From a virus: a stretch of DNA of 31,075 bases. Positions 1 through 31,075 of the stretch are shown in pieces (within the stretch, counting starts at the first letter, position 1; the number at the start of each line of letters is the position of its first letter). A program made the translations under genes and the position numbers. The notes below the pieces were generated by a model that saw nothing but the letters and a program-made list of their open reading frames with translations, ran no database searches and had not been told where the DNA came from. The DNA lies in the IMG/VR virus record IMGVR_UViG_3300024236_000016, positions 1 through 31,075 of that record; one strand, given 5' to 3'.

Positions 1-939
1 ACCACTTTCTGTATAAATAGAAACTCTATTATTACTACTGTTGTCATTAAGTTCTATTAAAGAAGTATCAGAATTTGATAAAAAACTACCCTCAAAATAC
101 AAAACACCCTCACTACTATTAATATAGCTACTTAAACCACTTTTACTTGCAGTTTCAGCTTCTCTTGTTACTTCATTACCATTTGTTGGTATGTAAGATG
201 TAGCGTAAGATTGTTGTTCTGCTTGTGCACCCCAAATGTACAAACCATCTGAACCATTGCCAATATAATTTGAATAAATTGGAGTTTTTGATGTTCGTAA
301 TTCTAAATATGATAACCCATTTGCATTTGATATTGCAGTACCTATAATTCTATACCAACCATTACCAAAGTTTTCTATACTTAAATCTCCATTTTCCTCT
401 TGTGTTACAATACCATCTTGTAAATCAAAAGTTCCTGAAATGTATGTACCACCACTATCATTCACTCTTAAATAAGCATATTTAATTTCATCTTTTTTAA
501 CAAATATAGAGGCAGTATAATTTACTGATGTAGTTGAAAATCCTGTGCCTATAAATCTATGTGCATCATCTACTGTATTATCTACTAATTTATCAGCAGT
601 TAATGTCCCGTTTGGAGCAGTTACACTATTTGAAGTTATTGAACTTCTTGTTTTAATCCAATAAGCATTATCAAACGCTTCCGAATAAGTAATTAAATTC
701 GTACTTTGTGGCTCTAATAATAAACTTGGACATCCACTAACAACTCCATCAATCATTGGATAGTCTATTCTTGGTACATTACTACCAACGGTTTCTATTA
801 AACCATCTTTGTTTACTCTTGTTGCTTCTGATGCTCTTGCAAAGTTTAAATCTCCACTTCCATCTGTTGGTAAAACACTATATACTTTTCCACTTTTAAA
901 AGCAGAAGGTATCATTGCTATACTTGGTATATTTGACAT
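1..939 (-). CDS. Phage structural protein with LamG/carbohydrate-binding-like region, partial (C-terminus beyond left edge)
   Basis: An open frame runs from an ATG at 939 to the window edge (313 codons, no stop). The N-terminus has the pattern DGSGDLNFARASEATRVN followed by LLEPQSTNLITYSEAFDNAYW-like residues and a long beta-rich stretch. From memory, this combination is common in tail-fibre or capsid-decorating proteins of Bacteroidota and other phages that carry concanavalin A/LamG-type folds. It follows the adaptor and two small genes at the end of the visible late region, which fits a virion surface or receptor-contact role. The start is preceded by an A-rich leader without Shine-Dalgarno. 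The exact role (fibre, spike or decoration) is inferred. The frame is clearly coding, but its length and C-terminal domain cannot be seen. Confidence 0.75.
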   Translation of the reverse strand, partial: MSNIPSIAMIPSAFKSGKVYSVLPTDGSGDLNFARASEATRVNKDGLIETVGSNVPRIDYPMIDGVVSGCPSLLLEPQSTNLITYSEAFDNAYWIKTRSSITSNSVTAPNGTLTADKLVDNTVDDAHRFIGTGFSTTSVNYTASIFVKKDEIKYAYLRVNDSGGTYISGTFDLQDGIVTQEENGDLSIENFGNGWYRIIGTAISNANGLSYLELRTSKTPIYSNYIGNGSDGLYIWGAQAEQQSYATSYIPTNGNEVTREAETASKSGLSSYINSSEGVLYFEGSFLSNSDTSLIELNDNSSNNRVSIYTESG

Positions 940-955
940 TTTTTATTTTTTTTAT

Positions 956-1147
956 TTATATGTTTATACATCCTATACTTTCTAAAATTCCACCATCAGA
1001 TTCTACTCTTGATGCGAAACCTTGAATTATTATTGATAACTCACTTTTATCAGAATATGACTTACCCCAAAAAATTGTATTATAAGCCACTCCAATACCC
1101 CACCAAGTGTAGTTATATATTTTACCCCAATTTATTGAATTTGCCAT
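956..1147 (-). CDS. Small hypothetical phage protein (63 aa), Trp-rich
   Basis: The 63-residue product starts MANSINWGKIYNYTWWG and holds four Trp in its first 27 residues. Short proteins with an N-terminal SINWGKIY-like motif recur, from memory, among the structural genes of flavobacterial phages, but I know no function for them. It lies between the adaptor and the LamG-like protein. The start ATG is 3 bases after the stop of the 25-codon ORF upstream, in the same AAATAAGATATGGC context that precedes the adaptor gene, so translation is probably coupled. No signal peptide or membrane segment is seen. Confidence 0.65.
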   Translation of the reverse strand: MANSINWGKIYNYTWWGIGVAYNTIFWGKSYSDKSELSIIIQGFASRVESDGGILESIGCINI

Positions 1148-1150
1148 ATC

Positions 1151-1228
1151 TTATTTCTTTTCTTTTTTAGTTAAATATATTTGTAACTTAACTATGTTTG
1201 CTTGTTTTGGTTTATACATCGCTTTCAT
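1151..1228 (-). CDS. Micro-ORF, 25 aa basic peptide
   Basis: The ATG at 1228 overlaps the TAA of the adaptor gene as TAATG, and the ORF ends 3 bases before the next start, filling the gap exactly. The product starts MKAMYKPKQANIVKLQ and ends in a Lys-rich tail (KKEKK). I recognise no family. The start/stop overlap on one side and tight spacing on the other argue for a real translated ORF or at least a coupling peptide. Its short length leaves chance possible. Confidence 0.45.
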   Translation of the reverse strand: MKAMYKPKQANIVKLQIYLTKKEKK

Positions 1229-1728
1229 TATAAAACCCAATTTGAACCACCTACATTTTTATCGGGATAAACATCGGGTGTTATGTTATCGTTATACTCG
1301 GGAAACTTTGTATTGTTAAAACATATATAATCTACAAATCTTCTTGTGTAATATTCTGCAAAGTCTCTTTCTTTTTGTACTAAAAAATCAACTTCATTTT
1401 TATTAACCGATTCAGCATTTTCTGAATTATGTTTAAATACACCACCATTTTTAACTTGATATGCTGCAAATGGTAAATAATCAACCATAGCATAATGTAT
1501 TAACATAGGCTGAATATAATTCTTAACTAATTCTAAATAATCACCATTTAAAGTATCATTTAAAATATCGCTTTCAATTTTATCATATAATTTACTACCT
1601 AAATAGTTTTGTATATGGATTTCTTGAGCAATTTTAATAAACTGAATAAATTTATCAGTATCAATATTACCGTCTAAAATTGAGTTTTTAACTAAATCTG
1701 TTCTTGATATAAATAACGCTTTTGCCAT
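1228..1728 (-). CDS. Head-tail connector/adaptor protein, DUF6712-like
   Basis: The 166-residue, mostly helical protein follows the portal gene directly (3 bases), where siphophages usually keep the gp6/gp15-type adaptor that docks under the portal ring. The central pattern (NYLGSKLYDKIES, then VKNYIQPMLIHYAMVDYLPF, then a late YYTRRFVDYI) matches my memory of the DUF6712 proteins common in Bacteroidota phages. Family assignment is from recall; the position is seen. Length is normal for an adaptor. Confidence 0.65.
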   Translation of the reverse strand: MAKALFISRTDLVKNSILDGNIDTDKFIQFIKIAQEIHIQNYLGSKLYDKIESDILNDTLNGDYLELVKNYIQPMLIHYAMVDYLPFAAYQVKNGGVFKHNSENAESVNKNEVDFLVQKERDFAEYYTRRFVDYICFNNTKFPEYNDNITPDVYPDKNVGGSNWVL

Positions 1729-1731
1729 ATC

Positions 1732-3531
1732 TTATCTTTTCTTATTTACAAATCCATTATTAGGCATATCCGTTGGTCTCATAGCTACTTCTTTTTCGTT
1801 TACTTGTGGTTTAAAACCTTTTTTCTTTGCCTCGTTTACACTAATTGTAGGTGCATTTGGACTATTCACATCAACACCACTTCCTTTTTGCATATATGTT
1901 TTACGCATCCAATAATGATGACAATCTCCACCTCCTTTATATAACCATATATCATAAGTGTCTGCTCCGTTCAATCCCCAACCTGCATTAACTGCTCTTT
2001 GGCTCATTTGCTGAATATCCTCTTTTCTATATATCTTTTTAGCTGCTACCATTTTTCTACAAAATTCTCTACTATTAGAACTTGCTCTTAATGGTGCATA
2101 TTGATAACGTACTTTAAATTTAGCACCTTCTTCATTTTCTCCATCTTGCTCACTCTTTGCGTTTGGTCTTGCAGTACCCGTTGTTGCGAAATTCCAAATT
2201 TTAGATAATAAACTTGGCTCTTTTGTGTTTAATTGTTTTATCTGCTCATCCAATGCATCTTCATCATCGTAATCTACTTTACGTTCGTCAATTAATACCC
2301 AATTTTCTAAATCTTCATCTTCTCCAAACTCTTCTAATTCAGAAAACATTTTAGACATTTTAACACCTGTTTCTTCTTCTCTTGTTTCTTGGTCTTTTAC
2401 ATTCTCTAAATCTGTAAACTCTAAAGGTTGTAACGTCTTAAAATAAAGATGTAAGCTAATATTATTAAAAGCTAATACTTTATCAAAAGCATCTATTAAA
2501 AGTTCTTGAAATGGTCTAATAACGGTGTTATCCATTAAAGTAGATGCGGTTTTTAATTCATCTGCATTATTACCTAAACCCGTTGAGTCTTTAACACCTA
2601 ATAACATAGGAGAAACAACTCTATGCGATATCATTATCTTCTTTTGTGCTTCTTCCGATAAGAATTGGTATTGGTTATGTGCATCACTTAATTGTACAGG
2701 AGTTATATCTGCTTGACTTTCTTTATTGTCATTAAAAGCAAGTATAAATTTACCCGCATTTGAACTTCCTTGAAATTTAGCCTTTATTTTGTTTTCTATT
2801 AACGTTTGCTTTTCTTCATCAGGAGTACCATTGTTAAAGTTGATTAGCATACTTGGTGCTAAACCATTTAAGATATTGTTTAAATGATAGTTTGATACCT
2901 CTTCTTCTAATTCTGCATATTGTAAACCTCCTTGATAATCAGGTGTGCTATAATAGTACATACCACTTTTATAAGGCTTAATGTATAATATCTCAATTGG
3001 TTTTGGTGTTTCAGATAGTCCAAAAGAAGGTATTCTTTGAGGTTTATCACTTGGTTTTATATTTATCCAATCGGGATGGTAATAATACGCTTGTACTTCT
3101 TTATCGTTTTTACTTAACTTCTCTGCTCTTAATGTTTCAATTGGTAAATGTTCTACTTTAGCAATCTTCTTTTTATCCTTTGAATAAATAACTTGCATTG
3201 CACATTGCCCCGTTAATTTTAAATCATAAGCCAAACGTCTAACAACTTCTTTTTTGAATAAAGATATCATTGATGCATATTCTTGAGGCTTTTTAGCACT
3301 ATTTGTAGCATCTAAACCTCTTCCAAATATCATTTGACTAATGCCATTAATAACTGCTCCATTTGTTGCAGAGCCATTATATCTGTCTATTAAATATTGG
3401 AAATAATTGTTATCTTCTCCAAACTCTACCCAATCATTGTGTTTTGATTCCACAATTTCAGGTGAAGTGTATGTAGATAAATTAACGAAACTTATTTTAG
3501 AATCGTTTGTATTTTTTTTACGTTTACTCAT
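1732..3531 (-). CDS. Portal protein with an extra C-terminal Cys/His-containing domain
   Basis: The 599-residue protein has the layout of a siphovirus portal: an N-terminal region with NNYFQYLIDRYNGSATNGAVI, a central helical/wing region, and SHRVVSPMLLGVKDSTGLGNN, a recurring portal signature in Bacteroidota phages. The last ~120 residues (about 475-565) form a separate domain with REFCRKMVAAKKIYRKEDI, GWGLNGADTYDIWLYKGGG and CHHYWMRKTYM. This resembles the small domain of gp7/MuF-type head morphogenesis proteins and is absent from ordinary 400-500 residue portals. The portal forms the 12-fold DNA gate to which the terminase docks. Its start overlaps the end of the upstream gene (ATGA). Oddly, it lies far from the terminase, after the capsid and tail tube genes. 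Confidence 0.85.
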   Translation of the reverse strand: MSKRKKNTNDSKISFVNLSTYTSPEIVESKHNDWVEFGEDNNYFQYLIDRYNGSATNGAVINGISQMIFGRGLDATNSAKKPQEYASMISLFKKEVVRRLAYDLKLTGQCAMQVIYSKDKKKIAKVEHLPIETLRAEKLSKNDKEVQAYYYHPDWINIKPSDKPQRIPSFGLSETPKPIEILYIKPYKSGMYYYSTPDYQGGLQYAELEEEVSNYHLNNILNGLAPSMLINFNNGTPDEEKQTLIENKIKAKFQGSSNAGKFILAFNDNKESQADITPVQLSDAHNQYQFLSEEAQKKIMISHRVVSPMLLGVKDSTGLGNNADELKTASTLMDNTVIRPFQELLIDAFDKVLAFNNISLHLYFKTLQPLEFTDLENVKDQETREEETGVKMSKMFSELEEFGEDEDLENWVLIDERKVDYDDEDALDEQIKQLNTKEPSLLSKIWNFATTGTARPNAKSEQDGENEEGAKFKVRYQYAPLRASSNSREFCRKMVAAKKIYRKEDIQQMSQRAVNAGWGLNGADTYDIWLYKGGGDCHHYWMRKTYMQKGSGVDVNSPNAPTISVNEAKKKGFKPQVNEKEVAMRPTDMPNNGFVNKKR

Positions 3532-3989
3532 AATATTATAAAGTCATTATTGCCACTCTTCTGAATATACTCATCTTTGTTTACTGAATAGTATTCGTTT
3601 TTCATTTGATTAGTTGATTGGCTTGTACAAAATATCTTATCTCTATAAATAATATCTAAATCAGATGTATTTATTAATTCTTCTGCATCTAAAAAGTTAA
3701 ATAAACAAGTGTTGTTTTCAAATGTTCCGCTACTTGCAATAACTCTATCTTTAAAAGCACCATAGTCTCCTTTTATTTCATATATCTTTAAATCGTAAAA
3801 ATGACCTTCTTTTAAAGTGAAAATGTTTGTTATTTCTAAATAACCTTTATGTATAACAGAACTTGGTAATATTAAATACACCTCATCATTTGTACTATCA
3901 TCTCTTAAACGCATTGTTATAGATGTAGTATAAACACGTGGTATAATCTTTATTGTTTGTTCGTCTGTTGTAGGATAAAGATGTTTCAT
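3528..3989 (-). CDS. Hypothetical virion-associated protein (153 aa)
   Basis: The function is not recognised. The protein looks beta-rich, with the central motif FYDLKIYE and the C-terminal pattern DIIYRDKIFCTSQ then YSVNKDEY, which I recall from other flavobacterial phage genomes without a role. It sits between the tail tube terminator and the portal and overlaps the portal start by 4 bases, so it is probably expressed with the portal and adaptor. A late promoter-like element ends just before its start codon, suggesting that it heads a transcription unit. Confidence 0.6.
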   Translation of the reverse strand: MKHLYPTTDEQTIKIIPRVYTTSITMRLRDDSTNDEVYLILPSSVIHKGYLEITNIFTLKEGHFYDLKIYEIKGDYGAFKDRVIASSGTFENNTCLFNFLDAEELINTSDLDIIYRDKIFCTSQSTNQMKNEYYSVNKDEYIQKSGNNDFIIL

Positions 3990-4006
3990 AAATATATTAC
4001 AAAATA
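3990..4006 (-). promoter_or_regulatory. Late promoter-like element A
   Basis: On the minus strand TATTTTGTAATATATTT is followed directly by the ATG at 3989. It matches the TAWWTTGTAATATAWWT element found before three other late genes. It could be a -7 box giving a transcript with almost no leader, since a flavobacterial -7 box normally lies only a few bases before the transcription start. No clear -33 TTG is seen. Confidence 0.45.
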
Positions 4007-4031
4007 AAAGCTAATATTTAATTTAGAATAT

Positions 4032-4063
4032 AAAAAAAAGGGACAACTAATTAAAGCCATCCC
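4032..4063 (-). terminator. Rho-independent terminator after tail tube gene
   Basis: On the minus strand an 8-bp stem (GGGATGGC with GTTGTCCC, including G-T pairs) with an 8-base loop is followed by eight T. It lies between the tail tube gene and the next unit. Confidence 0.7.
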
Positions 4064-4096
4064 CTCTTTTATTAACGAATTAAATTAAAAATAGAA

Positions 4097-4627
4097 CTAT
4101 GCGTTAGGGTCTATTTGTGTTGGGTCTTCGTTAGAAGTTATAATTGTATCTACTACAAATGGTGCAGGTGCTTTTTCTTGCCCTTCCATTGTTAAAGTAA
4201 ATCCACTTAAATCTCCCATTGCTGCTCCCGTTACAATAGTGCCTCCCGTTACTTCTGCTCCGTTTTCTAAACCGATTAATAAGAAATTTCCATTGTAATC
4301 TTCTACAATTACGTGTGGATTTTGAGCAGCTAATAATTTTATTTGCTCTTGAGTTTCCTTATCTAAAACAGGTAACGTTAAGTTTAAAGTTTGTGAATAA
4401 AAAGTAGTCCCGTTTTCTCTTGAACTATTTATCGTTGTTTCAAAAGAAGAGTTACCTTTAATATCATATTTATATAATGTAGGTGTGCCCGATATTGCAG
4501 TTACTTCTCCCGCCGTTAATGTTACGTCTCCTAACGTGCCATAAGATGCGAAATAAACTGCTTTTAAGCCACCAACAGAAGATTTACAAGGTAATGCTCT
4601 TCCTGTGCTAATTAGTGTACAAGCCAT
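4097..4627 (-). CDS. Major tail tube protein
   Basis: The 176-residue protein begins MACTLISTGRALPCKSSVGG and carries VYFASYG, NGTTFYSQTLNLTLP, VVEDYNGNFLLIG and GDLSGFTLTMEGQEKAPAPF. This set is characteristic of the Bacteroidota siphophage tail tube (major tail protein), which polymerises around the tape measure. It stands alone between two strong terminators, one after the capsid gene and one after itself, with no obvious promoter of its own. It is therefore probably transcribed by read-through from the capsid unit, a simple way to set its level. Confidence 0.8.
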   Translation of the reverse strand: MACTLISTGRALPCKSSVGGLKAVYFASYGTLGDVTLTAGEVTAISGTPTLYKYDIKGNSSFETTINSSRENGTTFYSQTLNLTLPVLDKETQEQIKLLAAQNPHVIVEDYNGNFLLIGLENGAEVTGGTIVTGAAMGDLSGFTLTMEGQEKAPAPFVVDTIITSNEDPTQIDPNA

Positions 4628-4648
4628 TTTATTTATTTTTTAGTTATT

Positions 4649-4683
4649 AAAAAAGGGTAAGTAGATAATAAACCTACCTACCC
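4649..4683 (-). terminator. Strong terminator after major capsid gene
   Basis: On the minus strand a 10-bp stem (GGGTAGGTAG with CTACTTACCC, one G-T pair) with a 9-base loop is followed by six T. It is the strongest hairpin in the late region and lies right after the capsid stop codon. Confidence 0.8.
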
Positions 4684-4708
4684 TTATTATGATTATTATT
4701 AATTATTA

Positions 4709-5656
4709 TTAGTTAGATGCGTTAACGATTCCGTATGTCACGATATCTTCTACTACCGCGTACATAACCGATGCTGTATATCTCATAACGAAACGTACAT
4801 TTTTAGAACCATCAATATCAGCCATATCTAAAACTTTCACTTCATTATGGTCTGCTAATAAACCTGTACCAAAGAATAAGTTAGATTTTAAAGTAGCAAT
4901 CATTGTGTTATCAGCTAAACCGTTAGCACATACTACTTTTACTCCGTCAAACCATTGGATATCGATATCTTGGTTATTACCTTGAGCCATATATCCGTTA
5001 GCACCTTCTCCGTTTGCTTGGAAACCACCTAAAGAACGCTTATATGCCCTCCATACATTTTGAGATACATAGATGTATAAATCTTCGTTACCATATAATG
5101 CACTTGGAATAGCATCTACAACTTTTCCTAACTCATCAATTACGTTAGCAGCAGTTACACTTGCTCCTGCAACTTCTTGCGCAGCAGGTAAATCAGCATC
5201 AGTAGCTAATAATGTAGCGAAACCATCAAAAGAACCTGCACCCGCAGAACCACTCCAAATATCTTGTTCAGTCTTTTCTGCTACTTTAGCAGCGATATGA
5301 CCTATAAAATAATCAGAAAAGTTTTTTGGTAAGTTATCGTGAGCAGAATATCCCATAGAAATAGCCTCCCAATCTGATTGGAATGGAGTTTTACATAACT
5401 CTAAATTTACTTGTAATTCTTTAGGCTCTAAAATTTTCTCTGTTAAGTCTAAAGTTGAAGTATCTGCGAAATCACAAGATGCGTTTGCTACGATACCATC
5501 TAATGAAACTCTTTTTAATACCTCTTTGTACTTTACATTTGGTTTTACTTCAATTAAACCATTTGCAATAGTGTTTCCACTTAATAAAGCTGCTGATACA
5601 TATTTACCCGCAAATTCACCTGCATAAGTAGAAGTGATGTTTGTTGTTGTTGCCAT
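4709..5656 (-). CDS. Major capsid protein, HK97 fold
   Basis: The 315-residue protein lies right after the scaffold gene (2-base gap). It has the expected HK97-fold features: an N-terminal extended arm, a P-domain helix with EKTEQDIWSG, the A-domain stretch ALYGNEDLYIYVSQNVWRAY, and a C-terminal VRFVMRYTASVMYAVVEDIVTYGI. This matches the capsid proteins of Bacteroidota siphophages from memory. Base composition is slightly richer in G and C than in the neighbours, as is usual for a highly expressed gene. A strong terminator follows. No separate delta domain is visible, and the scaffold is a separate protein. Confidence 0.85.
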   Translation of the reverse strand: MATTTNITSTYAGEFAGKYVSAALLSGNTIANGLIEVKPNVKYKEVLKRVSLDGIVANASCDFADTSTLDLTEKILEPKELQVNLELCKTPFQSDWEAISMGYSAHDNLPKNFSDYFIGHIAAKVAEKTEQDIWSGSAGAGSFDGFATLLATDADLPAAQEVAGASVTAANVIDELGKVVDAIPSALYGNEDLYIYVSQNVWRAYKRSLGGFQANGEGANGYMAQGNNQDIDIQWFDGVKVVCANGLADNTMIATLKSNLFFGTGLLADHNEVKVLDMADIDGSKNVRFVMRYTASVMYAVVEDIVTYGIVNASN

Positions 5657-5658
5657 AA

Positions 5659-6234
5659 TTATTTATTTAATGTTTTAAAAATATTATTTAATGTATTATT
5701 TTTTCTTTTTTGTGAGTAAAGAAATAACTCTTTCTTTTCTACTGATGCTTCGGGTGTATGTGTAATACCTTCAACCTCATCAGATGCTAATTCTACAGAA
5801 ACTTCCTCAACTTCTTTAACCTCTACTTTAGCAAGTTTTAATTCGTTGATTTCTTTTCTTAATTCTTCAATTGCTGAAAAGAATTGCTCTTCTGTAATAG
5901 ACTTAACTACTTTTTTAGGAGAAGCAACTTCTTCTGACATTTCTTCTTCAACAACCTCTTCAGATACCTCTTCTTCTTTTGGCTCTTCTTCTGTTGATGC
6001 TTCTTTAATGTCTGCAATAACACCTTCTTCTTCGATAACGATTACTTTTCCTTCTGCTTCATATTCTCCAATAGGAACTGCAATTCTTTCTTCGTCTGCA
6101 ATAACAAAGATTTCTGCACCTACCTCAAATGATTCAGCTTCAAAAATAGCACCATTATCCAATTTCATTTGTTCTAACTTTACCTCTATTCCAAGTAAAG
6201 TGCGAACTTTGTTTAATGTTTCTTTTGTGTTCAT
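5659..6234 (-). CDS. Probable capsid scaffold protein
   Basis: The 191-residue protein is very acidic. A small N-terminal beta domain (about 1-80: LGIEVKLEQMKLDNGAIFEAE, GAEIFVIADEERIAVPIGEYE) is followed by a Glu-rich linker (about 80-110) and a predicted coiled coil (about 117-140, EEQFFSAIEELRKEINELK), ending in a basic tail (YSQKRKNNTLNNIFKTLNK). An acidic coiled-coil protein with a basic end directly upstream of the capsid gene is typical of a scaffold, and similar proteins occupy this position in Bacteroidota phages. A late promoter-like element ends at its start codon. The role is inferred from position and composition. Confidence 0.65.
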   Translation of the reverse strand: MNTKETLNKVRTLLGIEVKLEQMKLDNGAIFEAESFEVGAEIFVIADEERIAVPIGEYEAEGKVIVIEEEGVIADIKEASTEEEPKEEEVSEEVVEEEMSEEVASPKKVVKSITEEQFFSAIEELRKEINELKLAKVEVKEVEEVSVELASDEVEGITHTPEASVEKKELFLYSQKRKNNTLNNIFKTLNK

Positions 6235-6251
6235 AATTATATTACAATTTA
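6235..6251 (-). promoter_or_regulatory. Late promoter-like element B
   Basis: On the minus strand TAAATTGTAATATAATT is followed directly by the scaffold ATG. It is identical to element C before the protease gene. It probably drives the scaffold-capsid unit that ends at the terminator at 4649-4683. Confidence 0.5.
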
Positions 6252-6280
6252 GATTAATTATTTTGTATTTTCATAACAAA

Positions 6281-6649
6281 TTAGTCTTTAGGAGGTAAAA
6301 TAAACTCAATTAACTTATCTGTTTGAAATTGTCTTTTAAAATCATCATAGTTTTCATCTTGTATAAAAATTAAAGAATCGTCTATAACTCCACCAACAGG
6401 TACATTCATTGTTGGTACATCTAAAATATATTCTCCAAACATATTTATATCTCCTTTGTTTGTTTGAAAATCAACTGCTAAATCTTGTGCTAAAAAAGTG
6501 ATTGTAACATCAACTATATTTGCACCCTCATCTCTGAATTGTAAAGCAGTGATACCCGTTCTTAATGTTAGTTGTTCGGGAATTGTTATATTAAACGTTC
6601 CCGTTGGAGACTCATTAAATGCTCCGTTTTGTAATGTTATTCTTGCCAT
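6281..6649 (-). CDS. Hypothetical protein between protease and scaffold (122 aa)
   Basis: The function is not recognised. The protein is short and looks beta-rich: an N-terminal ITLQNGAFNESPTG, a middle LTLRTGITALQFRDEGANIVDVTI and a final IEFILPPKD. It sits inside the head module, after the protease and a 43-codon ORF whose stop overlaps its start (TAATG). A capsid-decoration or head-stabilising role is possible from position only. Confidence 0.55.
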   Translation of the reverse strand: MARITLQNGAFNESPTGTFNITIPEQLTLRTGITALQFRDEGANIVDVTITFLAQDLAVDFQTNKGDINMFGEYILDVPTMNVPVGGVIDDSLIFIQDENYDDFKRQFQTDKLIEFILPPKD

Positions 6650-6780
6650 TATTGATTATTATTAGTTTTATTTATATTACCTATTCCTTGTTTCCAATAT
6701 TCGGGTGCTTTACATTTCTTTTTATCACACCCACTTATTGTATATGTATTTTTACATTTGCAATACTTTGCTCTACTCAT
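6649..6780 (-). CDS. Small Cys-rich protein, possible zinc knuckle (43 aa)
   Basis: The ORF starts inside the last codons of the protease gene and its TAA overlaps the next ATG (TAATG), so it fills the gap with coupling on both sides. The product has four Cys as C7-x-C9-x8-C18-x4-C23 within a Lys-rich sequence (CKCKNTYTISGCDKKKCK) and then EYW. This spacing could bind one zinc. I recall short Cys/Lys-rich proteins of this type near head genes in flavobacterial phages, but no function. Confidence 0.6.
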   Translation of the reverse strand: MSRAKYCKCKNTYTISGCDKKKCKAPEYWKQGIGNINKTNNNQ

Positions 6781-7375
6781 TATCTACGCTATTTAAAAAA
6801 TCTATTAATTCTTTTAATATTCTTTCATCATCTGATAACTCTTCTTCTATTTCTTCTTTTGGTCTTTCTAATTTATCCGCAAAGTAACCCTCAATACTAA
6901 ACCCTTTTACTTTACCCGTTTTTACATAGTCATTCCAAATTTCATCGTTATTCACTTTTACACTACCCATCCAAGTTCCAATAGGCACATCTAAACCATA
7001 TAATGCAGTCTTATCTTTATTCTTATCTTCTACTATCCAAGACTCAACTAAAGTTAAACCCTCTAATTGTTTATCGTGTTCTAAAGTAGATTGCGATTGA
7101 TTACCATTCTGTAAATACATTTGAGAGGCTTTTAAGACCGTTTCTTCTGAAAAGAATATATAATATTCATCTTCTCCATTACGTCTGTATATAGGCTTCT
7201 TTGGTATTAATAAAGCACCCATTAACAATCTCTTTTCTTTGTTGATTTCAGCAAGTTTTATTTCTTGGTTATTTAACGCTATAAAGTCAGATTCAATTGC
7301 GGGGTTTTCCACAACAGAAATAGCCTCAACACCTATCGCTTCATCGTCATCTAATATAAGTTCGATTATCTTCAT
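6773..7375 (-). CDS. Prohead serine protease, XkdF-like (Peptidase_S78_2)
   Basis: The 200-residue protein carries the signatures of the XkdF-type prohead protease: LIPKKPIYRRNGEDEYYIFF (about 56-75), STLEHD with His100, GTWMGSVKVNNDEIW and GKVKGFSIEGYF with Ser160. His and Ser are the expected catalytic pair of this herpesvirus-assemblin-like clan. The family cleaves scaffold and capsid N-termini during head maturation. The neighbours agree: scaffold and capsid follow within 1.2 kb. A late promoter-like element identical to the one before the scaffold ends at its start codon. The C-terminus is acidic (EEIEEELSDDE). Confidence 0.88.
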   Translation of the reverse strand: MKIIELILDDDEAIGVEAISVVENPAIESDFIALNNQEIKLAEINKEKRLLMGALLIPKKPIYRRNGEDEYYIFFSEETVLKASQMYLQNGNQSQSTLEHDKQLEGLTLVESWIVEDKNKDKTALYGLDVPIGTWMGSVKVNNDEIWNDYVKTGKVKGFSIEGYFADKLERPKEEIEEELSDDERILKELIDFLNSVDNE

Positions 7376-7392
7376 AATTATATTACAATTTA
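7376..7392 (-). promoter_or_regulatory. Late promoter-like element C
   Basis: On the minus strand TAAATTGTAATATAATT directly precedes the protease ATG. It is identical to element B and is the likely start of the head transcription unit downstream of the tape measure gene. Confidence 0.5.
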
Positions 7393-7411
7393 TTAGTTTT
7401 ATTTTACATTT

Positions 7412-9412
7412 TTATATTGATGCACCTTCAACAATATTCCTTTCCATACTTTGAGCAGAGGTTACATCGTTTGCTACCACGTATGCTTTTATAGGCTCTT
7501 TTTCTTGACCTCCTATTGCTTCAGCTAATTGATTTGTACCACTTGAGCCAACTACGTTAAATGAAGGAACTGCTGATGCTATTGTTGGAGAACTACCTAC
7601 ACCCACACTTGCACCACCACCTCCACTTGGTGTTTTAACAGACGCTATATTTTTAACCGTTGCAAAACCTTGCGATGCTACAATTGCTGTTGTTGCTAAA
7701 CGTTGTACTAAACCTGCACCAACTAAACCACTTTCAGCTTTTTCTGCCCACACATTCGATATACCTTGATATGTGTTTATCAATGCTTGTGCTAATGCAA
7801 ATGCTTTTCCCGCCTTACTATTTTCGCCTAACACTTGACTAATTGCTCCAAACGTACTTGATGCTAAAGCGATTTTTTGTTGTTTTAATTGCTTTTCTCT
7901 ATCAATATCTTTTTTAGAATTATCGTCTTTTAATTTATTTATAGCATTTTCTTTTGCTCTTTCTAAACCTTCTGTTGCTAAACCTTTTGCCTTTGCAAGT
8001 TCTATTAACTTATCATAATGTAAAGCAGTATTTTCTAATTCTAATATTCTACGTTCTTCTTCAGTAACTGCTTCTGCATCTCTTATCTGACTTTTTAAAT
8101 CATTTAATTCTTGAATCTTTGCTTTTTCTTTTTCTTTATCAGCTAAATCAAATTCTGCTTGTTGGTTATCAATTGCAGTCTTTTGTGCTTTACGTAATTC
8201 TAAAACCTTTTCAGATTCTTTACCGTAATATTCTTCAGCAAGTTTTATTTGCTCATCATAATCGGTTTTAATTAATCTTAACTTTTCTTTTCTTTCTTCT
8301 TCCTCTGTATCAATTAAACCTTTTCTTATACGTTCTAAATCACTTGCTTTTTTATCTTCTATTGCTTTTATTTGTGCAGCTTCTTCTCTTTTAGCACCTA
8401 CAATTTGACTTGTAACCTCTTTTTGTTTTGTTAACCTTTGAGTTTCTAACTCTATTACTCTTGCTTTTAATCTTGCCTCTTCATCTAAATCTTCTTTTTT
8501 TGAACGTGCTAATGAGTTTTCAGCTTGTTTTGCTTGTAAACGTAATTTAGCGGCTGCTATTTCTTTGTTAGTTATCTCTTCATCTATCTTACCTGCTTCT
8601 TTTAAAAACTCAATACGTTCTTTTGCAGTAAACTTTTCCCTATTCGCTGCTTTCTCTAATAAGTCTGCTCTATCTCTATTTGCTTTTGCTCTTTGTACAA
8701 GTAAATTTCTTTCAGCTTTATCTGCATTTGCTCGTTGGTCTGCTATTTGAGCAGCTATCTTTGCTTCTTCTTTTAATTCTTTTACAAAGTCTTTTGTTTT
8801 CTTTGTTACTTTATCTAATGTATTTTCAACACCTGTTAAACTATCAATAAGTGAATTACTTGACTTCTTTGCATCTTCTAAAGCACCTTTAAAATCACCA
8901 CTAAATACTTTCTTCATAGCACTACCAAGAAAACCAATAGTATTCATAAGAGCCTTAAACCTATTTGTTATATTCTCTTGAATTAAGTTTTTAAAGTCTA
9001 TTATTGCTTTTTTAGGATTCTCAAATACAGATATTATTGCTTCTCCTAAATCAGCCAATAAGTCAACTAAATTTCCAACTACACTACCAATTACTCCAAG
9101 TATTTTAGCAAACTTATTTTGCCCCTCTTCTGAACTTTTAAAAGCAGCCATTAAAGAAGTAACTGCAATTAACAATGCACCAATACCCGTTCCAATAATA
9201 GCAACCCTTAAACTCTTAAAGCCCGTTGTTAGTCCTTTAATAGATTGTCCAAAGTTCTTAACCTTTGTTACTGCACCACCCGTTAAACCGTCTAAAGTTT
9301 TAGTTGCTTCACCCGTTACTTTATTGGTTTCTTTTATTTCGTTGTTTAATTTCTGAACTTCTTTTACGCCTTTATCAGACTTTACTTCAATGTCAACTAC
9401 TATTTTTTCCAT
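7412..9412 (-). CDS. Tail tape measure protein
   Basis: The 666-residue protein has the layout of a tape measure. The N-terminal basic/helical region (DGLTGGAVTKVKNFGQSIKG) is followed by hydrophobic segments (about 70-95 and 105-130, e.g. AIIGTGIGALLIAVTSLMAAF). A long charged coiled coil (about 210-510) comes next, and the C-terminus (LAQALINTYQGISNVWAEKA, then LATTAIVASQGFATVKNI and a Gly/Ser linker) is the usual end of Bacteroidota tape measures. Its length sets tail length, about 100 nm at the common rule of 0.15 nm per residue. Unusually it lies downstream of the tail-tip genes and directly upstream of the prohead protease. Confidence 0.88.
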   Translation of the reverse strand: MEKIVVDIEVKSDKGVKEVQKLNNEIKETNKVTGEATKTLDGLTGGAVTKVKNFGQSIKGLTTGFKSLRVAIIGTGIGALLIAVTSLMAAFKSSEEGQNKFAKILGVIGSVVGNLVDLLADLGEAIISVFENPKKAIIDFKNLIQENITNRFKALMNTIGFLGSAMKKVFSGDFKGALEDAKKSSNSLIDSLTGVENTLDKVTKKTKDFVKELKEEAKIAAQIADQRANADKAERNLLVQRAKANRDRADLLEKAANREKFTAKERIEFLKEAGKIDEEITNKEIAAAKLRLQAKQAENSLARSKKEDLDEEARLKARVIELETQRLTKQKEVTSQIVGAKREEAAQIKAIEDKKASDLERIRKGLIDTEEEERKEKLRLIKTDYDEQIKLAEEYYGKESEKVLELRKAQKTAIDNQQAEFDLADKEKEKAKIQELNDLKSQIRDAEAVTEEERRILELENTALHYDKLIELAKAKGLATEGLERAKENAINKLKDDNSKKDIDREKQLKQQKIALASSTFGAISQVLGENSKAGKAFALAQALINTYQGISNVWAEKAESGLVGAGLVQRLATTAIVASQGFATVKNIASVKTPSGGGGASVGVGSSPTIASAVPSFNVVGSSGTNQLAEAIGGQEKEPIKAYVVANDVTSAQSMERNIVEGASI

Positions 9413-9543
9413 TCTATTTGTTGTTTAGTTCTTACAAATACCTCTTTAAAAGTATCGGGAAATTTATTTTTACCACTCGCTAATTGTACTATTTCTTCTT
9501 TACAATCAGTTTCTTTTAACAATTCTAATATTATTTTTATCAT
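9400..9543 (-). CDS. Small hypothetical protein before tape measure (47 aa)
   Basis: The ATG is one base after the stop of the tail-tip gene, and the ORF overlaps the tape measure start by 13 bases, so it is tightly embedded. The product is charged and helical (MIKIILELLKETDCKEEIVQ, ending EVFVRTKQQIEWKK). The slot before the tape measure usually holds tail assembly chaperones, but in this genome the recognisable chaperone lies elsewhere (15023-14290). No function is assigned. Confidence 0.6.
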   Translation of the reverse strand: MIKIILELLKETDCKEEIVQLASGKNKFPDTFKEVFVRTKQQIEWKK

Positions 9544-9544
9544 T

Positions 9545-12157
9545 TTAAAGTGTTGTACTTACTATTAAATTACTACTTAACGCACTTGCATTACCTGAAG
9601 TATCAACTGCATCTACATTTATCGTATATTGAGTTCCCGCTTGTAAACCAAATATAGTGTATGTTGTTCCTATTTCTGTTGGTAATTGAATTACACCATC
9701 TAAATAAATTCTATAATAATTAACCGCAACATTATCAGTTGATGCAGTCCAACTTATAGTAACTTGTGTTCTACCTACTAAATCAGCACTTAAATTAGTT
9801 GGTGTTGTAGGAGGTGTTGTATCTTGGAAACCTGTTTGAGCAGTTACCTCTGTTGCACTTGCAAAACTACTTTCATTACCATTTGCATCAAAAGCAGTAA
9901 CTCTTATTAAATAAGTTGTGTTTTCTAATAAACCTAATATTGTATAATTAGTTTGTACACCTAAAGTATCTTCTAACACACCATCAACATAAACTTTATA
10001 ACCCGCTAAATTTGTTTCTGTATTACTATTCCAAGAAATTGAAACTGCATTATTTGTTTCACTATCAATCGTTAAACCTTGAACATCACTTGGAGGTGTT
10101 GTATTTGATACCTCTTCTAAAATTATTATGTCATTTAATAACTCTAATTCAGATTTACCACTTTGTAAATTAGTTGTGATTGAATTGATTTTATAACTAT
10201 GTCCGTTAACTATAAATCTATCTGCCAATGTATATTTCAATAATATTCTTAAAGGTAAATAAGCAGTTAGTTTTGTTAATCTGTTCTTTTTATTAAATAC
10301 ACTTTTAATATAATTCTTGTAATACTTCTTAAATAAAGTATCTTCAAAATCAGATGTATTAGTATATTCGTTTACCTCTTCATCAAAATGTATGTTTTCT
10401 TTGCTTATGTTTGAATCTATTGAACGACTATTTGAAGGTATATTATAAGCTACCAATTGTAAGTTTGTATTTAAACTATCTACAAATGAAATTGAAGTAC
10501 CACCTGTTTGGTATATTGGATAAAACAATAAAGGTTTGCCAATGTAACTTTCTTCGTTATCATCTACAAATCTACCATATTGTATTGTGGTTGAACTATC
10601 ATCGTTTATATCTTTTAACCTTTCGAACATCATATGAGAAAATGATGGAGTAACTTTATATATACCACCATCAATATCTCTTTCATCTCCATTATAATAA
10701 TTAGTACCCCATTGAGCAGCTTCTTTTTGTTCATAAGTAGCGGCTAATAAAGTATCTGTATCTTCATAACCAAAATCTATTTCTCTATAAGGTAAAGCTA
10801 CATTAACACTACTCTTTCTTGTATCTACATATTTAGTAATATCATAACTAACACCACTTGCATAAAAGCTATCTAATGTTTTTACAATTATCTTATTTGT
10901 ATCTCTATCAATGTAAGCAGTTAAATTAAACATTTTAAATAATGAAGTTAAGAAATCAATAACTTTCATTTCGGGTATTTGTTGAGTAATTACAAAATCA
11001 AAATTACTAAAGAATATAAATTGATTTGTTGAGTACCTTACCGTTGAACTACCACTACCAAAAGGTGTGTAATCTATACTGTAATAAATATCTGTAAATG
11101 TAATATCGTTCTTTGCTTCAATGTACAACTCATATTTAGAGCCACTAACAATTAAGTTCTCTAAACTAACTACCTTATTACCAACAATACCATTTTCTAA
11201 AGGTATTCTTAAACCGTCTCTATATATAAATAAATTATAAGGCTCTTGACTTGTAGTCTCTAAATTAATAGAGAATATATCGTAAAACTCAACATCACCA
11301 TTTATAATTAAAGTTGTTGAGTCTATTGTTTGTGTTTCTGTACCTACATCAGTTTTAACCTCAAACGTATTTACAAAACCACCATTTGCTTCACCCGTAT
11401 TTTCAACCTTACCTTTCTTTCTATGCATCCACATAAACAAATCATAATATGCTTTATTTGAACTATTGAAGAAATCTTCACTAAAAGTTAAATTATATTC
11501 GTACTCAATTGCTTCTATAATCTTACTTATTCTAATTGCATACTTTAATTCATCATATCTAACTCCGTGAACTTGCCCTTGATGTTGTCCACTATCATAA
11601 AATAAATTACCGTCATTTTCATTACCTCCAAAATGTCCACTTGCACTATTGTAATATAATTGTTGTGTATGTGTTATTAATGGTATTATAATGTCATTTG
11701 AACTTGGACTTAAAGCTAAATAATTTGATATAACATTTGGCTCATATTTCTTACTTAATAAGTTTAGTTTGTTTAATACATTTAACTTATCGTCTCCTAA
11801 TATCTCTTTTAAGGCAATTGTACTGCCAAAGAATGTTACTTTATAGCTATGTGCTTTATTGTCTCTTAAATCAACTCCTTCTAACTTTATTTTGCCATTT
11901 CTAAATGGACTATTGTTTAACTCTATTCTTGCATCTACTTTTATTCTTGCATCAAAAGTATTATCAATGTCAAAGTTATAATAGTGTTTAAATATTCTGT
12001 TATTCTTTTTTGTAGCGGGTATGCTAAACGTTTTTGAAAAGTCTGTAAATACCTTTGCAATATCCCTTACATTTTGAATTGATTGTGTTATAGAAACACT
12101 TTCGTCTTTGAATAGTTCAACCCTATGACCTTGTATGTACAATTGTAGTTCTTGCAT
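9545..12157 (-). CDS. Tail-tip/baseplate hub protein with two C-terminal FN3 domains
   Basis: The 870-residue protein begins MQELQLYIQGHRVELFKDES, with KVFTDFSKTFSIPATKKN shortly after. This N-terminus recurs, from memory, in tail-tip proteins of flavobacterial phages. The middle contains a region (about 390-430) ending in VIDFLTSLFKMFNLTAYID that resembles tail hub/Tal-type proteins. The C-terminus holds two fibronectin type III domains, about 685-778 and 779-870, each starting after a TTPP linker and containing ISWN/ISWT and TYLIRVTA/QYTINVDA strands. FN3 domains on tail tips are thought to bind cell-surface glycans. It lies between the other tail-tip gene and the tape measure. Confidence 0.7.
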   Translation of the reverse strand: MQELQLYIQGHRVELFKDESVSITQSIQNVRDIAKVFTDFSKTFSIPATKKNNRIFKHYYNFDIDNTFDARIKVDARIELNNSPFRNGKIKLEGVDLRDNKAHSYKVTFFGSTIALKEILGDDKLNVLNKLNLLSKKYEPNVISNYLALSPSSNDIIIPLITHTQQLYYNSASGHFGGNENDGNLFYDSGQHQGQVHGVRYDELKYAIRISKIIEAIEYEYNLTFSEDFFNSSNKAYYDLFMWMHRKKGKVENTGEANGGFVNTFEVKTDVGTETQTIDSTTLIINGDVEFYDIFSINLETTSQEPYNLFIYRDGLRIPLENGIVGNKVVSLENLIVSGSKYELYIEAKNDITFTDIYYSIDYTPFGSGSSTVRYSTNQFIFFSNFDFVITQQIPEMKVIDFLTSLFKMFNLTAYIDRDTNKIIVKTLDSFYASGVSYDITKYVDTRKSSVNVALPYREIDFGYEDTDTLLAATYEQKEAAQWGTNYYNGDERDIDGGIYKVTPSFSHMMFERLKDINDDSSTTIQYGRFVDDNEESYIGKPLLFYPIYQTGGTSISFVDSLNTNLQLVAYNIPSNSRSIDSNISKENIHFDEEVNEYTNTSDFEDTLFKKYYKNYIKSVFNKKNRLTKLTAYLPLRILLKYTLADRFIVNGHSYKINSITTNLQSGKSELELLNDIIILEEVSNTTPPSDVQGLTIDSETNNAVSISWNSNTETNLAGYKVYVDGVLEDTLGVQTNYTILGLLENTTYLIRVTAFDANGNESSFASATEVTAQTGFQDTTPPTTPTNLSADLVGRTQVTISWTASTDNVAVNYYRIYLDGVIQLPTEIGTTYTIFGLQAGTQYTINVDAVDTSGNASALSSNLIVSTTL

Positions 12158-13267
12158 TTATCTTACACTATTTATCATATCAAAAGCATAATCTAAATCT
12201 AATGAGTAATCTACTAAATTATCGTTTGCTCTTGTCTTAAATGTTAAACTATTTGTTTTTACGTTCATTGGTGTTATCTTACCATCCATTTCCATCCATA
12301 CCTTTTCAGATAACAAGATTTCTTTCATAGGCTCGTTATAATCTTCACTTACATAACCTGTATTTAATGTAATGCTTTTGTTACCAACTACATTGAATTG
12401 CTGATACTGATGTTGATTACTATACCCAAAATTACTATAAATGTTTGATTTGTATTTCTCTTTACTTACATTCATTTTCTCAATAGACTTCTTAAAAAAC
12501 CAAATGTCTTGTACTGCACCAAACCTATTTACAAAACTTAATTTAGCAGGAGTATATCTACATTCGTCTATTGTTACAACATCTATTACCTCAACTATCT
12601 TATTACCTAAAACAGGCTCCCCACTAATAATAATTTTATCAACTGCGTTTAAATCTACTTCGCCTAATATAGCGTCGATACATACGTTATCTTCATAAGT
12701 ACCATTCTCTGATAATACTCTTTCTTTAAAAGAATCTATATCTGTACCTATTACTTGAAATATACTTGTAGTTGATGAGGTTATTGCTTGTGTTCTTACA
12801 ATCTTTCCTTTATATAAATAAGTTATCTCTTCTGCTCGGTTTCTGTTAATTGGTATCTTTACATCTGCATCATTTAATCTATAAATAACTTTGTTTGTAA
12901 TAGCCCTTAATGTTTGTATTTCTCCATCTTCACTATCAAAATAATTATAACCATCAGTACCTATTATATCAAAATAACTACTATAAACAACACCCGCATT
13001 ATTGTTTTCTAAAAAGTCATCGTAAACAGTGAAAGTTATATTTACTGCTTGTGACCAACTATCAACATTATCTTTATCTACTTCTATAAAGTCTCTTATT
13101 AATTCTGCAAACTCAAATAGAACACTACCATCTTTCTCAAAGTTTTTCGCTAATACATATTCAGCCACACCATTTATAGTTAATGTTACTTTTATAGAAT
13201 GCCCATATACATCTACTAATCTAAAATGAAAAGGTGACCTCGTTGGAGTAAAAACAGATACTGCCAT
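12158..13267 (-). CDS. Probable distal tail/tail-tip protein (369 aa)
   Basis: The N-terminal half is a beta-rich domain starting FTPTRSPFHFRLVDVYGHSI. The second half holds CRYTPAKLSFVNRFGAVQDI followed by WFFKKSIEKMNVSKEKYKS and KSITLNTGYVSEDYNEPMKE. From memory, the NRFGAVQDIWFFKK pattern marks a conserved flavobacterial phage tail protein located next to the FN3-containing hub. A Dit-like or tail-tip structural role is inferred from position and fold impression only. Its start overlaps the stop of the gp10-like gene (13267). Confidence 0.55.
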   Translation of the reverse strand: MAVSVFTPTRSPFHFRLVDVYGHSIKVTLTINGVAEYVLAKNFEKDGSVLFEFAELIRDFIEVDKDNVDSWSQAVNITFTVYDDFLENNNAGVVYSSYFDIIGTDGYNYFDSEDGEIQTLRAITNKVIYRLNDADVKIPINRNRAEEITYLYKGKIVRTQAITSSTTSIFQVIGTDIDSFKERVLSENGTYEDNVCIDAILGEVDLNAVDKIIISGEPVLGNKIVEVIDVVTIDECRYTPAKLSFVNRFGAVQDIWFFKKSIEKMNVSKEKYKSNIYSNFGYSNQHQYQQFNVVGNKSITLNTGYVSEDYNEPMKEILLSEKVWMEMDGKITPMNVKTNSLTFKTRANDNLVDYSLDLDYAFDMINSVR

Positions 13268-13839
13268 TATTTTCTTGCTTTATTATTTATACTATTTTTC
13301 ATTAACTGCTCAACATCTAACTTATATGCTTCAATTAAATCTTTATCTATGTTCTTAAACGCTTTCTCAAAAGGTTTTGTAAAAAATAAACTTGGTCTTA
13401 TACCTCTGTTGTAAATATTACCCGCAATTATATGTGCTATGGTATTGTAATTACCTTTCTTAAATCTACCTTTACTATCTCTTAACCTTATGTTCTTTTT
13501 CTTTGCCCACTTCTCTAAACTTTGTACAAACTCTTTATACCTACCAACTTTGCCACTTCCAAATCTATATGGACTATTTGGTGCTTGTTGTCCTCTTATC
13601 TTTGCGTTTGGAGATACTTTACTTGGGTCTTTACCTCTAACACCTTTATCTTGAAATATACCATAGTCCTCCATTAAGAAACTTAACTCAAAACTATTCT
13701 TACTTTGCTTTACATTGTATCGTAAACTATTGTATAAATCTCCCGAAGAACGTTTCTTATCTCTTGTTAAATTTGCCTTTGATTGTGTTACCACATACTT
13801 TGCAAATCTATTTAATTCTTCTTGTACGTTTTTTAACAT
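13267..13839 (-). CDS. HK97 gp10-like neck/tail completion protein
   Basis: The 190-residue basic protein has the family pattern: an N-terminal helix, then SSGDLYNSLRYNVKQ, a central YGIFQDKGVRGKDPS (the gp10 family typically has an xYxxxVEFGT-like motif here), and a C-terminal FFTKPFEKAFKNID. HK97 gp10-type proteins join or finish the tail at the neck. The ORF overlaps the end of the upstream tail-terminator-like gene by 7 bases. The region around 100-135 is very basic (KKKNIRLRDSKGRFKK). Confidence 0.72.
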   Translation of the reverse strand: MLKNVQEELNRFAKYVVTQSKANLTRDKKRSSGDLYNSLRYNVKQSKNSFELSFLMEDYGIFQDKGVRGKDPSKVSPNAKIRGQQAPNSPYRFGSGKVGRYKEFVQSLEKWAKKKNIRLRDSKGRFKKGNYNTIAHIIAGNIYNRGIRPSLFFTKPFEKAFKNIDKDLIEAYKLDVEQLMKNSINNKARK

Positions 13840-14288
13840 ATTGACATATCATTTGGCACTATTACATCAACAGTTAAAACCCAACCTGCTAACTCATCTT
13901 CAAACCTATCATAAAAAGGCTCAAATACAGGCGGACTATCTACTTGATATAAATCTAAATGTAAACTACCTCCTCTTAATATTTGCACTAATCTATTTAA
14001 AACTGCTAATTGTGTGTTTAATATATCTTGCTCGTTTGTATTACCTACAAATACATCAACTACTTCTTCTTTAGAAACATCAACAATATCCATCGCAAAA
14101 ATAGATAAACTAAAACGTAATACACTATCTTCATTCGTTGCATTATTTACTATTAAGTGTGATAAAGGAAACATTGTCTGCTTTGCTAATGCTATTCTTG
14201 AAATATCTCCCGTAGTAACAGTATTAACATTTACATCTGATAACAATGTATCTTTAATCTTTTGAGTTAAGTTATAATATCCTTGCAT
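13833..14288 (-). CDS. Probable tail terminator/neck protein (151 aa)
   Basis: The 151-residue protein lies between the tail assembly chaperone and the gp10-like gene. It starts MQGYYNLTQKIKDTLLSDVN and has FPLSHLIVNNA, then a beta-rich end with GWVLTVDVIVPNDMSIC. This layout (helix, alternating beta strands, C-terminal strand used for ring formation) is typical of gpU/gp17-like tail terminators, and similar proteins lie beside gp10-like genes in Bacteroidota phages. The assignment is inferred from position and sequence impression. Confidence 0.55.
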   Translation of the reverse strand: MQGYYNLTQKIKDTLLSDVNVNTVTTGDISRIALAKQTMFPLSHLIVNNATNEDSVLRFSLSIFAMDIVDVSKEEVVDVFVGNTNEQDILNTQLAVLNRLVQILRGGSLHLDLYQVDSPPVFEPFYDRFEDELAGWVLTVDVIVPNDMSIC

Positions 14289-14289
14289 T

Positions 14290-15023
14290 TTAAAATTTAC
14301 TTTTTATTCTTTTTGCTTCCAACTCTGATTTCTCTTTTTCAAAAGATAACATCGTTAAACATTGATGTACATTTAATTTAGTGATATCTTCAAATCTTGT
14401 AATATCTCCGTTAGCGAGTCCATAAATTGATTGATACCAACCCCATTTTGCTGCAAAGTTTGATTCACTTGAATAATCTCCTCCTCCGTTCCCGCTGAAT
14501 AATGTATCATATGTTTCGATAAGGTTATCCCTAAATTGTACAAAAAAAAAATTGAACCAATAACTGCACTCAATGGCATATCCTTCATTACTTCGGGTGT
14601 TAATGCAGTGTAATCAACTATACTATATTTTTCTAATTTAGAAATCTTTATTGGTCTATATAATACATTCATTGCAATGTGCATATTTTCCCAAGCTGCT
14701 AAATTGTTATCTAAATCAATATACTCGCCTAAACTCATTTCATTTAAATCGGGTATAAAGCCATAGTCTACTCCATTCATTGTAAACTTTGTTACGTGAT
14801 TTGGTTTAGTATTTAAAACCTTATCTAACATTGTAAGTACTTTGTTTACACTACCCATCTTTAATTTATAACTATCAGATAAAGGTACTCCACAAAATAT
14901 TTCAATCATTTTAGCATCTAAAAAACTACCACTTGGATTATTCTCTGCTATTCTTAAATACTTTTGGTACTGCCCTAAAGTTATTTCATCTAAACTACTT
15001 GGTACGTTGAGTTCTAATTTCAT
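14290..15023 (-). CDS. Tail assembly chaperone, -1 frameshift product (gpGT-like, 244 aa)
   Basis: A -1 shift at the ten-T run (14542-14551) enters an open frame of 83 codons that extends 82 bases past the 0-frame stop and ends at 14290, 1 base before the next ATG. This frame encodes NFAAKWGWYQSIYGLANGDI, then TRFEDITKLNVHQCLTML and FEKEKSELEAKRIKS. From memory these are the conserved C-terminal (T) domain features of Bacteroidota tail assembly chaperones. The shift gives 244 residues against 216. The arrangement follows the lambda G/GT principle, where a small share of ribosomes makes the long form. The exact slip codon is inferred; the two overlapping open frames are seen directly. Confidence 0.78.
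14373..15023 (-). CDS. Tail assembly chaperone, 0-frame product (gpG-like, 216 aa)
   Basis: The start is the ATG at 15023 (MKLELNVPSSLDEITLGQYQ), directly after late element D; a longer reading from a TTG at 15071 would overlap the upstream ORF and is not favoured. The N-terminal region has the LGQYQKYLRIAENN and AKMIEIFCGVPL patterns seen in tail assembly chaperones of Bacteroidota phages. The frame runs through a ten-T run at codons 158-161 and continues 55 residues to a TAA. It is the non-shifted product that would bind the tape measure during tail assembly. The last part shares its DNA with the -1 frame extension. Confidence 0.75.
   Translation of the reverse strand: MKLELNVPSSLDEITLGQYQKYLRIAENNPSGSFLDAKMIEIFCGVPLSDSYKLKMGSVNKVLTMLDKVLNTKPNHVTKFTMNGVDYGFIPDLNEMSLGEYIDLDNNLAAWENMHIAMNVLYRPIKISKLEKYSIVDYTALTPEVMKDMPLSAVIGSIFFLYNLGITLSKHMIHYSAGTEEEIIQVNQTLQQNGVGINQFMDSLTEILQDLKISLN
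14542..14551 (-). other. Slippery run for programmed -1 frameshift
   Basis: On the minus strand the 0-frame codons ATT TTT TTT TTG form ten T in a row, allowing a classic X-XXY-YYZ slip at T-TTT-TTT or T-TTT-TTG. It lies where the 0 frame and the conserved -1 frame meet. RNA polymerase slippage on the same run could have a similar effect. Confidence 0.75.
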
Positions 15024-15040
15024 ATTTATATTACAAATTA
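15024..15040 (-). promoter_or_regulatory. Late promoter-like element D
   Basis: On the minus strand TAATTTGTAATATAAAT directly precedes the chaperone ATG at 15023. It matches elements A-C. It would start the tail transcription unit. Confidence 0.5.
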
Positions 15041-15043
15041 TCT

Positions 15044-15196
15044 TTAATGTTTTATGAAAAAACCAATACAATTTTCATAAGCCTTCGTCAATAACAAATA
15101 TTGTTGAGGTGTTTTAGGTTTAGCAATTCTTACTTGCTTATTTTTCCTGTGATGAATATAACACTCAATCACCGCTATCATTTCTTCGTTTGCCAT
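15044..15196 (-). CDS. Small hypothetical protein after terL (50 aa)
   Basis: The ATG overlaps the terL TAA as TAATG. The product, starting MANEEMIAVIECYIHHRKNK and containing TPQQYLLLTKAYENC, is helical and basic. I recall similar short proteins next to terL in flavobacterial phages, without function. The coupling and the regular codon use support a real gene. Confidence 0.65.
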   Translation of the reverse strand: MANEEMIAVIECYIHHRKNKQVRIAKPKTPQQYLLLTKAYENCIGFFIKH

Positions 15197-16413
15197 TACC
15201 TTATACTATAATTACCCTTGTTTGGGTTATCTAAATTGTAAATAACGTTGTATCTAATACCATCAATTGCGTGATTAAAATCATCTACATATAACTTACT
15301 ACCTTTATCTAAATACACATAGTTATTTAATTCCTTTGCTATGTTCGTACTGTTTGGCTCAACTACTATTTCAAAGTCTTGCATCGTTGTTATACCACTT
15401 TCAATAGTTCCTTTCTTTACTGCTTTCATATTAACACCTTTATATTTTAAATCAGATATTAATCTTGGTTCTGCACTATCTGCAACTATTAATTTCTTAC
15501 CAACTCTACTTAATATTATTTGTGCTAATTCTGTTGTACCTAAACCATTTCTATACAAATGTTCTTTAACGTATATTTTTCTTTTTGCTTTATCAATAGC
15601 AACTTCTGTTAATGTATCGGGGTCTATACTAAAACCAAAGTCCATTCCACAACTTGTTTGTAAACCATCGGGATTGAACTCCCCAAAACTCCAATTCGTA
15701 AATACAACACCTTCTGCTTTATCTAACCAACCACCAAGTATTTTATGTTTGTACTTATTAGGGTTTGTTAAACGTATGTTCTCAATGTTCTTTAAGAATG
15801 ATTCGGGTAAGTTTAAGCGATTATCTAAATACGTTGTATGTATGTAGCAAGTATCTCCTACTTGTCCGTTAAAACCTTCCTTAACACCTTTAGCTTCAAA
15901 GAAACGTTTATATATCCAATGTTCTTTTGTTGTAGGGTTTAATATAAGTATAATTCTATTCTGTTGTACATTACTTCTTACAGATAAATCAATAGTATCA
16001 AATTCATTCTCATCAACCATTTCTTCCGCTTCATCTAACACCCAAGTTGATATACCTTGTAATGATTTTAGATTAGCCGTTTGATTTCCTGCGCTTGTCT
16101 TAATACCTCTAAAGATAATCTTACTATCGGTAATCGTATTCGTTATCTCTTTTCTATTTACATCAAAATGGTCCGATAAGTTAAGTAGTTCTATTTTCTC
16201 CTTAAATTCGGGTATGATTGATAACTCTGCAGAAGTCATTGTATAACGAGTGTACAAACAGTTATAACCTACATCTAAAGTATTTGTAGCTTCTATAAGT
16301 GTTGTACTAAAACTCTTGCTACTTCCTCGTTATCGACCTCCCGTAACGATGTAGTAACGTGCGTCACTTTCTCGTAGTGGGAGGAATTTTTCATTTATTG
16401 TTATTTGTTCCAT
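15196..16413 (-). CDS. terL: Terminase large subunit, reading frame interrupted by an in-frame TAA in Walker A
   Basis: Read from the ATG at 16413 (MEQITINEKFLPLRESDARY), the frame gives YIVTGGR, then TAA at codon 28, then RGSSKSFSTTLIEA and the rest of a TerL. Without the six bases TAACGA the P-loop would be a perfect GGRGSSKS. Downstream are Walker B (STWVLDEAEEM), the motif LILNPTTKEHWIY, and nuclease features CGMDFGFSIDP, IVADSAEPRLI and FNHAIDGIRY. TerL is the ATPase motor and nuclease that packages DNA through the portal. The total of about 403 codons is normal. The frame after the stop has no plausible start upstream of the P-loop, so a functional enzyme needs recoding, unless the stop is a mutation or sequence error. 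The start overlaps the HNH stop (TAATG). Confidence 0.85.
16327..16335 (-). other. CGA-TAA-CGA: stop codon between identical codons, candidate translational bypass site
   Basis: On the minus strand the terL codons read GGA GGT CGA TAA CGA GGA AGT. A peptidyl-tRNA hop from the first CGA to the second would skip TAA and yield GGR-GSSKS. GGGAGGT lies just before the take-off codon. This resembles the matched take-off and landing codons of phage T4 gene 60. A six-base insertion mutation is the plain alternative. Confidence 0.4.
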
Positions 16414-16988
16414 TATAATAATTTACCTATTTTCTTTAATCTATAAGAACTTATACCCGTTTCTTTTTCGGCTTGATTTAAAGAATCATATCTAACTCCA
16501 TTATATTCTATTGCCGTTCCTTGTAGTTTTCTTGTTCGGTCTAAAAACTCTTTTGTGTGCTTCTTTCCAAAAAATGGATTTAACTTGCCTTTTCTACCAT
16601 ACATTCCATTCTTTGCACCACTAACTTTTTCACTTATCTTTTTTCTAACTTCAATTCTTTTAGATGGATTGTTATCTCCCATCATTTTTTTAGATTGAAA
16701 TTCTCTTACCTCCGCATACTTCTTACTATCTCTATAATTCATATTGCAAGATGTATTCATTATCATAAAAGCAGCAGATGAAGACCTATCTCTATAATGT
16801 AAAAATAATAAATAGTGTGCTAAATAATGCTCTCTTGCAGTTAGTAATACAAGATTATTTTCATCATCAGAACCACCTAACCACCTTGGTTTTATATGGT
16901 GTGATTCATAATAACAGTCATCTTTTTTACTTCTCCCCATACCTTTCCTTGAAACGCATAAAGAATCATATATTTTTAAATAATTCAA
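16413..16988 (-). CDS. HNH homing endonuclease with NUMOD-type DNA-binding repeats
   Basis: The 191-residue protein starts at a TTG (MNYLKIYDSL), just after the terS stop, and ends overlapping the terL start. The N-terminal HNH nuclease domain shows YESHHIKPRWLGGSDDENNL and LTAREHYLAHYLL, the usual phage HNH pattern. The middle holds NUMOD3-like repeats (SGAKNGMYGRKG, LNPFFGKKHTKE), and the end has a NUMOD1-like module (YNGVRYDSLNQAEKETGIS). Such free-standing homing enzymes cut cognate genes lacking the insertion and spread by repair. Its place between terS and terL, 77 bases from an interruption in the terL P-loop, suggests that terL is its target. Confidence 0.88.
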   Translation of the reverse strand: MNYLKIYDSLCVSRKGMGRSKKDDCYYESHHIKPRWLGGSDDENNLVLLTAREHYLAHYLLFLHYRDRSSSAAFMIMNTSCNMNYRDSKKYAEVREFQSKKMMGDNNPSKRIEVRKKISEKVSGAKNGMYGRKGKLNPFFGKKHTKEFLDRTRKLQGTAIEYNGVRYDSLNQAEKETGISSYRLKKIGKLL

Positions 16989-16990
16989 AT

Positions 16991-17275
16991 CTATTCAGAC
17001 TTTTTAAAATGTATAATAGGTATATTTAATACCTCTCCATTTGTTGTGATATCAACCTCATCTTTTGGTTTACCTATGTAATACTCTAAAAACAATTTAC
17101 CTGCTTGGACATCTTTGTCCTTTATAGCTTTTGTCTTTATCATATTAATTACATCTATAACGTCTTGCTTTGTTGCAGCTTCTTTTAAGGCACTTCTATA
17201 TTCGTTCCTACGTTTATCTATCTTGCCTTCTTTTGCTTTAGTAGAATGCCCTCCATTTTCTTTTCTCTTGTCCAT
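16991..17275 (-). CDS. terS: Terminase small subunit (94 aa)
   Basis: The short basic protein begins MDKRKENGGHSTKAKEGKID and has a helical middle (VIDVINMIKTKAIKDKDVQA, GKLFLEYYIGKPKDEVDI). The EYYIGKPKDEVDITTNGE end is typical of small terminase proteins in Bacteroidota phages, which bind the packaging site and deliver DNA to TerL. It is the first gene after two tandem terminators and a promoter-like site, so it opens the late region. Only the homing HNH gene separates it from terL. Confidence 0.72.
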   Translation of the reverse strand: MDKRKENGGHSTKAKEGKIDKRRNEYRSALKEAATKQDVIDVINMIKTKAIKDKDVQAGKLFLEYYIGKPKDEVDITTNGEVLNIPIIHFKKSE

Positions 17276-17282
17276 ATTAATA

Positions 17283-17309
17283 CAAATTAACTATTAATTT
17301 ATATAACAA
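17283..17309 (-). promoter_or_regulatory. Putative late promoter before terS
   Basis: On the minus strand TTG, 17 bases, then TAATTTG, followed by TATTAAT and the terS ATG. It resembles the four late elements but with a shorter tail, and is the only one with a TTG at -33-like spacing. It overlaps the T-tract end of the terminator, so it restarts transcription right after the block. Confidence 0.5.
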
Positions 17310-17335
17310 AAAAAAGCACCTAATTTAATAGATGC
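17308..17335 (-). terminator. Terminator 2 upstream of late region
   Basis: On the minus strand a 7-bp stem (GCATCTA with TAGGTGC, one T-G pair, 6-base loop) is followed by eight T. Confidence 0.7.
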
Positions 17336-17348
17336 CTTTTTCAAATTT

Positions 17349-17379
17349 AAAAAATAAAAACAGAACGTCCTAATTCTGT
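17349..17379 (-). terminator. Terminator 1 upstream of late region
   Basis: On the minus strand a 6-bp perfect stem (ACAGAA with TTCTGT, 8-base loop) is followed by TTTTTATTTTTT. It stands only 13 bases before terminator 2, and the two insulate the late region from upstream transcription. Confidence 0.6.
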
Positions 17380-17406
17380 ATATTTTAAAGAATTATAGTA
17401 TGTTTA

Positions 17407-17595
17407 TTAAAATAACACTTCATCTAAATCTCTTATCCATTTTCTTATATTACTTTTATTACAAGTACAAGGTTCGTGGTATTTATGATTGAAGTATTTA
17501 GAATGTAGTTTACACATTATCTTATAATCTTCGTTAGCCATTCTTGATGTTGTTCTTTGCTTAACACCTGCCCATATAACTTTATCTTCTACCAT
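17407..17595 (-). CDS. Small hypothetical protein with His/Cys cluster (62 aa)
   Basis: The product contains MCKLHSKYFNHKYHEPCTCN, a dense set of Cys and His that may bind zinc, and a C-terminal IRKWIRDLDEVLF. I recall similar short proteins upstream of terminase genes in flavobacterial phages, without known role. It starts just 1 base beyond the stop of the 43-residue ORF and is the last gene before the tandem terminators. Confidence 0.6.
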   Translation of the reverse strand: MVEDKVIWAGVKQRTTSRMANEDYKIMCKLHSKYFNHKYHEPCTCNKSNIRKWIRDLDEVLF

Positions 17596-17596
17596 A

Positions 17597-17728
17597 TTAA
17601 AAAAGTTCTATTTCGTTGAGTTCTTCTTGTCTTTTATTACATCCACAATCTTCTCCCCATATCTTTTTAACCAACCACTTTATACCTGTGTAGTAAGTAA
17701 TGCGTTCTATTAAATCACCAAGTTTCAT
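17597..17728 (-). CDS. Small hypothetical phage protein (43 aa)
   Basis: The ATG overlaps the upstream TGA (ATGA). The product begins MKLGDLIERITYYTGIKWLV and ends with EDCGCNKRQEELNEIELF. Short proteins with this LGDLIExITxxTGIK start and DCGCxxRQExLN end are, from memory, widespread in phages of marine and aquatic bacteria, but their function is unknown. Confidence 0.7.
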   Translation of the reverse strand: MKLGDLIERITYYTGIKWLVKKIWGEDCGCNKRQEELNEIELF

Positions 17729-18231
17729 ATTAAATCTTTTATATTGTTTAACAATCTATTTTCTATTTCATAAGTATCTGCCCTCATTTTAAAAGATGTT
17801 CCATTGTCTCTATTCCTTACATCACCTTTTTTATAAAAAAGAGATTTATCCAATAACTCTTCTTTAGTAACCCAACCACACAATTCTAACTTATTTGTCC
17901 TTTTGTTTAAACTATTGAATATGTAAATATCACAATCAAACTCTTTTTGAAAACCAATAAAGTTATGTACAAAATAAGGTTTCATATCAACCGTTCTACC
18001 CATTGTTTTGACATCAATTCTTTTCCCTTTGTATTCAAAATCAAAACCTCCATCAAAACCCTTTGTGAATTTATGTTCTATATTAAATGCATTTTTAGTT
18101 AATACTTCTCCAATCAAACCTACAAGCTGCTGCTCTTTATTTCCATTTGCAGAATGTCTATTACCCATATTGTTTTTAGATAAAAAATCCCAACACTTTA
18201 ATTTTAGGGTATGTGGTACATTTAACCTCAT
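17725..18231 (-). CDS. Nuclease-like protein, PD-(D/E)XK type (168 aa)
   Basis: The N-terminal half reads QQLVGLIGEVLTKNAFN then GFDGGFDFEYKGKRIDVKTM. A conserved Glu in an early helix, then D-x-x-(F/Y)-x-x-x-G-K-x-x-DVK, is the usual arrangement of PD-(D/E)XK nuclease cores (restriction-like or resolvase-like). The C-terminal half (GWVTKEELLDKSLFYKKGD) resembles the same group of uncharacterised phage proteins. Its start overlaps the stop of the sigma-like gene (ATGA), so the two are co-expressed. Whether it processes phage DNA or degrades host DNA is not known. Confidence 0.6.
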   Translation of the reverse strand: MRLNVPHTLKLKCWDFLSKNNMGNRHSANGNKEQQLVGLIGEVLTKNAFNIEHKFTKGFDGGFDFEYKGKRIDVKTMGRTVDMKPYFVHNFIGFQKEFDCDIYIFNSLNKRTNKLELCGWVTKEELLDKSLFYKKGDVRNRDNGTSFKMRADTYEIENRLLNNIKDLI

Positions 18232-18698
18232 ATTATTTTGTCTATTAATTGTCCCTTAACTTTACGATAAGTATTATACAAACTATGATATGTTATTTTA
18301 GTCTTATCACTTAATTCTCTTATCGAGTATTCATTTTGTATCAATTCAAATACTTGCCTATCGTACCAATTTAAGTTCTTTAATTCTTCATCAACTATCT
18401 TTTGTGCTTCATCAAAATCTATTTGTTCTGCATCAGATAACTCATAAGTAAACTCTAAACCAACTTTAGCTTCCTTTTGTTGTTTCTTCTTAAAGTTTAT
18501 AAATGCGTTTCTTAATGCTCTGTATATGTAAAAGTAGTTTACCTCATCTCCATAAGATATATCTAAACCTCTTTTTAGCATTAAACCTATATTGATGTAC
18601 ATATCTCCAACAATATCTTCTGCCTCTTGTTGAGTGCAGCCCATTTTTTTAGTTGTGTTTAACCATTTCTTATGGTCTTTGTAAATAGTTTCTAACAT
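18228..18698 (-). CDS. Sigma-70-like transcription factor (phage late regulator candidate)
   Basis: I prefer the ATG at 18698 (MLETIYKDHKKWLNTTKKMG) over an upstream one at 18734, because the conserved part begins there; this gives 156 residues. About residues 15-75 look like sigma region 2 (CTQQEAEDIVGDMYIN, then YIYRALRNAFINFKKK). The C-terminal part (NLNWYDRQVFELIQNEYSIR, then ELSDKTKITYHSLYNTYRKV) is a sigma region 4 type helix-turn-helix. It should recruit host RNA polymerase to special promoters. It sits just before the late region, whose genes share a conserved promoter-like element, so it is the natural candidate for their activator. A 336-base AT-rich gap precedes it. Confidence 0.72.
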   Translation of the reverse strand: MLETIYKDHKKWLNTTKKMGCTQQEAEDIVGDMYINIGLMLKRGLDISYGDEVNYFYIYRALRNAFINFKKKQQKEAKVGLEFTYELSDAEQIDFDEAQKIVDEELKNLNWYDRQVFELIQNEYSIRELSDKTKITYHSLYNTYRKVKGQLIDKII

Positions 18699-19034
18699 TA
18701 AATAGTTTAGTAAATTAGATAAGTAAATATACATCTTTTAAGAGAATATATAACGTTAAGTTATTAACATTTATTCTATTTCTAAAATAGATATAATATC
18801 TCCCTAACCACTATATATACTCCCAAAAGAAAATAAATAAGATATATTATATATGCTAATGTTTAACGCATATAATAATTATTAAATATTAAACGCCAAT
18901 AATATATTTTATAATATAATAAAGTGTATATATATACTACAAATCCAAAGGCACTTTTTACAAATTTTAGCAAACTATTTTCAATAAAATTTAAAAATTA
19001 AACATATTTGTAATATTTGTTTAAAATTAAACAA
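18699..19034 (-). other. AT-rich intergenic region, no gene seen
   Basis: This 336-base stretch between an HNH gene and the sigma-like gene has no credible ORF on either strand and is very AT-rich. It contains a palindromic GTATATATATAC near 18925, an inverted repeat with TTATATATGC and GCATATAATAA arms around a loop near 18850-18880, and several TTAAA-rich runs near 18970-19030. The sigma gene needs a promoter here, but I find no TAnnTTTG box on the minus strand. An origin of replication or a regulatory hub is possible, but nothing seen decides it. Confidence 0.4.
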
Positions 19035-19556
19035 TTATAATCTAAATTTAACTTGTTGTCCATTAATATTATCTTTCTTTCTTAAATTATCTTCTGCCCA
19101 CAAAGGTTGTAAGTTACTATAATGGCATAGTTTTATCATTTCTTCTTTAGTGTTAGCAGATGATAATGGTATAATATGGTCTATATGCCATTCTCCTTGA
19201 TTATCCCAATTCATACCTTTTGTAAACTGCCTTTCAATATGTGCTTTAGCAACTTCCCAATCTACACCTAACATTTCTTGAGTTTTAGATGTTTTAGAAT
19301 AGCTTTTGTTTTTAAAAGCCATAGATGTTCTTGTTCTTAAATTATCTTTTAATTTATGTAAAGGGTCTGTTTTTCTTTTTTGTCTTCGATATTCTTTATA
19401 ATATTCTTTATAACGTTCTGCATTGTCTTTTTGATATTGCTTTTTATATTCCTTATTACAAGATTTACAAAACGGTTGATAACCATCTTTCTTTTTCTTA
19501 TGCTTACTAAATTCACTATAAGGCTTTTCTATTTTACATTTACTACACTTCTTCAT
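19035..19556 (-). CDS. HNH endonuclease with N-terminal zinc finger (paralogue 1)
   Basis: The 173-residue protein has an N-terminal Cys4 finger (C4, C7, C30, C33: KKCSKCKIE ... FCKSC), a basic linker, and a C-terminal HNH nuclease core with EWHIDHIIPLSSANT and CHYSNLQPLWAEDN. It is clearly paralogous to the protein at 24678-25256: both share LGVDWEVAKAHIE/LGVDWEICKAHIE and the HIDH core. Free-standing HNH genes of this type are mobile. It follows the DnaA-like gene by 2 bases and lies before the AT-rich gap. A homing role rather than packaging is inferred. Confidence 0.85.
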   Translation of the reverse strand: MKKCSKCKIEKPYSEFSKHKKKKDGYQPFCKSCNKEYKKQYQKDNAERYKEYYKEYRRQKRKTDPLHKLKDNLRTRTSMAFKNKSYSKTSKTQEMLGVDWEVAKAHIERQFTKGMNWDNQGEWHIDHIIPLSSANTKEEMIKLCHYSNLQPLWAEDNLRKKDNINGQQVKFRL

Positions 19557-19558
19557 AA

Positions 19559-20095
19559 CTAATGTATAAAATCACTTATACTACTACTACAATTGATAAC
19601 CTCGCATTTATCAGAATACTTCCATTTCCAAGATTTAATACGTAATTGAACTAATTCATATATTTCTTCTCTTTGTCTGCCTTCTAACCCACTTATTAGT
19701 TCTTCTAAAGCATCTTTAGGTTTCTTTGGTGTTACTACTCCATTTTCCTTATCAACAATTCTCTGCACCTTTTCTTCTATGTTGTTTCTTTCATCATTTT
19801 TATCGTTGAAGAATGTATCGTAAGCATCTCTAAAGTAATCAAAGTTTGTGTAGTATAAATCTATTTTAGTTAATGCGTGATAAATAGAACTCCTTTCTCT
19901 TCTTACTCCTATTGTTTCAAACCAATGTTGAATGTTTCTGTCATTCATATTATTTAAGTCTCTTAACACTTTATAGAATAGTGTACGCATTGTCATTACC
20001 TCTGTTTTTCTTGAGGTGCTTTTTAAATCTACATCAAATAAACTTTGAAATTGTTGTGCGTAAATGTCTGCTTTTTTAATATCGTATTTTGTCAT
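19559..20095 (-). CDS. Possible DNA-binding protein with DnaA domain IV-like helices (178 aa)
   Basis: Residues about 30-75 contain EVMTMRTLFYKVLRDLNNMN, then IQHWFETIGVRRERSSIYHA and LTKID. The order of helices and the RxRSSIYHAL segment recall the DNA-binding domain IV of DnaA (R-D-H-S-T-V-x-H-A). The rest is charged and helical (YDTFFNDKNDERNNIEEKVQ; ELISGLEGRQREEIYELV). A role in replication initiation or regulation is a guess from this weak likeness; a profile comparison with Bac_DnaA_C would settle it. Confidence 0.5.
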   Translation of the reverse strand: MTKYDIKKADIYAQQFQSLFDVDLKSTSRKTEVMTMRTLFYKVLRDLNNMNDRNIQHWFETIGVRRERSSIYHALTKIDLYYTNFDYFRDAYDTFFNDKNDERNNIEEKVQRIVDKENGVVTPKKPKDALEELISGLEGRQREEIYELVQLRIKSWKWKYSDKCEVINCSSSISDFIH

Positions 20096-20113
20096 TGTTT
20101 TTAATTTTAATTA

Positions 20114-20245
20114 TTATAATAAACTTGCTTTGTAGCAATCTCTACTGCAGTATCCCCACGTTTCTATTGGAGTACCACACTCATTGCATTCAAATTCTTT
20201 TTCTTCTAAATGATTATCTAAATCATCATCAAATACATCTTTCAC
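20114..20245 (-). CDS. Small zinc-knuckle protein, GTG start (43 aa)
   Basis: The GTG start overlaps the upstream TAG (TAGTG). The product is acidic at the N-terminus (KDVFDDDLDNHLEEKEFE), followed by C20-x2-C23 and C33-x3-C37 (ECNECGTPIETWGYCSRDCY), a compact zinc-ribbon-like pattern. Short proteins with ECxECGxP...GYCSxxC are common in Bacteroidota phages; their role is unknown. Confidence 0.65.
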   Translation of the reverse strand: MKDVFDDDLDNHLEEKEFECNECGTPIETWGYCSRDCYKASLL

Positions 20246-20628
20246 TATTCTATTTCTTTTGCTCCGTTATCTATTAACACCTTATCACTTGCTTTAGTTA
20301 TTGCTTCTTTATCCATTGAATAAGCAACTGCAACTTCTTGCATTTTACTAAAGTCATTAAACCTAAACATCTTTAATAAGAATGATATAAACTCTAAACT
20401 ATTTGCCACTAACTTATCTCCTAATTCTTTTTCATCTACTTTCTCAATCTCTGCAAAGTACATTTGCTCAATAGATATTAAATCTTCTATAACTCTGTTA
20501 ATGTTTTTTCTTACTCGTTGCCTAAATAAACCACTTTGTGCAGCTTCTTCTAAAAAGTGTAGGTTAATAAACGATGTTATAATTGCTCCACTTATTTGTT
20601 CTAATTGTTGTTCTGTAAATTGTCTCAT
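20245..20628 (-). CDS. Hypothetical protein (127 aa)
   Basis: The function is not recognised. The protein is helical, starting MRQFTEQQLEQISGAIITSF and containing RQRVRKNINRVIEDLISIEQ. No membrane segment or metal-binding motif is seen. It lies 1 base after the 107-residue gene and its stop overlaps the next start, so it belongs to the same tight operon. Confidence 0.6.
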   Translation of the reverse strand: MRQFTEQQLEQISGAIITSFINLHFLEEAAQSGLFRQRVRKNINRVIEDLISIEQMYFAEIEKVDEKELGDKLVANSLEFISFLLKMFRFNDFSKMQEVAVAYSMDKEAITKASDKVLIDNGAKEIE

Positions 20629-20629
20629 C

Positions 20630-20953
20630 TTATAAATAATTAAAGTATTCGTTTGCTTCTAATAAATACATCTCTGCTTCAAAATATTGCTTGGTTAATT
20701 CTATTTGGTAATCTAATAAGTTATTTAAATGCTCATAGATGAACTTTAAGTCACTTTTATCTAAATCATATTGTTTACCATTAACTTCTACATTAGCTTT
20801 CAATACATCGTCTTGTAATGATAAATCAATTAAGTAATCTCTGTTCTTTAAATACAAACACACTTGATTTGGAATTTGGTATTGTAAATTCGTTTCATCT
20901 GAAATAAATTCGGGTGTAATTGTTCTGATAATGTTTTTTAAACTTGTTCGCAT
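20630..20953 (-). CDS. Hypothetical protein (107 aa)
   Basis: The function is not recognised. A short beta-rich middle (YLIDLSLQDDVLKANVEVNG) is followed by a helical end with LNNLLDYQIELTKQYFEAEM. Its start overlaps the preceding 46-residue ORF by 16 bases, and the next gene follows after 1 base. Confidence 0.55.
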   Translation of the reverse strand: MRTSLKNIIRTITPEFISDETNLQYQIPNQVCLYLKNRDYLIDLSLQDDVLKANVEVNGKQYDLDKSDLKFIYEHLNNLLDYQIELTKQYFEAEMYLLEANEYFNYL

Positions 20954-21078
20954 AATTCTCTTTTTTTAAATTCTAATTCTAAATCGTTTTCTAATAATTG
21001 TATTTGTTTTACTAAATAAGTGTTATGAGGATATGTTACCTCAATTAATTGTTTAATGTGTTTAAATCGTTCTACCAT
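20938..21078 (-). CDS. Small hypothetical protein (46 aa)
   Basis: The ORF begins inside the end of the 39-residue membrane ORF and ends 16 bases into the next gene. The product is helical and charged (MVERFKHIKQLIEVTYPHNT, then LVKQIQLLENDLELEFKKRE), possibly a short coiled coil. Support comes from the chain of overlaps. Confidence 0.5.
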   Translation of the reverse strand: MVERFKHIKQLIEVTYPHNTYLVKQIQLLENDLELEFKKRELCEQV

Positions 21079-21191
21079 AATAAAATTGCTCTTAATGTTA
21101 TTGTTACAAATATAAGTGTTATAAAAATAACTACCATAACCATTAGTAAAGAAAATGTATATTCTACTAATTTTTTTAAATACCTTCTCAT
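21072..21191 (-). CDS. Small single-pass membrane protein (39 aa)
   Basis: The ATG overlaps the upstream TGA (ATGA) and the stop overlaps the next start. A basic N-terminus (MRRYLKKLVEYT) precedes a hydrophobic stretch of about 20 residues (FSLLMVMVVIFITLIFVTIT). The layout predicts one inner-membrane helix with its N-terminus in the cytoplasm. The role is unknown; small early membrane peptides of phages often affect host envelope or exclusion. Confidence 0.55.
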   Translation of the reverse strand: MRRYLKKLVEYTFSLLMVMVVIFITLIFVTITLRAILLW

Positions 21192-21316
21192 AATACTTTT
21201 ATTTTACCATTCTTAAAATGCATACAAATAACACCTGTTGGTAATGTAATTACTTTACAAGGTAATATACTTGACTGCTCTAATTGTTTCTTAATGTGTT
21301 TGACTATTGTTCTCAT
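21188..21316 (-). CDS. Small hypothetical protein (42 aa)
   Basis: The product starts MRTIVKHIKKQLEQSSILPC and ends with ICMHFKNGKIKVL. It begins 14 bases downstream of a hairpin that is repeated exactly at 29274-29297, and its stop overlaps the start of the membrane ORF (ATGA). Function not recognised. Confidence 0.55.
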   Translation of the reverse strand: MRTIVKHIKKQLEQSSILPCKVITLPTGVICMHFKNGKIKVL

Positions 21317-21329
21317 ATCTTTGTTTTAG

Positions 21330-21353
21330 TTGGGAGGCTTTTACACCTCCCTT
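21330..21353 (-). repeat. 24-base repeated hairpin, copy 1
   Basis: The segment is identical to 29274-29297. On the minus strand GGGAGG-T-GTAAAA-G-CCTCCC forms a 6-7 bp stem. It lies about 8 bases after one stop codon and about 14 bases before the next start. No T-run follows, so it is not a normal terminator. Confidence 0.75.
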
Positions 21354-21360
21354 ATTATTG

Positions 21361-21600
21361 TTAATGTAATTGAAAATCTTTACTCGCTAAAAAAGTATCG
21401 TTTAAATAGTTTTCTATCTCATCAATAGAATCAAAATAAACTCCATTTAAAGTTGAGCCATCAACCATCATAAAAATATAATCTTTAATGAACTCAAAAC
21501 TTATTGTCCATTTGTTTTTAAATTTATCACTAAATATGTCAAACTCTTGGTTAGTGTTGTTGTTTTTTAAATTGTAGATGATTGTTTTAATAGTTGTCAT
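21361..21600 (-). CDS. Hypothetical protein (79 aa)
   Basis: The function is not recognised. The protein is acidic, with an alternating hydrophobic pattern (KWTISFEFIKDYIFMMVDGS) and FDSIDEIENYLND. It is preceded by a promoter-like box at 21625-21632 and followed by the repeated hairpin, so it may begin an early operon. Confidence 0.55.
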   Translation of the reverse strand: MTTIKTIIYNLKNNNTNQEFDIFSDKFKNKWTISFEFIKDYIFMMVDGSTLNGVYFDSIDEIENYLNDTFLASKDFQLH

Positions 21601-21624
21601 AATTCTTTGTTTTTAAATTCTATA

Positions 21625-21632
21625 CAAATATA
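21625..21632 (-). promoter_or_regulatory. Promoter-like -7 box (TATATTTG)
   Basis: On the minus strand TATATTTG matches the Bacteroidota TAnnTTTG -7 consensus, 24 bases before an ATG. It lies after a terminator and in a gap without a gene. No TTG is seen at the expected -33 distance. Confidence 0.5.
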
Positions 21633-21684
21633 AACAAAAAAATAATACTGATAAAACTTTTTAACAAATTTTAACATTTTAAAT

Positions 21685-21710
21685 AAAAAAAAGCAAGTTT
21701 TATAACTCGC
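21685..21710 (-). terminator. Terminator after DUF3310 gene
   Basis: On the minus strand GCGAGTT and AACTTGC form a 7-bp stem (one G-T pair, 4-base loop), followed by eight T. The stop codon of the gene lies in the loop. Confidence 0.7.
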
Positions 21711-21930
21711 TTTCTTCTAAATACTTTCTTTGCATCTGCTCTTCGTATTCTATTTCCCGTTGAAGATAATCTAATGCTTTACGCAATTCTCTTAACTTCT
21801 CATCCTTTTTACCTAACCTTGCACAATACTTAACTACATTACCAATATTAAAGTTTAAATCATAGTCTTTAATAAAATCGATAACATCGTATTGTTTGCC
21901 ACATTCATAATGTAATTGTGTGCTTCTCAT
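21700..21930 (-). CDS. DUF3310-like protein (76 aa)
   Basis: The protein shows the DUF3310 pattern: HYECGKQYDVIDFIKDYDLN, then FNIGNVVKYCARLGKKDEKL and RELRKALDYLQREIEYEE. DUF3310 proteins (SaV-like) are common in phage early regions. Their role is not established, and some are annotated as nucleotide-kinase-like. Length is typical. It is the last gene before a terminator. Confidence 0.85.
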   Translation of the reverse strand: MRSTQLHYECGKQYDVIDFIKDYDLNFNIGNVVKYCARLGKKDEKLRELRKALDYLQREIEYEEQMQRKYLEESEL

Positions 21931-21932
21931 AA

Positions 21933-22088
21933 TTAATTGTATATTAAAGTTATTGTTATTTTTATGATACCTATAAATAATTCTGTATCGTGTTCTTCAA
22001 CCTCTTCTTCTATAAAAGAATTGTGTTGTATGCCTAAAGCTAAACCTTTAAACAATCCTAATCTTATTTCCCAAGCCCTTAAACTCAT
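21933..22088 (-). CDS. Small hypothetical protein (51 aa)
   Basis: I choose the ATG at 22088 (MSLRAWEIRLGLFKGLALGI), because it overlaps the stop of the upstream micro-ORF (ATGA); a longer reading from 22235 would overlap the upstream gene by 89 bases. The end is hydrophobic (TELFIGIIKITITLIYN) and may touch the membrane. The WEIRLGxxKGLALGI start recurs in flavobacterial phages from memory, without known function. Confidence 0.6.
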   Translation of the reverse strand: MSLRAWEIRLGLFKGLALGIQHNSFIEEEVEEHDTELFIGIIKITITLIYN

Positions 22089-22150
22089 AATTTTCTTACT
22101 TTTAAAATTAATATAATTACTAATACTATAACTATTATTATTCCTTTCAT
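22085..22150 (-). CDS. Hydrophobic micropeptide (21 aa)
   Basis: This ORF overlaps its upstream and downstream neighbours by 4 bases each (ATGA on both sides), exactly filling the gap. The peptide is MKGIIIVIVLVIILILKVRKL: about 14 Ile/Val/Leu residues with a basic end, so one membrane helix. It could be a membrane peptide or a coupling ORF. Confidence 0.5.
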   Translation of the reverse strand: MKGIIIVIVLVIILILKVRKL

Positions 22151-22389
22151 TTCTTTTTTTTATCGTGTTCGTATATTTTACTGTACAAATCCCAAATAGC
22201 TTGGAAGCTATCTTCTCTTTTAAATGTTTGACCATTCATATAGTATTTACCCTTATGCCCTAATTGATACCATATTTTAAACTCATTACCAATTGGAACA
22301 GGATAAATGACAAAACCTTTTTTAAAACAATACTGTTGTGCTTCTTGGTTTACGTTCTTTATTATTATTGGTTTCTTTAACTTTGGCAT
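22147..22389 (-). CDS. Hypothetical protein (80 aa)
   Basis: The function is not recognised. The product has GFVIYPVPIGNEFKIWYQLG, then GKYYMNGQTFKREDSFQAIW and a Lys-rich end. The GKYYMNGQTF...AIWDLYxKIY pattern recurs, from memory, in flavobacterial phages. It starts within the stop of the 64-residue gene (TAATG). Confidence 0.6.
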   Translation of the reverse strand: MPKLKKPIIIKNVNQEAQQYCFKKGFVIYPVPIGNEFKIWYQLGHKGKYYMNGQTFKREDSFQAIWDLYSKIYEHDKKKK

Positions 22390-22583
22390 TAATGTCTCAT
22401 TTCTAAATACAAATCAATTAATTCTAAAGCCTTTTCAACACCCTTTGCTTCACAATATCTTTTTCTATCTAAAACATATAACCAATGTTCTATAATCTCT
22501 TCTTTATTCTTATTCTTAAAGAAGGCATCAACGCAACTCTTGTAAGCTACATTCTCTAATAAATGACAATCTTTATCAATCAT
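22389..22583 (-). CDS. Hypothetical protein (64 aa)
   Basis: The function is not recognised. The protein is helical and charged (EEIIEHWLYVLDRKRYCEAK, then GVEKALELIDLYLEMRH). It follows the exonuclease gene by 11 bases and overlaps the next start (TAATG). Confidence 0.55.
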   Translation of the reverse strand: MIDKDCHLLENVAYKSCVDAFFKNKNKEEIIEHWLYVLDRKRYCEAKGVEKALELIDLYLEMRH

Positions 22584-22594
22584 AATTAATTATT

Positions 22595-23359
22595 TTATAA
22601 CACACCTCTATAAACAAAATTCTCTAAATCTTCTGTATTTAAGTAGTCTTCATAAGACTCAACCGCTAAATCTAATTTATACTTACCACTATCAATAAAC
22701 TTTTGAGAACACTTATAAATACCAACGTCTAACGTATTCTTATCTACAACAATAAATTCAAAATCAAAAGCATTAAATAATTCTAAATATAATGCAGCTT
22801 GTAAGTCATAGCTAAAGAAATTAGCAGAACGTTCAAAACCTTTTAAATCTGATGTTGTTTTTAAATCCATTACAACACCACCTTTTAATATATCTGCTTT
22901 ACCTCTAAATGGTAAATCATTATAATAACCTATTTCGGGTATTTCAAATTTAGCACCCTCTAACATCTCTGCTACATCTGTAACATTTCTTACTCTTTCT
23001 GCTATCTTCTTTGCTTTATAGTATTCAGAATTTGTAAAGACATTATGATAGCCAACCTCTTTTATTGCTTGTTTGTATTCTTTACTTGCCTTTGTACCCT
23101 CTGTAAACGTTAAATACTCAACTTTGTTTGGCTCTAATACCATTAAGTGTATTAACTGCCCATCTCTTAACGCTTGTACGTTTTGCTGCTTCTCTGTTAA
23201 AGACTTGTAGTATGCGTATGGACTATCTAACAACTTCTTACAAGAAGAAGATGATAATGCGTTTTTACCTAAATAACCATAGTAAAACTCATCGTTGTAC
23301 ATTTGGCTTAATATATCCTCTTTGTGATATACATCTCCGTTTAATAATTTAATCTCCAT
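22595..23359 (-). CDS. PD-(D/E)XK exonuclease, RecE/YqaJ-like
   Basis: The 254-residue protein shows the features of phage recombination exonucleases with a PDDEXK core: ALSSSSCKKLLDSPYAYY, LRDGQLIHLMVLEP (family G-x-x-x-H), FRGKADILKGG and VVMDLKTTSDLKGF (the D and D-x-K of the active site), then YDLQAALYLELF. It would resect double-strand ends for the ERF annealing protein encoded upstream. It follows a second PDDEXK-like gene directly. Domain naming is from recall. Confidence 0.82.
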   Translation of the reverse strand: MEIKLLNGDVYHKEDILSQMYNDEFYYGYLGKNALSSSSCKKLLDSPYAYYKSLTEKQQNVQALRDGQLIHLMVLEPNKVEYLTFTEGTKASKEYKQAIKEVGYHNVFTNSEYYKAKKIAERVRNVTDVAEMLEGAKFEIPEIGYYNDLPFRGKADILKGGVVMDLKTTSDLKGFERSANFFSYDLQAALYLELFNAFDFEFIVVDKNTLDVGIYKCSQKFIDSGKYKLDLAVESYEDYLNTEDLENFVYRGVL

Positions 23360-23752
23360 TTATTTAATTTTTATTGCTTGTTTTATATCTAATTCTGCTA
23401 CCTCTTTTTTAACCCACATTCTTTTTTGAAATTCTGTTGATGCGGGTAAAGATTTCATAAACCATTTTGGTTTTACTTTGTAGAGGTTAAACACATAAAC
23501 TCCATTTGGTGTGCTATTAATGTAAACAGGAATATCTAAATGCTTTTCAGATTCTTTTATTAATGCATCGTATTTACTTTTTTCTAATATTAAAGTATCA
23601 TAGTGTTTACGTCTACATTTTAACTCTATTCTACTTCTTGTTTCTATATCGTAACAATCCCATCTTGATATCGGGTTTTTACTATTAACTAATGTTTTAA
23701 AATAATTATTACTTAACCATTCAAACAAATCACTTTCTTTCCATTTTATCAT
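23360..23752 (-). CDS. PD-(D/E)XK nuclease/resolvase-like protein (130 aa)
   Basis: The region around 25-60 reads NPISRWDCYDIETRSRIELK then CRRKHYDTLILEKSKYD. An Asp, then E-L-K on the next strand, matches the D...ExK part of a PDDEXK core, as in small VRR-NUC or Holliday-junction resolvase-like proteins. The end has PVYINSTPNGVYVFNLYKVK. It lies between the ATPase and exonuclease genes, so a role in DNA processing is likely. The specific activity is uncertain. Confidence 0.6.
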   Translation of the reverse strand: MIKWKESDLFEWLSNNYFKTLVNSKNPISRWDCYDIETRSRIELKCRRKHYDTLILEKSKYDALIKESEKHLDIPVYINSTPNGVYVFNLYKVKPKWFMKSLPASTEFQKRMWVKKEVAELDIKQAIKIK

Positions 23753-23777
23753 ATTACTAATGTAAGTAATTTTTTAA

Positions 23778-24650
23778 TTAAAACTCATAATCGTTATTAA
23801 CAAATTTAGGTAAACCATTCTCTTCAAATCCAAAACTAAATGTTTCAAAGTTTCTGTTTCTGCCTCTTCTACATTCAACAGTTACCCACCCTTGATTAAC
23901 GGTGTTTTTTTCTAACATTATTTGAGTTTCGCATTTCTTTTCTAATGCACTACCAAGCACACCCGTTGGCTTTGTACTTCCATAATTGGAATGTATTATC
24001 GTTGTTATATGACACTCTAATTCTCCCGACCATCTCATCAATAACTCTTGTACTTCTGTTGCTTGTTCCATTGAATTTACATCACTGCATAAATCAGCAA
24101 TACCATCAATAACAACTAAACCTATTTTAGCATCAGCAAATTTAGTGTAAAGTATATACTCTATAAAGTTACGTCTTTGTTTGTAGTCCATTGTACGTAA
24201 AGCAAAAAAGTGATAATCTTCATCTTGCATATATCCATTCATTACTAATGGTCTCCTTGCAACTTTACTTGCGTGGAATTTACCTTGTTCTGTATCAAAA
24301 TGAATTATCTTTTTACCTTGTCTATGCCCTTTTATCTTACCACTGTATTCGTTTTTACCACCTTGATAAGCAGAAACTAATAAAGACATAAAAAAGGATT
24401 TGCCAACTTTTGGATAAGCGTGTACAAAACTAAAGTTTCCATAAGTGCCAATTGGTATTGGATAAGTTCTTTGTGTGCCATCTGTATCCACATCTACATA
24501 AGTACCACAACTAATTGCAACAGGAGGATAATCTACGTGTTCAGCAACATCTAATTCTGCTTCTTCCATTAACTCCTCCATCTCTTTTTGAATTAACATT
24601 CTTTGTATCTCATCTGCACCTTCATCTTTGTAATTTTTCTTGTTCGTCAT
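23778..24650 (-). CDS. RecA-like P-loop ATPase, RepA/AAA_25 type
   Basis: The 290-residue protein has Walker A YPKVGKS (79-85) and a Walker B-like GLVVIDGIADL (VVID at 179-182). Between them lies HFDTEQGKFHASKVARR. The sensor-like TTIIHSNYGSTKPTGVLGSA (about 216-235) matches the RepA/AAA_25 helicase-like ATPases often found in phage replication modules (HxN...PxGSxALxxxCxT). It probably acts as a helicase or recombination ATPase on phage DNA. An HNH gene starts 27 bases upstream of it. Confidence 0.8.
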   Translation of the reverse strand: MTNKKNYKDEGADEIQRMLIQKEMEELMEEAELDVAEHVDYPPVAISCGTYVDVDTDGTQRTYPIPIGTYGNFSFVHAYPKVGKSFFMSLLVSAYQGGKNEYSGKIKGHRQGKKIIHFDTEQGKFHASKVARRPLVMNGYMQDEDYHFFALRTMDYKQRRNFIEYILYTKFADAKIGLVVIDGIADLCSDVNSMEQATEVQELLMRWSGELECHITTIIHSNYGSTKPTGVLGSALEKKCETQIMLEKNTVNQGWVTVECRRGRNRNFETFSFGFEENGLPKFVNNDYEF

Positions 24651-24677
24651 CTTCTTTATATTTTAAAATTGTTTTTT

Positions 24678-25256
24678 TTATTCCTCAATCTTGTTAGATT
24701 TCTTTATATTATCTTCTGCCCATAATGGTTGTAAGTTAGAGTAGTGACATAATTTTTTTAATTCCTCCTCTGTATTAGCAGAGGCTAATGGTATAACGTG
24801 GTCTATGTGCCATTCTCCGTAATTATTCCAATTCATTCCTTCTGTAAATTGGTTTTCAATGTGCGCTTTACATATTTCCCAATCAACTCCTAACATTTTT
24901 TGTGTTTTAGAGTTTTTAGAATAGCCTTTATTTTTGAAGGCATAATAATTTCGAGTTCTTAAATTATGCTTCATCTTAAATAATGGGTCTGTTTCTTTTT
25001 TGTGCTTTTGATATTTTTTTTTATAATCTCTATAACGAGATTTATTATTTATTCTCCATTCTTCTGCTTTTGTTTTTACATACTCTTTATTTTCTTGATA
25101 ATATCTTTTACCTCTAATTGAAATTTTTTCTTTATCAGTTTTTTCTTGCTCTTTTCTACATACTTTACAGCAAAACTGTAATCCATCTTTGGTATTTTTA
25201 TTTTTATGAAATTCAGATAATTTTTTTTCTATTTTACATTTTGTGCATTTTTTCAT
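24678..25256 (-). CDS. HNH endonuclease with N-terminal zinc finger (paralogue 2)
   Basis: The 192-residue protein is a paralogue of the one at 19035-19556. It has a Cys4 finger (KKCTKCKIE ... FCCKVC), a longer basic linker, the conserved LGVDWEICKAHIENQFTEG, and an HNH core EWHIDHVIPLASANT followed by CHYSNLQPLWAEDN. It sits 2 bases after a GIY-YIG gene, between the SSB-like gene and the ATPase gene, interrupting the recombination module. A mobile, free-standing homing function is inferred. Confidence 0.85.
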   Translation of the reverse strand: MKKCTKCKIEKKLSEFHKNKNTKDGLQFCCKVCRKEQEKTDKEKISIRGKRYYQENKEYVKTKAEEWRINNKSRYRDYKKKYQKHKKETDPLFKMKHNLRTRNYYAFKNKGYSKNSKTQKMLGVDWEICKAHIENQFTEGMNWNNYGEWHIDHVIPLASANTEEELKKLCHYSNLQPLWAEDNIKKSNKIEE

Positions 25257-25258
25257 AA

Positions 25259-25663
25259 TTATTTATTTTTTAATATATTGCCTTTATAAAACTTCCCTAA
25301 AATATTATTGTTCACATATCTTTCATCTTCTAAAACATTTTCAATGAACTGTAGTTTGGTTTCAAAGTATGTAAGTTCTAACTTGTTGAAGCAAATATAT
25401 ACAATTTCTCGATAACAATTATTAATTTCCCAATTTTTTGTTTCTGAATTGCTACCCGTATATTGTTTCCAATTACTTTCAACATAAGTAACCCGCTTTC
25501 TTTTATAACCTTTTAAAGGAGGTTTAGTGCGTTTATTAAGTAGTATCTTCTTGCCAATGTAATATTTATCTTCTTTTCTATTGTATATCTTATACACAAA
25601 CCCAACTGCATCTGTTGGTAAATCTTTTCTTTCTTTTATTTTTTGACCTTTATAATACCACAT
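25259..25663 (-). CDS. GIY-YIG family putative endonuclease (134 aa)
   Basis: The N-terminal half contains AVGFVYKIYNRKEDKYYIGK (VYKI at 23-26 in place of GIY, YIG at 35-37). This is followed by PPLKGYKRKR, then NWKQYTGSN and LTYFETKLQF, with the conserved Glu expected after the motifs. This matches Seg-like homing endonuclease domains I recall from phages. It starts just downstream of the terminator that closes the SSB-like gene. Nuclease function is inferred. Confidence 0.75.
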   Translation of the reverse strand: MWYYKGQKIKERKDLPTDAVGFVYKIYNRKEDKYYIGKKILLNKRTKPPLKGYKRKRVTYVESNWKQYTGSNSETKNWEINNCYREIVYICFNKLELTYFETKLQFIENVLEDERYVNNNILGKFYKGNILKNK

Positions 25664-25675
25664 ATATTATTAGTT

Positions 25676-25705
25676 AAAAAGAGGATGCTAATAAATAACA
25701 CCCTC
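25676..25705 (-). terminator. Terminator after SSB-like gene
   Basis: On the minus strand GAGGGTGTTA and TAGCATCCTC form a 10-bp stem (two G-T pairs, 5-base loop), followed by five T. Confidence 0.7.
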
Positions 25706-25723
25706 TTCAATATTAAACACTAA

Positions 25724-26101
25724 TTAAAAAGGCAAATCATCTTCAACAACTACTGATTGTTGAGGTGCAGCAGCTTGCTTTTCATTCTTTAAAACAAAAC
25801 CTTGTAAATCATCTGATGCATAGTACACTCTACCATTTGCAACATACTTTTTAGGTTCTTTGTTTTCTCTTTGCTCTTTTGATTGAGGTAAAGTAAATGA
25901 TACGTTTTTACCGTATCTGCCCTCTTCAAAAATAGAAAATTGTAATTTTAGCTTTTTGATTTCGTTACCATTCTCATCTTTCTTTGGTACTAACTTCTTG
26001 TTTGCATCGTATGTTAATACGTTTTCAAAGTATTGATTTAATGCTTTAATTTCATCTAATCTAAATTCTACTTCTCCTAATAAATAACTTGTTTTACTCA
26101 T
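25724..26101 (-). CDS. Single-stranded DNA-binding protein-like (125 aa)
   Basis: The C-terminus ends VVVEDDLPF, the acidic DDxPF tip used by SSB proteins to bind partners. A Gln/Ala-rich linker (KQAAAPQQS) precedes it. The body (LLGEVEFRLDEIKALNQYFE, then KKLKLQFSIFEEGRYGKNVS) looks like a small beta fold. It lies two genes after ERF, in the usual place for an SSB in a phage recombination module. A direct OB-fold match cannot be shown by eye. Confidence 0.65.
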   Translation of the reverse strand: MSKTSYLLGEVEFRLDEIKALNQYFENVLTYDANKKLVPKKDENGNEIKKLKLQFSIFEEGRYGKNVSFTLPQSKEQRENKEPKKYVANGRVYYASDDLQGFVLKNEKQAAAPQQSVVVEDDLPF

Positions 26102-26121
26102 AATTTCTAATTTAATTTAAT

Positions 26122-26268
26122 TTATATTCCTACGTTAATTTTACTATCTATAACCTCTATAATGTGTCTAAAGGTACTTCTTTCTTGTTCACCTGTCATA
26201 TCAACACCGTTGATAAACAATCTGTAATGGTCTTTCTTTTCTGTTGGTCTTAATTCGATACTATTCAT
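26122..26268 (-). CDS. Small hypothetical protein (48 aa)
   Basis: The ORF starts 2 bases after the ERF stop and fills the gap before the SSB-like gene. The product begins MNSIELRPTEKKDHYRLFIN and has GVDMTGEQERSTFRHIIEVI. Function not recognised; the regular codon use and position in the recombination operon support it. Confidence 0.6.
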   Translation of the reverse strand: MNSIELRPTEKKDHYRLFINGVDMTGEQERSTFRHIIEVIDSKINVGI

Positions 26269-26270
26269 AT

Positions 26271-26810
26271 TTATTTAGTTAATAATTCTTTTACTTCTTT
26301 TGATATCTTATACTTTGCTTCTATTTTAGCAATATCTCCACCACCTTTCAAATAAGTTTTTGCTTTATCAAATTCGGGTGTATTCTTGTTTAACCAATTC
26401 TTATCGTTAGATGTTGTTTTAGCGGCTTTATTATGTGTGTTTGTTGAATCTGCATCTTTTGTATCATCGATTAAGAATAAGCCATTTAAAGCATATTTAC
26501 GAGCATAAGATGAACTACTACCAAAAGTTTGTGAAATGTCCATACCTTTCTTATTTGGGTCTATGCCCGCTTGTGCTTTTACGTGAACTTGGTTTTCACC
26601 ATCAGATATAATTGCTATTGCTTCTACAAATAAAACACCTGCTAATTCTTTTACCTCATCTGATAAAGTTAATGTACAATTATGCTTTTTAAGAAGAGGT
26701 TTAACTGCTTCTAATATATCTTCACAACTTCTGTAATTGTATCTGCCAAATGAATTGTATTGGCTTTTTGGCGCTTTTAATTCTGCTTGAATTTTTGTTA
26801 ATTTTTCCAT
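26271..26810 (-). CDS. erf: ERF-family single-strand annealing protein
   Basis: The 179-residue protein has the ERF pattern: SQYNSFGRYNYRSCEDILEA, VKPLLKKHNCTLTLSDEV, and GMDISQTFGSSSSYARKYAL with GLFLIDDTKDAD. ERF proteins anneal single-stranded DNA made by a phage exonuclease and circularise or recombine phage genomes. The C-terminal part (about 120-179) is a linker and a small helical domain. The operon also holds SSB-like, ATPase and exonuclease genes. Confidence 0.88.
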   Translation of the reverse strand: MEKLTKIQAELKAPKSQYNSFGRYNYRSCEDILEAVKPLLKKHNCTLTLSDEVKELAGVLFVEAIAIISDGENQVHVKAQAGIDPNKKGMDISQTFGSSSSYARKYALNGLFLIDDTKDADSTNTHNKAAKTTSNDKNWLNKNTPEFDKAKTYLKGGGDIAKIEAKYKISKEVKELLTK

Positions 26811-26812
26811 TT

Positions 26813-27061
26813 TTATTTAGTTTTTAAGTTATTTAAAATTTCTCTTTGTATTCTCTGCTTGTTGTATTTATTATCAAATGATTCTTCACTTGATAAAAAC
26901 CATTTAACACCCGATAATATACCTATAAAGAATGTTATTGGTGCAAATAAGATATATAATATACCTTTACCTATTTGACCTACATAAAATTTGTGTGCTC
27001 CAAAAGAGCCTAAAAATAATGCTAATAATGCATAGTTGTTTTTGTTTTTAATTGTTCTCAT
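26813..27061 (-). CDS. TM2-domain membrane protein (82 aa)
   Basis: The protein has the TM2 signature: ALLALFLGSFGAHKFYVGQI then GKGILYILFAPITFFIGILS. Two membrane helices (about 9-28 and 33-52) are joined by the polar GxFGxHxFYxGxxxxG turn. TM2 proteins are common in bacteria and their function is largely unknown. It follows the lipoprotein gene, with which it shares the leader and the first codons (MRTIK). A host-envelope or exclusion role is possible. Confidence 0.85.
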   Translation of the reverse strand: MRTIKNKNNYALLALFLGSFGAHKFYVGQIGKGILYILFAPITFFIGILSGVKWFLSSEESFDNKYNKQRIQREILNNLKTK

Positions 27062-27092
27062 AATTTCTAATTTTAATTGTTACTATTTATTT

Positions 27093-27851
27093 TTAATAAT
27101 ATATTTCTTTTACTTGGTATTTAAAATCTCTACTATAGGTTAAACCTCCTTCTCTTTCGCTTTTAGATATTAAACCTATATCTCCAACCGAACTAAAGAA
27201 AAAGTCCTCATACGTTGCTCCAAATGGTCTTTTATAAACACCCTCTTCTGTATTTGTACTTATATCTGCATTGAAAGTAATTTCAAAACTTCTTTGGTCT
27301 TTAGTCATATCTACTTGCTTGAAAGTATCCCAATTGTTACCATTCATTTCATTTAACTTATCAATAGGTATATTTGATGTTCCTATTTTTAAAACATCAT
27401 TTAATATAAATTTACCTGCTGTTATTTTTAAATTAGGATGATTTTCATAACCTATAATCTCTAAATGATTTATTCTTTTTGAAGCATAAAAAGGTTGATG
27501 AAATTGCCATCCATCCAAATCAATTTCTTTAAATTCCTTAACTATATGAGATGGGAAAGAAGATAAATCTATTCTTAAGGTATCAATAATTTGTATTGGA
27601 CCTACTGATTTTTGAAATAAAGTTTCACCTAAACTTATATACCCTCTACTTCTATCAAAATAGTAATATCTCCATTCATCTCTTGTTGAACTATCAAAAA
27701 CCATTGTGTCTTCGTAATAGCTTTCTAAATAATAAGTCTTTGTTATTAAGTTTAAAATGTTTTCTTCTTTAACTGAAGAATCAGAATCATCTTCACAAGA
27801 TACTAATGTACCTAATAATACTGCTAATGTTAATAATTTAATTGTTCTCAT
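27093..27851 (-). CDS. Lipoprotein of unknown function (252 aa)
   Basis: The N-terminus is a clear lipoprotein signal: MRTIKLLTLAVLLGTLVSC with the lipobox LVSC and Cys19, followed by EDDSDSS, a run of acidic residues that in Bacteroidota can act as a surface-export signal for lipoproteins. The mature part looks beta-rich (EWRYYYFDRSRGYISLGETL, DGWQFHQPFYASKRINHLEI) and matches no family I know. It is the first gene after an early promoter-like site. A phage lipoprotein expressed early could alter the cell surface, for example for superinfection exclusion; this is inference. A host-derived gene is another option. Confidence 0.75.
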   Translation of the reverse strand: MRTIKLLTLAVLLGTLVSCEDDSDSSVKEENILNLITKTYYLESYYEDTMVFDSSTRDEWRYYYFDRSRGYISLGETLFQKSVGPIQIIDTLRIDLSSFPSHIVKEFKEIDLDGWQFHQPFYASKRINHLEIIGYENHPNLKITAGKFILNDVLKIGTSNIPIDKLNEMNGNNWDTFKQVDMTKDQRSFEITFNADISTNTEEGVYKRPFGATYEDFFFSSVGDIGLISKSEREGGLTYSRDFKYQVKEIYY

Positions 27852-27888
27852 AATTTCTAATTTTTAATGTTTGTTTTTAATTACACTA

Positions 27889-27922
27889 CAAATATATAGT
27901 TTATTTTGTTATTAAATGTTAA
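27889..27922 (-). promoter_or_regulatory. Putative early promoter P1 (lipoprotein unit)
   Basis: On the minus strand TTAACA, 20 bases, then TATATTTG, followed by TAGTGTAA and an A-rich leader of the lipoprotein gene. The same boxes with the same 20-base spacing occur at 29560-29593. The -7 box matches TAnnTTTG. Confidence 0.6.
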
Positions 27923-27983
27923 AATAAATGTTAAAGTTGTTATAACAGTTGATATAATTTATTAAAACAAATCATATCTTGGT

Positions 27984-28099
27984 GTTGTAAGTAATGTTTG
28001 TTTCTACTCGCATTATTATACCTTTTTGCGTATAATGTTGGTTATTACCATCATTTTATACCCTTTTGCGTATAATACACCACAAAAACTACTTACAAC
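27984..28099. repeat. Symmetric repeat cluster, operator-like
   Basis: Inverted 10-base arms GTTGTAAGTA (27984-27993) and TACTTACAAC (28090-28099) enclose two 20-base near-identical palindromic repeats (28016-28035, 28056-28075; 19 of 20 bases equal), each TTATAC-N8-GTATAA, exactly 40 bases apart. This looks like a protein-binding site cluster between two genes and upstream of promoter P1. Confidence 0.65.
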
Positions 28100-28293
28100 G
28101 TTACTTGTGTATAGGTAATTTGGTTTTTAAGTACTCGTTTAAAATCCATTTCAAATTGTTTTCAGCCTCTTTTCCACGTGGGTTATCACCACTTAATAAT
28201 ATCGTTTTTATATGCCTAATTGCTTTTTCTTCTGTCATTTTTTTAAATGTTTTAGTTATCTACCCACCCAACTACCCACACACAAGTAACGTT
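28097..28293. repeat. 14-bp perfect inverted repeat flanking a small ORF
   Basis: AACGTTACTTGTGT at 28097-28110 and its exact complement ACACAAGTAACGTT at 28280-28293 flank the 45-codon ORF. Each arm overlaps a stop codon on the minus strand. A related inverted pair, GTTAGGCGTT (28291-28300) and AACGCCTAAC (near 28459-28468), flanks much of the next gene. Confidence 0.7.
28101..28238 (-). CDS. Small hypothetical protein inside inverted repeat (45 aa)
   Basis: The product MTEEKAIRHIKTILLSGDNP then RGKEAENNLKWILNEYLKTK is basic and helical. Its stop codon lies in the left arm of the 14-bp inverted repeat. It has a normal A-rich leader (AAAAAAATG). Function not recognised. It lies in a stretch with more G and C than usual here, which may be transferred DNA. 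Confidence 0.5.
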   Translation of the reverse strand: MTEEKAIRHIKTILLSGDNPRGKEAENNLKWILNEYLKTKLPIHK

Positions 28294-28528
28294 AGGCGTT
28301 ATTGCTACATTTCGTCTCAACATTATTCTGTTCTTCTATCCATTCAAGTTTTTCAGTTGCACAACAGGCACAAACCTTTCTTCTTGGTTGTTTAGGGTAT
28401 TTGCCTCTAATTTCAGTTAGTTCTTGTCCACAAATTTTGCAGTATTCTTTTCGCAACAAACGCCTAACAATGTGTATAAACCATTGCTTCATAGTGCGTC
28501 TACCAAGTTTCTTTTTTCTATTAAACAT
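28292..28528 (-). CDS. Zinc-ribbon-like small protein (78 aa)
   Basis: Five Cys form C30-x2-C33 and C53-x-C55-C56 (EYCKICGQE, KVCACCATEK), a likely zinc site, in a basic protein that starts MFNRKKKLGRRTMKQWFIHI; an internal Met13 is another start option. It lies in the repeat-rich stretch and its stop overlaps the right arm of the 14-bp inverted repeat. Codon use (CGC, GCG, GGC) differs from neighbours. Function not recognised. Confidence 0.5.
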   Translation of the reverse strand: MFNRKKKLGRRTMKQWFIHIVRRLLRKEYCKICGQELTEIRGKYPKQPRRKVCACCATEKLEWIEEQNNVETKCSNNA

Positions 28529-28584
28529 ATCTCTATTTTGTTAAGTTATTATTTCAATTACGCAACGGTTCATACACTCGTCCG

Positions 28585-28845
28585 TTATTCTTCTTCGTAT
28601 CTGTTTTTTATATGCAGTAACAAATCTGTTACAACATCAAACCAAATCTCATCTGATTTACCTTCTTCAATAGAACTAAATGCATCTATTATTTCTTTAT
28701 AAAAGTCATTTAAAGGAGTGTCTAAAACCTCCTCAACACTTGTTATAATACTTCCAAAATCTATTTCTTCGTTACCTACCATTTTTTGTATTGTAGCCTC
28801 TGATGATATCAATAATAATATCAGTCTTGTATCTATGTTATTCAT
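28585..28845 (-). CDS. Hypothetical acidic protein (86 aa)
   Basis: The function is not recognised. The protein is acidic and helical (FGSIITSVEEVLDTPLNDFY, then AFSSIEEGKSDEIWFDVVTD). Its start overlaps the end of the 54-residue ORF by 8 bases. It is the last gene of a small operon that begins at the promoter-like site P2. Confidence 0.6.
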   Translation of the reverse strand: MNNIDTRLILLLISSEATIQKMVGNEEIDFGSIITSVEEVLDTPLNDFYKEIIDAFSSIEEGKSDEIWFDVVTDLLLHIKNRYEEE

Positions 28846-29002
28846 CTATTTTTACGCTTAATTTTAAATAATTCTTTGTTCCTATTTCGGGTATTCTTAT
28901 CTGATAGTTAATGCTAACATCAGTAATATTACTATCTTCCTGTAAATAGTATTCTATTTGTTGCTTTAGCTTTTCCCAAGCCTCGTTGTTTATTCTGCTC
29001 AT
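28838..29002 (-). CDS. Small hypothetical protein (54 aa)
   Basis: The ATG overlaps the upstream TGA (ATGA) and the end overlaps the next gene by 8 bases. The product has EAWEKLKQQIEYYLQEDSNI then TDVSINYQIRIPEIGTKNYL, a helix followed by strands. Function not recognised. Confidence 0.6.
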   Translation of the reverse strand: MSRINNEAWEKLKQQIEYYLQEDSNITDVSINYQIRIPEIGTKNYLKLSVKIDE

Positions 29003-29256
29003 AATATATTAAATAAAGATTTACCGTATTCTTGTATGTATTCTTCAACTGCTTTCTCTTGGTCTTTGCTTACATTTGATAAGCCAACACCAATAGCAGC
29101 AAACTTATAGTTTTGAATAGCTGCTTTTAAACTTAATACTGTTACACCTATTTCTTTACTTATTTCTTTTAAAAGTAAATCATAGTCTTTAGAGGTTATC
29201 TCTGCTCTTAATCTCTTTAATGCTGTTAAATGCATTTCTTTTGTCCAATTTGTCAT
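28999..29256 (-). CDS. Hypothetical protein (85 aa)
   Basis: The protein is helical (EMHLTALKRLRAEITSKDYD, then LKEISKEIGVTVLSLKAAIQ). The stretch KEISKEIGVTVLSLKAAI could form a helix-turn-helix, hence a possible DNA-binding role, but this is weak. It starts 18 bases after the second copy of the repeated hairpin and its stop overlaps the next start. Confidence 0.55.
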   Translation of the reverse strand: MTNWTKEMHLTALKRLRAEITSKDYDLLLKEISKEIGVTVLSLKAAIQNYKFAAIGVGLSNVSKDQEKAVEEYIQEYGKSLFNIL

Positions 29257-29273
29257 AATTTATTTGTTTTTAA

Positions 29274-29297
29274 TTGGGAGGCTTTTACACCTCCCTT
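29274..29297 (-). repeat. 24-base repeated hairpin, copy 2
   Basis: The segment is identical to 21330-21353 (GGGAGG/CCTCCC stem). It again lies just after a stop codon (about 8 bases) and just before a start (18 bases), with no T-run on the minus strand. Confidence 0.75.
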
Positions 29298-29305
29298 GTT
29301 TGTTA

Positions 29306-29521
29306 TTATTTTTTAATTATTACTGTATAATCTGCTAATATAGACCTATTTGAGTTTAACTTATGATTATTATCTACGATTATTTTTTTGATTACATACC
29401 TAACTGATTCGTCTATGTTTTCGTTGGTAGCCAAATAATCTTGCCCTCTGTTTACTTGCTCCTGTAATTTAAAGTTTTCTTCGATTAATCTTCTGTGTTG
29501 TGCTTGTGTTAAAGTTGTCAT
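29306..29521 (-). CDS. Hypothetical protein (71 aa)
   Basis: The function is not recognised. The product is helical and charged (LTQAQHRRLIEENFKLQEQV, then YVIKKIIVDNNHKLNSNRSI), possibly a short coiled coil. It is the first gene after promoter-like site P2. Confidence 0.55.
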   Translation of the reverse strand: MTTLTQAQHRRLIEENFKLQEQVNRGQDYLATNENIDESVRYVIKKIIVDNNHKLNSNRSILADYTVIIKK

Positions 29522-29559
29522 AATTTCTTGTTTTTAATTATTGTTTTTGTTTTACACTA

Positions 29560-29593
29560 CAAATATATAACTTTTTTTGGAACTAAATGTTAA
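29560..29593 (-). promoter_or_regulatory. Putative early promoter P2
   Basis: On the minus strand TTAACATTTA, 16 bases, then TATATTTG and TAGTGTAA, the same layout as P1, with two further TTTAACA-type repeats upstream. It is about 40 bases before an ATG and lies downstream of a terminator. Confidence 0.6.
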
Positions 29594-29628
29594 AAAGTGT
29601 TAAAATAAATGTTAAATTTTGTTAAAAT

Positions 29629-29658
29629 AAAAAAGAGGTTACATTTTACTGCAACCTC
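29629..29658 (-). terminator. Terminator after the 198-residue gene
   Basis: On the minus strand GAGGTTGCA and TGTAACCTC form a 9-bp stem (one G-T pair) with the loop GTAAAA, followed by six T. The loop GTAAAA is the same as in the repeated hairpin. Confidence 0.75.
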
Positions 29659-29743
29659 CTAAAAACAAAAATATAACAAATGAGAGAATTTAATTATACT
29701 CAAATATAATACTTATATATGTTTTAATATACTTTTTAGTAGA

Positions 29744-30340
29744 TTAGTTATTAACCAATTTTCTTTTTATTGCTCCCTTTATATATTCAGAAATCATAAA
29801 ATCATTATTAACTGCTTCTTTCATTGAATCAGACAGTTTTATGTATTCTTTAGAATCTCTAAAACTTGTAACTTTCTTTCTTCTTTTAACCTTTTCTTTA
29901 ATGTCTTTTACTAAATTATATTGGGTAACAGTTAAAGTCTTATAAGAAGTCATACTCTTTAATATTCTTATTTCTTCATTTGTAATTGGTAAATTAGAAT
30001 TTAAAAAACTATTTATCTTTAAATTAGATGTAGATAAGTTTACTAAATCATTACCAACTAAAGCAATATTATTTTGCCTACTATTTCTTTGTATTTTATT
30101 CTGTTGAGATTTATTGTATTTATCCTTCTTTAAAATACTATCTTTATTTTTAGAATATTCTATTTTACTTTCAGAATATATTAAATCTTCTTTAAACTTT
30201 ATCTGATACTTTATATAAATATTATTTAAAAGTTTCTCTTCTTTGTACTTGTTAAATTCTTCTAAATTTTTAAAATCTTTAAAAAAATCTTTTTTACTAT
30301 TAGGATTAAATAATAAAATCTTTGCTTGTAAATTTTTCAT
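29744..30340 (-). CDS. Hypothetical Lys/Asn-rich protein (198 aa)
   Basis: The function is not recognised. The protein is strongly basic and rich in Lys and Asn (KDKYNKSQQNKIQRNSRQNN). The C-terminal part (LPITNEEIRILKSMTSYKTL then TVTQYNLVKDIKEKVKRRKK) is helical and may bind nucleic acid. It has its own gap on both sides: a GC-rich hairpin before it and a terminator after it, so it is probably transcribed alone. Confidence 0.55.
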   Translation of the reverse strand: MKNLQAKILLFNPNSKKDFFKDFKNLEEFNKYKEEKLLNNIYIKYQIKFKEDLIYSESKIEYSKNKDSILKKDKYNKSQQNKIQRNSRQNNIALVGNDLVNLSTSNLKINSFLNSNLPITNEEIRILKSMTSYKTLTVTQYNLVKDIKEKVKRRKKVTSFRDSKEYIKLSDSMKEAVNNDFMISEYIKGAIKRKLVNN

Positions 30341-30374
30341 CTCTTTTAATGTTTTTAATTAATGTTTATTACTG

Positions 30375-30390
30375 CTCGGGTTATCCCGAG
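30375..30390. promoter_or_regulatory. GC-rich perfect hairpin upstream of the 198-residue gene
   Basis: CTCGGG-TTAT-CCCGAG forms a perfect 6-bp stem with a 4-base loop, unusually GC-rich for this region. It lies 35 bases before the start at 30340. It has no T-run on the minus strand and could be an operator or an RNA element. Confidence 0.45.
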
Positions 30391-30441
30391 ACGAAGGTAG
30401 TAAAAAAAAAGAGTTATTTACAAGTAAAAGTTATTAACAGA

Positions 30442-30888
30442 CTAAAAAAACTTTAATTTAAGTAGTAAAAATATAATGATACCCTCTAATATTATTGTTA
30501 TCCACATCCAAAGAGGTGTTTTATATCTTATAATTTCTTCTTTCTGTATTTCTACTTTACCAACATAATTATTCTTAAACTCTGTTATTTTAGAATTTAC
30601 AATACTATCAATGTTTACACTTGCTTGTATATTACCTTTAACACTCTTTAAAGAGACTTTAACATTGTTTGATTTAATTACCCTATCAAAATCTTTTAAT
30701 TGTCCTAAAGTGTCACAAACAGCTTCTATTGTGATAGTATCATTTACTTGCTTTGTAATATAGTTATTCTTCGTGATATAGATGCTATCTCTTTTGATAA
30801 CCTCTTTATACTCAATGCTACTCTTCTTACTCCCACAACCATATAAAATAATAAAACCAATAGTAAAAAAAAATAAAACCTTTTTCAT
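30442..30888 (-). CDS. Unimolecular spanin (u-spanin)-like lipoprotein
   Basis: The 148-residue protein has a lipoprotein signal (MKKVLFFFTIGFIILYGC, Cys18) and one C-terminal membrane helix (about 124-143, TPLWMWITIILEGIIIFLLL) with a basic tail. The middle is charged and beta/helical (EYKEVIKRDSIYITKNNYIT). An outer-membrane lipoprotein anchored also in the inner membrane is the layout of u-spanins such as phage T1 gp11 (131 residues), which fuse the two membranes at the end of lysis. It directly follows the endolysin gene (TAATG overlap), which strongly supports the lysis role. Confidence 0.75.
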   Translation of the reverse strand: MKKVLFFFTIGFIILYGCGSKKSSIEYKEVIKRDSIYITKNNYITKQVNDTITIEAVCDTLGQLKDFDRVIKSNNVKVSLKSVKGNIQASVNIDSIVNSKITEFKNNYVGKVEIQKEEIIRYKTPLWMWITIILEGIIIFLLLKLKFF

Positions 30889-31075
30889 TATTCTTGTCTT
30901 TCAAAATGAGGCGTATCTACAAATTTCCAATTACCACCCCATCTATTCTTATCGTTTAAACTTTCCCAAAAAGCACCAAGTTCTTTTAATCGTTCTTTAT
31001 CGTATGTTAGTTCTCCATTAATAAAAAAGTTAAAATCAACAGCTAAACGTTTTAAATGATTACTATTCATAGTTT
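30888..31075 (-). CDS. M15-family peptidase endolysin, C-terminal part (N-terminus beyond right edge)
   Basis: The visible end has SNHLKRLAVDFNFF (His and Asp of the SxHxxGxAxD metal site), LGAFWESLNDKNRWGGNWKF and DTPHFE with the last zinc His. This is the core of L-alanyl-D-glutamate/D-Ala-D-Ala peptidases of the M15 family used as phage endolysins. The Met at 31070 is likely internal, because the metal-site motif normally follows about 40-60 residues; the frame stays open to the window edge. The product cuts the peptide bridges of the cell wall. Its stop overlaps the spanin start. Confidence 0.82.
   Translation of the reverse strand, partial: TMNSNHLKRLAVDFNFFINGELTYDKERLKELGAFWESLNDKNRWGGNWKFVDTPHFERQE

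Follow-up and report, generated by a model that had tools for sequence, protein, structure and literature searches.

A conserved T run probably joins two reading frames of a chaperone-like gene in Bacteroidota phages

Ten consecutive T residues lie inside a gene of a Bacteroidota phage, and behind them a second reading frame stays open up to the next gene. The locus raises the question of whether this gene gives rise to two products of different length and, if so, which machine slips at the run and what the protein is. The window, that is, the whole stretch of DNA analyzed here, is a virus record of 31,075 bases. A preliminary description of it had reported ten T inside a gene and a −1 frame that stays open for 83 codons past the slip and ends 1 base before the next gene. 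Our coordinates agree with both statements (Table 1). The run was located on the minus strand and appears as A10 when positions 14551-14542 are viewed on the plus strand. The −1 frame reads FFF-VQFRDNLIETYDTLF...KWGWYQSIYGLANGDITRFE...KSKF; it extends for 83 codons beyond the three F, and its stop codon (14292-14290) is one base ahead of the ATG of the next gene at 14288. The third frame closes immediately. The predicted product pair consists of a 216-aa protein (0 frame) and a 244-aa fusion (by a −1 shift).

Table 1. Features of the recoded locus and its module in the window
Feature	Position	Strand	Remarks
0-frame ORF, main product (chaperone-like)	14373..15023	-	ATG at 15023, stop at 14375-14373, 216 aa; kept in all relatives
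T10 slip run	14542..14551	-	0-frame context ATT TTT TTT TTG; T8-T12 in 348/348 distinct relatives
−1 frame segment	14290..14550	-	FFF included, 86 codons and a stop; C-terminal portion of the predicted fusion (244 aa)
Conserved C-terminal domain, −1 frame (KWGWYQSIYGLANGDITRFE...)	14302..14448	-	in frame within the single ORF of L321
Dual-coded overlap, ~55 codons	14376..14541	-	constraint on both frames
Next gene of the module (phrog_30964, unknown function)	13833..14288	-	starts one base past the −1 frame stop
Four genes between recoded gene and tape measure	13833-14288, 13267-13839, 12158-13267, 9545-12157	-	ORF positions
Tape-measure protein gene	7412..9412	-	downstream; tape-measure PHROGs, E down to 3e-11
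terL (large terminase)	15196..16257	-	upstream, same direction; fixes the gene order

In the first searches, performed by tblastn with both frames, an identical −1 relation was found in 159 of 159 sequences (the window and its relatives). Later alignment-based searches added contigs from Winogradskyella, Flagellimonas, Galbibacter, and Dysgonomonas, those of Dysgonomonas being prophages. The set of relatives also includes Nonlabens phage P12024S and a Bacteroidota genome in which the locus has 57% GC. Removal of duplicates left 348 distinct sites from virus contigs, P12024S, and Bacteroidota genomes. One candidate, L323, was dropped as a chance match. The run is T9 at 232 sites, T10 at 105, T12 at seven, and T8 at four, and nowhere is it shorter than T8. 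An absolute rule of at least T9 had to be rejected in view of the four T8 sites. The sites of L465 and L475 had seemed shorter but carry T9. Alignment of the −1 frame with homologues had been named beforehand as a check, and in this alignment both the register and the frame are kept in the 348 relatives.

Long homopolymers are prone to sequencing errors, and the second frame could be the result of such an error, of phase variation, or of gene decay. However, the −1 register is identical in hundreds of independent assemblies, and among the 348 sites, with run lengths of 8, 9, 10, and 12, the two frames are never fused into one. In addition, selection acts on both frames (see below). The fixed register and the two-frame selection rule out sequencing error, phase variation, and a dead or chance open frame, to which we attach hardly any probability.

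For the analysis of selection, 101 independent close pairs were used, with no sequence in more than one pair. Changes affecting the −1 frame but silent in the 0 frame had a rate of 40-64 per 1000 on the upstream side of the run, compared with 5-18 on the downstream side. This drop falls exactly at the run, showing that purifying selection on the −1 frame starts there. Changes affecting the 0 frame alone increased from 3-9 upstream to 9-27 downstream. Since the downstream values stay below the ~57 of free change, there is weak constraint on the tail of the 0 frame, in agreement with an earlier count on pairs matched for length. The structural model of the 0-frame tail has low confidence, and the tail is mostly missing in L055 and short in P12024S; it is therefore probably not an essential domain. 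L055 (1609-1640) represents a natural loss of the tail: its −1 frame is intact, but its 0 frame stops nine codons past the run.

The deposited records of the Nonlabens phages P12024S and P12024L annotate the −1 frame as a separate small gene with its own internal start. If this were correct, selection on the frame would not be expected to begin at the run, and the invariant residues of the −1 frame would not be expected to sit directly past it, as they do. Between the run and KWGW, the −1 frame has no conserved start codon: of 345 sites, just 12 carry ATG and 48 any of the common start codons. An internal start also leaves the conserved T run unexplained, and we consider it very improbable. 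The proposal that the −1 frame is under selection thus held up in 348 relatives: purifying selection sets in at the run, and the frame lacks a conserved start codon.

Based on this conservation, and with the in-frame copy of the C-terminal domain in L321 (see below) as further support, we conclude that the gene is very probably recoded at the T10 run into a fusion by a real programmed frameshift; this degree of confidence refers to the recoding and excludes the choice of machine. A minority of expression events would enter the −1 frame at T10 and yield the 244-aa fusion, in addition to the main product of 216 aa. The two proteins are probably tail-assembly factors acting like lambda gpG and gpGT. 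The product ratio, the chaperone role, and the level at which the slip occurs are the parts of this explanation that we infer.

The preliminary description had proposed a programmed −1 frameshift of the G/GT type. That the −1 frame is used has strong support. Slippage by the ribosome is not supported to the same degree: RNA-polymerase slippage, too, has such T runs as a classic motif, and the conserved length of this run slightly favors the polymerase. To our knowledge, all known tail-chaperone shifts are ribosomal. Ribosomal programmed −1 frameshifting requires an in-register heptamer of the form X_XXY_YYZ; in the style of lambda G/GT it would take place on T_TTT_TTT (or T_TTT_TTG), and codon choice and dual coding would bring in the additional T residues as a by-product. 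For tail chaperones, ribosomal shifting is well established (PMC5009743). All sites have T_TTT_TTT in register, and the T8 sites (4/4) sit in registers that retain this heptamer. However, any T9 run contains T_TTT_TTT automatically, whatever its register, and heteropolymeric heptamers never occur at the site. In E. coli, U_UUU_UUU is a weak ribosomal site (PMC5009743). Stimulatory RNA structures usually, although not universally, accompany ribosomal slip sites. A downstream RNA structure was also not found: stimulatory structures were enriched on neither side of the run, with downstream mean z values of −0.15 and −0.16 at 98 diverse sites being no better than those of control stretches, and a search for Rfam elements within 13500-18500 detected none. 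The length of the run is a further argument against ribosomal slippage. On the coding strand of these loci, 434 background runs reach at least seven T, but only 47 of them reach nine (in 1.72 Mb outside the site), compared with 344 of the 348 runs at the site. Taken together, we give ribosomal frameshifting somewhat less than an even chance.

Slippage of RNA polymerase on the T run would produce a fraction of mRNA with one extra U or two fewer, and normal translation of this mRNA would lead to the fusion. Such slippage calls for a homopolymer of about 8-9 or more A or T. Runs of Tn with n > 8 are listed as a slippage motif (PMC3711429), and the RNA-DNA hybrid inside the polymerase comprises 9-10 bp (PMC5009743). 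For this mechanism speaks that the sites with T9 or longer use all three codon registers, that T10 or longer is found at 112 of 348 sites but only once in the 1.72-Mb background, and that T9 is maintained at the locus with 57% GC. Moreover, a short 5′ extension of the run pairs with a longer 3′ extension (Fisher p 1e-5 to 3e-4, for clusters that share relatedness and are not fully independent). Judged from these distributions, run length looks to be selected beyond seven T. The absence of detected stimulators fits polymerase slippage as well. On the other hand, the amino-acid needs of the two frames could hold the flanking T in place under dual coding. The T8 runs, which fall in two lineages, are both in registers keeping T_TTT_TTT, and the presence of this heptamer in register at every site also weakens the case for the polymerase, as does the lack of a precedent in a tail chaperone in the literature searched. 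Because the run looks to be selected for more than a heptamer, occurs in three codon registers, and has no stimulatory RNA structure that we could find, we lean narrowly toward RNA-polymerase slippage, to which we assign an even chance. Low prfB frameshifting in Flavobacterium johnsoniae (PMC12421855) is circumstantial for the slip mechanism.

A second coding-strand T9 was noticed at 30865-30873, near the start of a minus-strand gene (30888-30442) for a small lipoprotein-like protein (MKKVLFFFTIGF...). Long T runs are thus not wholly avoided in this genome.

Among cultured phages, a true homologue directly after terL is present in Nonlabens phages P12024S/P12024L (genes 38/39 and 40/41). The P12024S sequence contains T9 and the −1 frame domain (FSLKWSWYHTF). 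It differs from the gene in the window by its ~29% identity and its short 0-frame tail, and in both phage records the two frames are split into unrelated hypothetical proteins. In L321, a second Galbibacter pacificus prophage, a 187-aa ORF directly after terL carries the C-terminal domain in frame (hhalign E 2.7e-7). In contrast to the gene in the window, this ORF is a single frame that needs no slip, and its N-terminal part is not alignable. In Cellulophaga phage phi46:1, the equivalent position is taken by gp16, which is encoded in one ORF, and a comparable series of genes leads from there to the tape-measure gene. For gp16 there is no virion MS/MS note, whereas the portal, other structural, and tape-measure proteins have one. 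Its match to the −1 domain profile is weak, and the comparison with gp16 rests on position and MS/MS annotation.

Is the recoded protein a tail assembly chaperone? Two-product frameshifted genes of tail modules are typically chaperones. The genes of G/GT chaperones are located between the major tail protein and tape-measure genes, adjoining the latter, and the chaperones bind tape-measure and tail-tube proteins and are absent from the virion. Neither part of the recoded protein matched an entry of Pfam or NCBIfam or a named PHROG. No match was found in the PDB, and a fold search with the 0-frame model gave nothing useful. The model showed similarity to many phage proteins without a name and a weak one to a protein that is called tail assembly chaperone (predicted-structure match, E 7.7e-3). 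When folded alone without an alignment, the −1 domain was helical with low confidence (pLDDT 60), and this model was not used. The gene sits after terL and ~5 kb before the tape-measure gene. A lambda-type placement beside the tape-measure gene was not found; four genes intervene, and the order is the same in L165.

These data leave room for the reading that the protein is another morphogenesis factor of the terL-to-tape-measure module and not a tail assembly chaperone. The missing matches in family libraries and the position after terL instead of directly before the tape-measure gene argue for it. However, the tape-measure gene belongs to the same module, the phi46:1 protein at this position differs in its MS/MS annotation from the portal and tape-measure proteins, and the one weak fold match is to a protein named tail assembly chaperone. 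We therefore consider a non-chaperone factor unlikely, and tail assembly chaperone is the name that we infer for the product. Since there is no library match and the gene is not adjacent to the tape-measure gene, we describe it as chaperone-like, probably working like a G/GT member, and did not file it in the G/GT family. The earlier view that the −1 frame encodes the C-terminal domain of Bacteroidota chaperones stood in part: the domain is real and occurs in frame in the Galbibacter prophage after terL, while the chaperone identity found no support in Pfam, named PHROGs, NCBIfam, or the PDB.

The structural genes of the window (1228-16257, minus strand) are arranged in an unusual order: terL, the recoded gene, connector-like genes, tape measure, head protease, capsid candidate, and portal last. 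At the start of terL (~16190-16410, minus strand), an in-frame TAA is located within Walker A (GGT CGA TAA CGA GGA, corresponding to GGR*RGSSKS), and this TAA is flanked on both sides by the codon CGA. A homing endonuclease ORF (16413-16988, phrog_655) lies directly upstream of terL. The sibling L004 (98% identical) lacks both the endonuclease and six extra terL bases, and L003 (= L488 contig) has both. A ribosome that hopped over the terL stop between the two CGA codons would produce GGRGSSKS; the plain alternative is a dead terL. The bypass in T4 gene 60 adjoins mobE and offers a parallel to the terL stop next to an endonuclease. Two further ORFs resemble HNH endonucleases (19035-19556 and 24678-25256, minus strand). 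Both start with MKKC(S/T)KCKIEK... and finish with ...GEWHIDH(I/V)IPL...NLQPLWAEDN, and they are apparently paralogous mobile genes.

Tail-module genes that give two products by frameshifting are well known (PMC5009743, PMC10885494). The locus shares with lambda G/GT (PMC5009743) a slip site in the tail module, a conserved C-terminal extension in the −1 frame, a stop next to the following gene, and two predicted length forms. As expected for a G/GT-type gene, overlapping frames are joined by a conserved slip site, and the −1 extension is under selection. It differs from lambda G/GT in that the recoded gene follows terL, four genes away from the tape measure, and in that every slip site is a long T run, with an overlap of ~55 codons in which both frames are constrained; we could show neither a sequence nor a fold link to lambda G/GT and its relatives in long-tailed phages. 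Shigella mxiE slippage (PMC3711429, PMC5009743) is similar in its T run of ~9, in a product extended in another frame, and in needing no structure. Different are that mxiE is not a tail gene and that slippage in our case is a prediction from DNA. The A9-A10 run of dnaX (Thermus thermophilus, Chlorobi; PMC3711429) is likewise a conserved long homopolymer giving two products, with polymerase or ribosome slipping depending on the group. In contrast to our locus, dnaX is a housekeeping gene of the host with a run of A, and the shift yields the shorter of its two products.

In the literature searched, in which few subscription journals were covered, we found no description of the recoded family or of polymerase slippage in a tail chaperone. 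Tentatively, and with a little less than even confidence, we propose that the tail chaperones of Bacteroidota phages include a large undescribed family in which polymerase slippage on a selected T9-T12 run generates the two length forms, instead of the lambda-type ribosomal frameshift. The family is named in no library and ranges from marine Flavobacteriia phages and Dysgonomonas prophages to the Bacteroidota genome with the 57% GC locus. Annotation of the fusion would correct many records, including those of the isolates P12024S and P12024L. Shine-Dalgarno signals are rarely used by Flavobacterium johnsoniae, a member of the same phylum (PMC12421855). The cultured phage P12024S makes the question of the slipping machine directly testable. 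If it is the polymerase that slips, the need of tail assembly for two products would be met at a different level.

Follow-up and report, generated by a model that had tools for sequence, protein, structure and literature searches.

Introduction

In bacteriophage T4 gene 60, the closest described system, a stop codon stands directly after the take-off codon and a 50-nt gap separates it from a matched GGA landing codon (PMC5009743, PMC11194080). In the proposed model, a 5′ stem loop that has begun to re-form beyond the mRNA exit draws the mRNA along while its pairing is completed (PMC5009743). The HNH homing endonuclease gene mobA lies near gene 60, and the insert has been suggested to protect from the nuclease (PMC5009743; PMC3014915; PMC2988022). 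In synthetic Escherichia coli stop-hop sites, matched codons flank a stop and 9 nt encode one amino acid; of natural in-frame stop hopping, a 2016 review states that "no occurences are known" (PMC5009743). The same review cites a bypass proposed for the terminase of Streptomyces phage Hau3, which its account links to the rare UUA codon and to a proposed regulatory role, and describes mitochondria of Magnusiomyces capitatus, where many short inserts are tolerated via translational bypass (PMC5009743).

Here we describe a stop codon within the Walker A motif of a phage large terminase gene (terL), found in the window, that is, the whole 31,075-nt stretch of viral DNA analysed (IMG/VR record IMGVR_UViG_3300024236_000016, positions 1 to 31,075). 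Judged from sequence comparison, the site is likely to be a minimal programmed translational bypass (stop hop) that is paired with a homing-endonuclease cassette much as gene 60 of T4 is with mobA.

Locus and annotation

Read on the minus strand from 16413 to 15193, terL encodes MEQITINEKFLPLRESDARYYIVTGGR, then TAA, then RGSSKSFST..., and is open from there to its natural stop at 15196 to 15194. The codons across the P-loop are GGA GGT CGA TAA CGA GGA AGT AGC AAG AGT, of which GGT CGA TAA CGA GGA (Walker A) occupy 16338 to 16324 on the minus strand, confirming the CGA-TAA-CGA arrangement described in a first-pass annotation of this DNA. The features of the locus are as follows.

15194 to 16326, minus strand: remainder of terL, with the rest of Walker A (GSSKS) and the Terminase_3 ATPase and Terminase_3C nuclease domains (Pfam matches)
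16327 to 16332, minus strand: 6-nt insert TAACGA, including the putative landing codon CGA at 16329 to 16327 (comparison with insert-free relatives)
16330 to 16332, minus strand: in-frame stop TAA, immediately 3′ of the putative take-off codon (frame translation)
16333 to 16413, minus strand: terL 5′ segment of 27 codons, the last being the putative take-off codon CGA at 16335 to 16333 (frame translation; intact relatives)
16337 to 16384, minus strand: predicted RNA hairpin with its base 1 nt before the take-off codon (folding)
16413 to 16988, minus strand: gene for a 191-aa HNH/NUMOD3 homing endonuclease, situated between terS and terL (Pfam HNH and NUMOD3; phrog_655)
16991 to 17275, minus strand: probable small terminase subunit gene (terS), 94 aa (position; phrog_38011, of unknown function)

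Insert-free relatives with 92 to 94% identity read ...YYIVTGGRGSSKSFST... at the terL P-loop, and the window therefore has exactly six extra bases, TAACGA, within Walker A. The motif GGRGS[SAG]KS is uninterrupted in 77 insert-free relatives, in agreement with the earlier observation that removing six bases gives a perfect GGRGSSKS; Sf6 gp2 (structures 4IDH and 4IFE) has the same motif, as GGRGSGKS, at the aligned P-loop position. The gene was also rightly described as otherwise intact: its 3′ part matches Terminase_3 and Terminase_3C (PF04466, E 1.6e-31; PF17288, E 1.2e-12; both above the cut-off), and dN/dS between insert-bearing sequences downstream of the stop is 0.03 to 0.07 (0.033 for L117/L005 and 0.060 for L213/L232). 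Each record examined, including the 35.7-kb record of contig L232, has one Terminase_3 match. TerL is under strong purifying selection.

The homing gene noted directly upstream matches phrog_655 (homing endonuclease, E 8e-39) in addition to HNH and NUMOD3, and some other carriers have such a gene at the same junction. The reading frame of the window gene (16988 to 16413) shares one base with the terL start codon, in the junction TAATG. In the insert-free relatives examined, terS adjoins terL directly. No phage-encoded tRNAs were found in the window or in 11 loci.

The window also contains other repeats. Near-identical copies (94%) of TTTTAnTTGGGAGGCTTTTACACCTCCCTTnTT, a terminator-like hairpin, lie at 21324 to 21356 and 29268 to 29300. 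A 300-nt direct repeat with 76% identity (19044 to 19343 and 24666 to 24965) falls inside the open reading frames at 19035 to 19556 and 24678 to 25256 and is likely a gene duplication. AT-rich repeats of 56 to 64 nt and 77 to 78% identity (27861 to 27924 with 29532 to 29595, and 6220 to 6275 with 7361 to 7416) occupy gaps between open reading frames, partly overlapping gene starts, and are possibly shared promoters.

Distribution of the insert

The P-loop stop insert was found in at least 18 IMG/VR contigs with at least 15 distinct sequences. All carriers are metagenomic contigs, representing the window phage and at least 14 related uncultured phages. Contig L002 contains the window 21-mer and is 99.985% identical over 13.4 kb, and thus represents the same phage as the window. 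L004/L117 and L005, at 94% amino-acid identity, show ATCGTTACGGGGGGTCGATAACGTGGG, where DNA of a different sequence holds the same insert, and wider scans found more distant insert-bearing TerLs (L127/L203, L128, L137, L153, L170, L201, and L202). The site reads CGC TAA CGA in L208, CGC TGAC CGT in L211, and CGC TGAA CGA in L213/L214, the last two located via endonuclease homologues, while a variable-gap scan yielded CGC TGAC CGA in L232 and CGC TGACC CGA in L236. Inserts are thus 6 nt (CGA/CGC-TAA-CGN), 7 nt (CGC-TGAC/TGAA-CGN), or 8 nt (CGC-TGACC-CGA) long. The stop always comes right after the take-off codon; of the 15 distinct sequences, 11 have TAA and the other 4 have TGA.

A scan of this P-loop position for an AGR or CGN codon followed by a TRR codon and by a third codon of any kind (NNN) returned nine contigs, all with CGA-TAA-CGN. 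The endonuclease-led search set no condition on terL and likewise found only CGN flanks; several other searches demanded CGN codons or the G-run by design and may miss other variants. Several matches of the variable-gap scan were chance frames and were discarded. A prophage search of GTDB species genomes gave two pattern matches, neither within terL. The nearest cultured phage relatives (Nonlabens P12024S/L and Riemerella phages) infect Bacteroidota and have an intact terL without the insert.

Flanking codons

CGN codons flank the insert on both sides in 18/18 contigs; the same arginine position is AGR in 69 of the 77 insert-free relatives. The landing codon often differs from the take-off codon in its third base, commonly as CGA to CGT and also as CGC to CGA or CGT. 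tRNA-Arg(ICG) decodes CGU, CGC, and CGA, and take-off would be favoured by its weak I·A pair at CGA. The sole CGG landing codon (L201, within 11480 to 11512) is outside the standard wobble of this tRNA and may probe the strictness of codon matching.

A move from CGN to CGN would restore GGRGS[SG]KS exactly for 6-, 7-, and 8-nt inserts. Relative to its first half, the second half of terL falls into a different frame with each of the three lengths, so that stop readthrough could serve the 6-nt cases only; landing on CGN alone would restore both frame and motif at every length, so a codon-matched hop would explain them all. The first-pass proposal of a hop between matched codons next to a homing endonuclease is partly supported and is now the most likely reading, extended to three insert lengths, to a hairpin predicted at every site folded, and to junction genes of both HNH and GIY-YIG type; its premise of identical codons does not hold, since third bases may differ.

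A tiny stem, CG-N4/5-CG, is possible at the take-off site in all sequences, with a third pair predicted in some only. The 27 residues before the stop resemble those of insert-free relatives, with no insert-specific nascent-peptide motif. In many TerLs a K-K-Y motif precedes the take-off arginine by about 18 residues and recalls the KKYK of gene 60; it occurs with or without the insert and is thus probably ancestral.

Predicted RNA structure

The hairpin predicted in the window pairs CCUCCC (16384 to 16379) with GGGAGG (16342 to 16337) in its lower stem and has inner stems at 16375-16372/16349-16346 and 16368-16363/16358-16353. Its folding energy is −22.3 kcal/mol (z −4.27), and none of 200 shuffled sequences folded as low. 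A strong hairpin was predicted in all 14 distinct insert-bearing sequences folded (z −2.6 to −6.5), with a mean minimum free energy of −22.2 kcal/mol (z −4.4) versus −6.5 kcal/mol (z 0.0) in 52 insert-free sequences (Mann-Whitney p 1.6e-8, before any correction for relatedness). It is a single long hairpin that abuts the take-off codon; L202 also has a competing fold.

In the insert-bearing genes, a C-run lies 39 to 41 nt (45 nt in L170) upstream of the first glycine codon, and a G-run lies at the Gly-Gly codons. CCCC or longer is present in 15/18 insert-bearing contigs versus 1/75 insert-free ones, and GGGGG in 16/18 versus 2/77, the window having GGGAGG opposite CCTCCC instead. GGGAGGT, noted earlier in connection with Shine-Dalgarno pairing, is more likely to form the 3′ arm of the hairpin than to act as a Shine-Dalgarno sequence; the 5′ arm, CCTCCC, lies 40 nt upstream.

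The hairpin goes with the insert in 3.9 of 4 phylogenetically independent pairs defined by supported branches, and with only four such contrasts the phylogenetically corrected significance cannot reach 0.05. RNAalifold recovers only the lower stem from a 13-sequence alignment because the helix register shifts by 3 to 4 nt between groups, and covariation counts on a fixed structure are modest for the same reason. One conserved architecture in differing registers would be expected under selection for a hairpin. Downstream RNA structure did not differ between insert-bearing and insert-free sequences, and Rfam gave no match for the site. A CGTTA/TAACG inverted repeat spanning the insert was present in the window and some relatives only and was dropped as a candidate. 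Strong folds are also predicted for this stretch in the insert-free terL genes of L015 and L023 (−18.9 and −15.8 kcal/mol); they may have arisen by chance or be left over from a precise loss of the insert.

Homing endonucleases and mobility

Endonuclease genes lie at the terS/terL junction in 8 to 9 of 15 insert-bearing sequences versus 0/77 insert-free relatives, as far as these include the stretch, a comparison that the first-pass annotation had put forward as a check. HNH genes occupy the junction in the window, L127, L128, L153, L211, L213, and L232 (7/15), a GIY-YIG gene in L137 (PF01541, E 9e-8; 1/15), and a weak T5orf172-like gene, below the Pfam cut-off, in L208 (1/15). HNH homologues with at least 58% identity are all found at this junction beside an insert-bearing terL. 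The insert occurs without a junction endonuclease gene in L117, L005, L170, L201, L202, and L236 (6/15), a pattern that would fit loss of the endonuclease after fixation of the site, or spread of the insert as a resistance allele.

Judged by eye, GIY-YIG or T5orf172-like endonuclease genes lie ∼470 to 890 bases upstream in L236 and ∼1,300 to 1,700 bases upstream in L005. The genes of this type near insert-bearing terL (L137, L208, L236, and L005) are unrelated to the HNH gene of the window; their Pfam comparison covered L137 and L208.

The insert-bearing TerLs are polyphyletic, with six changes on the tree, at least four of them forced by supported branches, and a tree uniting the insert in one clade is rejected (p-AU 2.4e-4). 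Between L004 and its close, insert-free relative L003, identity is 0.70 to 0.85 in the tract from −66 to +30 and 0.94 to 1.00 beyond it (terS, 0.93); L004 and L005 show no differences between −66 and +6 and share 0.88 to 0.98 identity downstream of the insert. From these identities, the tract looks like a recently imported piece of ∼100 bp, to which selection on the RNA could contribute. The insert and hairpin are probably a small mobile cassette associated with free-standing homing endonucleases of HNH or GIY-YIG type.

Proposed mechanism and alternatives

We infer the hop, its tRNA, its motor, and the protection from cleavage as follows. terL would be decoded up to the CGA of GGR, where peptidyl-tRNA-Arg, probably with an ICG anticodon, would face the stop in the A site. 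The anticodon would release, the ribosome would advance by 6 nt (in relatives by 7 or 8 nt), and re-pairing of the tRNA with the next CGN would give a protein in which the Walker A, GGRGSSKS, stays intact. The predicted hairpin right behind the ribosome is probably the main stimulator, and its top may refold outside the mRNA exit; closing of its lower C/G stem would pull the mRNA backwards through the ribosome. Since this lower stem would complete only with forward ribosome movement, a motor like that proposed for T4 gene 60 fits. The insert presumably disrupts the endonuclease target in the P-loop DNA.

Readthrough of the stop in 6-nt inserts, or +1/+2 frameshifting in 7- and 8-nt inserts, would instead lengthen TerL by two residues, to GGR-x-R-GS[SG]KS. 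An arginine before GSxKS is obtainable in this way for each insert, UGAC is a leaky stop context, and CGC-UGA-C after a G-run recalls the prfB frameshift site. However, three different recoding events would be needed for one site, the GG-to-GK loop of Walker A would be lengthened although it is uniform across the 77 relatives and matches Sf6 gp2, and the presence of CGN at both arginine codons, where relatives have mostly AGR, would be left unexplained; we consider this reading unlikely. Similarly improbable is that the same hop is driven by pairing of the G-run with the 16S anti-Shine-Dalgarno at very short spacing rather than by the hairpin. GGGGG or GGGAGG does lie 1 nt before the take-off codon, and its spacing after the hop would be 7 to 9 nt, typical of Shine-Dalgarno sequences. 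Against this, the matching C-run at a fixed distance (CCTCCC/GGGAGG in the window) favours intramolecular pairing, and Bacteroidia ribosomes are described in PMC9976891 as failing to recognise Shine-Dalgarno sequences, with the 16S tail sequestered, which makes such a role less likely for phages whose nearest cultured relatives infect Bacteroidota.

Removal of the 6 to 8 nt from the RNA by processing or splicing would yield GGRGSxKS as well, and the hairpin adjoins the site, but no known bacterial pathway takes out so few bases, Rfam has no match, and cuts of varying length would always have to leave CGN; this we regard as very improbable. An in-frame stop in an essential motif might also signal a dead terL, a sequence error, or an assembly artefact. 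That reading is refuted by recurrence in divergent contigs: 15 distinct sequences in 18 contigs share the site, which excludes sequencing error, dN/dS after the stop is ∼0.05, and there is one terL per record. The disabling mutation, sequence error, and simple micro-duplication listed as plain alternatives in the first-pass annotation therefore fail as complete explanations. The codon-matched hop beside a homing endonuclease remains the likely reading.

Comparison with known systems

We favour, with some reservation and on a literature search that covered open-licence papers, the view that in-frame stop hopping occurs naturally at these sites, as the first such system: one family of 6- to 8-nt bypasses with a hairpin motor, requiring neither a special nascent peptide nor a Shine-Dalgarno sequence, recurring in the terminase P-loops of phages that probably infect Bacteroidota, and spreading as a mobile cassette together with homing endonucleases of several unrelated families. 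Among phage genes with efficient natural bypassing, T4 gene 60 is the one that has been studied in depth. The 15 compact sequences here have built-in variation in gap (6, 7, or 8 nt), stop (UAA or UGA), take-off codon (CGA or CGC), and landing codon (CGA, CGU, or CGG), which allows direct tests of what gap length, the stop, codon matching, and the hairpin each contribute. The pattern points to selection by homing endonucleases for recoding signals within essential genes, and stop-containing genes of this kind may be listed as broken in phage annotations.

The prfB (RF2) site combines a +1 shift on overlapping codons with a G-rich stretch just before the stop. The terL sites resemble it in the G-rich stretch and, in three relatives, in UGAC, but differ in a 6- to 8-nt gap and a matched landing codon. 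The synthetic E. coli stop-hop sites have the same arrangement of matched codons around a stop but are artificial constructs. By the review's description, Hau3 likewise involves a phage terminase, a short gap, and an upstream Shine-Dalgarno-like sequence, and differs in its link to UUA. The Magnusiomyces capitatus elements differ in being mitochondrial and largely context-independent, with larger inserts and with an A site occupied by an unused codon instead of a stop. The closest likeness is to T4 gene 60, which shares the stop after take-off, the matched landing codon, the upstream stem loop, an essential phage gene, and a nearby HNH gene. Gene 60 has a 50-nt gap, stem loops at take-off and on the 3′ side, a nascent peptide (KKYK) that bypassing requires, and GGA/GGA codons, whereas the terL elements have gaps of 6 to 8 nt, CGN/CGN codons, and no insert-specific peptide, and lie in another gene and in many lineages rather than one.
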